The notes under the pieces were generated by a model that saw only the letters and a program-made list of their open reading frames with translations, was not told the origin of the DNA and did no database searches. Shown in pieces: positions 1 through 52,637 of a DNA stretch of 52,637 bases. The stretch spans positions 1-52,637 of IMG/VR virus record IMGVR_UViG_3300034018_000609. One strand, written 5' to 3'. This DNA is from a virus. Both the position numbers and the translations under genes were made by a program. Every line of letters begins with the position of its first letter. The first letter of the stretch is position 1.

Positions 1-1959
1 ATTCATTGCTCCTGGACGAACAAGAGCATTTGATGCTGCAAGTTCATTTAAATTTTTTACACCCATTTTAATTAAAAGGCTTGTGTATGGTGCAGCCTCA
101 CATTGGAAAACTCCTTTAGTATATCCATCTGAAATCATTTCATAAACTTTAGGATCCTCTAGGTCAATTTCTAATAAATTAATTTTCTTGTAATGATTCT
201 TTTCAATCTCTACAATAGCATCTTGCATAACACTAAGAGTTTTTAATCCAAGTGCATCAATTTTAATTAATCCAATTCTTTCTGCTTCTTCCATATCAAC
301 ACCAACAACTGGAATTCTTTCATCAGATCCTGGAGATGATCGTGTTTCTAAAGGTGCATATCTAAAGATTGGATTCTTGCTTGTCACAACTCCTGCAGCA
401 TGAATTCCAGTTCCACGAATACGTCCTCTTAATTGATCTCCATAAATTTCCACTTCTGGATATTTTTCTCTAAATGCTAATGTTGTTTTTGAATAACAAA
501 AATCTTCCCACGTGTCAACTTGTTTCAATGCTTTATTTACATCAGACAAAGGAATGTTTAAAACTCTAGCAACATCTCTTACAACACCTTTACCTTTAAA
601 CTCTAAGAAAGTAGCGATAGATGCAACGTGTCTATACTGTCTAACCAAATAATCTTTTACTTCTTCACGACGAGTATCTTGAATATCTGTATCAATATCT
701 GGAAAATCATTTCGTTCTGGATTAATAAATCGAAAAAACAAAAGTCCATATTTAATTGGATCAATGTCAGTGATTCCAAGTGTGAAACAAACTAAAGATC
801 CAGCAGACGATCCACGACCTGGACCTACCATAATTCCTTCCTTCTTTGCCCAAGCAATCATGCTTTGAACAACTAGAAAATATGGTGCAAATTTTTTATT
901 CTTAACAATCTCTAACTCTTCACGTAATCTATTAACATATTCTTCATTATCTTGTAATCCTTTAAGTTCTAATCCCTCAAATGCAATTTTTTCTAATTCA
1001 TTATCTGGACTTTTATATTGAACTGGAAGTAGGTCAAGTCCATCTTGAACATCATAGTCTTCTACTGTATCTGCTAATAACAATGTATTTGAATATATGT
1101 CTGGTCTATCTATACCCTGTTTTTCCATTGCTAATTTAATTTCATCATATGACAGTAGATGTATATCAAATTTATTAAAGGTAATTTGACGATCTTCTCC
1201 GTACAGGTAGTCAAGTCTTTGCATCATATTGGTTTTCTTTTTAGACTTTTCATATGTTGCTTCTTTATTAACTTTGCCATGAGTATTCATCAATAACTTA
1301 AACTCTTGAATTTCTTTTTGTGAAGTATCTGAATGGTGGCAATCTGGAGTTACAACAACCTTAATGTCAAATTCATCTGCAAGTTCAATTAAAGCCTTAT
1401 TTATTTCTGGGGTATTGTGTGGCATTACTTCAATATAATAATCATTACCAAAATTATTCTTAAACCATTTAATATTTTTCTTTGCAATGGCAAATTCATT
1501 TTCTTCTAATGCTTTTACAATTACACTACTTGGACATGCAGAAGTTACAATAATTCCTTCACGATATTTTTCAAGTATCTCAAAATCAAATCTTGGTTTC
1601 TTAAAAAAACCATCGGTCCAAGAAACTTCACTAATTTTATTTAAATTCTCTAAACCAAGTTGGTTCTTTGCTAGAAGAATAATATGATTATAAACAAGAT
1701 CTTGCTGACCTTCTCTTTCAGACTTATCTCTTGTATCAGATATGTCTGCACACATGTATCCTTCTAGCCCAAGAATTGGCTTAATGCCTTTGGATTTTGC
1801 TGTACGATAAAACTCACGGTGTCCTGAAAGTGTGCCGTGATCTGTTATTGCCAAGGCTGGCATTTTAAGATCTACGGCACGACTTAAATATTCTTCTGGA
1901 GTTGCAATTCCATCAAATAAGGAATAATGAGTGTGTACGTGCAATCCTGCGTAGTTCAT
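1..1959 (-). CDS. dnaE: DNA polymerase III alpha subunit (DnaE-like), N-terminal part, runs off left edge
   Basis: Replicative DNA polymerase of the bacterial C family, here phage-encoded. The visible 653 codons read open to base 1, so the C-terminal part lies outside the window. Residues 7-17 hold the PHP-domain signature HVHTHYS..DG, followed by ITDHGT around residue 40. The palm carries VGPGRGSSAGS and then PDIDTDIQD near residues 420-428, which matches the PDxDxD catalytic aspartate motif of DnaE. RPGAM at the very edge corresponds to the conserved NALVRPG segment of the family. The ATG at 1957-1959 is chosen because it directly precedes the PHP motif and follows the stop of the ssDNA-binding protein gene by one base, implying translational coupling. 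Family assignment is firm; whether the full protein has the usual C-terminal domains cannot be seen. Confidence 0.96.
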   Translation of the reverse strand, partial: MNYAGLHVHTHYSLFDGIATPEEYLSRAVDLKMPALAITDHGTLSGHREFYRTAKSKGIKPILGLEGYMCADISDTRDKSEREGQQDLVYNHIILLAKNQLGLENLNKISEVSWTDGFFKKPRFDFEILEKYREGIIVTSACPSSVIVKALEENEFAIAKKNIKWFKNNFGNDYYIEVMPHNTPEINKALIELADEFDIKVVVTPDCHHSDTSQKEIQEFKLLMNTHGKVNKEATYEKSKKKTNMMQRLDYLYGEDRQITFNKFDIHLLSYDEIKLAMEKQGIDRPDIYSNTLLLADTVEDYDVQDGLDLLPVQYKSPDNELEKIAFEGLELKGLQDNEEYVNRLREELEIVKNKKFAPYFLVVQSMIAWAKKEGIMVGPGRGSSAGSLVCFTLGITDIDPIKYGLLFFRFINPERNDFPDIDTDIQDTRREEVKDYLVRQYRHVASIATFLEFKGKGVVRDVARVLNIPLSDVNKALKQVDTWEDFCYSKTTLAFREKYPEVEIYGDQLRGRIRGTGIHAAGVVTSKNPIFRYAPLETRSSPGSDERIPVVGVDMEEAERIGLIKIDALGLKTLSVMQDAIVEIEKNHYKKINLLEIDLEDPKVYEMISDGYTKGVFQCEAAPYTSLLIKMGVKNLNELAASNALVRPGAMN

Positions 1960-1960
1960 A

Positions 1961-2617
1961 CTACCAATCTGTGTTGGTTGATGAAGTAGTTGATGGTGAG
2001 TCAAAGCCTAGATAAAAGGCTTCTTGCTCTGCATAAGGAACTTTGCGAAGTGCAAGTTCTAGTTGGAATGGCTCAATACCAGTCCAGTCAAATGGCTCTT
2101 TATCTGGTGCTGCTGGAATCATTGTGTAATTTGTTTCAGTACCCTGACCATTACGTTTCATTTTCCAAACAACATTTGAAATGCTACCAGTCTCAAGTGC
2201 ATATTCACGAATTGTATTAAAAGATGATTGCTTACTGATTCCCATAGACCAAATGGCTACGTATGGTTTTTCAATTCCATCATCAACTAATACGTTACAG
2301 TAAAAGCGGAGACGACCACGCCATCCAGCCTTTGGGTCTTTACGGTGCATTTCTTCTGCCCAGTCACGACCTTCTGTATCCATAGTGTCTACTGCTTTAC
2401 GCTTGTAATCTTTTGGATTTACATGCTCTTTAACAACTAGAGATAGTCCACGAGATGCACTATAATTTGCAGAGTCTTCATCTAGTTCTTCAATAAAGCG
2501 AATCTTTACTGATTGTCCATCAGCAAGTTTAAGCCATCTTACCTTTGGTGAGTTTTCATCGTATTTTGGTTTGTCGAGCAGGGCGTTGATGTTTTTTAGT
2601 CCCTTTACTACGCTCAT
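1961..2617 (-). CDS. ssb: Single-stranded DNA-binding protein (phage, gp32-like)
   Basis: A 218-residue protein placed directly upstream of the polymerase gene. Its N-terminal part has the pattern KVRWLKLADGQSVKIRF, resembling the start of phage ssDNA-binding proteins in which a 'W-x-L ... G-x-x-V-x-I-R-F' strand opens the OB-like core. The protein is rich in aromatic and basic residues and ends in a Ser/Thr/Asp tail (STTSSTNTDW), like the acidic or flexible tails of SSBs that recruit replication partners. The start at 2617 is supported by AAGGAG a few bases upstream. Context (polymerase, primase, helicase) agrees. No zinc-finger cysteines typical of T4 gp32 are visible, so the fold assignment is by family resemblance and context and not by a diagnostic motif. 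Confidence 0.75.
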   Translation of the reverse strand: MSVVKGLKNINALLDKPKYDENSPKVRWLKLADGQSVKIRFIEELDEDSANYSASRGLSLVVKEHVNPKDYKRKAVDTMDTEGRDWAEEMHRKDPKAGWRGRLRFYCNVLVDDGIEKPYVAIWSMGISKQSSFNTIREYALETGSISNVVWKMKRNGQGTETNYTMIPAAPDKEPFDWTGIEPFQLELALRKVPYAEQEAFYLGFDSPSTTSSTNTDW

Positions 2618-2631
2618 ATTATTCTCCTTTT

Positions 2632-4095
2632 TTATATTGTTATTTTAAAATCATCATACTGTTCTGCAGCATTACTGATTTTTTCTACTATTTTAGTATA
2701 CTCTTCCAATTCATTTTTGTCAAATGAATCTTTAGAAACTTTAAAACTATTTCCAGCATACAAAGATATCCAACTGTACAATAGCCAAGAAGGTGGTTGC
2801 ATTATATAAGAAAGATCTTTTTTGTTTGTTTCCATATCTTCAATAAATCTTTTTATATTATAATATTCATACTCTGGCATTGGATGTTTTAGTAAAAATT
2901 CTGACCAAAAATTGGTATTAGTTTTGTTTGTAACATAATGCATATATAGATAGGTTGTTATTGATTGTGCCATTCGTTCATTTAAATCATTAAAATAATC
3001 TATTTCCATATCAGCAATAGTATTATTAATATATTTATAGAAATAATTATCTAAAAATAAATATAATGCATTAATCATTCCTGATATTGCAGTAGCCTCC
3101 ATTGGTTCAAAGAATGATGTAGAAAGTCCTATACCTAAACAATTATTTATTAATATTTTTTTTGCATAACCTGGAGTAAAGTTAAAAGTTTTTATAATTT
3201 CTAGATCTTTTCCAAAAAACTTATAGGCTTCTTTTATTGCATCTTCTTCATTAATATATTTATTGTCATAAACGTATCCACAACCATACCTATTTTGTAG
3301 TGCAACTTTCCATGCCCAGCCATAATCCATTGCAATTGCTTGTGTATATGGAACTTCTTTACCATCTAAAGGAAGTTTGCAGGCAATTGCTGAAGTTGCT
3401 GGAAGAAACTTAGATGTGTCAACCCACTCAACATTATAAACATTATCTAAAAATAATCTAGAAAATCCAGATGCATCAATTAAAAAATCTAGACTAATGC
3501 TTGTTCCATTGTCTAGTGATAATTCCACAATGTCGTCATTACTGTTTGTTTTAGTGTCAACAACAATAGCATCAATAATTTCTATATTTTTTTTAACTAC
3601 CTCATTTTCTAAAAAATCTCCAAGCAATTTTGCATCTAAATGCAATGAGTATTCTTTTTTATTATTAATTGAATGAGTTTTATTTTTATAAGATATTTGT
3701 GCATTTAAATTAATAGAGTCTAAATTGCCATGCTCTTGCATTGCTATATTACAAAGTTTAAGGGTATTTTCATTATTATAAAAAATATTACTATCAAAAA
3801 GATTGTTAAATCCATGAAACCATGATTTGTTTTCTTTGTTCCATCCAGAAAACACAACACCATTTTTGATAGTTGCATTTGTATATTTAATTACATCCTC
3901 AACATCAATTTTTAAATCTTTAAAAACTTTATGTATGTTTGTTGTTAACCCTTCACCAGGCCCAAGAACTCCGATTTGTTTACTTCGCACCATTGTTATT
4001 TTTAACTTTGGATACCTTTTGTTTAATAGAAGAGCACTTAAACATCCAGCAGTTCCACCGCCAACAACCACAACATTTTTAATATCTCTGATCAT
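2632..4095 (-). CDS. Flavin-dependent halogenase (tryptophan halogenase family)
   Basis: A 487-residue FAD-dependent halogenase-like protein. Residues 12-17 are GGGTAG, the dinucleotide-binding loop. Residues 45-53 (GPGEGLTTN) match the family's GEA/GxTxP segment. Lys77 in TIKNGVVF aligns with the catalytic lysine (Lys79 of RebH/PrnA), and Glu333 in FFEPMEAT aligns with the catalytic-site glutamate (Glu346 of PrnA, Glu357 of RebH). The WxWxIP signature is present in altered form as WAWKVA at 260-265, followed by GCGYVY. Family members use FADH2, O2 and halide to form hypohalous acid and halogenate aromatic substrates; the substrate here is unknown. An in-frame upstream ATG at 4257 would add 54 residues lying within the preceding gene and lacking similarity to halogenases, so the ATG at 4095 just before the GGGTAG loop is chosen. 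It overlaps the AhpD-like gene by 17 bases. The gene is conspicuously AT-rich (bases 3001-3060 contain 8 G+C), suggesting separate acquisition. Confidence 0.87.
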   Translation of the reverse strand: MIRDIKNVVVVGGGTAGCLSALLLNKRYPKLKITMVRSKQIGVLGPGEGLTTNIHKVFKDLKIDVEDVIKYTNATIKNGVVFSGWNKENKSWFHGFNNLFDSNIFYNNENTLKLCNIAMQEHGNLDSINLNAQISYKNKTHSINNKKEYSLHLDAKLLGDFLENEVVKKNIEIIDAIVVDTKTNSNDDIVELSLDNGTSISLDFLIDASGFSRLFLDNVYNVEWVDTSKFLPATSAIACKLPLDGKEVPYTQAIAMDYGWAWKVALQNRYGCGYVYDNKYINEEDAIKEAYKFFGKDLEIIKTFNFTPGYAKKILINNCLGIGLSTSFFEPMEATAISGMINALYLFLDNYFYKYINNTIADMEIDYFNDLNERMAQSITTYLYMHYVTNKTNTNFWSEFLLKHPMPEYEYYNIKRFIEDMETNKKDLSYIMQPPSWLLYSWISLYAGNSFKVSKDSFDKNELEEYTKIVEKISNAAEQYDDFKITI

Positions 4096-4603
4096 AACCA
4101 ACTTTATTAATTTGTTCTGCAGCAGGTGCCCAAGATTGAGAATTTTCCTGAACTCCATGACCTTCAACAATTCTATTAAAGAAATTAAATGCAGCACAAA
4201 CTGCAACAGCATCTTTGACCTGTTCTTGTGTAAACCCAGCATCATAACATTCATCATATAATTTTTTAGTCATACTTGATGGATGTTTAGTTAGTTGTTC
4301 TACTAAATTAAAAATTGGGGTCAGTCTATTAGAAGTAGACTGAATACCGCTATCTAAAACCTCAATCTCAGAATTTATTGATTCTGCAAAAAGACGATGG
4401 GATCCATAGCAAAACCTACATCCATTAAGATATGATGTATATGCTGCAATAATTTCTCTATCTTGTGGAGACAATGATGAAGCCTCTCGTAAGACTTCTT
4501 GTGCAAATGAAAGCATCATCATATATCTTTTTTGATTTTCCATAAAGACATCAATAATTGTTGAATCTTCCTTAATTGAATCAAATACATTTTTTACACT
4601 CAT
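4079..4603 (-). CDS. AhpD-like / carboxymuconolactone decarboxylase family protein
   Basis: A 174-residue, mostly helical protein with Cys62-x2-Cys65-x3-His69 (NGCRFCYGSH), the redox motif of AhpD-type peroxidase-like proteins of the carboxymuconolactone decarboxylase superfamily. A second conserved-looking segment near residue 130 (YDECYDAGFTQEQVKDAV) resembles the helical repeat following the active site in the family. Known members reduce peroxides or act as disulfide-relay partners; the substrate here is unknown. The ATG at 4603 is preceded by GAGGTAG. The gene overlaps the halogenase start by 17 bases, so the two are probably translationally coupled and co-expressed. A TGATATAAT promoter candidate lies about 50 bases upstream inside the primase gene. 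A role in protecting against peroxide or hypohalous acid made by the halogenase is conceivable but purely inferred. Confidence 0.83.
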   Translation of the reverse strand: MSVKNVFDSIKEDSTIIDVFMENQKRYMMMLSFAQEVLREASSLSPQDREIIAAYTSYLNGCRFCYGSHRLFAESINSEIEVLDSGIQSTSNRLTPIFNLVEQLTKHPSSMTKKLYDECYDAGFTQEQVKDAVAVCAAFNFFNRIVEGHGVQENSQSWAPAAEQINKVGYDQRY

Positions 4604-4605
4604 GA

Positions 4606-5550
4606 CTACCTCAACATTTCTAGTATAGAATTATCAATTGAATTACTTAACTTAATTATATCAGAATCTTGCATATCCCCGATATCTTTATACTTGGTGT
4701 CTAATTGTATTATTGATACCCTCGATTTTAATTTATCAATCATTTTCTTAGACATTGACTTTCCAGCCTCATCATTATCTGCTATCAAATAAATCTCATT
4801 AAAATATTTTTCCAATAACTCTACTTGACTTTTTGAAATAGTTGCTCCAAGAGTAGCCACTGCTGGCATTCCAACTTGATCCAATCTTATTGCATCAAAT
4901 GATGACTCAACAACATATACTTTATCATTTGCTTTTACTCTATGCAAATTAAATAATGTTTTACTCTTTGGAAGTCCTGGAGTATTCTTAAAATCTTTTC
5001 CTTCAAGACTTCTGCCAACAAAACCAATTACCATTCCTTCTGGAGAGTGAACTGGAATTGTAACCATATCCTGCTTCTCAGAATATCCTAGGTTAAACTT
5101 ACTAACTGATGACTTAGTTACAAGTCTTCCATCAAAGTATCTCATTGCTCTTGGTGATTCAATTGCTTGTGAGTTCAGTCTCTTAATAATAACTTCATCA
5201 TATTGTACAAATGTTGGTGGGGTATATAGTTGTTTTGCTACTATTTGAGTAATATCAGATTCTTGTTCTTTACTTTTTATGTACCGCAAACTTTCAAAAT
5301 ATGATCTGTTGCTCATTTTCATTACTAATTCTTGTAGGTTAGCCACTTGTTGGCATCCAAAACAAAAGAACAATCCACTTTCTTTTGATACTTCTCCAGC
5401 AGGAGTCCTGTTGTTATTATGATATGGACAGAAAATTATGTAGTCGGAATCTACTTCTGATTGTATTGTGATTCCAGAGCCGATGAGAACTCTTTTAATT
5501 TGGTCTTCTGTGTATATATCGGATTGTACCCGTCTGCTGCGATCATCCAT
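4606..5550 (-). CDS. dnaG: DNA primase (CHC2 zinc finger + Toprim)
   Basis: A 314-residue primase that makes RNA primers at the phage fork. Cys41-x2-His44 and Cys63-x2-Cys66 (CPYH, CFGC) form the CHC2 zinc-binding domain, with TPAGEVSKESGLFFC between them. A Toprim domain follows: VVESSFDAIRL near residue 214 supplies the acidic metal ligand, with ATLGATIS and then LIADNDEAG, the DxD metal-binding motif, near 255-263. It is much shorter than bacterial DnaG (about 600 residues) and lacks the helicase-binding C-terminal domain, as in other small phage primases. The start at 5550 gives a 100-base overlap with the preceding gene in another frame; no ATG, GTG or TTG is available in frame between 5550 and the end of that gene, so the overlap appears real unless a rarer start is used. 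Confidence 0.93.
   Translation of the reverse strand: MDDRSRRVQSDIYTEDQIKRVLIGSGITIQSEVDSDYIIFCPYHNNNRTPAGEVSKESGLFFCFGCQQVANLQELVMKMSNRSYFESLRYIKSKEQESDITQIVAKQLYTPPTFVQYDEVIIKRLNSQAIESPRAMRYFDGRLVTKSSVSKFNLGYSEKQDMVTIPVHSPEGMVIGFVGRSLEGKDFKNTPGLPKSKTLFNLHRVKANDKVYVVESSFDAIRLDQVGMPAVATLGATISKSQVELLEKYFNEIYLIADNDEAGKSMSKKMIDKLKSRVSIIQLDTKYKDIGDMQDSDIIKLSNSIDNSILEMLR
4655..4663 (-). promoter_or_regulatory. Candidate extended -10 promoter for the AhpD-halogenase pair
   Basis: TGATATAAT on the minus strand, inside the 3' end of the primase gene and about 50 bases before the AhpD-like start. It is identical to the extended -10 element seen upstream of many structural genes in this window. It also encodes Asp-Ile-Ile of the primase, so the match could be coincidental. 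Confidence 0.4.
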
Positions 5551-5792
5551 TCAATATTCTTTTTCCCTACGTAGATTCCATATACCGTCAATTTAAATTC
5601 AAACCAGTTTTTGCTTTCATTGTAGTATACCGTAAAGTCTGGGTCTATGTCAATTCTTGGAACATAGGCACTTTCTCTCATTTGTACTAACAATATTCTA
5701 ATATATTCTTCTTTTAGTCTATAGATGTCTGACTCATCCTTGATGTTGCCATCTAGTTTAAAACATTTTATAGGCTTATGATGAATTGACAC
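5451..5792 (-). CDS. Hypothetical protein between helicase and primase
   Basis: A 113-residue protein of unrecognised family. It is acidic-aromatic, with a central stretch that looks like paired beta strands (FTVYYNESKNWFEFKLTVYG). The start is GTG at 5790-5792; the sequence TATAAT lies 5 bases upstream, spanning the helicase stop codon, so a leaderless start is possible although the extended TG is missing. Its last 100 bases overlap the beginning of the primase gene in a different frame, which suggests coupled synthesis. Its position between DnaB-like helicase and primase argues for a replication accessory role, but no motif shows this. The uninterrupted reading frame and protein-like composition support it as real. 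Confidence 0.7.
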   Translation of the reverse strand: MSIHHKPIKCFKLDGNIKDESDIYRLKEEYIRILLVQMRESAYVPRIDIDPDFTVYYNESKNWFEFKLTVYGIYVGKKNIEWMIAADGYNPIYTQKTKLKEFSSALESQYNQK

Positions 5793-5798
5793 ATCTTA

Positions 5799-7025
5799 TT
5801 ATAACTGCTTATCTTCATAATCCTTGTAGCGATAATAACCTTTGTCAAAGTCAACTTGAACTAGGAACTCACCCATAAAGCCATTTCTATTTTTTCTAAA
5901 GGCACATTCAATAATATCGCTGTTAGTTGCTCTACCAAGTGCAATTACCCAGTCTGCATCATAGGCAATCTGTCTTGACCAGGCAGTTTGTCCAAGTGTT
6001 GGAACACTACTAAGGTCATTTACATCATCTGGAGTTGCAGAAGATATTGCAATAATAGGAACTTCTTCTCCAATAGCCATTAGTTTTAGTTCACGAGAAA
6101 GATTTTTCATTCTTACTGTTTCATTATCTGACTTCTGGTTTGGACTCATTAACTGTAGGTAGTCAACAATAACAAAATCTGGACGGTATTGATCTATCTT
6201 TCCACGTAGAACTGACGGGCTAATCTCTCCACCCTGATCATTTGAAATGATATGAAATGGACTCTTTCCAGTAACTTTATCTTTGTGCCAAGTTTTAAAC
6301 ATCTCTGGCTCAACATGACCCTGACTAATTTTTCTGTGTGACCAAAGACCTTCGCCCATAATTGTAAATACACGATTTCTAACTTCTGTCTCAGACATTT
6401 CAAGGCTGATTACTAATGGGGTTTTGCCTTGTTTCCATGCCTGTACCGCAAAATAAAGAGCAAGCCATGACTTACCAATGCCTGGATAGGCTAAAAACAC
6501 TCCCAGTTGGCCTGGAGCGATACCACTTGGAAGGTAGTTATCAAATCCTGGCAAGCCAGTTTTAATACCTGTAATCCCAGCCTCTTCCATTTTACGCAAG
6601 TGATCAAAATATGCAGCAGCGGACTCAAAATCAGTAGCATCAATATCTCTAACAGATGATGTATTCTTTTTAAGTTCTGAGGTCTGAGTAATCAGAGAGT
6701 CTAAAGCAACTACTGAATTGCCACTTTGTACTTCTCCTGCTGCAGATCGTAATATTGTTTTAAGACTATCGTTTAGGTAGTCTCCTTGTAGTTCTGAAAG
6801 GTGATGTTTTGTTGCCCCAATATCTTCAACTACCTCGAAATCTCTAAACTTTTCAATTACTAAGGATAGTGGTGGAACGGAACTGTTTGCCTCAAAATAT
6901 TTTCTAATGAATGTCCATACATCTAAATGTGTTCGTAAAAGTCCATCAATATTTGCTTGTAGCAAAACGTGAATCTGTTTATCTTTTAAGACTGCATTTA
7001 ATACCTTTGATTCAATGCTAGCCAT
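5799..7025 (-). CDS. dnaB: Replicative DNA helicase (DnaB-like)
   Basis: A 408-residue hexameric-type helicase expected to unwind the fork ahead of the phage polymerase. Residues 1-125 correspond to a reduced N-terminal helical domain. The RecA-like core follows: TGLPGFDNYLPSG near 156-168, Walker A AYPGIGKSW at 179-187, VISLEMSETEV (the H1a-type segment with catalytic Glu) at 205-215, and Walker B FVIVDYLQL at 284-292. It is shorter than bacterial DnaB (about 450-470 residues). The start at 7025 overlaps the end of the previous small gene by 8 bases (translational coupling). Neighbouring primase and SSB genes make the role clear. Confidence 0.93.
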   Translation of the reverse strand: MASIESKVLNAVLKDKQIHVLLQANIDGLLRTHLDVWTFIRKYFEANSSVPPLSLVIEKFRDFEVVEDIGATKHHLSELQGDYLNDSLKTILRSAAGEVQSGNSVVALDSLITQTSELKKNTSSVRDIDATDFESAAAYFDHLRKMEEAGITGIKTGLPGFDNYLPSGIAPGQLGVFLAYPGIGKSWLALYFAVQAWKQGKTPLVISLEMSETEVRNRVFTIMGEGLWSHRKISQGHVEPEMFKTWHKDKVTGKSPFHIISNDQGGEISPSVLRGKIDQYRPDFVIVDYLQLMSPNQKSDNETVRMKNLSRELKLMAIGEEVPIIAISSATPDDVNDLSSVPTLGQTAWSRQIAYDADWVIALGRATNSDIIECAFRKNRNGFMGEFLVQVDFDKGYYRYKDYEDKQL

Positions 7026-7326
7026 TCAGCCACTCCTTTGCCATCAATCTTCTTTCTGCACGTTCTCTATCATCTTCGTCTTTATCTTTTTTAGCCTTAA
7101 TAATTTTTTCTGCCTGGTATGCAAAAGTATTCCAAGACGGACTCTCAGTAACCTTAAAATAGTATTCTAAAATATCGTAACATCCTTCAATTCCATACGA
7201 CTGAATAAGAGCATCTGCTGCCCATTGTTCAACGTTAAGATTCATTGATGGCTTTACATCATATCTTTCTTTGTGGTATTTACTATACCTTGAAAGCAAA
7301 GCCATTCGGTCTTTGCGGTCTGGCAT
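7018..7326 (-). CDS. Small protein preceding the helicase (possible helicase loader)
   Basis: A 102-residue protein with no diagnostic catalytic motif. It is helical and highly charged, with a central segment VEQWAADALIQSYG and a C-terminal basic-acidic helix (KKDKDEDDRERAERR). It overlaps the preceding gene at its start (stop and ATG share bases, TAATG) and the helicase gene at its end by 8 bases. Small helical proteins encoded immediately upstream of phage DnaB helicases are sometimes helicase loaders or accessory factors, so this is a reasonable guess from position only. The family is not recognised. Confidence 0.72.
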   Translation of the reverse strand: MPDRKDRMALLSRYSKYHKERYDVKPSMNLNVEQWAADALIQSYGIEGCYDILEYYFKVTESPSWNTFAYQAEKIIKAKKDKDEDDRERAERRLMAKEWLNG

Positions 7327-7532
7327 TACTCAGAGATTTCTGCTTTGGCTTCGTTAATTTTATCAGTTAGTTTATCTTCAACAAACTTGTAAACACGTTC
7401 CATTGCTTCGTTAGTTGTCTCTCCATCTTTCTTAGAGTCAACAACTCCAAGATCAAGTCTTAATGATTGGAAGTTTCCAAGATTAAGTGTATAGCCTAAA
7501 GTTACAGAAACCTTAGTGTTATCGTTTTCCAT
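7326..7532 (-). CDS. Small conserved-type phage protein, unknown function
   Basis: A 68-residue protein with a beta-rich N-terminal half (KVSVTLGYTLNLGNFQSLRLDLG) and a helical acidic C-terminal half (VYKFVEDKLTDKINEAKAE). GGATG lies a few bases before the ATG at 7532. It is tightly packed in the replication operon with a one-base overlap to the next gene. No function is recognised. Confidence 0.7.
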   Translation of the reverse strand: MENDNTKVSVTLGYTLNLGNFQSLRLDLGVVDSKKDGETTNEAMERVYKFVEDKLTDKINEAKAEISE

Positions 7533-7550
7533 TTTACATCCATTCAGTAG

Positions 7551-8093
7551 TTAGATAGATTCAGACCAGATAGGAATGAAGCGTCCATCTTCAGTTCTCG
7601 TATATGTAAGTATACCATCGCCCATTCTCCTAGTCAACTCTTGTTTAGTAGGAGTCATGTTGTTTGTTACAAGGCCATCTTTTCTTGGTTGACCAATATG
7701 AATTGATGCCAATATGTCCCTTATTTCCCTTATGTGACTTTCTGAATAATAACATCTTATCTGCCAGCCACGCTTTCCACCTATGCTAGATCCTATTGGT
7801 GCTGGAATTGTTCCACGTTTAATAAGAGTAGGAATATACTTTTTATGTCTGTTAATAAGTATAGCAGTTTCTCCAATAGTATATGCCTTTTCTCTTTTCT
7901 TTTTAAATTCTGCAATAAAACAAGTTTCAATCCTGTCTTTATTTATATTATAAAGCGCAACAATTCCGTCTGATCTGTTTCTGTGATGCACCTTGACTAA
8001 ATCATTATTTAAAAACCAAATAGTTTTATTACCTGAAACTATAGCGGACTGATTGTAGTTTTGGCCCTCAATATTTCCTGTTGTAGAATCCAT
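7551..8093 (-). CDS. Helix-turn-helix (MerR/excisionase-like) DNA-binding protein
   Basis: A 180-residue protein. Residues about 70-125 carry AYTIGETAILINRHKKYI followed by KRGTIPAP, GGKRGWQIRCY and YSESHIREIRDI, the arrangement of a winged-helix MerR or excisionase domain: an HTH, a wing with a Gly-rich turn, then the 'Y-s-e-s-x-I' helix. It could regulate transcription or mark a replication site. The N-terminal segment (KTIWFLNNDLVKVHHRNRSDG) is of unknown fold. The ATG at 8093 has GAGGG upstream and overlaps the end of the zinc-ribbon gene by 55 bases in another frame. The DNA-binding call is moderately supported by pattern; target and role are unknown. Confidence 0.72.
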   Translation of the reverse strand: MDSTTGNIEGQNYNQSAIVSGNKTIWFLNNDLVKVHHRNRSDGIVALYNINKDRIETCFIAEFKKKREKAYTIGETAILINRHKKYIPTLIKRGTIPAPIGSSIGGKRGWQIRCYYSESHIREIRDILASIHIGQPRKDGLVTNNMTPTKQELTRRMGDGILTYTRTEDGRFIPIWSESI

Positions 8094-8227
8094 GATCCCT
8101 CTTTGCTGCTGTCTGGTGGATGGTAAAATTTTCTTTTACCACAAATTACACAGTATACTTCAATATGTTCTTTTGTACTGTACTGTCTATCAACAAAAAC
8201 AATACCGCCACATCTTGCACACTTCAC
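8039..8227 (-). CDS. Small zinc-ribbon protein
   Basis: A 62-residue protein with Cys3-x2-Cys6 and a second pair CVIC about 20 residues later, spaced as in a zinc ribbon. The start is GTG at 8225-8227, sharing one base with the TAG stop of the upstream tail protein gene. Its 3' end overlaps the HTH gene by 55 bases. Such small ribbons are common in phages as nucleic-acid or protein-binding adaptors; no specific role is apparent. It sits at the border between the tail and replication modules. Confidence 0.72.
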   Translation of the reverse strand: MKCARCGGIVFVDRQYSTKEHIEVYCVICGKRKFYHPPDSSKEGSWILQQEILRAKTTISPL

Positions 8228-8664
8228 TAATTTGGTATTCCAATTGCAAGAACATTAACATCAACAGTTGCCACTCCAGTAGTATCAAATCTTACAAGAA
8301 ACGAAGCGCTAGTGTTTGACACTTGAGTAATAACCACTGTAACATTTTTTCCAGCATCTGTATTTCCTGTGTTAAAAGGAGTTGCTACTACAATTGGTGG
8401 ATACTGAAAACTATAATTAACTGTAAATGGAATTTGATTTTCACTGGTAGTAATAGTTTTAGAACTTGCTACGTTTGTTGTAATACCAACAATTCCTGCT
8501 CTTCCAGTTGCAACTGTATTACTTTTTCCATTGCTTGCTACAATTTGTGTTACATTTTGAGTCGTTCCAACAATATCGCTTAGTTGATTAACTGTTTCAA
8601 CCAAAGAATACATATAAGAAACATCTAAAGGTTGCCCTCTTTGTGGTACTGTTAGTTTTGCCAT
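8227..8664 (-). CDS. Minor tail / receptor-binding-type structural protein
   Basis: A 145-residue, Thr/Val/Asn-rich protein. The N-terminus (VPQRGQPLDVSYMYSLVETVNQLSD) looks like a short helical trimerisation segment. The C-terminal half (FTVNYSFQYPPIVVATP ... VTVVITQVSNTSASFLVRF) reads like the beta sandwich found at the tips of many tail fibres (H-type lectin-like arrangement). It is the last gene of the tail module and has its own TGATATAAT element with GGAGGAATA between it and the ATG. Function is inferred from composition and position. Confidence 0.65.
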   Translation of the reverse strand: MAKLTVPQRGQPLDVSYMYSLVETVNQLSDIVGTTQNVTQIVASNGKSNTVATGRAGIVGITTNVASSKTITTSENQIPFTVNYSFQYPPIVVATPFNTGNTDAGKNVTVVITQVSNTSASFLVRFDTTGVATVDVNVLAIGIPN

Positions 8665-8673
8665 TATTCCTCC

Positions 8674-8682
8674 ATTATATCA
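8674..8682 (-). promoter_or_regulatory. Extended -10 promoter of the last tail gene
   Basis: TGATATAAT on the minus strand, 9 bases before the ATG at 8664. The 9-base gap is GGAGGAATA, so the Shine-Dalgarno sequence directly abuts the -10 hexamer and only part of it could be in the transcript. No clear -35 is seen. Confidence 0.65.
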
Positions 8683-8688
8683 TTTAAC

Positions 8689-9468
8689 TTAAGGTATTGT
8701 AATTGTTCCAGATTCATACAACTTTAATGCTGGAACTACAATTTTAGAAATTCCCTCTGGCTGAATTAAAATTTTTATTGTTGAAGTTGCTGTGTTTGGT
8801 ATTGTATAAGTAATAACTGCTGGTTGAGATCCTTTATCAGGACTTGCAATTGCAGTACCGTGATAAGAATAATTAGTTGCTGAATTAATTTTAACAAAAA
8901 TATCATACTTTAATCTTTTAGGCATATATTCTATAACTTCCATATACACCATTCCTTTTTCTGGTGTTCTGCGCTCAGAAACCATTACAGAGTCTGTCCA
9001 AGTAACTGAAAAACTTCCTGCTGGAGCAGTGGTTACACCTATCTTAGTTACTGTTGCAGCAACTGTTTCAATTGGTTCTGCGTCTACATAATAAATTGGG
9101 GACCATGCAGAGGCTCTGTTAAGATCATCAGAAACAACTCTATATCTAATACTGTGTTTATTAGAATCATTAACTGGTGGCAAATCTTTTTTTAATAATA
9201 AAGATTTTTTAATATTTTTATCTTTAGAAATCCATTTGGCATATAAAGTTATATTTGCTGCTGCTGCTGTATAAGTACTTGCTAGTCCTGGGCCATAAAG
9301 AGTTCCATAACCGAGAGGATTAGTTGTCCATCCAAGAAAATTATAGCCAGTTTTAATAAGATTTCCAGTATTGCCAAGAATAGTTATGGTGGCTGCTACG
9401 CTATAATTGGTTGCATCTACTGGAACTGATCCTGATGTAGGAAAAGATCCATTGTAAGTCACTATCAT
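8689..9468 (-). CDS. Minor tail protein with InlB-type (Flg_new) repeat
   Basis: A 259-residue protein. Residues 3-79 follow the pattern of the Listeria-Bacteroides (InlB B / Flg_new) repeat: VTYNG, GSVPVD, GNTGNLIKTGYNFLGW, then ITLYAKW. This beta-grasp-like repeat is known from bacterial surface proteins. The C-terminal 170 residues have the composition of a beta-sandwich (KLYESGTITIP at the end). It overlaps the preceding minor tail gene with TAATG and is probably a virion surface protein that contacts the host envelope. The repeat assignment is good; the function is inferred. Confidence 0.72.
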   Translation of the reverse strand: MIVTYNGSFPTSGSVPVDATNYSVAATITILGNTGNLIKTGYNFLGWTTNPLGYGTLYGPGLASTYTAAAANITLYAKWISKDKNIKKSLLLKKDLPPVNDSNKHSIRYRVVSDDLNRASAWSPIYYVDAEPIETVAATVTKIGVTTAPAGSFSVTWTDSVMVSERRTPEKGMVYMEVIEYMPKRLKYDIFVKINSATNYSYHGTAIASPDKGSQPAVITYTIPNTATSTIKILIQPEGISKIVVPALKLYESGTITIP

Positions 9469-10583
9469 TATACAACGTTACCAATATCTAAAGACATTCT
9501 AAATTCAACATAATTGTTTGTGTTTGGAGATTTTTCAATTGGCTCTGCATTAGCATTTTTAATAACAGAATATCCAACTAGTCCATACAGAGGATTAACA
9601 GTACTTATATTATCAAATCTAATTGCATCAAAAGCAATATAATGTGTTGCAACTGCTGCTCCTGAAGTTACTACAGAGGAGTATATTTTAACAGAGGTAA
9701 TAGATTCCCAAGAAAAGCCTTCTTCTTGAACAAAATCTTGTAATGTTTTTTCAACTACAAAATATCTATTAGTATCAAAATCAATTCCACCTGATCCTTG
9801 AACTAAATCAACCAAACATCTTGCATATTTGTTATTACTAATAAACTCTAAAACAATTTTTAAACTACCTGGTTTTAAATGGGCTGCAGCAGCATCTTTG
9901 TTTACAAGAGAAAATGCAATTTTAATTTTATCTGATAATGAATTTTGAGATAAATCAATATTAAGTCCATTTTTTATTATGTAATTTTGTCCAGATAGGC
10001 CTGTTGTAACATTAGTAACATTTTTAATATCACTGTAATTTCCTTTTACTAAAAGCATATTATTAAAAAATCTACATCTTTCATTTTTTGTATTTCTATA
10101 TTCTTTGTAGAAAATTCTATTATCTGCTGCTGCTTGAAACACACTGTCTGTTGTTGAAATAATGTTGTCATTATTTGTATCAAGTGCTGAACTTATTGAT
10201 GGAATTGCTTTTTCTGTAGTGTCAAGATACTTCCATTGCTCTTCTTCTGTAAACAATAATAAACTTCTACTATCAAATCCTGAAGCGGATGGATTTCCTC
10301 CTGCAGAGTAAAGACCTATTTCTGTAATTTCATATCTTTCTTGTGTTGGAAGTTCTGCAGTAAATACTATTTTGTTAACACCCTCTTCTTTTACATACCC
10401 TCTTGAAGAAATTGGAACCCTAAACATTTCAAAATTTAATACTTCTTTTTCTGAATAGTCTACGGCTCCAGCACCATCTGCTAGTGGTTTTTGACCACAG
10501 CCAAAAGCCATATACGATGCATAGGCAGGGGTTGTTCCAAGCAAGTATTTTGCTATAATTTCTTTTCCTTTATTTGTTATCAT
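9468..10583 (-). CDS. Minor tail protein
   Basis: A 371-residue protein opening with MITNKGKEIIAKYLLG and ASYMAFGCGQKPL, a start typical of minor tail proteins in actinobacterial siphophages. EITEIGLYSAGG near residue 85-100 resembles the motif of tail-fibre collar domains (EIGLY...) seen in phage fibre N-termini. The rest is beta-rich. The ATG overlaps the stop of the upstream gene (ATGA), and the end overlaps the InlB-repeat gene start. It probably forms part of the tail tip or fibre base. No enzymatic motif is visible. Confidence 0.75.
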   Translation of the reverse strand: MITNKGKEIIAKYLLGTTPAYASYMAFGCGQKPLADGAGAVDYSEKEVLNFEMFRVPISSRGYVKEEGVNKIVFTAELPTQERYEITEIGLYSAGGNPSASGFDSRSLLLFTEEEQWKYLDTTEKAIPSISSALDTNNDNIISTTDSVFQAAADNRIFYKEYRNTKNERCRFFNNMLLVKGNYSDIKNVTNVTTGLSGQNYIIKNGLNIDLSQNSLSDKIKIAFSLVNKDAAAAHLKPGSLKIVLEFISNNKYARCLVDLVQGSGGIDFDTNRYFVVEKTLQDFVQEEGFSWESITSVKIYSSVVTSGAAVATHYIAFDAIRFDNISTVNPLYGLVGYSVIKNANAEPIEKSPNTNNYVEFRMSLDIGNVV

Positions 10584-11206
10584 AACTCATCAACTCCAAG
10601 ATCTGTTTCATATATTGTACCATTTTGCAGCGTTTCAATTTCAATTTTCTCTCCTGGGTTTAAATTTATGCTTTCTATGACTAAGTTTCCAGTTGAAAAA
10701 TTAATATAAACATTTGTTCCCGCAGGCCCATTCCCACTATTTGGAATCTTTGTTTCTAACTTTATAGGAAAATTTAAAAAATATTTGTCAGATGTGTTTT
10801 GAAGAGCCAAAATACCTTTTGGATCTAAGGCTTTTTGTATTTCTGCCATATTAATAATTGGTTGATAGTTTACGCTATCGGTGTTTAAATTTGCATTGTT
10901 TGTAAGTGACAAAAGCATAGTGCCGTTAATTTGTTCAAAATACAACATCTTTAAAAAATCTGCGTCTTCTGCATTTATATCATTTTGAAAATTAACATAT
11001 TGCGGTGTTGCAATTTTTACTGGTTTTTTTACAGAAGATTCAACGTTTGTTCGTAAACTTGAAGTTGGCGGTATTGGACTAACTGTTGATTTTCCTGCTG
11101 TCATATCTAAAAATTCTTGTTGCCAACTTTCTATTTTTTGAGGAGAAGAAGCCATCATTCCTTGTTTGTCATTGGTCATATCTAAAAATTCTTCTTCCCA
11201 ACCCAT
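10580..11206 (-). CDS. Minor tail protein with two WxxEFLDMT motifs
   Basis: A 208-residue protein. Its N-terminus contains two near-identical short motifs, WEEEFLDMT and WQQEFLDMT, about 27 residues apart; these look like linear docking peptides. The C-terminal half (NVYINFSTGNLVIESINLNPGEKIEIETL) is a probable beta sandwich resembling phage tail-tip domains. The ATG at 11206 is preferred over the in-frame start four codons upstream because GAGGTG lies a proper distance before it. It overlaps neither neighbour in coding sense but starts two bases past the stop of the 1548-residue tail protein. Confidence 0.7.
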   Translation of the reverse strand: MGWEEEFLDMTNDKQGMMASSPQKIESWQQEFLDMTAGKSTVSPIPPTSSLRTNVESSVKKPVKIATPQYVNFQNDINAEDADFLKMLYFEQINGTMLLSLTNNANLNTDSVNYQPIINMAEIQKALDPKGILALQNTSDKYFLNFPIKLETKIPNSGNGPAGTNVYINFSTGNLVIESINLNPGEKIEIETLQNGTIYETDLGVDEL

Positions 11207-11207
11207 A

Positions 11208-14200
11208 TTACACCTCACTCAAATATATAGTCATTTTTGGTCCATCTAATCCTCTTGAATATTCTATATTATAAACAACAAAACGTGAACTAGAAGATGT
11301 AACAAGATCTAAGTTGTCATTATTCTTATAGTCAATTGAAACAATATCGCCAAGTTGAATTGTGGTATTTGCAAAAATTTCTAATCCAATTGCTTTTCTT
11401 GGAACCATTAATTTATCTACTAGCCATCCCATTAAGTTTTCTGCATCTTCTGTAGTTTGTATATAATCTGTATCTATAGAAAAAGCGCTTTTACCATAAT
11501 TCATTCTACTTAATTTAACATTATTGTATTTTTCTTTTTCTATATTTGGAGAATAAACCACTACATCTCCGACAAGTTCAGGATCTGAAAAACTTGATTT
11601 CTTTTTAAAGTAATCATCTACTGTAAGTTCATTACTGCTATCGCTTGTAAATGCAATACCTTGAATTTTTAAAAAGTTTGAAGTGGTTGTGCTTACATCT
11701 AATAAAGTGTCTGTTGCATTAAATATTAAAAATTCTGCTCCATAAGCATTTGCTTGGAAACCAGAAATTGTATATTCTTTTACTTTGTCTGGCGCACTCA
11801 CCATTTTGGCGTATAGTGCTGGATATGCATTGTCAAATTTAGCATTAATGTATGAACACTCTCTCATAATAGTTCCAAATTCTTCAAAATAAATACTATA
11901 AACTGGAGTTGTAAAAGTACTCAAACCAGTTAGGTATGCTTCTTGTAAAATTCCGCTCATTGCATATTTTTTTAATGATTGGTTAGCAGTAATTGGTGTT
12001 GATGAAAAAACCTTTCCAACTTGATTGTTTATTACAAAACCAGAGTTTTGTGAGTAATTGTTGGTTAAAGCATAAAAATTTTCAAACATACATTTAGAAG
12101 ATCCTCTAATAAATAAAGCAGTATTCTGATATACGGGAAGTGGTGAAGTATCATCAACCTGACCAATTAAAACATCATTTACATATAAATAAAATCTTCT
12201 TGTATTTTTATTTGCTAAATCTTCATACTCTACTGCTAAATCATATACTGTTGTATATTGTTCATTATGTTTTCTTGATATTCCAGCAAAATCTCCAGAG
12301 TCATATTGAATTTGTTCATTAAATGCATTAAACAATAATGTTGGAATAGCATTTGCTTCTCCAGTACCTTGTTCAATTTTATAAAATATAATATTTGAAG
12401 TATCTGTAGTTGCCCCATCTAATGCAATAACTTCAAAGTAATATCCATTATTAGTTTCTGGATTAAGAAGAACTGCAAGTCCTCCAGAGTTTCCAGATAT
12501 GTTAACATTTTGTTCTGGCGAAGTAGAGTTATTTTTATAATATGTCATTCCAGAAAGTGGAACTGCAGTAGAAATTACACTACCACTTTGTGTTTTTAAT
12601 TCTCCGCCAATGTCACCAATAATACGTATTCTAGTTCCAAAATGTTTAAATACTGCTTTGTCTAGTGTTTTGTAAACATAGGATATGTGATCAATTGGTT
12701 TTGGATCTGTTGCAATAAAGTCTTTACCTTTAAAAACAAGTGCTGATGATTGAACCAATCCTTTATTTTTTGCAGGATCTATAGACTGTATAGATGCTCT
12801 TTCTGTTTCTGTTAACTGATACTCTGATAAAAATCTTTTAATTACACCATTAACAAATGCTGAATTAGCAACAGTATTTGAAATACCCGCAGAGCCAGCA
12901 ACAGTAGTTCCTTCAAAGGTGGTGTCTCCAAATAAATATTTAGAGTCCATTAAACAACCTCTACGATTACTAGTGCTAACCCAATATGGATCTAGGGCTG
13001 CTTTATGGGAAACAATCACTGTTCCAAACTGAGCCCTTCCATGTTGTGCTACTGCACCATTTTTCATTCTTGTCACTCCAGATACCGTTTCATAATAAGG
13101 CTCTGAGTATATTCTAACTTTTCCATTTGGATATATTTTGCCATTATATTTTAATTTATTTAAATAATTTTTGTATTCAGAATCACTACTTATCCATACG
13201 TTTCCAATTCCCTCAACAAAATATTGAACTGCATCATATTTAATAACTTCACCATTAGCATAAAAATATCCTTGATTTCTTGAAATTAAATAAATACTTT
13301 CTCCAAAATCAATAATGTTATTTATTAATTGATTGGCAACTACAGTTGGGGCTGCCCCTGCAAGTGGCGAGTTTAATGCAAGTGCTGATAATGTAAATCC
13401 ACTTGATTTTTGATTTGATCCCTTTAGTTCTTCATAATTAGATATTTCCCACAGGAGAGATGGTTTATATACCCAAAATTTATTTTCTGCACTTGATATA
13501 GTCTCTTCTCCTATTGCTGAATAGGTTTTATCAATATACCGTGATGTATAATTAATTTTTCCATCATTATAAATCTTTTTATCTTGAGAAGCAATTGCAA
13601 TAATGTTAGGAAGTTTTTTACCAGTAATTAATTTATTTTTAATTATTTGCACAGAATTTTCCGAAAGGGATGGACTATTTCCACCAAGTTCATCTTCCCA
13701 ATATTCAGTACTATAAAGACCACCATCAAAAAATTCTTCTGCAGCGTTAGTATATGCACCTGCATCTTCTGAATTTGAATCTATCTCTACTACAACATCA
13801 TTTGTTTTTGATCCAATTAATGTGGTGTCTATTGACCTTTGTCCTGCTGCTGGCATTAAATAATTTTTACTCATTGCAATAAAATTATTATATTCATCAA
13901 AGAACATTGCTGTTTGTGTTGATACTGCTAAATCATTTAATACTTGTGCAACACTTTCATCTGGCCCCACAAAAAAATATGGAATAACTGGATCGATTTC
14001 TCCTTCTATTCTTTTATAAACATAGTTACTAAATCCAATAGCATCTAATAAAATAGATATTGCATAACTTACTGATATGTTTGTAAGAAAAAGTTTTGGA
14101 GCAAGCATTGATTCAAAATAAAAATAAAAATCTCTTAACTCTAAAGATATAGTTCCACCAGTTACATCTGCTTGTGGGAAACCTTCTGAATATAAAGTTT

Positions 14201-15854
14201 TGATTGGCACACTGTAATCATTTTCAGATATATTTAAAAATGTTTCATAAAAATTAAACTTAATGTTTTTTGTAACATATTTAGAAATAATACTATTTGT
14301 ATTATTTTCGTTAAATGCTTGGTCATCATCAAATATTGAAATATTTCCAGTTGAGGCTAAAAGTTGTCCCACTGGCAATGATGTTGAGCCAAGATCAGAT
14401 AGTTGTTTGGTTACTTTGTAGTCAATGGTTTTATCTGATATGTCTGCAATTAATCTTGGTGACATTTCAATTAAATCAAATGTTGCATCAAATTTATTCA
14501 TTGTTTCTGCAACAATTCTTATTCCTCTAACATATTGAAATTCACGGTATGTAGTAATGTTATCTTTAATAAAATATTCTGGTGATGTAAAATCAGTGAC
14601 AAAGTTTGTTTCTTTGGTTAAGTCTGAATTAGTTAATTTCCATCCATATTCAGGAATAAAGGTTTCATAAACTTTTGTTGTGTTGTTCCAAATATAATAA
14701 AGTCCTTTGTCAGTTGATGATGTAACAAGTAAATAAGCATACCCATCAATTGATCGTGTTGGCAATAATGTTGTAGAAGATATTTTTTCAACATGAATAA
14801 ATTTAGTTTTATATTCAATTGGAGTTATTAATCCATATGATAACTCTACGTATCCGTCTTCGTTAATTACTGGTGTTCCATCGTCTCTTAAAGAATTAGC
14901 ATTAAAAGTTTTTGCTGATACCCACGAATTTCCAGATAAGTATTCTACTCTCCAACTAATAGGAACCTGCTTGTTGGAGTTTCCATAAAGTGGATCTGAA
15001 ATACTTGTTGTGTTTGTTTTAAATGGACCTAAATTTTTAGTTCCAACATGTGTTTGCATTTTAACAATAAGTCTGTTGGCTGGAACATTTTCTTTATATA
15101 CTACAAATGGTGACGCATCTTCAATTGGATATTGATTATTTGCAGATGCCTTTGATATTCCTCGTTCTTTTGTAACATAGGCTGCATCGTTATCTTTTTC
15201 TGTTCTATAAGAAGTCCAATATTTAAATTGATCATCTCTTGATGCCATATAATATCTTGGTCTTTGTGTAAAAGAACTGACTCCATTAATAGAATTATTA
15301 ACTACAATATTTTTTATTTTTTTAATAGGTAAATTGTTTGAATCATTTTTTACAACACCATTAGCATATTTTTCATATACAAAGTTTCCCTGAGAATCTT
15401 TTTCATATTCATAAATAAGTGCTCCGTTGCCATCATAAGCAAAAGTTGCAGATTCTTGATTTTCAATTAGGTTAGTATTAAAATTATGAAAATGTCTTCC
15501 TGGAATGTAAAGGGCTTTGTTGATTCCAGATCTTGGACGAAAAGGTTTAACACAATCCTCTAACGAATAAAACATATTATATTGTTCTTTGGTTTTAGAA
15601 AATAGTGATGGAACATCCTCATTGTCATACCCATTATCAACTACAATATCTGCATCTGTTGCTCCTGTATATAAGTTTGCAACATCGTCCTTATCAAATG
15701 ACAAAGATGCCTTGGCTGTATCTCTATTTCTATAGTTGCCCAATTTAAAAATATTATCTGGAACATTCATATTCCACTCTGCTAATATTGTTGCACGAGT
15801 TTGAATTGTTGGAGAAGTTTCTATATGGTTTTTTAATGTTGTATTTACAAACAT
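11208..15854 (-). CDS. Large minor tail protein (tail-tip / Tal-like, with LamG-like region)
   Basis: A 1548-residue structural protein, the second gene after the tape measure. Position and size suggest a central tail-tip or host-contact protein. The N-terminal 600 residues are beta-rich (ISVSYAISILLDAIGFSNY near 600 resembles the segment of tail-tip hub proteins that process long chains). Around residues 1090-1270 a jelly-roll-like stretch (ETNNGYYFEVIAL, FYLYVNDVLIGQVDD, ALFIRGSSKCMFENFYA) matches the layout of LamG/concanavalin-like domains. The C-terminus (LQGD-type: TIQLGDIVSIDYKNN) resembles the end of hub proteins. Start ATG at 15854 follows GAGGTT and the stop of the upstream gene. 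No catalytic motif is seen. Family name is uncertain; tail-tip role is likely. Confidence 0.78.
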   Translation of the reverse strand: MFVNTTLKNHIETSPTIQTRATILAEWNMNVPDNIFKLGNYRNRDTAKASLSFDKDDVANLYTGATDADIVVDNGYDNEDVPSLFSKTKEQYNMFYSLEDCVKPFRPRSGINKALYIPGRHFHNFNTNLIENQESATFAYDGNGALIYEYEKDSQGNFVYEKYANGVVKNDSNNLPIKKIKNIVVNNSINGVSSFTQRPRYYMASRDDQFKYWTSYRTEKDNDAAYVTKERGISKASANNQYPIEDASPFVVYKENVPANRLIVKMQTHVGTKNLGPFKTNTTSISDPLYGNSNKQVPISWRVEYLSGNSWVSAKTFNANSLRDDGTPVINEDGYVELSYGLITPIEYKTKFIHVEKISSTTLLPTRSIDGYAYLLVTSSTDKGLYYIWNNTTKVYETFIPEYGWKLTNSDLTKETNFVTDFTSPEYFIKDNITTYREFQYVRGIRIVAETMNKFDATFDLIEMSPRLIADISDKTIDYKVTKQLSDLGSTSLPVGQLLASTGNISIFDDDQAFNENNTNSIISKYVTKNIKFNFYETFLNISENDYSVPIKTLYSEGFPQADVTGGTISLELRDFYFYFESMLAPKLFLTNISVSYAISILLDAIGFSNYVYKRIEGEIDPVIPYFFVGPDESVAQVLNDLAVSTQTAMFFDEYNNFIAMSKNYLMPAAGQRSIDTTLIGSKTNDVVVEIDSNSEDAGAYTNAAEEFFDGGLYSTEYWEDELGGNSPSLSENSVQIIKNKLITGKKLPNIIAIASQDKKIYNDGKINYTSRYIDKTYSAIGEETISSAENKFWVYKPSLLWEISNYEELKGSNQKSSGFTLSALALNSPLAGAAPTVVANQLINNIIDFGESIYLISRNQGYFYANGEVIKYDAVQYFVEGIGNVWISSDSEYKNYLNKLKYNGKIYPNGKVRIYSEPYYETVSGVTRMKNGAVAQHGRAQFGTVIVSHKAALDPYWVSTSNRRGCLMDSKYLFGDTTFEGTTVAGSAGISNTVANSAFVNGVIKRFLSEYQLTETERASIQSIDPAKNKGLVQSSALVFKGKDFIATDPKPIDHISYVYKTLDKAVFKHFGTRIRIIGDIGGELKTQSGSVISTAVPLSGMTYYKNNSTSPEQNVNISGNSGGLAVLLNPETNNGYYFEVIALDGATTDTSNIIFYKIEQGTGEANAIPTLLFNAFNEQIQYDSGDFAGISRKHNEQYTTVYDLAVEYEDLANKNTRRFYLYVNDVLIGQVDDTSPLPVYQNTALFIRGSSKCMFENFYALTNNYSQNSGFVINNQVGKVFSSTPITANQSLKKYAMSGILQEAYLTGLSTFTTPVYSIYFEEFGTIMRECSYINAKFDNAYPALYAKMVSAPDKVKEYTISGFQANAYGAEFLIFNATDTLLDVSTTTSNFLKIQGIAFTSDSSNELTVDDYFKKKSSFSDPELVGDVVVYSPNIEKEKYNNVKLSRMNYGKSAFSIDTDYIQTTEDAENLMGWLVDKLMVPRKAIGLEIFANTTIQLGDIVSIDYKNNDNLDLVTSSSSRFVVYNIEYSRGLDGPKMTIYLSEV

Positions 15855-16490
15855 TTAAACCTCTTCCAGTGATACCGTAATATCCCAAAGATCATGATTG
15901 CTTTGTCCACGTTTAGATACAGTATATGAAAAATCAGAAACGTAAACTTGAACAATTTGGTTATATTGTTCTAAATGTGTATATGGTGCTGAGGTTCCAT
16001 CTTGTGCATAGTTATTAAATTTGTCATAGGCTAGAAACATCCAAAATGGTCCCGTGTGGTTTTCATACCAGTCTAGCATTTCTACTCCGCCTGCACCCCC
16101 ATCAGCGGTGTATTCAGGGGACTGTGCGGTTGTTCCAGGACTGCCTCCAGTAGTAGCCCAGTTTGGTATAGAATAATAAGATCTTGATGGAAGGTTTTGC
16201 CAACTCACACTTAAAGTATTTTTATCAGCAATATGAAAAGACCTCATATTACCATTTATCATTCTTTGTCTTTGCTCAATTCTTTGTGAGTTAAATTGAA
16301 GAGGACCACGATTGTGATCGGATAAAATTAAAAATTGATTTAAATTGGTAGTCTCTGTAGTATATGATCCTATTTCAAATCCTTCTGGCACGTACATTCC
16401 GCTTTGCAAAGTTCCTGGATTTTCTGACCAAAGAATTCCTTGTGGTCTAGAATAGCGTTTTCTTCCACTCATATATGCTGCGGTAGCCAC
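15855..16490 (-). CDS. Minor tail protein after tape measure (Dit position)
   Basis: A 211-residue protein encoded directly after the tape measure, the place occupied by the distal tail protein in many siphophages. It is rich in aromatics and Gly/Ser and ends with NHDLWDITVSLEEV, a strand-like C-terminus. A Gly-rich loop lies near 125-145. The start is GTG at 16488-16490, overlapping the tape measure stop by one base, with GGAG upstream. The Dit role is inferred from location and not from a recognised motif. Confidence 0.68.
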   Translation of the reverse strand: MATAAYMSGRKRYSRPQGILWSENPGTLQSGMYVPEGFEIGSYTTETTNLNQFLILSDHNRGPLQFNSQRIEQRQRMINGNMRSFHIADKNTLSVSWQNLPSRSYYSIPNWATTGGSPGTTAQSPEYTADGGAGGVEMLDWYENHTGPFWMFLAYDKFNNYAQDGTSAPYTHLEQYNQIVQVYVSDFSYTVSKRGQSNHDLWDITVSLEEV

Positions 16491-19400
16491 TATAAACTCC
16501 TAATTCTTTGATTATCAATTTGTTTAATTTGATTGATAACTGTTCGTGCAATATCATTTGGATTGGCATTACTGTTAGAAACATTAACGCTAAGGTTATA
16601 ATTATACAGGGTTTTGGAATTATTTACTTCTGTTTGTGATCCACTAAGATTTTTAATAGAGGACATTGCTTCAGGAGTTTTAAATGTTGGGGAATTAATA
16701 GCACTAAGTAATGGACCAAACTCTTGAGTTGCTTTTCTATTTATTACAAACTCTCCAGGAGTAAGCATTGCGGGAACAGTATCAGTTCCACGAGCCAATC
16801 CACCAGATGCCATATATTTAGGAATCAATCCACCCATTGATTTAAAGATTGGAAGATGTAAATAATTGCCATAATTGATTGCTGTTACTGGGTTTTTAGT
16901 TGATGTTGTAGGTTTTTTTAATTCTGGCATTTTTTTGTCAATTCCAGCAAAATATCTACCTAAACTTACATCGATTGCATCTTGTTTAGCCTTTTCTGCA
17001 GCAAGAAAGGCTTCTGTTGCTTTAGTCTCAGCATCTTGATTATAACCAGCATAAAGTCCTTCGTCATCATTATAGGCAGGTGGAGTAGTAACTAGTGATC
17101 CGCTTCCAGTTGGTGTGCCAACTGGTGGTGTTGGTGTAAATGGTGTTGGTGTTGGTATGTTGTCTAGAAGTGGATCTTTTCCTGCTTTTTCTCTTGCTTT
17201 ATCCATTTTTGCTAAAAACGTATCTAAATCTCCATTAAGTTTTATAACAGTCTGTCGGGTTGTTTCAGCATTTCCGTCTAAAACAGTAAAAATATTTTTT
17301 AAATATGATTTTGCAGCCTCTGGACCTAATGCTTCAATTGCAAGATTAATTGTCGAAATTGCTGAATCAATTTGATCTCTTGTTAGTTTCATTTTTGTTT
17401 GAGTAATTTTATCTAATTCAATCTTCTTTTCTCTAATTTCATTTTCTATATCTACACGTCTTTGCTCTATGTCTTGATTTAATTTTTCTAGTTCAGTTCT
17501 AGATTTTCCGTCTGGAGAAGTTACACTCTTAATAGCATTTTCTTTTGCTTTTTGTAATGCTTCCATTCTGGTTCTTGCATTTTGTGCAATTCTTGCTTCT
17601 CTATAGTCTTGCATTGCCGTTGCTGCAGCGGACATGTCTCCACTTGAAAGCGCAGCAGCAATTGACATTTTTTTAGAAGTTAACTCATTTTCTTTTTCTC
17701 TGAGTCTGTTAATTTCTTCAAGGGCAGTAATTTGTTTATCATAAGATTCATTAATCTTTTCTTCTTGTCGTGAAATTAATTCTAAAGCATAATCGTTATT
17801 TCCTTCCTGCATGTCTAGTATAGTTTTTTCTTTAACGTATTCATTCTCAATCATTTTTTCTTGTAATTCAATATACATTCTTGCCATTTGAAGTGTTTTA
17901 CTTTGTGATTCTGCTGCATCTAATTGTGCTACATCTGTAAATCTTTTTTGTTCAAAATTAGCCTTTCTTTGTTCTTCAGAAAGTTTAACAAGATTTTTTA
18001 CTTGTTCTTTAGTAAATTCTCCTTTGTTAATTGCTATAGCAATTCCTTCAGTACTAACAAAATTTATTGCCTCTTCATATCTCATTCCAGACACTCTTAA
18101 TTTATTTACAGCCTCATTAATATTTTTTTGTTTTTGCAAATTTTTTACAATGTCATTTACTTGTTGACCCGTTTGTCCAGCAACCAAACCTTTTTCTATA
18201 ACATTTACTCTTGCTTCATCAAGACCAGTAACCTTGCCTTTTTTATCAGTTTGAAGTCCATACTTTTTTAATATTTTAGGATCTTGTAATTCTTCTGGAC
18301 TTAAGTTTTCAATTAAATCTTGATATTCAGCACTTACTTGTTTACCACCAACAAGTGCTGTTTCTTTTTTGCCAACTTTCTTTTTAGCAAGTTTTCTTAT
18401 TTGTCCCAAAGTTCCTTCAAATTTCATCCAAGCAGATCCACCGCTTTTAGGTTTTGAGTTCATAACTCTTTCTAATTCTTTTAATCCACCAGTAGCCTTT
18501 ACAGATGCTAGTTGAAAGAGTTTAAGTTTTTTAAGCATGTCATCAAATCTGTCATCACGTTTTGCTGAACCACCAGAACCAGGAGGTTTTGGCGCACCTA
18601 TACCTTCTGCTTTGGCTACTTCTGTTTTAACATTGCCCATATACTCAGCATATTTTTCAACTTGAAATCCTGGATCTTTGCCTTTATGCTCTTTTCCTTT
18701 ATCTTTCAACCATGCTTGAAATTCTGGACTATTTACTACTGTTGCCACATCTATTGTTAATACTTTTTTAATTGTTTGTAAATAAATTTTTGCTTGCTCA
18801 TCTGTTAAACCTTGTAAATATTTTTGGTCGACTGCATTTTCTGATATTTTAACTTCTGATAAAAATTCTATTTTCTTTACTTTTTTTGTGTCTTTAATTT
18901 TTTGTAAATCGTTTGCAAGTTTTAACTTATCTTCATCTGGCATTTTTAAGAAAAATTCCATTTCAGTATCTAACTTCATAGGTCCATTAAGTTGAGTAAA
19001 TTCTTGAACCAAGTTTGCAAAATCTTGTGCTTCTTTGTCAGTTCCTTTTGTTTTTAATTCAAACATAAACTCCTGTTTGTTTCTTTCATTCAAAGCCGTA
19101 TTTGGACCCTCATTCATGGCATTAGTAACGCCTATTGCCTGAGTTGCTACTTGTCCCCCAAAGTTTTTTACAACATCAATAGCGTCGGCCTGATATTGAC
19201 CTGACATTTGATTGGTAATAGCACTTTGAGCCTGCGGAGAAAGAGTTCCACCCATACTTTCTGCTATTAATACTCCTCTTTCCTCATCAGTCAAAATCTT
19301 TTCTGTGACCTGTTTTCCAGTTTTTTTATCTGTTTTTGTAAATGTTTTATCTTTTAAATCATCCATGCCTGTTATTGCTGCGTCAACATATGCTTCATCA

Positions 19401-22400
19401 GCCGTACCTTTATATTTGGATTTAAGTGCTTTCTTGTATCCTTTATCTAAAGATCCTCTAAAAGTGCCTGTTGAACCTGCATAGGCTTTAGAAAAATCTT
19501 CTCTTTGAGATTTTGTCTGTGCTGTCAGATCCGCTCTTTCTTTTTCATATTTTAATTGTAATTTTGTTGCCTCACCGATTTTATTTTGAAGTATAAGTTC
19601 TTGTCTTTTTGATTCATATTGCTCTTGATGAGCATCTAATAATTGTTTAGATTGTTCAAACATTCCTTGTGCATCAGCAATTGCTGCACCAGAAAGAGCA
19701 CCCATTTTTTTAACATTTTTCTTATTGGCAAAGAATGCTCCTACGCCACCGACAATTCCACCAACTGCTGTTCCAACTAATGCTCCAATAGCAGTACCAA
19801 GCACTGGTACAGGTATAAAACTACCTATTCCTGCACCTATTGCAGCACCCGCACCCGCACCTGCTGCCACCATTCCACCAACATTAGTCTTAGTACCAAA
19901 TGCAGACAAGCCTTTTTCAGATTGTTGGTTTAATTTATCAAAATTTGAATTTTTACTAGTAAAGTTTTTTGATGAATCTGCCATTAACCTAACCTGAAGA
20001 TCAACACCTTCTTTTAAAAGATCTTTTCCATCTTTACCAAATATGCCTTGAATTTCTGCTGCAACAGTCATTCCAATTGTGTGATCTTTCATTTGCACCC
20101 CAATGTTTGCTGCAATGGATTGTGCTTCGCTTGACGAAAGCGCTCCTGATAAAACAGAAGTAATTAATTGTGCTGAAAGATCTTTAGTTGCTTTTTCTCT
20201 TCCCCCCTTTTTATCATTTATTATTGTTTGTCCTATGGCAGCAATTGATTCTTGACCTTCTTTGGTTTGAACATATGCTTGCCCAAATGTTGTTTTTCCT
20301 GGTTTTATTGGTAGGCCAGAGGCTTGCTCGATTCTTTTTCTGTTTTGAATTTCTGATCCAGTTACTCTGTTTGAAAATTGTGCATATTGATTAATTGCTT
20401 TTGTGCTAGTCCCAGTAGTCTCTCCTAATTTTAATGCTGCTGCTTGTGCGTTATCAAATATTACATTTAATGCAATAACTGCAGCACCAAATGCTGCAAG
20501 AGGGGCAACAACTGCTCCTAATGGTGATCCAATCATAGGCGCTACCATTGATGCTAAACCAACAATTGGCATGATGGTTTGTGCAATTTCACCAGTTTTT
20601 CCTGGAGCCATACTTAGTGCACCCATAGCCATGCTGGCACCCATCATTGCGCCACCAGCACGTTGCCCAATCTGTCTTCCTTTTTCTCGTCTCTGCATTT
20701 TTGCATCTTTTTTTGCGTCTTTGTTTGTTTGGGGTAGCAGTTGCGGACTATTCATTTCTCTGTTCAGTCTTGCCGTTTCACGTGCGCTATTCATTGCCTG
20801 ACCTGCATTTTTTCTTTCTTGAACAGCATTTTCTCTTGCTCGTTTTAAAGACGCTAGTCTGTCAGTATCTCCTGCTTTTTTTGCTTCAGCAATTTGATAA
20901 TCTATTTTTTTAATTTTATTTTTGTGTTTAATTAATTCTTTTTCTGCTTTTTGAATTGTATCCTTATCTTTTATTTCGTCAACTGCTCTTTGGTTTGCTC
21001 TTTTTATTTCGTCTTCTTCTTGTTTTTGTCTATCTTCTTCTTGTTGTTGTTTGGCTCTATGCTTTTCTCCAATTGGTGTTTTCTCAACAATAGCATCTAT
21101 TTTGTTTATTACTTTAGTGGTTCTTACTCGTCTTGCTATTTCTCTATTACGTTGCTCAGTATGCTTACGTTGTTCTGGAGTCATATCAGGAGTAATTGTT
21201 TCTAATTGATCTGGATCATATACCCCAACATTGTCGAACGGATTGCCTTCACCACGTAAAACAAATCCACCTTTATTTAATCTTTGTAAAAATCCTTTAT
21301 TTTCCTCTGTTGATCCTTTATTTACAACAAAAGATCCTTTACTTAAAATCATTGGAACTGTATCTTTATTTCCCGTTCCTGGAACTATTGTTCCATTAGA
21401 ACGTTGTTCAATTTTTCCACCGGCATTTATATATTGCAATGCTGGACCAACTTTTTGTGCTAATGCTGGAGATGCAATAAACTCTCCTGGAGTTAATAAT
21501 GCTGGTACGGTTTCTGGTTCACCATAACCTGGTGTTCCTAATGATCTTCTTCTTGTTGTATATGGAAAAGCAAAAGCAATTCCAGATCTTGTTGCTAAAG
21601 CCTCTCTTGCTTTAGTAAGTACAAGACTTCCTGTTGGACCAAATGTACGACCAGACAGAGCCAGCAAAGATCTAATTTTTTGATAATGTTCTTCTTGATT
21701 ACCTCTTCCATTTCTTATTGCTGTAAGTCGTGATGCAATTTCTTCTTCTAATATACCACCAAGTCTAGAACCTGGATTTGATTTTGGACTACCCATTGCA
21801 AGTTTACTGCCAAAACTTTTCTCACGGGCGGATGCACTTTTATCACGAAGAAGAGCGGGTACTTTTCTACCAGAAGCATCAGTAGTTTCTTGCCAATCAC
21901 TTAATGCAACTGTTTGTAAATGACTTCTTAAAGCATTACCCCTTAGTCCTAAACCTCTTGGCGGTGGAGCAATTGCGTGTTCAAAGTCTCTAACCTTTTT
22001 TGCATAAATAGAATTTGCTTGACCTCTTCTGGTTGGGTCTTCTCCTTCTAGAGCAGCAGTTGTTAAACCATATCTATTGGAAATAGCGCTATTCCATGCT
22101 TTTTCTGGAGTTGGCTTTTTACCAATTGTTCTTGCATCTGCAACTAACTCTGCTAAAGCAATTCTGGCTAATTTTTGTCTTGATGTTATTTTCAGTATTT
22201 CTTCCTTCTTTGCTCCTTCTAAAATTGCCCTATCATAAAGTATTTTGTCATAACGTATTCTTGCCTGTAATGCATGTTTTGTTTTTACAGCATCTTTGTA
22301 TGTTAGAGGATATGGTTCTGAGATATTACCAAGGGGTATCTTAGGATTTGACCCATTCAATGCATTAGTTAATTGGTTATATCCTTCTGGGCCAATAATT

Positions 22401-25400
22401 GTAACACCAGACGATATTCTATTATTAAATTTAGCACTGGTTGGGTCATCGTTATAAAAATTATGATATAGTCTTGGATCAAGTTGTTGATGTGCATCTT
22501 CAAAATGCATCATTACTGTTTTTGAAACCCCCGAACTTGCAGATACAGTAGGTGTTATAAAATGTTTTGGATCTACAAAATCATAATCTGTGCCAAACGC
22601 TCTTTCAACAAACCCGCCTTTATTTAATGCAGCAGCATGAATTGCTTGAAATTTTGACCAATCAACTTTTGATCCAGCCTCTAGTCTGGCAATCATTGCC
22701 TCATATACTGGAATCTCTTCTGGAGTTAAATTCATGCCTCCTATTTTGGTTTTTAATTTTGGTAAAATTTCATTAATTTCTTTTCTCATTAACCTGTCAT
22801 ATTCAACTGGAGACATTTGTTTTGCAATACCTGATGTTGATTGAGCAAAAAACTTTCTAGCACCACCACTAACACCGAGCAGGTTGACCATTGCTTGTTC
22901 TTCCATTGATGGCATTTTTGCTGCATATTCAGTTTTTGGACCTGATGCCCTGCTAAATACACCAGCAGGACCTGTATCTGCTAAAACATTTCCACCAATA
23001 TTTCCTGGTGCCAAGTCTTTATCGCCACGTAGAGTTGAAGCAACCAATTGTTTAATTGTTTGTTCTTTAGTAAATTCTTGTGGTACGTTTGCAATTCTTG
23101 GATCAACTTTAGATTCTAAAGCAAAATACCTTCTATGTCCAGTTGGGTCATTTGGATCTGCAATCAAAGTTAGTTTTTGTTGTGGAGAAACAAGACCATG
23201 AACATCTCTAGCAATTTCTGTTGCTCTCATTTCTGCTAATGCTGCTTTTTCACTTACCATTGGTTTAACAAAAACCATATCTCCATTTGGTTTTCTGTAA
23301 ACGCCTCCAACAGAAGAACTTGGGAAACTACGTCCAGTAGAAGGAGAAACTCTTTCACCAGGATTTGTAACTAGCATAGTTTTTGCTCTAGGAGACTTAT
23401 AGGTTTCGGTTGCTATTTTATCAAGTTCTACTTGTTTTGTTTGTCTTTCTTGAGCCTTTTTTACATTTTGAGCAGGCATTCCAAGAAATGATTGTTGGGC
23501 TTTTCGTTTTGCAACAAATGCTTTAGCGTATTCAATTGATCCTGGACGCATTTTTGGCAATGATCTATCATAACCATTAAGCATTTTAGTTCCTAAACTA
23601 CGTAAAGCAAAACCACCTTTATTTAACGCTGGTAATAATCCCCGATTTTCTTGTGCTGCTTCTTTATTTACAACAAACTCTCCAGGAGTTAACATTGCTG
23701 GAACAGTATCCGTGTTTCCAGTTCCTGGAACAACTCCTCCTTCATTAAATTTTCTTGGTGTAAATCCTGGTCTCATCATTCCTGGACTTGTTCTAGCAAA
23801 ATTATTTGCTGCTACCACTCCTCTTTGATACGCTATTGTTAATTGATTTGCAGCCTGCGCTTCTAATAGAAAGGTTTGTCGTAATCTAGAATGTGCTTGA
23901 TCTAAAGATGCTGCGACTGTTGTTGCTTCAATTTGCTCTGATGTCATATACTGAGTTTGATTGCCAAGCATTTTAGACTGCCCACCAAGATTTGCAAATC
24001 CTTTTCGCAGGGTAACAAATAATTTAATAATATTTGCTACTCCGTTTGCAACTAAACCAAATGTCATTAACAATGCAGGACCAACAAGACCAACAAGGCC
24101 AATAAATTTTACAATTCCACTTTTTACTCCATCACTAAGTCCATTAAATTTTTCAATTATTTTGCCAATAAACTCTACTATTGGGGTAACTGCTTTTAAA
24201 AATTGTTCTCCAATTGGTGCTAATGTTAATTTAAGATCTTCCATTGATTTCTTAAATTTTGTACCAGTTGCATCTTCTACTTTTTTAAGTTCTCGTTCAG
24301 ATAAGATAGCAAGTTCTTGTACTGAGGCCCCTGATAATTTTAATGTTCTAGATGCTTGGGTTCCATCTTTAGTTATGTTTTGAAATAAAGTTGATAATCT
24401 TGAAAATTGAAATTTTCCAAATAATTGTTCAATTGCTCTTGCTCTATTTAAAGGGTCAAGAGTATCTAGTGCTTGTGCAAATTCAACAACGGTTGATTGA
24501 ATGTCTCCTTTGTTTGATTCAACAATTCCATTGATATTAACGCCTAAATCTAAAAGAAATGCTGCTGCTTTTTTAGAAGGGTTAATCAATGATGCAAGTC
24601 CAGACTTAAGTGCGTTAGCGCCTTCTGAAGCGTTAATACCACCTTCTTTCATGGCGGTCATAAAGAATGCAAGATCTTCTACATCTCCACCAAGTTGTCT
24701 AATAACTGGGGCAGCCTTTGGAATTGCAATAGTTAAATCTTCAATATTTAAAACTGTTTGGTTTTCTACAGCGTTAAGAAAATCAATTTTGCTTCTTAAT
24801 TTGTCTGCTTCAATTCCAAAAGCATTTGTTAAAGATATTGTTGTTTCTAATGCCTGTTCTTGTTCAACTCCTCCAAGAACTGCAAGTCTTGTTGCTTCTG
24901 CAACCTGTGCTATTAAATCGGCACCCATTTTTCCTGTTGCTGCAGCATCTGCTGCAATTTGCATAGTTTTTTCAACAGCAACTCCATACTTAGTAAACTG
25001 TTTTGCTAATAATTCAACTTCTCTTAATGCTTTATTAGTTTCATCAGTAGTTGTAAACATTTCTCCATATACACGTTTAAATCTAATGGCTTGTTTTTCT
25101 AATGCCATAAATGTTTTTCCTGCAGAAACTGCCAACATGCTAAGTGGAACTGTGAAACCAACCATGAGTTGGCGACCTGCCCACTGAGTATTTTTACCAA
25201 AATTTAAAAGATTGGTCGATCCTTGTTTTAATAATTGATTTAGCAATTGTTGTTTTTGTGCTGCAAGAGCAGTTTTAGTAGCAAGATTATTCATGTCTAA
25301 AGCAAGTGGTTTTACGGCTATAGCCTTAATTGCACCATTTGCATCTCTACCCATTTTAATATATTGGGTTTGCATTGTTTTAACACGTTCTTCTGCTACC

Positions 25401-25744
25401 TTGCCAATTGTGTTAAACTCTGTTTTAAAAAGTCTTCCAAAAGATTTGGTTGCACCACCAGCATACCTAAAATATTCACGAGTTGAAAATTTATTTCGCT
25501 CTAAAGAATCAGTAAAGGCATCGCTAGAACTTTTAATATCTTTAATACTTGCTTGAAATTTTCCAGTTGCATTTACACTATTTATAAGATTGCTTGTTAA
25601 GTTGGCTTGAGCCCTTGCTGCCGCTTTGTTGCTTGTTGCAATTGCGTTATTAAACTGAGCAAGTTGTGCTTGAAGTGATTTTAGTTGTGCAAGCGCTTGA
25701 GAGGCATCAAGGTTAACTTGAATATTCGATTGTACATCAGCCAC
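16490..25744 (-). CDS. Tail tape measure protein with kinase-like insertion
   Basis: A 3084-residue tape measure protein that sets tail length and is ejected at infection. Residues about 180-480 form the TP901-type core (AGRQLMVGFTVPLS, then VEKTMQIAADAAATGK and helical repeats). TM-like and Gly-zipper segments lie near 545-575, 1690-1765 and 1950-2010. Coiled coils lie near 1560-1690 and 2590-2790. The motif DTVPAMLTPGEF and variants recur near residues 680, 1413, 1463 (DTVPMILSKGSF) and 2990, seeming to punctuate domains. Between the first two, residues about 808-960 resemble a HipA/PI3-kinase-like fold: Gly-rich loop SSVGGVY, FVKP with a candidate catalytic Lys, GDKDLAPGNI and then LADTG. 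GTG at 25744 has GAGGTG upstream. At the usual 0.15 nm per residue the tail would approach 460 nm, less if inserted domains do not contribute. Confidence 0.95.
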   Translation of the reverse strand: MADVQSNIQVNLDASQALAQLKSLQAQLAQFNNAIATSNKAAARAQANLTSNLINSVNATGKFQASIKDIKSSSDAFTDSLERNKFSTREYFRYAGGATKSFGRLFKTEFNTIGKVAEERVKTMQTQYIKMGRDANGAIKAIAVKPLALDMNNLATKTALAAQKQQLLNQLLKQGSTNLLNFGKNTQWAGRQLMVGFTVPLSMLAVSAGKTFMALEKQAIRFKRVYGEMFTTTDETNKALREVELLAKQFTKYGVAVEKTMQIAADAAATGKMGADLIAQVAEATRLAVLGGVEQEQALETTISLTNAFGIEADKLRSKIDFLNAVENQTVLNIEDLTIAIPKAAPVIRQLGGDVEDLAFFMTAMKEGGINASEGANALKSGLASLINPSKKAAAFLLDLGVNINGIVESNKGDIQSTVVEFAQALDTLDPLNRARAIEQLFGKFQFSRLSTLFQNITKDGTQASRTLKLSGASVQELAILSERELKKVEDATGTKFKKSMEDLKLTLAPIGEQFLKAVTPIVEFIGKIIEKFNGLSDGVKSGIVKFIGLVGLVGPALLMTFGLVANGVANIIKLFVTLRKGFANLGGQSKMLGNQTQYMTSEQIEATTVAASLDQAHSRLRQTFLLEAQAANQLTIAYQRGVVAANNFARTSPGMMRPGFTPRKFNEGGVVPGTGNTDTVPAMLTPGEFVVNKEAAQENRGLLPALNKGGFALRSLGTKMLNGYDRSLPKMRPGSIEYAKAFVAKRKAQQSFLGMPAQNVKKAQERQTKQVELDKIATETYKSPRAKTMLVTNPGERVSPSTGRSFPSSSVGGVYRKPNGDMVFVKPMVSEKAALAEMRATEIARDVHGLVSPQQKLTLIADPNDPTGHRRYFALESKVDPRIANVPQEFTKEQTIKQLVASTLRGDKDLAPGNIGGNVLADTGPAGVFSRASGPKTEYAAKMPSMEEQAMVNLLGVSGGARKFFAQSTSGIAKQMSPVEYDRLMRKEINEILPKLKTKIGGMNLTPEEIPVYEAMIARLEAGSKVDWSKFQAIHAAALNKGGFVERAFGTDYDFVDPKHFITPTVSASSGVSKTVMMHFEDAHQQLDPRLYHNFYNDDPTSAKFNNRISSGVTIIGPEGYNQLTNALNGSNPKIPLGNISEPYPLTYKDAVKTKHALQARIRYDKILYDRAILEGAKKEEILKITSRQKLARIALAELVADARTIGKKPTPEKAWNSAISNRYGLTTAALEGEDPTRRGQANSIYAKKVRDFEHAIAPPPRGLGLRGNALRSHLQTVALSDWQETTDASGRKVPALLRDKSASAREKSFGSKLAMGSPKSNPGSRLGGILEEEIASRLTAIRNGRGNQEEHYQKIRSLLALSGRTFGPTGSLVLTKAREALATRSGIAFAFPYTTRRRSLGTPGYGEPETVPALLTPGEFIASPALAQKVGPALQYINAGGKIEQRSNGTIVPGTGNKDTVPMILSKGSFVVNKGSTEENKGFLQRLNKGGFVLRGEGNPFDNVGVYDPDQLETITPDMTPEQRKHTEQRNREIARRVRTTKVINKIDAIVEKTPIGEKHRAKQQQEEDRQKQEEDEIKRANQRAVDEIKDKDTIQKAEKELIKHKNKIKKIDYQIAEAKKAGDTDRLASLKRARENAVQERKNAGQAMNSARETARLNREMNSPQLLPQTNKDAKKDAKMQRREKGRQIGQRAGGAMMGASMAMGALSMAPGKTGEIAQTIMPIVGLASMVAPMIGSPLGAVVAPLAAFGAAVIALNVIFDNAQAAALKLGETTGTSTKAINQYAQFSNRVTGSEIQNRKRIEQASGLPIKPGKTTFGQAYVQTKEGQESIAAIGQTIINDKKGGREKATKDLSAQLITSVLSGALSSSEAQSIAANIGVQMKDHTIGMTVAAEIQGIFGKDGKDLLKEGVDLQVRLMADSSKNFTSKNSNFDKLNQQSEKGLSAFGTKTNVGGMVAAGAGAGAAIGAGIGSFIPVPVLGTAIGALVGTAVGGIVGGVGAFFANKKNVKKMGALSGAAIADAQGMFEQSKQLLDAHQEQYESKRQELILQNKIGEATKLQLKYEKERADLTAQTKSQREDFSKAYAGSTGTFRGSLDKGYKKALKSKYKGTADEAYVDAAITGMDDLKDKTFTKTDKKTGKQVTEKILTDEERGVLIAESMGGTLSPQAQSAITNQMSGQYQADAIDVVKNFGGQVATQAIGVTNAMNEGPNTALNERNKQEFMFELKTKGTDKEAQDFANLVQEFTQLNGPMKLDTEMEFFLKMPDEDKLKLANDLQKIKDTKKVKKIEFLSEVKISENAVDQKYLQGLTDEQAKIYLQTIKKVLTIDVATVVNSPEFQAWLKDKGKEHKGKDPGFQVEKYAEYMGNVKTEVAKAEGIGAPKPPGSGGSAKRDDRFDDMLKKLKLFQLASVKATGGLKELERVMNSKPKSGGSAWMKFEGTLGQIRKLAKKKVGKKETALVGGKQVSAEYQDLIENLSPEELQDPKILKKYGLQTDKKGKVTGLDEARVNVIEKGLVAGQTGQQVNDIVKNLQKQKNINEAVNKLRVSGMRYEEAINFVSTEGIAIAINKGEFTKEQVKNLVKLSEEQRKANFEQKRFTDVAQLDAAESQSKTLQMARMYIELQEKMIENEYVKEKTILDMQEGNNDYALELISRQEEKINESYDKQITALEEINRLREKENELTSKKMSIAAALSSGDMSAAATAMQDYREARIAQNARTRMEALQKAKENAIKSVTSPDGKSRTELEKLNQDIEQRRVDIENEIREKKIELDKITQTKMKLTRDQIDSAISTINLAIEALGPEAAKSYLKNIFTVLDGNAETTRQTVIKLNGDLDTFLAKMDKAREKAGKDPLLDNIPTPTPFTPTPPVGTPTGSGSLVTTPPAYNDDEGLYAGYNQDAETKATEAFLAAEKAKQDAIDVSLGRYFAGIDKKMPELKKPTTSTKNPVTAINYGNYLHLPIFKSMGGLIPKYMASGGLARGTDTVPAMLTPGEFVINRKATQEFGPLLSAINSPTFKTPEAMSSIKNLSGSQTEVNNSKTLYNYNLSVNVSNSNANPNDIARTVINQIKQIDNQRIRSL

Positions 25745-25763
25745 TCATAACACCTCTTCTTGT

Positions 25764-26081
25764 TTACATATTTAGTAAAGAACCATCTGGAAGACTATTT
25801 CCAGACGCTGCCTCAACAATTTTATAAACTGTAGGCAAATCTAAGTTTTCCTCAAGGGCCTTTAGGTCTTCTGACAATTCAGGTTTATACTGTTGCATTG
25901 CAATTTGAACACATTCCATAAGAATGTTCATTGATTTCTCGTTATCTTCTGCTACTGCTGCAATACCCTCAAACTTTTTCATAAAAGGACGAAGTAGTGA
26001 AATCTTTAACGGTCTAACGGAAACCTTTGTTCCGTCAATAAGAACAACTACATTCTCGTCTGTTTTTGTTGCTGCTGCCAT
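25764..26081 (-). CDS. Tail assembly chaperone, short paralog
   Basis: A 105-residue helical protein directly upstream of the tape measure gene. It is clearly paralogous to the N-terminal domain of the preceding 235-residue gene: both share PLKI..LR/MR.FM, then a helix with I-L-x-E-C, Q-Y-x-P and DLxTxYxIVExAxG. In siphophages the G-type chaperone coats the tape measure during tail assembly. A TGATATAAT promoter lies 27 bases upstream and AAGGAG precedes the ATG, so this copy can be expressed independently of its longer relative. Confidence 0.82.
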   Translation of the reverse strand: MAAATKTDENVVVLIDGTKVSVRPLKISLLRPFMKKFEGIAAVAEDNEKSMNILMECVQIAMQQYKPELSEDLKALEENLDLPTVYKIVEAASGNSLPDGSLLNM

Positions 26082-26108
26082 TTCTTTCTCCTTTTGTTAA
26101 GTTAGTCA

Positions 26109-26117
26109 ATTATATCA
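26109..26117 (-). promoter_or_regulatory. Extended -10 promoter of the short tail chaperone
   Basis: TGATATAAT on the minus strand, 27 bases before the ATG at 26081, with AAAGGAG between them. This is a conventional leadered arrangement. Confidence 0.65.
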
Positions 26118-26126
26118 TGAATACGT

Positions 26127-26834
26127 TTATTTTTTAGTTAAATCTTCATAATCTAAGCCCATTCCAATACCAAACCCTGCTCTTGCTGCATTAGGACCTT
26201 GCAATGATAATACGTCATTACCGTCACTTGTTTGTCCACCACTAAAGACTCTTGCTTTCATGTCTTCCCATTCTTTTTGTCCCCTGCCACTTTCACTGTT
26301 TTTATCTAAATCTACTCCTTGAATTGCTGCCAAAAACTTTTTTTCTTCATAATCTAAATCTCTTTTTGAAGACAAGGTTTGCATTAATTCTGGAATAGAA
26401 AGAGATGCCTCTAACTCTTCATAGTTTTTCCATATCCCTAAAGTAAAAACTTCTGCTTCTAATTTTGCTAAATCTAAATCAAGCCAGCCTTGATCTTTCT
26501 CTTTGCCTTTTGATATTTCTTTAATTGGCGCCTCTTCTTCTTTTGTTGTTTGTGGCTTTATCTTAATTCCGGCTGCAATTTCAACAATATCATAAAGGGT
26601 ATTAAGATCAACATGTTCTTCTAAATCTAAAAATAAACCAGGATTGTATTGTTTCATGCAGACCCTAGAACATTCTAATAAAATTTCAATAGATTCATCA
26701 TCATTTTTTGAACTTTCCATGCCAATAAATATATCCATAAACTCTCTCATGTATTTAATCTTTAAAGGAGAGCACTCAAGAACTTGATTGTTTAGTAATA
26801 CAATTTGAGATGTTTTAAAAACTTTTGTAGCCAT
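26127..26834 (-). CDS. Tail assembly chaperone, long (G-T-like fusion in one frame)
   Basis: A 235-residue protein. Residues 1-90 are the G-like domain shared with the next gene. After a charged linker (KEEEAPIKEISKGKEKDQ), residues about 118-180 contain AKLEAEVFTLGIW, SIPELMQTLSSKRDLDYEEKKFLAA and QGVDLD, the T-like region normally reached by a programmed ribosomal frameshift in siphophages. Here it is continuous in one frame. The ATG at 26834 has no Shine-Dalgarno; TGCTAAAAT ends 6 bases before it, predicting a leaderless transcript. An intrinsic terminator of the upstream gene lies just before this promoter. Confidence 0.85.
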   Translation of the reverse strand: MATKVFKTSQIVLLNNQVLECSPLKIKYMREFMDIFIGMESSKNDDESIEILLECSRVCMKQYNPGLFLDLEEHVDLNTLYDIVEIAAGIKIKPQTTKEEEAPIKEISKGKEKDQGWLDLDLAKLEAEVFTLGIWKNYEELEASLSIPELMQTLSSKRDLDYEEKKFLAAIQGVDLDKNSESGRGQKEWEDMKARVFSGGQTSDGNDVLSLQGPNAARAGFGIGMGLDYEDLTKK

Positions 26835-26840
26835 TAGTTA

Positions 26841-26849
26841 ATTTTAGCA
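26841..26849 (-). promoter_or_regulatory. Extended -10 promoter, leaderless (long tail chaperone)
   Basis: TGCTAAAAT on the minus strand; the hexamer ends exactly 6 bases before the ATG at 26834 and no ribosome binding site is present. Confidence 0.7.
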
Positions 26850-26860
26850 TAAAACAACAA

Positions 26861-26887
26861 AACCCACTCCCGTTATGAGAGTGGGTT
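26861..26887 (-). terminator. Intrinsic terminator after the major tail protein
   Basis: A perfect 9-bp stem (AACCCACTC paired with GAGTGGGTT) with a 9-base loop, followed on the minus strand by TTGTTGTTTT. It lies 17 bases past the major tail protein stop and directly before the promoter of the chaperone gene. Confidence 0.9.
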
Positions 26888-26904
26888 ATTGTTTACTTTT
26901 TTAC

Positions 26905-27570
26905 TTAGGCACCGACGTAGTTAGTACCAGATCCATCATAGAAGGTACGATCAACGATCTTACCGTATGTTGCTGTTGAATCATCTGGAAGCATACGGAA
27001 TGAAACTTCAAACATAGAAGCCTCTTCACGCTTTGCTGAAACTGTAACTGCCTCAATTGAAAGAGCACGATATCCAACATATACACGCTCTACTGAGTCA
27101 GACTTGTCTCCATCACCAGTTCCTGGACCACATGCAACAAGACCACGCTCAAGTGGTACTTCTCCAATATCTCCTGCTGAGAGTTGAAGAGTACGACCTG
27201 CTGATGTATTCTTTGTTCCAGTTAATGCTGCATCTTTTCCTGCGGTTGCAAGAAGTAAATTTTCTAATGTTGCTTCGGCAAAAGCGGTAGCAAGAGAAAC
27301 TTGCATTCCCTGCTTGTATAGTTTAGCAACGTCAAGAACCTGATCTACGGCTACCTCGCCGAAATCTGGTGTGAAGGTCAATTCAAGACCATTCATTGTA
27401 TAGCCAACATTTGTAAAGTCTGGGTCTGCAGAAAGTGTAGATTTGTAAGACTCTGTAGCAACAAATGATGGAATTGCTGTTGCACCTGTTGGTGTAAGTT
27501 TGTAGTCTGCAACGAAAATTGCTGCTGCACCTACGATAATATTTGTAGACGTACCACGTGAATATGCCAT
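26905..27570 (-). CDS. Major tail protein (tail tube)
   Basis: A 221-residue protein with the composition of a tail tube subunit: Thr/Ala/Gly-rich, beta-strand heavy, with a helix near 75-110 (VLDVAKLYKQGMQVSLATAF). FTPDFGEVAVDQ and EASMFEVSFRMLPDD resemble actinophage major tail proteins. It is framed by its own promoter (TGATATAAT at 27641), a strong AAAGGAG site before the ATG at 27570, and its own terminator, as expected for an abundant virion protein. It follows the neck genes and precedes the tail chaperones, the canonical place. Confidence 0.88.
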   Translation of the reverse strand: MAYSRGTSTNIIVGAAAIFVADYKLTPTGATAIPSFVATESYKSTLSADPDFTNVGYTMNGLELTFTPDFGEVAVDQVLDVAKLYKQGMQVSLATAFAEATLENLLLATAGKDAALTGTKNTSAGRTLQLSAGDIGEVPLERGLVACGPGTGDGDKSDSVERVYVGYRALSIEAVTVSAKREEASMFEVSFRMLPDDSTATYGKIVDRTFYDGSGTNYVGA

Positions 27571-27640
27571 TTTTAACTCCTTTTTTCAATTTTTTTTCTA
27601 TATTAAGTTATCAAGACATTATTAGTGCCTTCTCTAAACT

Positions 27641-27649
27641 ATTATATCA
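27641..27649 (-). promoter_or_regulatory. Extended -10 promoter of the major tail protein
   Basis: TGATATAAT on the minus strand, 70 bases before the ATG at 27570, leaving a long AT-rich leader with AAAGGAG close to the start. It lies just past the stop of the preceding neck gene (27656). Confidence 0.7.
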
Positions 27650-27655
27650 GCCTTT

Positions 27656-28240
27656 TTATGTATAATATGGGGCTAGGTCATTTATAGTATGATAGTCATA
27701 CTCAATAATAAACTTATTCAAGGTAAGCCCACGTAGGGAAGATAGTTCTGTTAGGTCTCTAACTTCTTCTAGTTGGTAGACCTTTATGTCATGGAAATAG
27801 ACATTTCTAATCAAAGGCACTGATAAATCTAAAAGAGGAGTTTCTCCATCTTGTTTTTTCATTGTCCATCTATTTAGGTCTTCGGCTGCTGCATCTGCTC
27901 TATCTAGTAATTGAGATAAAATTGTGCTAACATCTAAAATTTTGCTGGGAGTTGAATATACATAATACAACAACTGCTCACACTTGAGAGGATACAAACC
28001 ACTTCTTCTATACCTAATAAGTCTGTCATATTGAACAATTACGTCTGGCTGTGTATTTAATGCAATGCCTTCATCATCATATTGCGTTGGTATGTCCACT
28101 CTGTTTTTGCTTAAGTCATCAATTGCTGCTGCGTTAGATGGTATTGTCAAAACACTAAGGCCGTATTCATTTAATGCTGCTTGAATAAAAGCATTTATCC
28201 AAATTGGTGGAAAGGGTAAGTTTATTATATCTTTTGCCAT
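27656..28240 (-). CDS. Neck protein, probable tail terminator
   Basis: A 194-residue protein, last of the neck genes before the major tail protein, the position of the tail terminator that caps the tube. The pattern PPIWINAFIQAALNEYG at the start, PDVIVQYDRLIRYRR in the centre and FHDIKVYQLEEVRDLTELSSLRG near the end suggests an alpha/beta fold like tail terminators. GGAGGTAG precedes the ATG. Assignment rests on gene order and length. Confidence 0.68.
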   Translation of the reverse strand: MAKDIINLPFPPIWINAFIQAALNEYGLSVLTIPSNAAAIDDLSKNRVDIPTQYDDEGIALNTQPDVIVQYDRLIRYRRSGLYPLKCEQLLYYVYSTPSKILDVSTILSQLLDRADAAAEDLNRWTMKKQDGETPLLDLSVPLIRNVYFHDIKVYQLEEVRDLTELSSLRGLTLNKFIIEYDYHTINDLAPYYT

Positions 28241-28241
28241 T

Positions 28242-28919
28242 TTACTCTACCTCCACATTAATGTTTGTAATCCAACGATAGCCAACTTCTCTACCCTTTG
28301 ATTTTCCAATATTTGATCCTGCCCTTAAATTCTTTTTGTATACTTGTGGATTGCTTAAATGATCATAAATTCCAGAAGCCCTTAAGAATGTTTGTTTAAA
28401 ATAATAATTCATAAAGTTATCAAATGTTTTTTCATAGGAACCTTGAACCCAGTCTCCTCCAGGATTTGAAACATTGACTGGATTTTTTGTAAAAATTTGT
28501 TCTCCACCAACATTAAAAGAAAGTACAGAAGCGTTTCTCGGTTTAATCACAACTGGTTGACCATACTCCATAATTCTTGCCTTGTTGTAGAACGGAACCA
28601 AAGAACCTTGCTTAATTGATGTTGATTGTTTGAAATCAGACTTAATAGACAATCCAAGATTGCTTACGGTATGTGTAACTTCAAAAAGTCTTTTAGACGC
28701 CATTCCAACCTTGCCCCATTCATAAACGTGGTGCATAGACATTGGATCCATTTTTGCATTTGCATCAACAAACATCTTTAATGCTTCTACTGTGTCTTTT
28801 CCTAAGTTATTTAAAAATACCGTTTTTCCTTTTTGTGCCCCTTCAAAAAATCCGAAAGAGTAATTAACAATATTATTCATCTTTTTCATAAATTTTTTAT
28901 CATCAAATTTAACTTGCAT
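28242..28919 (-). CDS. Neck protein, HK97 gp10-like
   Basis: A 225-residue protein. The helical N-terminus (KKFMKKMNNIVNYSFG ... DTVEALKMFVDANAKM) followed by a strand-rich part with RIMEYGQPVVIKP matches the layout of HK97 gp10-like neck proteins, in which 'E-x-G' follows the long helix. The ATG overlaps the stop of the previous gene (TAATG). It probably joins the stopper ring to the tail terminator. Family call is by layout and position. Confidence 0.68.
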   Translation of the reverse strand: MQVKFDDKKFMKKMNNIVNYSFGFFEGAQKGKTVFLNNLGKDTVEALKMFVDANAKMDPMSMHHVYEWGKVGMASKRLFEVTHTVSNLGLSIKSDFKQSTSIKQGSLVPFYNKARIMEYGQPVVIKPRNASVLSFNVGGEQIFTKNPVNVSNPGGDWVQGSYEKTFDNFMNYYFKQTFLRASGIYDHLSNPQVYKKNLRAGSNIGKSKGREVGYRWITNINVEVE

Positions 28920-29365
28920 TAGTCAGCCCCACTTTGATTTTCTGTTCTTCGTAAAACAACCTTATAATAATCTATTGTACCGAAAGGGTTTACAACTGGA
29001 TCGTAGGTGGCAATTTCATAGATTGTGCCTTTTCCAGAACGTTCTCCAGAAGTTTCTTGATATATAAGTTCATCCATACTGTTTCTTATGTTTGTAATAA
29101 TAATGTTTGTAATTGAGTTATTATCTTTATTTGTTGATTTACGAATGTCATTTTTAATTCTTCCAATAAGCATGTTTTCATTTTTTGTAAAAACCTTTGC
29201 CTTAATATCTTCTGCTAATGCAGTTCCGCCTGGAGTAAAATTAACAATAACGCTTTTGTCAAAAATCCAATTCTTTAAACCAGAGCCATACATATCACGC
29301 TCAATAGTTGGATAGTATATATCTGCAATCATTGGATACAAAAAGTCTGTTGCTCCGCATGACAT
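28919..29365 (-). CDS. Head-tail stopper-like neck protein
   Basis: A 148-residue protein with strand-rich segments (ADIYYPTIERDMYGSG, SVIVNFTPGG, TIYEIATYDPV, DYYKVVLRR) consistent with a head completion or stopper fold. It starts with TAATG coupling to the adaptor gene and ends overlapping the gp10-like gene by one base. The role is inferred from gene order (portal, capsid, adaptor, stopper, gp10-like, terminator). Confidence 0.63.
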   Translation of the reverse strand: MSCGATDFLYPMIADIYYPTIERDMYGSGLKNWIFDKSVIVNFTPGGTALAEDIKAKVFTKNENMLIGRIKNDIRKSTNKDNNSITNIIITNIRNSMDELIYQETSGERSGKGTIYEIATYDPVVNPFGTIDYYKVVLRRTENQSGAD

Positions 29366-30291
29366 TACAAGACTCCGATTTTAACTCTGGAATCTGCTAT
29401 ATACTTTGAAAGGATTTTATCAACTAAAAGATTTCCAGTACCATTTAATATTGATTTATCAAATTGAAGTCTAAATTGGTCTGTATTGTAACTAGTTACG
29501 TATCTCTTATAGTAATCAAGTTTGCCACAACGAATGTCATCTATTAACATTAATGTTGCTTCTTTAATGTCAAGAGGAACTACTTTAAATCCCGTTTCTA
29601 AAACAAAAGTAAAATCTGATTGGTTGTCAAAAGAGTTGCCGTAGCCGATTGGTCCAAGCCAGTCTGACTGGGCAGTTGGTAAAAACAAAGGAGCCTGCTC
29701 TGATCTGTTATATTCTTCTCCTGGCAAATCTTTAATAACCGCAGTTCCATTATCACTTAACTTAAAGGTAATTCCAAAAATTGCTGGGGTTGCTAGACTG
29801 CTGTCATAGTGAAGAATGTTGTCTTGATATACTTTTAAAACTTTATGACTTTTATAGTTAATTGGTGCATAGTCAGTTCCAAGTCCTACATACTCAATTA
29901 TTTTCTTTTTATAATAAAATCCCTCTTCAAGAACTGCGTCAATAATAGATCTTGCTAAAAATTCTTGTTTTTTATATTCTGCAATTTCAGTTGCTGTAGT
30001 TGCTAAATCATTTGGATCAGCATATGGTCTATAAATTTCAAGGCTATCTTGAACAACAATGTCTGCGCCTGCTCCACTTTCGGCTTCATAGATTGTAAGG
30101 GTATAAGATCCATCATATTTTACGTAGTCGTCATCTAAAACATAAGATATTTTTTTGTTGGCATTTGAGGTAACTTCTTCTTCAATTTCTGTAAAGTCTG
30201 GGCTTTCAATAACTAATAAATAATCAGCATAGGCACTTGGAACATCATAGGTAATAGTGATTGGGTATGGCGGAAGTCTCAGTACTTGCAT
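29365..30291 (-). CDS. Head-tail adaptor-like protein
   Basis: A 308-residue protein. The first 95 residues are an Ig-like beta region (PITITYDVPSAYADYLLVIE, YTLTIYEAESG). The remainder contains helices (EFLARSIIDAVLEEG, LDIKEATLMLIDDIRCG) like those of head-tail adaptors that dock under the portal. The start overlaps the previous small gene by one base. The N-terminal Ig-like part is larger than in minimal adaptors and may decorate the neck. Confidence 0.65.
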   Translation of the reverse strand: MQVLRLPPYPITITYDVPSAYADYLLVIESPDFTEIEEEVTSNANKKISYVLDDDYVKYDGSYTLTIYEAESGAGADIVVQDSLEIYRPYADPNDLATTATEIAEYKKQEFLARSIIDAVLEEGFYYKKKIIEYVGLGTDYAPINYKSHKVLKVYQDNILHYDSSLATPAIFGITFKLSDNGTAVIKDLPGEEYNRSEQAPLFLPTAQSDWLGPIGYGNSFDNQSDFTFVLETGFKVVPLDIKEATLMLIDDIRCGKLDYYKRYVTSYNTDQFRLQFDKSILNGTGNLLVDKILSKYIADSRVKIGVL

Positions 30292-30515
30292 TATTTAATA
30301 CCATAGTGCTTTGCAAGTTCTAAAGCGCTGGCCTCTCTAACTGATTTGTGTTGTAAGTATATATCAACAAACTCTGTTTTAACAATATTATAGCCTTGAT
30401 CTATGTGTCCATACTTATCAAAATAAAGGTTTTTATCAGAGTAGATTACTGCCTGACTGTTTTGTTCTTTTACTTCAACAATCTTTTCTTGAGTTGTTTT
30501 CTTTACAGTTGACAT
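30291..30515 (-). CDS. Small head/neck protein, unknown function
   Basis: A 74-residue protein after the major capsid gene. The N-terminus is charged (TVKKTTQEKIVEVKEQ). The C-terminus has a short helix (ASALELAKHYGI). It has its own promoter (TGATATAAT at 30533) and AAGGAG, and is coupled by TAATG to the adaptor gene. No family is recognised. Confidence 0.68.
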   Translation of the reverse strand: MSTVKKTTQEKIVEVKEQNSQAVIYSDKNLYFDKYGHIDQGYNIVKTEFVDIYLQHKSVREASALELAKHYGIK

Positions 30516-30532
30516 TTTACTCCTTTGTTATT

Positions 30533-30541
30533 ATTATATCA
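30533..30541 (-). promoter_or_regulatory. Extended -10 promoter for the neck operon
   Basis: TGATATAAT on the minus strand, 17 bases before the ATG at 30515 with AAGGAG in between. It lies immediately after the capsid terminator and would drive the chain of overlapping neck genes. Confidence 0.68.
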
Positions 30542-30554
30542 GATTTAATTAAAA

Positions 30555-30580
30555 AGGGCAGAGAACGAATCCCCTGCCCT
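30555..30580 (-). terminator. Intrinsic terminator after the major capsid protein
   Basis: A 7-bp GC-rich stem (AGGGCAG paired with CTGCCCT) followed on the minus strand by TTTTTAATT, 17 bases past the capsid stop. Confidence 0.85.
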
Positions 30581-30597
30581 AGATAATTGCTTAATGA

Positions 30598-31710
30598 TTA
30601 GGAAGCAGCAATGTCCTTGTAGGCAATTGCATCTTCTTCTTCAATTTGAACACCAAAACGTACGAATACGGTGTATTCAATTGTATCTTTCTTTGGAACA
30701 TATTGACGATTGACGGTAATATCCCGTTGGAATCCCCAAATACGGTTCTGTGGGAAAGTGAGATCGACATAATCTGCTGGGTAGTAAGGAACTTCCATTA
30801 CGTCAACGCCAAGTACACGAGTGGTACGGGCTCCTCCGAATGTTTGTCCTACGCCATCAAGATAGTCTTGACGATTTGCTTGTGTGCTACCGTTACGGCT
30901 TGAGAAAGCCTCAGAAATAGCATCTGCAAGAGTACCGTTGTTACGTACGATGCTTTGGAAAACATCTGTACCTGCATAGAACTTAAGATTGTTCTTAAGT
31001 GCACGATACTTACGTGGCATTGCATTGATAATGCCTTGCATAACTGGAGTTGTCCAGTTATCGCTTGTAACTGCTGGAAGAACTGAATCGTGTGCATCTC
31101 CATTAGTTGTAGTTTTCTTAACAAAGCCTTCCATAATAGAAAGGAATGATCCTGTTGAACCATCTCCGTTAATAGCCAAGTCTTCGATATCATTACCGAA
31201 TGCGTTGGTCATCAAACGAACAAGATGATCTTCAAGAGCAGCCCCTTCAATATTATCTTCTAGACCTTCTGATGTAACTTCCCAATCAAGACGAATCTTT
31301 TTGGTTGTCAATTCTACTTTAGAAAAAGTAGCACCAGCGTTTGTATATGCACCACTGCCTTGAGCAGCAGCACGAATTACACGCTCACCAACGTTAACTT
31401 TTTCAAGTTCCATTGTATTTGCTCGCATTGTAACTCTACGTCCGTCTTTTGCAAGAACAGTTGCATCCCAAACATAGTCAATAAATTGACGAGCCTGTTC
31501 AGGTCGTAGAATTCCACTACCTGCTGCACCCGAAGGATTTACAGCGTTTGGTCCGGATGTGATTCCAGAAAGAGCCGTAGGAATATTTCCTAAGATTCCT
31601 GATGCTGGAGTTGATACTCCACCAATTCCACCGGAGGCAAATCCACCCTCAGCGTTATAAGCGCCTGGTACGGAAACTCCTGGTTGATTTTTAATGATTT
31701 CTTCTGACAT
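30598..31710 (-). CDS. Major capsid protein (HK97 fold)
   Basis: A 370-residue capsid protein located after the protease and before the neck genes. The N-terminal 75 residues are Gly/Ala/Pro-rich and probably flexible. From about residue 80 the protein has features of HK97-type capsids: FIDYVWDATVLAKDGRRVTMRANTMELEKV, the spine-helix region GAALEDHLVRLMTNAFG, and a C-terminal domain ending GVQIEEEDAIAYKDI. The ATG at 31710 with GGAGGTGA eight bases upstream is chosen over an in-frame TTG five codons upstream that lies within that ribosome site. A strong terminator follows. The call rests on gene order and sequence pattern. Confidence 0.9.
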   Translation of the reverse strand: MSEEIIKNQPGVSVPGAYNAEGGFASGGIGGVSTPASGILGNIPTALSGITSGPNAVNPSGAAGSGILRPEQARQFIDYVWDATVLAKDGRRVTMRANTMELEKVNVGERVIRAAAQGSGAYTNAGATFSKVELTTKKIRLDWEVTSEGLEDNIEGAALEDHLVRLMTNAFGNDIEDLAINGDGSTGSFLSIMEGFVKKTTTNGDAHDSVLPAVTSDNWTTPVMQGIINAMPRKYRALKNNLKFYAGTDVFQSIVRNNGTLADAISEAFSSRNGSTQANRQDYLDGVGQTFGGARTTRVLGVDVMEVPYYPADYVDLTFPQNRIWGFQRDITVNRQYVPKKDTIEYTVFVRFGVQIEEEDAIAYKDIAAS

Positions 31711-31733
31711 ATTGTTCACCTCCAAGTGAATTT

Positions 31734-32270
31734 CTACTTAAACAGGTCGGAGTCTGTGAGGAACCGTCCGCCCCATATTGATTTTTGAACCATCTCTGGT
31801 TCCTGAACAATCTCACCGAGATCGCCAGACTTGCGGAAAGCGGTGTCTTGCTCTACAGCATCCACTCTCTTTCCAAATTCATTGTAAGAATCCTTAACTT
31901 CTTTAACCTCACCGGAAATGTTTTGGATTGACTTACTTAGATCAGCAATTTGAGCCTGTAGGCTTAATACAGTCTCTTCATTTAATGATTTAACCATTGC
32001 TGTTAGATCGCCAAAGGCATTAGCAAGAGTATTCTTGATTTCAGCAATTGCTTCAACTGCAGTGTCATCAGATTTAGCGATCTCTTCTGTTTTTTCAACA
32101 GTCTCGACAACTTCTTCTGATTTAACAATCTCAGTTTCAACAACTGCCTCATTTGTTTCAACTGCAACAGTTTCTGCAACTTCAGCATTTACGCTTTTAG
32201 TTACAACTGTCTCAGTTGCCTCTGGTACGACCTCAACATTATCAACAACGTTTGTTGTCTCTTCTGTCAT
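31734..32270 (-). CDS. Nested in-frame scaffold protein (internal start in the protease gene)
   Basis: ATG at 32268-32270 (residue 255 of the protease) is preceded at 8 bases by AAAAGGAGG, the best Shine-Dalgarno sequence in the region, within the codons for KMQKEV. Translation from it gives a 178-residue acidic coiled-coil protein without the protease domain. This is the arrangement of phage lambda C (protease) and Nu3 (scaffold), where the scaffold is made in excess from an internal start. The sequence feature is directly visible; production of the separate protein is inferred. Confidence 0.72.
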   Translation of the reverse strand: MTEETTNVVDNVEVVPEATETVVTKSVNAEVAETVAVETNEAVVETEIVKSEEVVETVEKTEEIAKSDDTAVEAIAEIKNTLANAFGDLTAMVKSLNEETVLSLQAQIADLSKSIQNISGEVKEVKDSYNEFGKRVDAVEQDTAFRKSGDLGEIVQEPEMVQKSIWGGRFLTDSDLFK

Positions 32271-33032
32271 AGGACTTACCTCCTTTTGCATCTTAATTGC
32301 ACTAATGCCTTTTGCACTATCAACTAAGAACTTTATCATTTTATCTTTGTCTGTATCAGACTTTTCAACAAAACCTATATTTTTCATCTGACTTCCACTT
32401 GTAGGACTTAATTCAAAATCATTATCTGAAATCATAATTAGTCCAGATTCTTTATCCCAAAAAACATTTTCTACGGCTAAATCGGCAATATCGCCTTTCA
32501 TAATGTTTACGCCGTCAACTTTTTCAATTGATACAACACTAGCAAATTGATTTGCTGGACTATCGACAAGGGATAGTTCAAATAAATCATAATCTTTAAT
32601 AATTCTAATTGGGCGATCTACCTTTTCATCATATCCATCATCCCATTTATTCATAATTCCACCGATTGAAAATCCAGAAAGGGTGCCATCTAAAACCTTT
32701 TCCCAAGTGTTTTGCGCTCCTTTTGAAACGTAAGCAGAAACAAAAACTCCTGAGTAAAACTTTTTTGAGTCGGCATCAAAGTACTTATCTTCTTTAAATG
32801 AAACCATCTTGCCAACTGCAGATGGTTGATGCATTTCTCTTATATTTCCTTTAAAAGCAGCAAATGCTTTTATGCTTGCATCGCTTGTTACAATGTCATT
32901 TTGTTTGTCTAAATTATCAAGAGTTGCAAATCCCGAAACAATTCTGCGCTCTTGATCAATCTTTGAGATTGGCATAGACAATCTAAGATTGTTGCCATCC
33001 GATTTCCAATGCGCTTTATTAATGATATCCAT
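31734..33032 (-). CDS. Prohead maturation protease fused to scaffold-like domain
   Basis: A 432-residue protein. Residues 28-205 look like an XkdF/HK97-type prohead serine protease: GFATLDNLDKQNDIV, REMHQPSAVGK with candidate catalytic His68, FSGVFVSAYV-like strand and LSGFSIGG with Ser119/Ser122, then DLFELSLVDSPANQ. Residues about 255-400 are acidic, Val/Glu/Thr-rich and then coiled-coil (LQAQIADLSKSIQNISG), as expected of an internal scaffold. The start at 33032 is 9 bases after TATAAT with AAGGAT between. A second strong start inside the gene (ATG at 32270) would make the scaffold part alone. Confidence 0.88.
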   Translation of the reverse strand: MDIINKAHWKSDGNNLRLSMPISKIDQERRIVSGFATLDNLDKQNDIVTSDASIKAFAAFKGNIREMHQPSAVGKMVSFKEDKYFDADSKKFYSGVFVSAYVSKGAQNTWEKVLDGTLSGFSIGGIMNKWDDGYDEKVDRPIRIIKDYDLFELSLVDSPANQFASVVSIEKVDGVNIMKGDIADLAVENVFWDKESGLIMISDNDFELSPTSGSQMKNIGFVEKSDTDKDKMIKFLVDSAKGISAIKMQKEVSPMTEETTNVVDNVEVVPEATETVVTKSVNAEVAETVAVETNEAVVETEIVKSEEVVETVEKTEEIAKSDDTAVEAIAEIKNTLANAFGDLTAMVKSLNEETVLSLQAQIADLSKSIQNISGEVKEVKDSYNEFGKRVDAVEQDTAFRKSGDLGEIVQEPEMVQKSIWGGRFLTDSDLFK

Positions 33033-33041
33033 ATCCTTACT

Positions 33042-33050
33042 ATTATACCA
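33042..33050 (-). promoter_or_regulatory. Extended -10 promoter of the protease-scaffold-capsid unit
   Basis: TGGTATAAT on the minus strand; the hexamer ends 9 bases before the ATG at 33032, predicting an mRNA with almost no leader. The following capsid gene has no separate promoter that I can see. Confidence 0.68.
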
Positions 33051-33069
33051 ACTATTTTAATACTTTTTA

Positions 33070-34677
33070 TTAATTAGAAGATCTGCCTTCGCCTTGTGCA
33101 TTTCTTCCAGAAATTGTGGATGGGCTATCAGAATTATTGTTTGCTCTTTGTGAATCTCTTTCTCTATTCCCTGCTAAGTTTGCTCTAGCATCTGTTTCTT
33201 GTCTTGGACTCATTTCAAATGGGATATCTCCATCTTTAATTTGTGGCAATCCAAGTTTCTCTCTTGCTTCATTTGGCATCATTACTTGGGTTTTAACATA
33301 CCGTTCAAGAATTTGAGACTGAGCAATTTCATCGGTAAGCGTAAGTTCGTTAAATTTAAGTTCAAGAATGTCGGTTTTTTCACGAACAATTTTGCTAATT
33401 AGTTTTGATATTTCGTTCTGTGCTGGACGAGAAACCTGTTCTTTAAATGTACGATCTTGTGCCAGTGCGTTAGCAATTGACCCAGAATCTCCCCCACCTA
33501 ATTTAGACAATGGCACTTGATGGGCTACTAAAATATCATTTCTATTTTGAAGTCTGTATTCTTTAAAAGATCCTTCTTGAACGCCATTTTCAATTGGCTT
33601 CATGTCAAACTCAACCTTACTATTTTCAGTATCTCCTGGAAGCGGAATATACAAAGTTCTGTGAGACTGACCCTTTAATCCAGTTTGTAAAAATCTAAAC
33701 ATTTTGTCTTCTGCATCTGCACTTAACTTAGCACCTTTAAGTGTAATGATGTATCTTGGCACTGCCTTGTTTTCAAAATAATCAATATTGTAGTTTGATG
33801 CAAGTTGATCACCAATAAGTGAAGAGAGGGCTGAAATAATATCTGGAACTCCATAATAAGTATTTAATGGAGAGTATTGTTTAAAATGAATAACCTCATT
33901 TGGTCTCGTATCTGTTGTTACAGGATTTTGATTCTTTGCCCCAAAATTTCTAAAGTATGTAACTGATGGCTGAATAATCTGAACATATCCGTCATTTAAT
34001 CTGCGAACACGCATTGTTGTTGATGGAATATGACCAATGTAACCAATCTCTCCTGTTACTTTACGACCAATTTCCATGTATCCATTTCCAGTTGCCTGTA
34101 CATCTACATAAATTTTTTCCATAATTTTTGTAAAACTGTCGTCATCGTTAAGGTTTTCTAACCAATCACGCATTTCAATTTTTGCTCTTTCAATTCTTTT
34201 ACGAGCACGACCAAGAGAATTTTCATCTTCAACATTTTCAAGTTTTAGCATGGTACGTGAAGAAACAACAAAATCATAACCAAGACCAACAACATTCTCT
34301 ACTTTAGCGTCAATCGCAGCATGGTTTGCAAAAGATGTATCGTAAAAGTTTGCCAATTCATAAAGGTTGTAAGGAGGTGTAATTACATCAAAAAGTCCAT
34401 AACCATTTCTAACTGCTGTTCCTGGATTTATGGCTTTTGATTTTGTATTATCTGTACCAGACTGAACTGCATTTGCGCTATCTAAATATGCGGAAGTTGG
34501 ATCTACTGCCTTGCCAAGAGTACGAGCAGTGCGCCTTTTAAAATTTTGATCAAGATTGTTTAAATTTTTAATAAAATCCCAGTTTTTATTAAAAGGATCG
34601 TTCTTTTTAAATTCATCCTCTTTGTCTGCAAGATTATCAATACTTGCTCCAAGATAGTACTCTTCTTCATCAATCAT
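33070..34677 (-). CDS. Portal protein
   Basis: A 535-residue portal of the PBSX/HK97 type, the dodecameric channel for DNA packaging. Pattern features: PYNLYELANFYDTSFANHAAIDAKVENVVGLGY near residues 100-130, YMEIGR, EVIHFKQYSPLNTYYGVPDI near 260, and QTGLKGQSHRTLYIPLPG; the C-terminus is disordered and Ser/Asn-rich. The ATG at 34677 is preferred over the ATG three codons upstream (34686), because the AAAGGAG site lies one base from the latter and ten from the former. The gene overlaps the end of the preceding small gene by 8 bases. No terminase gene is found next to it in this window. Confidence 0.9.
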   Translation of the reverse strand: MIDEEEYYLGASIDNLADKEDEFKKNDPFNKNWDFIKNLNNLDQNFKRRTARTLGKAVDPTSAYLDSANAVQSGTDNTKSKAINPGTAVRNGYGLFDVITPPYNLYELANFYDTSFANHAAIDAKVENVVGLGYDFVVSSRTMLKLENVEDENSLGRARKRIERAKIEMRDWLENLNDDDSFTKIMEKIYVDVQATGNGYMEIGRKVTGEIGYIGHIPSTTMRVRRLNDGYVQIIQPSVTYFRNFGAKNQNPVTTDTRPNEVIHFKQYSPLNTYYGVPDIISALSSLIGDQLASNYNIDYFENKAVPRYIITLKGAKLSADAEDKMFRFLQTGLKGQSHRTLYIPLPGDTENSKVEFDMKPIENGVQEGSFKEYRLQNRNDILVAHQVPLSKLGGGDSGSIANALAQDRTFKEQVSRPAQNEISKLISKIVREKTDILELKFNELTLTDEIAQSQILERYVKTQVMMPNEAREKLGLPQIKDGDIPFEMSPRQETDARANLAGNRERDSQRANNNSDSPSTISGRNAQGEGRSSN

Positions 34678-35038
34678 CGGAACCATGCTCCTTTATTGTT
34701 TGCTGTGCTGCATGAACTGCGCCCAAATCATTCATATTAGGAATGAGTCCTTCTTTCATTCTGGCAATCTGCTCAGAGTATTCCATCTCACTTACACGGT
34801 TTACACCAGGATGAAAAACTGGTTTTCCTTCTGGCTGACCCCAATATTCTGCTGCTTTGCGTAATTCCATGATTTTTTCAAGATCACCTTTACGTGCAGG
34901 AATGTTTAAAAGGTTTCCGTGACCATCTCCAAAGACCTTGCCATTAGGTTTTTCCCAGAAATACAAACCCCAGTCATAGTTTTTTTCAATAAGTTTGATC
35001 TTGGACTTACCAACTTCTCCTGGTTTTTTCTCTCTCAT
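34670..35038 (-). CDS. Hypothetical protein upstream of portal
   Basis: A 122-residue basic protein, family not recognised. It has an aromatic-rich centre (YDWGLYFWEKPNGKVFGDGHGN) followed by a helical part with EKIMELRKAAEYWGQPEGKPVFHPG. Two ATGs lie two codons apart; the second (35038) is 7 bases downstream of TGGTATACT, fitting a leaderless start, and the first lies one base from it, so the second is chosen. Overlap with the portal gene suggests a head or packaging role, inferred only from place. Confidence 0.72.
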   Translation of the reverse strand: MREKKPGEVGKSKIKLIEKNYDWGLYFWEKPNGKVFGDGHGNLLNIPARKGDLEKIMELRKAAEYWGQPEGKPVFHPGVNRVSEMEYSEQIARMKEGLIPNMNDLGAVHAAQQTIKEHGSDD

Positions 35039-35045
35039 AACCATT

Positions 35046-35054
35046 AGTATACCA
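35046..35054 (-). promoter_or_regulatory. Extended -10 promoter, probably leaderless (portal unit)
   Basis: TGGTATACT on the minus strand; 7 bases separate the hexamer from the ATG at 35038. No Shine-Dalgarno is visible. Confidence 0.65.
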
Positions 35055-35056
35055 TA

Positions 35057-38000
35057 TTATGCTACAGTTGATATAGAACTTTGCCAAGTGGCGTCTTTAA
35101 ATACCTTCAAATAGTCAGTCTCCATATAAATACCTTCATTGTCATCTACAATAATTTTATTTGTGCCAACGTAATTCTTATAAACCTCTGCAGGATTAAC
35201 AATATACCTGCTGTCCCTACTCTTAACTAAAACGTTATCCCAATTTGAATCGTCCCAATAGTTCCAATTTTGATCGTTTATTTCTCCCCACGTTCTAAAC
35301 AAAATCTGTTGTTCAAGTTGTGAATTGGTTCCTTTATAAAAAGATATGTTATTAAAAGTCATTAGATGTTTTAAATTTATTTTTCCATTGTAAGAATTTA
35401 AATTAAGGTTAACTGGAAAAGACATACCTAAAACTGCCCATCTTTGAATTGACATAGTTGGCTCTGCCACATAAAGTCCATCTAAATAATAATACAATTC
35501 TGTAAATGGTAGGCCATCAGATTTTGTTTTAGCAGAAATAGTTGCTCTGTCTGCATTCAACGAGTTGGCTTGAATATAAAATTCTATTGTATCGTTTGCA
35601 TACTCTATTTCAAATATTAAAACTGGATCTTCAGGAAATGCCCATAAATCTGACCTAATAAACATTTGAATAGCACTTAAAGAATACTTAAGGTCTAAGC
35701 CTGGATTAATGTCAATACTGAATCCACGACTTAAATTGTTTAGTCCGTCTCTTAATTCAATCCCGCTTTTTCTTGTAAGATATAAATATGGAACACTCTC
35801 TTTGTCAATAACATATGGATTTACTCCTTTGTAATCAGCAACACCACTTGCCAATTTGTATGGAATTAAATCTATTCCATATCTACTTGTTACTGGATTT
35901 GAATCATTTGCATTTAAACTTTTTGCTGCAAACTCTATTTTTCTTAAAGAAAGTTTATTATGTAATATACCAAACACTTTAAACCTAATGGAGTAAACCA
36001 TTGATATAGTGTTAAAATCAATATTTTTTGATGGATAAATTAAATAATTATCAACAATTTCAAACCTTTCAGTTTGCCAATCCGCTTCAGTATTTAAATT
36101 TAATATTCTTTTTTTAATTGCTGGGTTTGTTGTTGCATAGTCTGAGTCTGTCTGCGTAATGCCTTGAGAAATATCTTGAAAAGTAACATATACTCTTACG
36201 TTTGAATCGTTAGTATTTAATGAATCGGAATTGTCTACCCAATAGGTGTCTCCCTCTTCTTTTACTTCAGATGGTGCTGGATAGTCAATATTAAACTGAA
36301 TAAAATCAATATCTGTTATAGTTTCTTCGTCTTCATCTAAAACATCTTTTGCAAGTACTGATAGTGGAATATAATCTTCCCAATAACCAAAAACTGAAAT
36401 ATCAATAAAAAACTTTCCATAATCTTCAAAAGAAAATAAGGTATAACTAGAAACATGATTAATGGTAGAGTTTGCAAAATTAAAAGTTCCATCATCGTAG
36501 AAGTATGAGTCTAGCGTAAAAGATGTATGCTTATATGTATTAATTCCAACATTATATATATTTCCAGTAAACATATTTTCTTTATTTGGTTGGCTTCCAA
36601 TATATAGTTTTAATGATCCTGGATTTGCAAAAAATTGAGCAAGCCCACCTGTTGTATTGTTTGCAATTAATTTTGAAATTTGAATTCCGGCAGTAAAAGT
36701 TGTAACGGGACAAGTATGCGATCTAATCGTAGTTGAAACTCCAGCATAAGTAAAAACATAATTTAGTAGAGTAGATTCTTTTTTAATGGCAAAACTGTTT
36801 ACTCCGTCTGTTATGTACAAGAACATAGCATTTTGATTTTCTTCTAATTTAAATGTTCCAACAATAGAATCTATAGTGTTTGAAATAAACGAAAGATTTT
36901 CAAAATATATATAAGAATTTGTGTCCCAGGTTCCGGATGGTTTCAAACTAAAAAATTTTGACCCTGTGGTTTGAATCAATTTATTAGCAGCCTCTAGTTC
37001 AGTTATAGTTTTATTTTCAGGTAGAACAAAGTTAGGCAATTGATAGTCTGGGGTTTTAAGTGTTGATATTCCAGGAATCAAATTATCCTCAATTCCAGAA
37101 TCCCAAGACCTTGTAGTTGGATATGTAACGTTATTGCTATATCCTGCAAATGGATAGTCTATTTCTACTGTTGATCCACCATAATAATTATCTATAATTT
37201 CTGGTGTTGTTGGTATACCCTGACCTAAAATATAATGAACTTTTGCTGCATTTGTTGAAATAGAATATGGATATAAAGAAATACAATCAATCTTAATTTG
37301 ATCCACATATGTTTCATATGCATAGAAAGCAATCCAGTCATTACTTTCGGTTGTGTGTATTTCATCATATTGTGAAGGAAGATTCATTAACAATGTATCA
37401 AATATTAATGATCCAACCTCTTCACCATTAACTAAAAGAATTGCCTTATTTTTAATAAGTTTAATATGAATAAGCATTGGTCTATACCATTCGCCAACAA
37501 AATGTGAAATAAAATTTCCATCAATTGCCAAAGTTAAAAAACAATCTTTTACATATAGACCATCTGTTGATCCTATTGGTCCCAAAATTCTTTTTGCATC
37601 TGATGTATTTACATCTGCCTGCAACCAAACCTCTAAAGTATAATCATTGTGTCTACCAGATTCATTTAAAAATCCATAGCCTGGAAAAATAAAAGATGGT
37701 TGAGTATTTGTAATTAAATCTGCTTCATCTACAAAATAATTTATATCTGTCCAAGAGTCTTCTGTATTTTTCCAATAAGACCAACTTTCTTCAGCAACCT
37801 GTTCCCAAGTTCTATAATCAATTATTTCTGAGTGTGGGATTAACTGAACTGCTCTGTCTGATCCATAAACAAGCGGTACACCAAAATTTTTACCAGCCAA
37901 AGAATTGTTGTCAACAACATAATATCCGCTATTTGCATTAAGACCATAAGCATTTGCTTCAACTACTCCATCTAAAGATAAATTAATAGTTGCTGGACTT

Positions 38001-38629
38001 GAAAGTTTTGTTTGACCTAATGATGTTGCATTAAACTCTTCACTGTGTTGACCTGCAGTAATCCCATTAAAATGAATATTATAATCTGCAATAGTTGCTC
38101 CTCCTGGAGAGGAAACAACTTTTATAACAAATTTAAATTCTTTGTCAAGGTCTGGAAAAGTAAATGTTGCTGAAATTGGAGTCCAAACTTCTGATTCAAT
38201 AATTGTAAAATCTTTAAACTGTGATCCTCCATCATACTCATAACCAATAGATATTGAAACAATGTTTGCACTTGCTGTATAGTAGTATGTGCTTAAAGCA
38301 AAAGTTTGTAGTGTAGGATTTAAAGATTGAAAATTTACCAAGTTTGGACTTTTTATATAGTATGTTGTATTTGTACTAGAAGGAAGCGTTGATCTAAAAA
38401 CTTTGCGATAACTATCTGGAAATGGTTGAACTTGGTTTTCTCCATTAAAAACTGGAGTTGATCCAGCAATAACTGTCCCACCTGTTAATGTCCAGTTGGT
38501 GGCATTACTAATATCCCTTTGTGCTTCTGATATTAAAGAGATATAGTCTGCTGAATCATCTAATGGCCAAATTGCAAGCGGATGCTCGGCAAAAATTTTT
38601 TCGGCATATAAATTAGAAGGAGTATTCAT
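35057..38629 (-). CDS. Large minor tail / surface protein with LamG-like domains
   Basis: A 1190-residue beta-rich protein starting with HPLAIWPLDD, typical of phage proteins with concanavalin-like LamG domains. Jelly-roll-like blocks are seen near 310-430 (NDYTLEVWLQADVNTSDAKRI, DGLYVKDCFLTLAIDG, MLIHIKLIKNKAILLVNGEEVG) and again near 560-700 and 980-1110 (PVLIFEIEYANDTIEFYIQANS). It lacks transmembrane or enzymatic motifs. It lies away from the other tail genes, between portal unit and ribonucleotide reductase. TGGTAAAAT ends 9 bases before the ATG and no good Shine-Dalgarno is present. It probably binds carbohydrate at the host surface, an inference from fold. Confidence 0.78.
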   Translation of the reverse strand: MNTPSNLYAEKIFAEHPLAIWPLDDSADYISLISEAQRDISNATNWTLTGGTVIAGSTPVFNGENQVQPFPDSYRKVFRSTLPSSTNTTYYIKSPNLVNFQSLNPTLQTFALSTYYYTASANIVSISIGYEYDGGSQFKDFTIIESEVWTPISATFTFPDLDKEFKFVIKVVSSPGGATIADYNIHFNGITAGQHSEEFNATSLGQTKLSSPATINLSLDGVVEANAYGLNANSGYYVVDNNSLAGKNFGVPLVYGSDRAVQLIPHSEIIDYRTWEQVAEESWSYWKNTEDSWTDINYFVDEADLITNTQPSFIFPGYGFLNESGRHNDYTLEVWLQADVNTSDAKRILGPIGSTDGLYVKDCFLTLAIDGNFISHFVGEWYRPMLIHIKLIKNKAILLVNGEEVGSLIFDTLLMNLPSQYDEIHTTESNDWIAFYAYETYVDQIKIDCISLYPYSISTNAAKVHYILGQGIPTTPEIIDNYYGGSTVEIDYPFAGYSNNVTYPTTRSWDSGIEDNLIPGISTLKTPDYQLPNFVLPENKTITELEAANKLIQTTGSKFFSLKPSGTWDTNSYIYFENLSFISNTIDSIVGTFKLEENQNAMFLYITDGVNSFAIKKESTLLNYVFTYAGVSTTIRSHTCPVTTFTAGIQISKLIANNTTGGLAQFFANPGSLKLYIGSQPNKENMFTGNIYNVGINTYKHTSFTLDSYFYDDGTFNFANSTINHVSSYTLFSFEDYGKFFIDISVFGYWEDYIPLSVLAKDVLDEDEETITDIDFIQFNIDYPAPSEVKEEGDTYWVDNSDSLNTNDSNVRVYVTFQDISQGITQTDSDYATTNPAIKKRILNLNTEADWQTERFEIVDNYLIYPSKNIDFNTISMVYSIRFKVFGILHNKLSLRKIEFAAKSLNANDSNPVTSRYGIDLIPYKLASGVADYKGVNPYVIDKESVPYLYLTRKSGIELRDGLNNLSRGFSIDINPGLDLKYSLSAIQMFIRSDLWAFPEDPVLIFEIEYANDTIEFYIQANSLNADRATISAKTKSDGLPFTELYYYLDGLYVAEPTMSIQRWAVLGMSFPVNLNLNSYNGKINLKHLMTFNNISFYKGTNSQLEQQILFRTWGEINDQNWNYWDDSNWDNVLVKSRDSRYIVNPAEVYKNYVGTNKIIVDDNEGIYMETDYLKVFKDATWQSSISTVA

Positions 38630-38638
38630 TATTACTCT

Positions 38639-38647
38639 ATTTTACCA
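38639..38647 (-). promoter_or_regulatory. Extended -10 promoter of the 1190-residue surface protein
   Basis: TGGTAAAAT on the minus strand, 9 bases before the ATG at 38629. Confidence 0.6.
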
Positions 38648-38662
38648 CACTAAGGCTTAATT

Positions 38663-40702
38663 TTAGTTGCTAGTTTCTAATTTTATTTCACAGTAATCTG
38701 TTGTGCAATACATTTCTCCAACGGAATCAAGATTCTCAATACCGTCATAAATTGCATCAAAGTTAATATGAGCAACCTTTCCAACATAACCATCGTACTC
38801 TTCTTTAGTGATTTGTGTGTATGGCTGTTGTGGATAAGTGTGATTTCCCATTGGAAGGAAAGAAACTGCTTTCAATTGACCCTCGTACATATGAAGTGCT
38901 GGAGCAATATGTTTTGTTTCTGTTTCTTTGTCAAAAGATAAAGTCACAGACACTCCATTATCTGACCAATATTTTTGTGTAGTTGCAGCAAGACCAATCT
39001 TTTCAAACAAACTTACATCTTTCTCTGATCTTGGATGTCCTGAAGATACTGGGAAATATACTACACTAGTATTTGCTGATACTAAATCATCTTCAATTTT
39101 ATACCCTGCCGCTTTAAATAAATGTAGCATTGGATCTGTATTTCCAAAACGAATTGCACGTAAGAAATATTCTCCACCAACAGACCAGTGAACTCCTGGA
39201 GATGCTCCAGAAAGTAATGAAACTGATCCTGAAGGTTTTACTGTAGTTACACGAATTGATTCACGAACACATAGCCATTCTGAATACTGCTTGTCGTAGT
39301 GACGAATCTTATTGTATCCTTCGTCCATCCATTCTCTGGTTGTTGGCATTCCATTAATATCGGTAAATGATGCAATACCAGTTAATGATGTTCCAATTCT
39401 ACGGTTTCTTTGCATGATACCGTTTGTAATTTGCCAGTGTGTTGGAAGTAGAGTTACAGTTTTTCCATAAAGATATGCAAATTTTAAGGTACGCATAAAA
39501 TCTTCTTTGTCTGTATGACGATTTAAGTGAACCTCAACTAATGTGCATAACTCATAAGATTCTAGTGGTTGTTCTGCACAAGGATTAAAACCCATAACAC
39601 GATAGTCTTTTCCATCTGCTGGATCTGCTAGTCTTCCATAATTTCTTGCAACATCAAGCCAAATAAAACCAGGCTCTCCATTATCTGCAATCAAATCTAC
39701 ATAATCTTCATAATGAGTTCCAACTTCAGCAGAGATAGAGTTATTACTCATCCATGCCCATCCTGGATTTTCTGAATCAAATGAGTTACGATCTGGAAAT
39801 AGTTCTGAATTCTTAAGATTAATAAAGTCTTTATCGTTTGGATTTCCAAGAGCAAGTGTTGCAGATCTACGAACATTGCCAGAAACAACACAAGTTCCAA
39901 TAAGATTTACAATATCTACAATTGCTCTAGAATCTAACTTCTCTCCTGCTCTAGAACCAATTACTTTACGGATCATTGTATGTAGATCCATTAATGGTTT
40001 TGGACCGCTAGCAACCCCACCAAAGCCCTTAATTGGGGCTCCTAGAGGACGGATTAAGTCATAGTTAAATTCTTGAATTGGTTGGTTTGCTCTTAAAAAT
40101 GAATTAAGCAAAAGTCTAACAGATTCTACCCATCCTTCACGAGTATCTGGAATTTCATATACAGATGCTGGTTCTGTTGGTGCATAGATGGATAGATCTT
40201 TTTCTTGACCTACCGTGTCAAATCCAACTCCAATACCAAGCATTAATGCATCCATAACCCAAGCAAATAAAGATCCTGGATCGTTACGATCAATGTCTCT
40301 TGTTGAAACCATTGCACAGTTTTGAAGAGATGCAGAATTTTTTCTTTCCATTGTCATTGGGGTACCAAAAGCCCAAAGACCTCTTCCTGGAGGTGTCCAC
40401 TTAAGATTAAACATACGGTCATATGCTTCTTGTGCTGATTTTTGTGCTTTATAGTCGTTCCAAGGCAGTCTGTTTTCTTTTGCATGGTTCTTCTGTACTG
40501 AATACATACCCTCGATTACTCTTTTACAAACCTCATACCATCTTTCCTTAGTGCCATCATCTTTTACACGGGAGTAAGTACGAACAAAAGTAATCTCTCC
40601 TAATGAGTTTCCACCTGCATCTTTGAACCCAAATGGTGGTTCAATCTCTATATATTTGTTTACAAAATCATCAGAAAAACGAAAAGAAAATATGTCAGAC
40701 AT
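38663..40702 (-). CDS. Class II (adenosylcobalamin-dependent) ribonucleoside-triphosphate reductase
   Basis: A 679-residue monomeric B12-dependent ribonucleotide reductase that makes dNTPs for phage DNA. NPCAEQPL near residues 373-380 contains the thiyl-radical Cys375 and the Glu of the NxCxE motif. Cys129 (QNCAMVSTR) is the first redox Cys of the active site, and the C-terminal pair Cys666-x4-Cys671 (CTTDYC) is the shuttle, as in the Lactobacillus leichmannii enzyme. Length and pattern match that monomeric type, and no NrdB partner is needed or seen. AAGGAG precedes the ATG and a promoter with a -35 match is upstream. It relies on host cobalamin, so the host must make or import B12. Confidence 0.95.
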   Translation of the reverse strand: MSDIFSFRFSDDFVNKYIEIEPPFGFKDAGGNSLGEITFVRTYSRVKDDGTKERWYEVCKRVIEGMYSVQKNHAKENRLPWNDYKAQKSAQEAYDRMFNLKWTPPGRGLWAFGTPMTMERKNSASLQNCAMVSTRDIDRNDPGSLFAWVMDALMLGIGVGFDTVGQEKDLSIYAPTEPASVYEIPDTREGWVESVRLLLNSFLRANQPIQEFNYDLIRPLGAPIKGFGGVASGPKPLMDLHTMIRKVIGSRAGEKLDSRAIVDIVNLIGTCVVSGNVRRSATLALGNPNDKDFINLKNSELFPDRNSFDSENPGWAWMSNNSISAEVGTHYEDYVDLIADNGEPGFIWLDVARNYGRLADPADGKDYRVMGFNPCAEQPLESYELCTLVEVHLNRHTDKEDFMRTLKFAYLYGKTVTLLPTHWQITNGIMQRNRRIGTSLTGIASFTDINGMPTTREWMDEGYNKIRHYDKQYSEWLCVRESIRVTTVKPSGSVSLLSGASPGVHWSVGGEYFLRAIRFGNTDPMLHLFKAAGYKIEDDLVSANTSVVYFPVSSGHPRSEKDVSLFEKIGLAATTQKYWSDNGVSVTLSFDKETETKHIAPALHMYEGQLKAVSFLPMGNHTYPQQPYTQITKEEYDGYVGKVAHINFDAIYDGIENLDSVGEMYCTTDYCEIKLETSN

Positions 40703-40731
40703 AATACTCCTTAAATTTAATTATATGTTTT

Positions 40732-40760
40732 ATTATAGCAGAGTTTTTATTTTTTAACAA
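40732..40760 (-). promoter_or_regulatory. Promoter of the ribonucleotide reductase gene
   Basis: On the minus strand TTGTTA, a 17-base spacer, then TATAAT preceded by TGC (extended -10 TGCTATAAT at 40732-40740). The hexamer is 29 bases before the ATG at 40702, with AAGGAG between. The only minus-strand promoter here with a reasonable -35. Confidence 0.72.
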
Positions 40761-40802
40761 CTCTCAATGTTTAGAATAGGTAGAGATTTTATTTTTATAA
40801 AA

Positions 40803-41519
40803 CTATTTATAATTTTTTTTATGCCAATAAAATTTTTTATATCCACCAATAAATAAACTTCTAATTTTTTTTCTTTGTTTAACTATAATATTAAAATCAA
40901 AATCTTTATTAAACTCTGCAACCCAATCATCTCTTTTAAATGGAAATACTTGAACTAATGGAGTACCTTTTTTAATTGTCCCTTTAAATCCCTTATCTAC
41001 AAAAAATGAAAATAAGCCATCTGACATATAACTATCCGTATCAATAATTGCAGAAACTGCATGCATTGGAATGTAGTCTTGATGTTGTGGCTCCATAAAT
41101 AAACAACTATATCCTTTTTCTGTTTGTACTACCCAAGCCATATTAACTCTAAATAAATACTCTGTAAAAAAATTATGATTAAATGGATAATGAGATATCT
41201 GTTTCATGTCGTGAGAACCAATAATAGGAGTATTTAATTTTTTATAATCTTCTGATATGTTAAAAATTTTATTATTTTCAGTCGTATCAATTTCTATATC
41301 TACTGGACATAACAATAAATATCCACCAGTTATTATATCAAAAATTGCTTGACAACCTTTTATTGTTGTTACATCAATTGGTTGATTTTCTTGTACAATA
41401 TAACTAGGTTGGTCTTTATACCATTTCGGAATATTTTTTGACATTGGTATTGGTGCTGGAAAAACATCAATCATTTTTGAATATAAGTAATTAAATGATA
41501 TTTTTTTGCTTTCTTCCAT
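40803..41519 (-). CDS. DUF6065-like conserved phage protein
   Basis: A 238-residue protein with IPKWYKDQPS near 30, TIKGCQAIFDIITGGYLLLCPVD near 55-75, VNMAWVVQTEKGYSCLFMEP near 130, AIIDTDSY near 165 and IKKGTPLVQVFPFKRDDW near 185-205. The pattern (GCQ..D..TGGY, GYS.LF..P, TD, KGTPL.QV.PFKR) matches a family found in marine T4-like phages and recalls DUF6065. Biochemical function is unknown. The gene is very AT-rich (10 G+C in bases 40861-40920), like the halogenase. TGCTATAAT ends 6 bases before the ATG with no Shine-Dalgarno, predicting a leaderless mRNA. Confidence 0.72.
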   Translation of the reverse strand: MEESKKISFNYLYSKMIDVFPAPIPMSKNIPKWYKDQPSYIVQENQPIDVTTIKGCQAIFDIITGGYLLLCPVDIEIDTTENNKIFNISEDYKKLNTPIIGSHDMKQISHYPFNHNFFTEYLFRVNMAWVVQTEKGYSCLFMEPQHQDYIPMHAVSAIIDTDSYMSDGLFSFFVDKGFKGTIKKGTPLVQVFPFKRDDWVAEFNKDFDFNIIVKQRKKIRSLFIGGYKKFYWHKKNYK

Positions 41520-41525
41520 AAATAA

Positions 41526-41534
41526 ATTATAGCA
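41526..41534 (-). promoter_or_regulatory. Extended -10 promoter, leaderless (DUF6065-like gene)
   Basis: TGCTATAAT on the minus strand; the hexamer ends exactly 6 bases before the ATG at 41519. It directly follows the stop codon of the Hint-domain gene. Confidence 0.7.
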
Positions 41535-42773
41535 TTAGTCTGGTCGGTCAAATACAAGCATATTTTCAGTAAAGAAGTTATCATAAGGTTCACAGTTAAT
41601 AGATATTTTATCCATTTGAACTTCTACATTTTCAACTGCTGTAATAGGTACCCATGTTCCTTCTCTATAGTGATAAACTTCATAAGTAGTGTCTATATAT
41701 GATGATTGCAAAAATTGTGTAACTCCATCTTTTTTAACTAGAACATAGTGTGCAGGTGTATACAATACTCCATTAATATAAATAAAACTTTCAGCAGTTC
41801 CTGGAATTACAGACATAACAGTTGTTTCAACAACACGATCATTTGTTAAATCTATGTCAGAAGATGTCCATTCTGTCCAATTTGTTGTTGTTGTATCTCC
41901 ACCTAAATCCATTGCATATACAACATCTCCAACAACTAAATCTTCAATAAATTTAGTGCCTGTTGGCGTTAATATTTTTGTTTGAACTGCAATTGAATCT
42001 CCCCAAGTGTGAAATCCAAAACCGTAAGCACCGAAAGCACCGAAGGCACCGAAAGCACCGAAGGCACCGAAAGCACCGAAGGCACCGAAGGCACCGAAGG
42101 CACCGAAAGCACCGAAGGCACCGAAGGCACCAAATGGTGTAAAAGCAAATGCTGAAGGTGTTGTTACTGTATTAGAGTTTTCTGAGTTTGCTGAATTTCC
42201 ATTAGCATTTGTTGAATATACATAATAATATTGCGATGTACCAGCAGTTTCTGCAACTAATTTAGTTATAACTGCTGCTCCAACAGCATATGTTGGCCCA
42301 TCAGAAGAAACTACTGTATTCCCAGTAATTGCACTTCCACCATTGGCATTAATTGTCCAGTTAACTGTATCTCCTTGTGGAGCATCTCCATATGTTGTAG
42401 TGGTTCCAATTGTTGGTGCTTGAGGTACTGTTGTAGCAGTAATTGAATTTGATGCACTTGATGCAGCAGATGATCCATAAGCACTATTTGCTACTACCGT
42501 AAATGTATATGCTGTGTTTGATTGAAGTCCAGTAACTGTAATTGGAGAGGTTGCTGATGTTCCAGTAAAAGATCCTGGAGATGATGTAGCAGTATATCCA
42601 CTTACTACAGCAGTGTTTCCTGAAGTTGCAGGAGTAAAGGTAACAGTTGCAGCACCATTATTATATGCCCGTGCAGTTCCGACATCTGTTGCTGTTCCTA
42701 TTGTTGGTGCATTTGGAACAATAAAGTTATCCTGTGCTGCTGCTTTAATACCCTTTTTTCTACCTGCTGCCAT
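41535..42773 (-). CDS. Fibronectin-type fibre protein with (FGA)12 linker and C-terminal Hint domain
   Basis: A 412-residue protein. Residues about 20-115 form a fibronectin type III-like domain (APTIGTAT, SGYTATSSPG, ITVTGLQSNTAYTFTVVA); residues 118-210 hold a second similar one. Residues 214-249 are twelve exact Phe-Gly-Ala units. Residues about 258-412 look like a Hint (hedgehog/intein) domain: SIAVQTKILTPTG, KFIEDLVVGDVVYAMD, the block-B TxxH as Thr339-x2-His342 (TPAHYVLV) and NFFTENMLV near the end. The nucleophile position holds Ser260 and not Cys, and the usual C-terminal His-Asn is absent (VFDRPD). Cleavage of the domain from the fibre is possible but unproven. The ATG at 42773 has a GGAAGAGGA site. 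Confidence 0.82.
   Translation of the reverse strand: MAAGRKKGIKAAAQDNFIVPNAPTIGTATDVGTARAYNNGAATVTFTPATSGNTAVVSGYTATSSPGSFTGTSATSPITVTGLQSNTAYTFTVVANSAYGSSAASSASNSITATTVPQAPTIGTTTTYGDAPQGDTVNWTINANGGSAITGNTVVSSDGPTYAVGAAVITKLVAETAGTSQYYYVYSTNANGNSANSENSNTVTTPSAFAFTPFGAFGAFGAFGAFGAFGAFGAFGAFGAFGAFGAFGAYGFGFHTWGDSIAVQTKILTPTGTKFIEDLVVGDVVYAMDLGGDTTTTNWTEWTSSDIDLTNDRVVETTVMSVIPGTAESFIYINGVLYTPAHYVLVKKDGVTQFLQSSYIDTTYEVYHYREGTWVPITAVENVEVQMDKISINCEPYDNFFTENMLVFDRPD
42027..42134. repeat. 12 x 9-bp tandem repeat encoding Phe-Gly-Ala
   Basis: Twelve in-frame units of 9 bp (consensus GCACCGAAR on the plus strand) encode (FGA)12 between fibronectin-like and Hint domains. The units are nearly identical at DNA level, differing mainly at one purine, which indicates recent expansion and a likely variable copy number. 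Confidence 0.95.
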
Positions 42774-42796
42774 GATGTCCTCTTCCTTTTAATTTA

Positions 42797-44956
42797 TTAT
42801 GCTGACAAATCTCCCATTACAACCCAAGTGTTTTCTGCTCTTTTGAAAAGAGTAGCAGATGACCATTGTGTACGTAACTTTAATCCAGGAGTACTGTTTA
42901 CTGTTACTCCTACTGCTCCAGCAATTGTTACTTGTCCCGCTCCAACTTGAAGTACATCAATAGAAGTTCCTACTGGAAACGGTGTTGTTGAGTTTGTTGG
43001 AATTGTTAAAGTTGTTCCACTACCAGAGTTAATTTCAATAAGGTTATCTCTAAGAGATACTCCTCCTGTTGATAAGTTATAAGATGCGCTTTGAGCAGAA
43101 ATTGTTGTTCGTGATGGAACACCTTCTTTTGTTTGTGTACCGTCGGTAAAAATAAATCCACCAGCAGTTGTGCTAAGAACGGCAGTTCCATTAACCTTTA
43201 AATCTTTTCCTGAAGCAAGGTTGATATTTTCGGAAGATGTCCAAGAATCTGTAGCATCTACCCAGTTAAAGGTTTTGTCTGTTGCGCCTTTAAGTGTTAT
43301 ACCTCCGCCATCAGCAGTAGTATCGGTAGGAATTGCAACATCACCAAGAACAATATTCTTATCATCAACAGAAAGTTCTGTTGAGTTGATAGTTGTGGTT
43401 GTTCCATTTACTGTTAGATCCCCTGAAAGTGTAAGGCTTGTTCCAGATATTGCGCCTGTAAATGTTGCTCCTGAAAGAGCAGCCTTTGCATCAATTTGTG
43501 TTTGAATCGCTGAAGTTACTCCATCAACATATCCAATTTCTGTTGAAGATACGGTTGAAGAGATACCAAGTTTTGTCCAATCAATTGCTGCAGATGCGTT
43601 AATATCAGCATCAACAATTGTTCCATCAAGAATTTTTGCAGAAGTAACTGCACCATCTGCTAAATCTCCAACAAGAATTGTTCCATCAAGAATCATTGCA
43701 GATGTAACAGTTCCTGAAGGAAGAGTTACTGTTCCTGTGAATGTAGGAGAGGCTAGTGGTGCTTTAGCATCTAACTGTGTTTGAATAGCAGAGGTAACTC
43801 CATCAACATATCCAATTTCAGTTGAAGTTACGGTTCCAATTGAAGTATTTGTAGGAAGAACAACATCTCCAGTAAATGTCTTTGCTCCTCCAAGTGTTTG
43901 TGTACCTGATTTAAGCACGATGTCTGATGTATCTGAAATACCATGAACATTTGTTGTGTCTTGTTCATGAGAGGTAACATCTGCTACTAGTGCAAATGTT
44001 CCTGTTGCATCTGGAATCATTATTGTACGATCTGCTGTAGGATCTGTTGCTGCTATAGTGGTTTCAAAACCATCTGCTGTAGTACCTTCAAAAACTATTG
44101 CTTGAGAGAAAACTCCGGTATTAGTTATGTCTGATAAGTTTCCTGTTGTAATAACTGTTCCTGTTGCATCTGGAAGGGTAATAGTCCGGTCTGCGGTAGG
44201 ATCTGTTATTGCTAAGGTGGTTTCAAAAGCATCTGCTGTAGCGCCTTCAAAAAGAAGTGAAGTGGTAAAAGTTTGTCCTGATGCTACTGCATTATCAACA
44301 TATCCTTTATTTGCTAGATCTCCACTTAATGTTGGTGCTGCTGCGTTAACAATTTTATAAGTATTATCTAAATCAATATTTCCAGTCATTTGACCGCCTG
44401 CTTTTGCTAAACGAAGCAGTACGTCTGACTGCATTGCAACTGTACCAGTTGTGTCAGGGAAAGTAATTGTACGATCTGCTGTGGGGTCTGTTACTGTTAA
44501 GGTAGTTTCAAAAGCGTCTGCTGTAGCACCTTCAAAAACAAGTCCTGTTGTAGCATTAATTGTTGTGCTGTTAATAGTAGTAGTTGTACCACTTACTGTT
44601 AAATCTCCTGATACTGTAACATTTCCACTACCGTCGGCCAAAACGACTGTACCTGTTGCGTCTGGAAGAGTGATTGTCCGATCTGCTGTAGGGTCTACTA
44701 CTGCTAGGGTAGTTTCAAAAGCATTTGCTGTAGCACCTTCAAATTTAATGTTTGAGCCAAATTGGGGGTTTGTTGTGCTGTCTGCGTCCATGAAGTAATC
44801 AAGGCTTAGCCAGTGGTTGGTGCCATCACCAATTTTAAATTTATTAGTATCTGACTCGTAACCGATTTCTCCGGCTGCAAGAATTGGGCCATTGCCACTA
44901 TTGGTTGATATCCATTGGGCTGCAGTGCCTCGTCTCTGTTGCATTCTTGTTGCCAT
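42797..44956 (-). CDS. Tail fibre with repeated shaft modules
   Basis: A 719-residue fibre. Residues 1-52 (MQQRRGTAAQW, LAAGEIGYESDTNKFKIGDG) are the head domain common to many phage fibre proteins. Four copies of a 33-residue module (FEGATADAFETTL, DPTADRTITLPDATGT) lie at 72-104, 141-173, 236-268 and 289-321. YVDGVTSAIQTQ units follow, then a block of about 90 residues shared with the 581-residue fibre. The C-terminal 75 residues (IDVLQVGAGQVTIAG, ENTWVVMGDLSA) are shared with the 307-residue fibre. The start has TAGGGGGA upstream. Likely a trimeric beta-helical shaft with exchangeable tip. Confidence 0.82.
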   Translation of the reverse strand: MATRMQQRRGTAAQWISTNSGNGPILAAGEIGYESDTNKFKIGDGTNHWLSLDYFMDADSTTNPQFGSNIKFEGATANAFETTLAVVDPTADRTITLPDATGTVVLADGSGNVTVSGDLTVSGTTTTINSTTINATTGLVFEGATADAFETTLTVTDPTADRTITFPDTTGTVAMQSDVLLRLAKAGGQMTGNIDLDNTYKIVNAAAPTLSGDLANKGYVDNAVASGQTFTTSLLFEGATADAFETTLAITDPTADRTITLPDATGTVITTGNLSDITNTGVFSQAIVFEGTTADGFETTIAATDPTADRTIMIPDATGTFALVADVTSHEQDTTNVHGISDTSDIVLKSGTQTLGGAKTFTGDVVLPTNTSIGTVTSTEIGYVDGVTSAIQTQLDAKAPLASPTFTGTVTLPSGTVTSAMILDGTILVGDLADGAVTSAKILDGTIVDADINASAAIDWTKLGISSTVSSTEIGYVDGVTSAIQTQIDAKAALSGATFTGAISGTSLTLSGDLTVNGTTTTINSTELSVDDKNIVLGDVAIPTDTTADGGGITLKGATDKTFNWVDATDSWTSSENINLASGKDLKVNGTAVLSTTAGGFIFTDGTQTKEGVPSRTTISAQSASYNLSTGGVSLRDNLIEINSGSGTTLTIPTNSTTPFPVGTSIDVLQVGAGQVTIAGAVGVTVNSTPGLKLRTQWSSATLFKRAENTWVVMGDLSA
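43994..44743. repeat. Four copies of a 33-residue fibre module
   Basis: Coding repeat of FEGATADAFETTL..DPTADRTIT.PDATGT in the 719-residue fibre (residues 72-104, 141-173, 236-268, 289-321). A fifth copy lies in the 581-residue fibre gene. DNA similarity is high (gatctgctgtaggatctgt recurs with few changes). Confidence 0.88.
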
Positions 44957-44988
44957 AATTTAATCCCCCTAGATTTTATTCTTTCTTT

Positions 44989-44997
44989 ATTATAACA
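44989..44997 (-). promoter_or_regulatory. Extended -10 promoter of the 719-residue fibre
   Basis: TGTTATAAT on the minus strand, 32 bases before the ATG at 44956, with TAGGGGGA between. Confidence 0.67.
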
Positions 44998-45002
44998 TAT
45001 GA

Positions 45003-45473
45003 TTAATTAAAGTTATCTAACGGACTTCCGCCATCATAACTAGTTAACCACTCTACTGTATCGTAAAACCCTGCAATTTGTGCTGAAGAAAATACATCAT
45101 CATATGCTCCTGCATCTTGAAAAATGGTAGTAATAAGTCCCGTTCCATCAATTGCAGTATCGTGAATATGTTGTCTCAAGTTTGCCGTATCATCAAAAGT
45201 AGCAATCATGATCCATTCAGCAGCATCTGTTGAATATATTGAAAGATGTTGCGTAACTGTATCAAAATATATTTGCCCATCTACTGGTGAAACTGGAGCA
45301 GTTGATTCGGTTGGAACAACGTTTGCATTTCCAGCAACCGTATCAACATACAACTTAGTTGCTGCGTGAGTATTTTGAGTTGGGGTAGCAACTGTAACAG
45401 TTCCTCCAAAAGTACCAGTTGTGGCTACATTTAAGCCATTCTTGACCTTGAAGTCTTTATCTGTTGTTGGCAT
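45003..45473 (-). CDS. Small tail fibre-associated protein
   Basis: A 156-residue protein. Its start (TDKDFKVKNGLNVATTGTF) is homologous to the start of the 581-residue fibre (VDKDFKVKNGLIVQG). A KLYVDTVAGNA segment resembles fibre helices, and PVSPVDGQIYFDTVTQHLSIY is a short beta module seen in fibre proteins of aquatic phages. AGGGGGTAG lies before the ATG. Probably a shortened or accessory fibre. Confidence 0.72.
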   Translation of the reverse strand: MPTTDKDFKVKNGLNVATTGTFGGTVTVATPTQNTHAATKLYVDTVAGNANVVPTESTAPVSPVDGQIYFDTVTQHLSIYSTDAAEWIMIATFDDTANLRQHIHDTAIDGTGLITTIFQDAGAYDDVFSSAQIAGFYDTVEWLTSYDGGSPLDNFN

Positions 45474-45495
45474 TTACTACCCCCTACTTTTTTTG

Positions 45496-47241
45496 TTAAG
45501 CCTCGATGTATGTTTTGCTAACTTTAACAACTGTATCTGCTGCTGCGCCAGTTACTTGAAGAAGAACGTTTCCAGCACTGTAAACAGCGTTTGTTGTTCC
45601 TAGTTCAGCATTGCTAACTACATCAGCATACTCTGTTAAGTAAACGTTATTTGATCCATCAATGGTAACAAGTAATTCAATTACTTCAATATCAGTACCC
45701 TTTTTCATTTGTACGATATATTTAGCGCTTGAGTATGTTGTTGCTGACCATGTATCAATAGTTGTTGCAGTTGCAGCAGCAGTTCCTGTTGCAGATCCAA
45801 TAAGAGCATCTGGAAGAGCAAGGCTTGTACCTGTTGCTGCTCCAATTTCTGGAGTAACAAGAGTTGGTGTATTAGCAAATACTAATGCGCCTGTTCCTGT
45901 CTCGTCTGAAATAACTCCTGCAAGTTCTGAAGATGATGTTGCAGCAAGTGCTGAGATCTTGCTTGCTGTAGTAATACCATTTGTAACTGTTGCAGCATTT
46001 CCAGTGTACTGTGTTGCTGACAGAACTTCAGTTCCATTAATCTTTAATACCTTGCCAGAAGCAAGATCCATGTGCTCAGAAGATGTCCATGCATCAGTTG
46101 CATCAATCCATGAGAAGGTTTTGTCTGTTGTACCCTTAAGTGTAAGACCACCACCGTCAGCGCCTGCATCTGTTGGAGTTGCTACTGAACCAAGTGTAAG
46201 GTTCTTGTCATCAACTGTGATTTCTGTTGAGTTAATTGTGGTTGTTGTACCGTTTACTGTTAAATCCCCTGACAAAACAAGAGATGTACCAGTTGCAGCA
46301 CCAATGTTTGGTGTTACAAGTGTTGGGGTATTAGCAAAAACAAGTGCTCCAGTACCAGTTTCATCAGAGATGATTCCAGCAAGTTCTGAAGAAGATGTTG
46401 CTGCAAGTACGTTTAACTTATCTGTTGTTACAACAAGAGTCTTTGATGACGGGATAGTTGTACCGTTAACAGATGTAGCAGAAGCCACACCAAGATCTGG
46501 AGTTGTAAGAGTTGGGCTTGTAAGAGTCTTGTTTGTAAGAGTCTGTGTGTTTGTAGTACCAACTACTGCACCAGTTGCACCGTGTGCTGTTGTTGATCCT
46601 GTATGTGTTGTAAGATCTGCATCAGCAGCCTTTGCATTTAATTGAGTCTGAATTGCTGATGTCACACCATCTACATAGTTAAGTTCTGTTGTAGAAAGAG
46701 TTGCTCCATCAAGAATGTTAAGTTCTGTAGAACTTGCTGACATAACAACATCTTCGTTAATTTTTGGTGATGTTAATGTTTTGTTTGTAAGAGTTTGTGT
46801 GTTTGTTGTTCCAACTACCGCACCAGATGCGCCGTGTGCTGCTGTTAGGTCTGCGTGAGTTGTAACATCTGAAGTAAGTGCTACTGTACCAGTTGCGTTT
46901 GGAAGTGTAATTGTACGATCTGCGGTTGGATCTGTAACTGCAAGTGTAGTCTCATAGGCATCTGCTGTTGCACCTTCGAAAATAATACTTTCTGTAAATA
47001 CACCAACTGCTGCTGGATCTGACCATTGAACGCCATATGTTGCACCTGACGCTGCTGTGAGGACCTGTCCGTTGGTTCCAACGCCAAGACGTGCTATTGC
47101 ATCATTTGCACTACCAACAATTAAATCACCTTTAGCATCTACAGTTCCTGCGGTAATAACATTTTTACCATTAACAGTTGCTGTTTCTCCTTGAACAATT
47201 AAACCATTTTTTACTTTAAAATCTTTGTCTACTGTTGCCAT
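45496..47241 (-). CDS. Tail fibre (shared shaft modules, beta-sandwich tip)
   Basis: A 581-residue fibre beginning with VDKDFKVKNGLIVQG and KGDLIVGSANDAIARLGVG (a motif also seen in the 307-residue fibre). It has one FEGATADAYETTL module, two VGTTNTQTLTNKTLTSP units, TELNYVDGVTSAIQTQ, and a block of about 90 residues (LSGDLTVNG to LKINGTEVL) shared with the 719-residue fibre. ISALAATSSSELAG is duplicated. The C-terminal 90 residues are homologous to the following tip-like 148-residue protein. AAAGGAGA precedes the ATG at 47241. Confidence 0.82.
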   Translation of the reverse strand: MATVDKDFKVKNGLIVQGETATVNGKNVITAGTVDAKGDLIVGSANDAIARLGVGTNGQVLTAASGATYGVQWSDPAAVGVFTESIIFEGATADAYETTLAVTDPTADRTITLPNATGTVALTSDVTTHADLTAAHGASGAVVGTTNTQTLTNKTLTSPKINEDVVMSASSTELNILDGATLSTTELNYVDGVTSAIQTQLNAKAADADLTTHTGSTTAHGATGAVVGTTNTQTLTNKTLTSPTLTTPDLGVASATSVNGTTIPSSKTLVVTTDKLNVLAATSSSELAGIISDETGTGALVFANTPTLVTPNIGAATGTSLVLSGDLTVNGTTTTINSTEITVDDKNLTLGSVATPTDAGADGGGLTLKGTTDKTFSWIDATDAWTSSEHMDLASGKVLKINGTEVLSATQYTGNAATVTNGITTASKISALAATSSSELAGVISDETGTGALVFANTPTLVTPEIGAATGTSLALPDALIGSATGTAAATATTIDTWSATTYSSAKYIVQMKKGTDIEVIELLVTIDGSNNVYLTEYADVVSNAELGTTNAVYSAGNVLLQVTGAAADTVVKVSKTYIEA

Positions 47242-47256
47242 TTTTTATCTCCTTTT

Positions 47257-47703
47257 TTATGCCTTTAATCCCGTACGTGAATAACGTACAGTGATTGGGG
47301 TTATACCGATTACTGGAGTAACCGTTAAGGATACTGTATTTCCAGCACGGGAGACGCTAATGGTGCCAATATTCCCATCATTGTCAATAAGGCCATACTC
47401 AGTGACAGATACATCTGCACTGTCAGCAAGAACAACCAGTTCTGTTGCGTAGTATTTATTTTCGCCACCAGAAGTTTTTTTAATAGAGACCGAATACTTA
47501 ACAGATCTCCATTCTGTTGCATCAAAATTATCAATTACTGTAGCACTTTCAATGCCGTTGATTGTTGACTCATTGTTTCCTGCACTACCCAAATCTGTTG
47601 CTTGAGCGCTTGCTGTGTCAATAAAATCTTCAAAGTCCGTCTGTGAAGGACGATCTCCTGTTTGAAATCTTAACTTTAAGTTTGCTAGCGATAGACGGGC
47701 CAT
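47257..47703 (-). CDS. Fibre tip-like structural protein
   Basis: A 148-residue protein. After an N-terminal helix (LSLANLKLRFQTGDRPSQTDFEDF, a sequence pattern frequent in fibre-attachment proteins) residues 55-148 form a beta sandwich homologous to the C-terminus of the 581-residue fibre (IDNFDATEWRSVKYSV versus IDTWSATTYSSAKYIV; LTEYADV versus VTEYGLI). TGTTATAAT ends 6 bases before the ATG, with no Shine-Dalgarno, predicting a leaderless mRNA. Confidence 0.75.
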   Translation of the reverse strand: MARLSLANLKLRFQTGDRPSQTDFEDFIDTASAQATDLGSAGNNESTINGIESATVIDNFDATEWRSVKYSVSIKKTSGGENKYYATELVVLADSADVSVTEYGLIDNDGNIGTISVSRAGNTVSLTVTPVIGITPITVRYSRTGLKA

Positions 47704-47709
47704 GTTTAT

Positions 47710-47718
47710 ATTATAACA
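47710..47718 (-). promoter_or_regulatory. Extended -10 promoter, leaderless (tip-like protein)
   Basis: TGTTATAAT on the minus strand; hexamer ends exactly 6 bases before the ATG at 47703. Confidence 0.72.
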
Positions 47719-47726
47719 TAATTTTA

Positions 47727-48044
47727 TTACAAGATATAGTTAGAAAAACCAATAATCTGCATACCAATTCCTGGGGGATTTAAAGGATTTATACCTTCAA
47801 TACCTACATTAGTTATCTTTAATCTAAATGGAAGTATTGCATTTATTGATACCTTTTTAGAATAGTCAACTGTTTTTATACCCGAAGATTTAAAACCTTT
47901 TATTGGAGTTATTTTGGTTTTTGTTTTAACATCAGTTAAAGTTGTTTTTGAATAATTAACAGTTTTAATTTTAGAAGACTTAAAGTCTTTTACTGCAGTT
48001 ACTTTTGTTTTTGCCTTAACGTCAGTTAGTGTTGCTTTAGCCAT
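47727..48044 (-). CDS. Basic protein with a 30-residue tandem repeat
   Basis: A 105-residue Lys/Thr-rich protein. Residues 4-33 and 34-63 are two copies of a 30-residue repeat (TLTDVKxKTKxTxxKxFKSS.IKTVxYSK, 21 or more identities). The rest (PFRLKITNVGIEGINPLNPP) is unlike the repeat. It lies among fibre genes and is probably structural, perhaps a DNA- or polyanion-contacting virion protein given its charge. No family is recognised. Confidence 0.7.
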   Translation of the reverse strand: MAKATLTDVKAKTKVTAVKDFKSSKIKTVNYSKTTLTDVKTKTKITPIKGFKSSGIKTVDYSKKVSINAILPFRLKITNVGIEGINPLNPPGIGMQIIGFSNYIL

Positions 48045-48047
48045 TTC

Positions 48048-48464
48048 TTATGACTGATCTGTAACTTCGCCAAGCATGATCATTTCTCCTTGACATACAG
48101 TCCAAACCCTTGTAGCATCTGTAAGTTGAACATCAAAAACATCACCAGTTCTTAGTTGTTTAGATTGAGCAGGGGTCAAAGAAACTAAAAACTCTCCATC
48201 GCCATCAGTTACTGATTGTACTGGTACTAACTCAAATATTAAGTCATCTCCAACGTTATCAGAGTACCGTCTAAAATCGACCTCAATATCCCAATCATCG
48301 ACTACAATTGGATCTCCTGCATCATCTTGTACATATATTCTAAAAGAGGCGCTATCGCCAATTACAACCGTCCAGTTAACCAATGGTGGCTTATTTCCAA
48401 TATTGTAGGTAGAAGGAGCCTTTACATCCATCTCTGATTCGTCTGGATTGCGGTATTTAGCCAT
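48048..48464 (-). CDS. Small baseplate/fibre structural protein (BppU-like Ig domain)
   Basis: A 138-residue protein. The pattern GDSASFRIYVQDDAGDPIVVDDWDIEVDFR and LTPAQSKQLRTGDVFDVQLTD resembles the small Ig-like domain at the N-terminus of BppU-type baseplate proteins, in which a short stretch describes strands around a 'G-D-x-x-x-F' turn. It shares layout with the 133-residue gene at 51658. TGATATAAT ends 6 bases before the ATG, predicting a leaderless mRNA. Confidence 0.7.
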   Translation of the reverse strand: MAKYRNPDESEMDVKAPSTYNIGNKPPLVNWTVVIGDSASFRIYVQDDAGDPIVVDDWDIEVDFRRYSDNVGDDLIFELVPVQSVTDGDGEFLVSLTPAQSKQLRTGDVFDVQLTDATRVWTVCQGEMIMLGEVTDQS

Positions 48465-48470
48465 AAAGAA

Positions 48471-48479
48471 ATTATATCA
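48471..48479 (-). promoter_or_regulatory. Extended -10 promoter, leaderless (BppU-like gene)
   Basis: TGATATAAT on the minus strand; hexamer ends exactly 6 bases before the ATG at 48464. It lies back to back with the plus-strand lysozyme promoter. Confidence 0.72.
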
Positions 48480-48494
48480 CATTAAGTCTTTAAG

Positions 48495-48524
48495 TTGACT
48501 CAATATCCAAATCCATGATATACT
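48495..48524 (+). promoter_or_regulatory. Promoter of the plus-strand lysozyme gene
   Basis: TTGACT, an 18-base spacer, then TATACT, with TGA directly before the hexamer (TGATATACT, extended -10). This is the strongest -35/-10 pair in the window and the only plus-strand promoter recognised. Confidence 0.85.
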
Positions 48525-48531
48525 AGTGAGT

Positions 48532-48553
48532 AACACCATAACTTTATGGTGTT
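48532..48553 (+). terminator. Terminator-like hairpin in the lysozyme leader
   Basis: A 9-bp perfect stem (AACACCATA paired with TATGGTGTT) with a 4-base loop, followed by TTTGTTT. It starts about 7 bases after the -10 hexamer, so it would form at the very 5' end of the transcript. It could act as an attenuator or a 5' stabilising hairpin. AAGGAGGA and the ATG follow. Confidence 0.7.
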
Positions 48554-48576
48554 TTTGTTTCTAAGGAGGAACAGTC

Positions 48577-49122
48577 ATGACAACTAATAAGATAGTGATT
48601 GGAATACTCGCAGCAGTAACTGGAATTGCTTTGTTCTCTAATTCTAGTGCTAATGCTGAAAATAACTTGAGTAGTACCGTGTCAAAAAGTGAAACCCAAA
48701 CCGCTGAGGCGGTTTTTTCAGTTTCTAAGGAAGAAAATAATAAAACTAAGAAAAAGTACAAATATGGAACCCCTCTTGAAAAAGATGAACTAATTAAAAT
48801 ATTAAAGTCTGTAGGGTTTGAAGGCTATGCACTAAAAGTTGCTTGGGCAACAGTAATGAAAGAATCTATGGGTACTCCTAACTCTTGGAATCCAAATAGA
48901 AACACTGGAGATAATTCTTATGGCCTATTTCAAATCAATATGCTAGGATCAATGGGTCAAGATCGACGGGATAAGTTTAACCTAAAGTCTAACGAAGACT
49001 TATTTGATCCAGTTAGAAATGCAGAAATCGCTTACCATATGAGTGATGGTGGTAAAGACTGGTCTGCTTGGAAGGGTATTACTTGGAAGACTAAAGAGTG
49101 GTTAGCAAGATATCCTGATTAA
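48577..49122 (+). CDS. Secreted lysozyme / lytic transglycosylase-like protein
   Basis: A 181-residue protein, the only plus-strand gene. Residues 1-27 are a Sec signal peptide (IVIGILAAVTGIALF, then SANA before the probable cut). A Ser/Thr/Lys-rich linker leads to a lysozyme-like domain: LIKILKSVGFEGYALKVAW, ATVMKES with candidate catalytic Glu96, and SYGLFQINMLG, the transglycosylase/lysozyme signature. It probably cleaves peptidoglycan outside the membrane, as an exported endolysin. AAGGAGGA lies 6 bases before the ATG. Its TAA overlaps the TAA of the minus-strand neighbour within TTAA. A second terminator-like hairpin lies inside its reading frame. Confidence 0.87.
   Translation: MTTNKIVIGILAAVTGIALFSNSSANAENNLSSTVSKSETQTAEAVFSVSKEENNKTKKKYKYGTPLEKDELIKILKSVGFEGYALKVAWATVMKESMGTPNSWNPNRNTGDNSYGLFQINMLGSMGQDRRDKFNLKSNEDLFDPVRNAEIAYHMSDGGKDWSAWKGITWKTKEWLARYPD
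48698..48718 (+). terminator. Terminator-like hairpin inside the lysozyme reading frame
   Basis: A 7-bp stem (AAACCGC paired with GCGGTTT) with loop TGAG and a run of six T in all (GCGGTTTTTT), about 120 bases into the gene. It has the form of a factor-independent terminator on the plus strand and encodes part of the linker. On the minus strand the U tract is poorer. Confidence 0.65.
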
Positions 49123-49352
49123 TCTTCTTTAAAAGAAACTCTAACCTGTCCCCATTTTCCTAAAGGACATTCTGCATTTGGCAGTTTAGTTTTTTGATTC
49201 ATTAAACAACCACATTTTTTACATTGGCTTGTTAGGTGTATTAGTTCTGGACATGTTTTACATATGTTAAAACGCTCTGTAGCAATTTCTGCTTCTACCC
49301 TGCCAATATTTTTATTAAATAAATCCCAAGGTCTTGCTTTTTTTTCTGACAT
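49119..49352 (-). CDS. Small cysteine-rich zinc-binding protein
   Basis: A 77-residue protein with Cys31-x2-Cys34-Pro, then CKKCGC and a final CPLGKW. This spacing (CKTCPE, CKKCGC, CPLGKW) matches a small family recurrent in aquatic phages and related to DUF6171-like zinc proteins. Likely binds two zinc ions. Function is unknown. The start at 49352 has no clear Shine-Dalgarno and lies 5 bases past the stop of the preceding gene, consistent with coupling. It ends convergently on the lysozyme stop. Confidence 0.75.
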   Translation of the reverse strand: MSEKKARPWDLFNKNIGRVEAEIATERFNICKTCPELIHLTSQCKKCGCLMNQKTKLPNAECPLGKWGQVRVSFKED

Positions 49353-49357
49353 TAGAA

Positions 49358-49576
49358 TTATTCTGGATTTGTAAATTCAGAGGTTAATGGATTATAGATT
49401 GAACCAATACGTGGTGCATTAACTGTATTTTTTTTATCTGTAATGTCTACAATAATTGGATCACTTAAAACTATCGCAGCAAACTTATCTACTGCTGCAA
49501 TTATTTCTACAACTTCATTATCTATAATAAATGCTATTAATGTTGGTGCAATAGTATCAATTGATGTTTCTGACAT
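49358..49576 (-). CDS. Small conserved-type phage protein, unknown function
   Basis: A 72-residue acidic-hydrophobic protein (LIAFIIDNEVVEIIAAVDKFAAIVLSDP then IIVDITDK and IGSIYNPLTSEF). The repeated Ile/Val strands and 'AAIVLSDP' resemble a small family of aquatic phage proteins, but I cannot name it. AAGGAG lies before the ATG at 49576. It could be a short virion or regulatory protein; there is no evidence for either. Confidence 0.68.
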   Translation of the reverse strand: MSETSIDTIAPTLIAFIIDNEVVEIIAAVDKFAAIVLSDPIIVDITDKKNTVNAPRIGSIYNPLTSEFTNPE

Positions 49577-49613
49577 ATTTATCTCCTTTTAGTATAGTAT
49601 ACAGTATTAATTT

Positions 49614-50555
49614 TTATTGTGCAGCAAAATTATCCAATAAAGATCCGGCATTTGTAGTTGATGGAGTTTTTACTATTCCAACACTTGTTCCTTTAGTTGG
49701 TGATGTAGCAGTATAAACAAGGTCTGATCCTAACTGTGAAGATAGTCCAGCACTTGAGTACGCCTTTGCTGTTATTACATCTCCAGATGTTGAAACAAGA
49801 ATAGATGAAGCGGTTGTATAACTAGAAGAGTTACTTTGAGTTGCTATTGTTGATGATGTTGGAGTAGTAATTGTTCCAGAAACATCTGAATAAATTGAAA
49901 GAGTTGTTGCTGTACAGGTTTGACAATTACAACTATATGTGCCTGCATAAGATGCACAAGTGGTTACAGCACACCCACATCCTTCTTGTGCTGCTGCTGG
50001 ATTTGGCAATTGTTCGTAAGTTAAACAAGATCCTGGCGTGTATGTACCATTTCCTACAAAACCTTCTGTATAGTTATCATAACAAGGACAAGGGGCTGTT
50101 GTGCCACTTGATGATCCTGCAGGGCAACTACAAGAACCTGCTGAATATGAAGTGCAACTACCATTATAGGTTCCAATTGAACATGTATTATATTGAGAAC
50201 AGTATGTTGAATTACACTCACCACCACATGTTTGACAATTACAACTTGATGTTGAATAGCCAACAGAACTTGCCCACCAATTATTATTATCAGTTACCCA
50301 AAAAGCAACTCCTGGGCCACCATTTGTAATATCAGCAGAAACTGTTACATCTTGAAGTCCTAAGTTTATTGATGCTAATGGATAAGCACTTCCTGCATCT
50401 GAAGATGTTGCTTTATTTGTAGATATTGTCCATGTGCCTCTTGTTGCTGACCATGTCTGTCCTGTGTCTGTTGATCCTATAGATCCATCTGATCTATTAA
50501 AAGAATCAGTTATTTTACTTAATATTGATGTGATAATTCCAAGTATATTTAGCAT
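49614..50555 (-). CDS. Adhesin-like fibre protein with cysteine-rich insertion
   Basis: A 313-residue protein. Residues 15-100 and 213-313 together read like one concanavalin/LamG jelly roll (ITDSFNRSDGSIGSTDTG, VTVSADITNGGPGVAFWVTDNNNWW ... LVYTATSPTKGTSVGI ... LLDNFAAQ), with residues about 103-212 inserted. The insertion has 18 cysteines and carries CNCQTC at both its ends. This many Cys in an extracellular phage protein suggests disulfide bonding or metal binding. The start has AAGGAT upstream and lies near the 307-residue fibre gene end. Probably a receptor-binding tip. Confidence 0.8.
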   Translation of the reverse strand: MLNILGIITSILSKITDSFNRSDGSIGSTDTGQTWSATRGTWTISTNKATSSDAGSAYPLASINLGLQDVTVSADITNGGPGVAFWVTDNNNWWASSVGYSTSSCNCQTCGGECNSTYCSQYNTCSIGTYNGSCTSYSAGSCSCPAGSSSGTTAPCPCYDNYTEGFVGNGTYTPGSCLTYEQLPNPAAAQEGCGCAVTTCASYAGTYSCNCQTCTATTLSIYSDVSGTITTPTSSTIATQSNSSSYTTASSILVSTSGDVITAKAYSSAGLSSQLGSDLVYTATSPTKGTSVGIVKTPSTTNAGSLLDNFAAQ

Positions 50556-50564
50556 GGAATATCC

Positions 50565-51488
50565 TTAAGCCGTCAGATCGCCTAGAAGAACCCAACTATT
50601 TGTACCTGTTTTAATAAGTGTTGCTGCTGAGTATTGGCCAGAAAGTTTTCTATTGTTATTCTTGCTATTTAATGTAACGCTTCCACTTACTGGTGCAATT
50701 GATGTTTGAACAGAACCTATTTGTAGAATGTCAACCCTTGCTCCCGCTGGAAATGTGGTTTCTAGTGGAATTGTAATAATTGAAGTTGATGATGATACGT
50801 TCATAATAATAATTTTGCCAGCATCTGCTGGATCTAATGTATAGTTTGCTGTCTTAGTTGATGAATCAACTGTTTGTTTTAATGTTGAGACTGCATCGTA
50901 TGTTGTTTTTACAGCAGTTGGAGTTGCTGCTTTAACTGACGAAGTTTCTGATGTAGAATCACTTAACTGAACAACTCCTACAACAGATGTTGTTGCTGCA
51001 GTTGATGCTTTGTCATACGCTGCTTTTACTGCAGTTGGTGTTGCTGCTTTAATTGAAGAGGTTTCTGATGTAGAGTCTGATAATTGAACAATTCCCACAA
51101 CAGATGTTGTTGCTGCTTGTGGTGGTGCAATCCATTTAAGTCCACTTGTTTCGGCTGTGTCTGTTGAAAGAATATATCCAGCAGATCCGGCAGTAAGTTT
51201 AACTACTGTATCAGCAGCACTTCCTACAATTAAATCACCTTTATCGTCTATAATTGTTTTTGATACAACAGTTCCATCTGCAGTTACTAGATCGGCAATA
51301 TCTGATTGAATTTCTTTTAAATAATATGCAATACCTGCAGTTGCATCTGCGCCAGGAGCAAGGACTCCACTTTGTCCATAATGATAATTTCTTAATGCAA
51401 CTTGAATATCTGCAGGATCAGTTAATTCCGGCATTTTTGCAAGGGGATAAGGATGATTTCCAGTTGATCCAATAGAGGTAGCAGCCAT
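50565..51488 (-). CDS. Tail fibre with repeated side-fibre motif
   Basis: A 307-residue fibre. VVGIVQLSDSTSETSSIKAATPTAVK and a second nearly identical copy are the short fibre repeat of Phage_fiber_2-type side-tail fibres. KGDLIVGSAADTVVKL matches a module in the 581-residue fibre. The C-terminus (VDILQIGSVQTSIAP, TNSWVLLGDLTA) is homologous to that of the 719-residue fibre. TGTTATAAT ends 6 bases before the ATG, predicting a leaderless mRNA. Confidence 0.85.
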   Translation of the reverse strand: MAATSIGSTGNHPYPLAKMPELTDPADIQVALRNYHYGQSGVLAPGADATAGIAYYLKEIQSDIADLVTADGTVVSKTIIDDKGDLIVGSAADTVVKLTAGSAGYILSTDTAETSGLKWIAPPQAATTSVVGIVQLSDSTSETSSIKAATPTAVKAAYDKASTAATTSVVGVVQLSDSTSETSSVKAATPTAVKTTYDAVSTLKQTVDSSTKTANYTLDPADAGKIIIMNVSSSTSIITIPLETTFPAGARVDILQIGSVQTSIAPVSGSVTLNSKNNNRKLSGQYSAATLIKTGTNSWVLLGDLTA

Positions 51489-51494
51489 ACAAAC

Positions 51495-51503
51495 ATTATA
51501 ACA
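51495..51503 (-). promoter_or_regulatory. Extended -10 promoter, leaderless (307-residue fibre)
   Basis: TGTTATAAT on the minus strand; hexamer ends exactly 6 bases before the ATG at 51488. Confidence 0.72.
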
Positions 51504-51515
51504 TATTAATAAAAA

Positions 51516-51665
51516 CTATTGAGTTATTGTAATGGCGCTATTTACTTCAATTACTTCTATTTCTTGATCAATTCCCGTTAAATTTGGAGCGGTATTGAGA
51601 ACAAGATTTAGATCTGATTGATAAACAGTTATATAATCTTCTTCATAGATAAAAACTTCAGGCAA
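51516..51665 (-). CDS. Possible small protein, TTG start, overlapping the upstream gene
   Basis: An open frame of 49 codons from TTG at 51663-51665 to TAG at 51516-51518. It reads PEVFIYEEDYITVYQSDL, then NLVLNTAPNL and a final ITITQ, an acidic strand-rich peptide of believable composition. It overlaps the end of the 133-residue gene by 8 bases in another frame. No Shine-Dalgarno is visible, so it may be made by coupling or by a frameshift extension of the upstream protein. Function unknown. Confidence 0.5.
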   Translation of the reverse strand: MPEVFIYEEDYITVYQSDLNLVLNTAPNLTGIDQEIEVIEVNSAITITQ

Positions 51666-52059
51666 GATGATTGCCCAATGTGCCAGTTACGTCATCAGTT
51701 ACTGTAATCGCTCCAGTTAAAAGCGTATATCTTAAGGAAGCACCATTATAAATCTCAACATCATAATAATACGTTGATCCTCCTACTAAAACAGTTCTAG
51801 CACCTGGTTTAATTGTGCAGGTAATAATGTCTGTTCCTCCATCTGTTGTTGCAGAAAGCATACTGTCATTTGCAGTGTTACTAATTTTAGTTGTTGGATT
51901 ATCTCCTCTGCTTGTAGAAATTGTAAAAACTGTTGTTGCAGGCGCTGAGGCATAAGCGGCTAAGTCAAATGTTGCTCCAGTAGAAGTTTTCGGGGTAATT
52001 TTAAAAACAAATGTGTCTCCACGATAATAGTCAAAGTCATATGTTCCAGGAAATGCCAT
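51658..52059 (-). CDS. Small baseplate/fibre structural protein (BppU-like Ig domain)
   Basis: A 133-residue protein. It opens with YDFDYYRGDTFVFKITP, the typical first strands of the BppU N-terminal Ig-like domain, and has CTIKPGARTVLVGGSTYYYDVEIYN near its end. TGGTATAAT ends 6 bases before the ATG, predicting a leaderless mRNA. It lies next to the collagen-like fibre and may anchor it. Confidence 0.73.
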   Translation of the reverse strand: MAFPGTYDFDYYRGDTFVFKITPKTSTGATFDLAAYASAPATTVFTISTSRGDNPTTKISNTANDSMLSATTDGGTDIITCTIKPGARTVLVGGSTYYYDVEIYNGASLRYTLLTGAITVTDDVTGTLGNHLA

Positions 52060-52065
52060 GATCTT

Positions 52066-52074
52066 ATTATACCA
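52066..52074 (-). promoter_or_regulatory. Extended -10 promoter, leaderless (BppU-like gene)
   Basis: TGGTATAAT on the minus strand; hexamer ends exactly 6 bases before the ATG at 52059 and directly follows the stop of the collagen-like fibre gene. Confidence 0.72.
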
Positions 52075-52637
52075 CTAAGAAATGTGGACTAAGATAGATT
52101 TGACTTTTACATCCCCGTCAAAATCTGCTCTAATTTGTGGGTTAATTCCATATTTTCTAATTCTGTCATTTACTATGTACAGGGTTTGGGTAACTGAAAA
52201 ATCATAAAGATATTTATATTTTAGGTTTGCTACAAACTGTGTTGAATTTAAAGTTGCTTTTTCAGAAAAGGCTCTTATCCAAACTTCAGTATTATTTCCA
52301 TATGTTTCTAGTTCAAAACAATAAGTTATTTCAACTCTAGTGCCTATATCTAATCCTTTAAAGTTTAATTGTTGATTTGCTGCACTCCATAGACTTACAT
52401 TTCCTTTTGGCAAATATTCTTCGTTTGTCCCCTCAGATTTTGCATCATTTAATAAATTTACCCATCCTTCATCTCCGCTAGATAGTCCTACACGAATTTG
52501 TGACTGATCTAAATTTTCATAATATGCCCAACCAGACTTTCTATTTTGAGAAACTATTCCGTTGCTTGCAACAATTGATGATTCTCCTGGTTCTCCCTTT
52601 TGTCCTCTTTCACCTCGCGGTCCAGGATCCCCTTTAT
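52075..52637 (-). CDS. Collagen-like tail fibre, C-terminal part, runs off right edge
   Basis: The frame is open to the right edge, so the N-terminus is outside the window. The first visible residues are Gly-X-Y triplets (KGDPGPRGERGQKGEPGE), collagen-like repeats common in phage fibres. Then come WAYYENLDQSQIRVGLSSGDEGWVNL, a small beta module, and a C-terminal domain of about 110 residues with strands (VSLWSAANQQLNFKGLDIG, EITYCFELETYG, KVKSILVHIS) likely to be a receptor-binding tip. The last 112 codons have an in-frame TTG at 52413, but continuity with the collagen repeats shows it is not the true start. Confidence 0.82.
   Translation of the reverse strand, partial: KGDPGPRGERGQKGEPGESSIVASNGIVSQNRKSGWAYYENLDQSQIRVGLSSGDEGWVNLLNDAKSEGTNEEYLPKGNVSLWSAANQQLNFKGLDIGTRVEITYCFELETYGNNTEVWIRAFSEKATLNSTQFVANLKYKYLYDFSVTQTLYIVNDRIRKYGINPQIRADFDGDVKVKSILVHIS

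Follow-up and report, generated by a model that had tools for sequence, protein, structure and literature searches.

A flavin halogenase gene in a swappable slot among the replication genes of a probable freshwater actinophage

The DNA considered here (the window: all 52,637 nt of IMG/VR record IMGVR_UViG_3300034018_000609) encodes a protein of the flavin-dependent halogenase family, and the gene lies in a slot between those for primase and SSB where phages nearly identical on both sides carry no insert or a very different halogenase. The assignment to the family is well supported by sequence and by a predicted structure, and the enzyme class is held with considerable confidence. The role of the enzyme is much less certain. 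The whole reading, that this is a working FADH2-dependent halogenase, acting on an aromatic target other than free tryptophan and passed among phages as a fitness accessory, stands at about an even chance. The features of concern, all on the minus strand, are:

1961-2617, minus: SSB, a border of the slot (PHROG 9721, 1.9e-42)
2632-4095, minus: flavin-dependent halogenase (PF04820), 487 aa (Pfam, PHROG 2928, PDB matches, AF2 with Foldseek, catalytic residues, dN/dS)
4079-4603, minus: AhpD-like/CMD-family peroxidase-related protein, 174 aa, CxxCxxxH (PF02627 1.7e-8, TIGR01926, PDB 3c1l/6k40)
4606-5550, minus: DNA primase, the other border of the slot (Toprim and CHC2 zinc finger by Pfam; PHROG 47, 1e-55)
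5799-7025, minus: DnaB-like helicase (PF03796 5.6e-29, PHROG 19)
2648-4647, minus: inserted cassette, wholly absent from the related phages L022 and L024 (blastn breakpoints 2647 and 4648)
2646-4105, minus: segment exchanged for another halogenase in the related phage L102 (alignment break; the AhpD-like gene stays)

The protein and its active site

The gene runs from an ATG at 4095 to a stop ending at 2632, and on the plus strand the interval, read for open reading frames, is full of stops; a sequence-only reading of this DNA had the interval right and left the strand unstated. A second in-frame ATG upstream, at 4257, would lengthen the protein to 541 aa, but since it falls within the AhpD-like gene and homologues begin at the equivalent of 4095, the latter is taken as the start. 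The Pfam model Trp_halogenase (PF04820) matches residues 7-448 with an E-value of 8.7e-88 and 295.6 bits (cut-off, 21 bits), and PHROG 2928 matches with an E-value of 1.9e-96, scores that, for comparisons of sequence, are far beyond chance. Among sequences in the PDB, the best match is a Pseudoalteromonas enzyme (9luq), followed by BrvH, PrnA, Xcc4156, and VirX1. The AlphaFold2 model of the protein (pLDDT 78, pTM 0.81) is of moderate confidence, weaker near residues 41-50, 81-110, and 131-150. All 50 PDB matches listed for it by Foldseek are flavin halogenases (query TM 0.74-0.83); the best among those listed is Xcc4156, and chains of PrnA, BrvH, the Thal type, and VirX1 also match, the fold agreeing across the chain with a TM of about 0.8.

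The features on which the sequence-only reading had drawn are all found at the residues it gave: the GGGTAG FAD loop (GxGxxG) at residues 12-17, Lys77 within TNATIKNGVVF, Glu333 within FFEPMEAT, and WAWKVA at residues 260-265, where WxWxIP has lost its proline. In the multiple alignment, Lys77 falls at PrnA Lys79 (Lys79 also in Thal numbering) and Glu333 at PrnA Glu346. The call of a flavin halogenase thus has family, catalytic residues, and fold in agreement. The modification of WxWxIP is real and varies among close relatives: WAWKVA recurs in L004 and L010, a 92% relative, L005, keeps the proline (WAWKVP), and L011 has the canonical form (WAWKIP). By the same multiple alignment, PrnA Ser347 is replaced by Ala334 and PrnA Gly349 by Ala336. 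With both positions alanine and the proline gone, halide chemistry could be altered. The change at Ser347 is common to nearly all slot halogenases and to those of HTVC008M, P-SSM2, and S-H38 (EPLEAT or EPLEAS instead of EPLEST), which suggests a trait of the clade rather than damage. The catalytic Lys and Glu are present in every aligned slot member except one, L017. The gene is clearly under purifying selection, with dN/dS of 0.10-0.25 against four close relatives, higher than the 0.01-0.05 of primase and helicase.

What might the substrate be? Tryptophan halogenases of groups A and B are reported to have the Trp4 motif (defined, like Trp1 and Trp2, in PMC8269204), the region of which is tied to tryptophan binding, and group C, e.g., BrvH, to lack it (PMC8269204). 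Residues 400-487, inspected by eye, contain no Trp4-like stretch, in which regard the protein resembles group C, so far as sequence can tell. Its Trp1 reads GLTTNI as against ATIPSL, and its Trp2 HGFNN as against HLFGN. A free-tryptophan halogenase of group A or B was rejected on these grounds, and the absence of the tryptophan-binding motif makes free tryptophan an unlikely substrate. The leading candidate is an aromatic group carried by a target of the host, the virion, or a competing phage.

The slot and its occupants

The genes around the halogenase encode SSB, a putative DnaE-type polymerase (by our own reading of its N-terminal sequence), primase, and the DnaB-like helicase, which also served as the query to find relatives; the sequence-only reading was right to speak of a replication module. 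Upstream of the halogenase is the AhpD-like gene, the last 17 nt of which overlap the start of the halogenase. Its product has the core motif CxxCxxxH in the form CRFCYGSH and scores 34.8 bits (E 1.7e-8) with the CMD family of Pfam (PF02627), above the cut-off of 23, and 69.6 bits (2.7e-19) with TIGR01926 peroxid_rel, under the cut-off of 81.8. Its PDB matches (3c1l/6k40) are of the AhpD type. No AhpD-like gene was found in other GenBank phages. Homologues on bacterial plasmids are 28-38% identical, and in three such contexts the listed neighbors include no halogenase.

The slot is empty in L022, L024, and L025. The first two are 91.6-95% identical to the window on both flanks, their primase and SSB genes being separated by 23 nt; on the primase side the alignment breaks at 4648, just within the end of that gene. 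In L102, nucleotide identity is 94.8% over window positions 2-2645 and 92.8% over 4106-8911, with nothing aligned in between. Its halogenase is 35% identical in amino acids to that of the window and its AhpD-like protein 91%. The alignment ends at 2645 and resumes at 4106, so the halogenase has been replaced and the AhpD-like gene kept. In L017, with flanks 93-96% identical to the window's, the slot holds a flavoenzyme of the halogenase family (positions 6902-8446 of that locus) only 28% identical to the window's, in which DPLTGSS stands in place of EPLEST and the catalytic Glu is lost. It is perhaps, to go by its sequence, a non-halogenating flavoenzyme, in which case the slot may serve some phages for a purpose other than halogenation. 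The breakpoints of swaps were mapped in L102, L017, and L107. Overall, phages about 92-96% identical on both flanks have either no insert or an AhpD-like gene with a halogenase 28-35% identical to the window's, and the slots of other phages hold a small, tryptophan-rich, orphan membrane protein (MP), with or without a halogenase. The site between primase and SSB is a swappable insertion site.

Among 94 non-identical slots, 46 are empty, 28 hold MP only, 12 an AhpD-like gene and a halogenase, and 8 MP and a halogenase, counts that come from identity-ranked searches biased toward loci found by halogenase, AhpD, MP, and helicase queries and that do not represent natural frequencies. Every slot halogenase (20 of 20) has one partner, AhpD-like or MP, none has both, and no AhpD-like gene occurs without a halogenase in the 94. 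The sequence-only reading was silent on the AhpD-like partner, on the swapping of halogenases in near-identical phages, and on the missing Trp4 motif, all of which are observed.

MP is about 97 aa long, with three long helices predicted, and is highly conserved; members are 60-84% identical to one of their number, and seven tryptophans are invariant in 20 aligned members. Tryptophan makes up about 8% of MP, as against 3.0% of 84 hydrophobic ORFs of like size from the same loci, 7 of which also reach 7%. The protein occurs at 385 loci in IMG/VR (L035:6595-6885 and 384 further loci, with the motif WSSTVKTLPTIIWFN), often beside phage halogenases and also alone between primase and SSB; it was not found in the window. 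GenBank phages and plasmids gave no match, Pfam, PHROGs, and NCBIfam none of significance. Nor did the PDB give a significant match to its fold, and a SWEET transporter (E 4.4) was taken for a chance hit. MP adjoins a halogenase in 44 of 78 loci examined, preceding it in the slot and following it elsewhere, and in loci read closely the stop of one gene usually overlaps the start of the other. No AhpD, MP, or oxygenase of the kinds found beside phage halogenases accompanies bacterial halogenases in 80 loci.

Relatives of the halogenase and of the phage

In a tree of 113 proteins (quick IQ-TREE, SH-aLRT support only), the window's halogenase falls in a clade of 18 rows from the slot (SH-aLRT 99), nested in a clade of 57 rows (SH-aLRT 100) that is viral save for one Tabrizicola protein and separate from PrnA, BrvH, 45 bacterial rows, and VirX1. 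The protein's phylogenetic place is thus within a viral Trp_halogenase clade, in a tree that took in no non-halogenating oxidoreductase families. AhpD and MP partners are mixed inside the slot clade, a sign that halogenases and partners have been reshuffled, and the halogenases that adjoin MP belong to two deep clades. L017 lies outside the slot clade; it and L274 have long branches and are placed unsurely. What appears to be new is the slot itself, with its swaps and alternating partners, together with the orphan, tryptophan-rich membrane protein; the largely open-access literature searched yielded no description of these or of the slot clade.

A phage halogenase as such is not new. Matches occur in 82 GenBank phage records, and such enzymes were already known from cyanophages (over 60 records), from pelagiphage HTVC008M, and from DSL-LC01, a freshwater actinophage (PMC10611076). 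The suggestion that this enzyme would extend the theme of VirX1 is therefore not supported, and the two are not close relatives. VirX1 (cyanophage Syn10, PDB 6QGM) is likewise a phage-encoded flavin-dependent halogenase, with the catalytic Lys and Glu and the same fold, but it is about 28% identical, comes from a different host and gene context, and has EST and WVWNIP where the window has EAT and WAWKVA. Membership of the VirX1 group was rejected: the tree puts VirX1, the other Syn10 halogenase, and the second halogenase of G002 in a separate clade (SH-aLRT 100). G002 (IMGVR_UViG_3300009161_000003), a close relative of the window, carries a cassette of the window's type in addition to this second halogenase (L270:5771-7429), downstream of which lie MP, an LLM-luciferase-like/2OG-oxygenase fusion, and several 2OG-Fe(II) oxygenases. 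Three further viral contigs (L205, L249, and L256) have two halogenase genes close together.

The halogenases of HTVC008M, P-SSM2, and S-H38 share the large viral clade and the EPLEAT motif with the window's and are about 30-36% identical to it, but they come from Kyanoviridae (T4-like) phages and have other neighbors, in HTVC008M phytanoyl-CoA dioxygenase and terminase genes. DSL-LC01, a phage of freshwater Actinomycetia, resembles the window's kin in having whiB and a Trp_halogenase gene (PMC10611076). Its enzyme, however, is 25% identical, sits on a long branch, reads EPLDFS (Asp for Glu), and is encoded beside tail and glycosyltransferase genes. PrnA, RebH, and Thal share with the window's enzyme the fold (TM about 0.8), the FAD loop, and equivalents of Lys79 and Glu346; they differ in having Trp4, Ser347, and Gly349, in length (about 530 aa as against 487), and in belonging to a biosynthetic cluster. 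BrvH, which also lacks Trp4, and Xcc4156 are proteobacterial halogenases, not found in phage, and BrvH lies in a separate clade.

The view of the phage as an actinobacterial siphophage is supported by its portal and capsid proteins, which are nearest to those of Streptomyces phages (45-47% and about 40-43% identical, respectively), and by whiB, which serves as an actinophage marker (PMC6802176, PMC10202952) and exceeds the cut-off in 7 of the 12 IMG/VR records of relatives that the count covers. Those seven records are 73-116 kb, the Streptomyces phages about 120-134 kb. GC content is 30-40%. A freshwater actinobacterium, plausibly one of the Nanopelagicales, is the probable host, and the window probably represents part of a larger genome, of about 110 kb if its relatives are a guide. 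Elsewhere in the window, on the minus strand, are a B12-dependent (class II) ribonucleotide reductase of 679 aa (38663-40702), a 1190-aa protein near the portal gene that looks structural and has no Pfam or PHROG match (35057-38629), and, near the tail fiber genes, two genes of one family of unknown function, PHROG 1084 (48048-48464 and 51658-52059).

Possible function

By analogy with PrnA, RebH, and Thal, reduced flavin from a host reductase would react with O2 to form a C4a-hydroperoxide, and attack by halide would give hypohalous acid, which Lys77 would activate and Glu333 would help deliver to an aromatic carbon. In Thal, FADH2, O2, and halide yield HOX, Lys79 is indispensable, and both H2O2 and HOX leak (PMC7948982). 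A host source of FADH2 is presumed because no PF01613-type flavin reductase was found in eight related phage records, some of them fragments. The target may be an exposed aromatic group, rather than free tryptophan, on a molecule of the host, the virion, or a competing phage. The AhpD-like protein may, again by analogy, remove H2O2 or hypohalite that escapes the flavin site. The cassette would serve as a fitness accessory expressed together with the replication genes, and changing selection on the target may drive the exchange of halogenases. Swapping between near-identical phages suggests as much, that the target is under shifting selection, and precise gene replacement is what might be expected of traits of host range, superinfection exclusion, or host takeover. 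A known anti-phage defense family was considered and rejected, PADLOC finding no match for the halogenase, the AhpD-like protein, or MP.

Perhaps the protein shares the fold but is instead a flavin monooxygenase that has lost halogenation and hydroxylates or oxidizes its target, as QhpG acts on tryptophan within a protein. The alanines at the positions of Ser347 and Gly349 and the lost proline of WxWxIP could be so explained, Br- and I- are scarce in fresh water, and the occupant of the same slot in L017 has DPLTGSS and no catalytic Glu; the NCBIfam models of QhpG and LodB/GoxB also show a weak resemblance, with scores far under the cut-offs. However, all other aligned slot members retain both catalytic residues, HTVC008M, P-SSM2, and S-H38 have EPLEAT too, WxWxIP is preserved in close relatives, and the best structural matches are halogenases, so that loss of halogenation seems rather unlikely. 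It is also doubtful that the gene belongs to a pathway that decorates small molecules or glycans (a secondary metabolite or surface polysaccharide), since in the window's slot the halogenase has the AhpD-like gene as its sole companion, with neither transferase nor oxygenase, and the neighbors within the window, outside of which the rest of the genome lies, are replication genes. Such a pathway has been proposed for halogenase clusters of cyanophages in a comparative study of jumbo phages (PMC7824862), and other phage halogenases, likewise the second one of G002, do lie beside 2OG-Fe(II) oxygenases, methyltransferases, and glycosyltransferases.

It is highly improbable that the enzyme releases free hypohalous acid to poison the host or its competitors while the AhpD-like protein gives protection. 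Leakage of free HOX is documented for Thal (PMC7948982), and a gene of the AhpD-type, peroxidase-related kind is always beside this type of halogenase in the loci examined. But HOX is short-lived and unselective, an unlikely weapon, its bulk production would not need the strong divergence of halogenase sequence between phages, and slots of the MP type lack AhpD.

A further reading, to which only slight probability is given, is that in freshwater actinophages interchangeable halogenases modify aromatic residues of a membrane-associated protein. MP would be the substrate or a membrane anchor for the halogenase, and in the window's lineage the AhpD-like gene would take its place. If true, this would be a phage-directed system of protein halogenation, e.g., for superinfection exclusion.

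The literature searched, largely open-access, yielded no report of a natural substrate for any phage halogenase. Halogenases with altered active sites are of biocatalytic interest too. Some phages differ, over the stretch compared, mainly at the halogenase gene, so their phenotypes and substrates can be compared, and natural swaps, empty sites, and two mutually exclusive partners offer a direct handle on the substrate.
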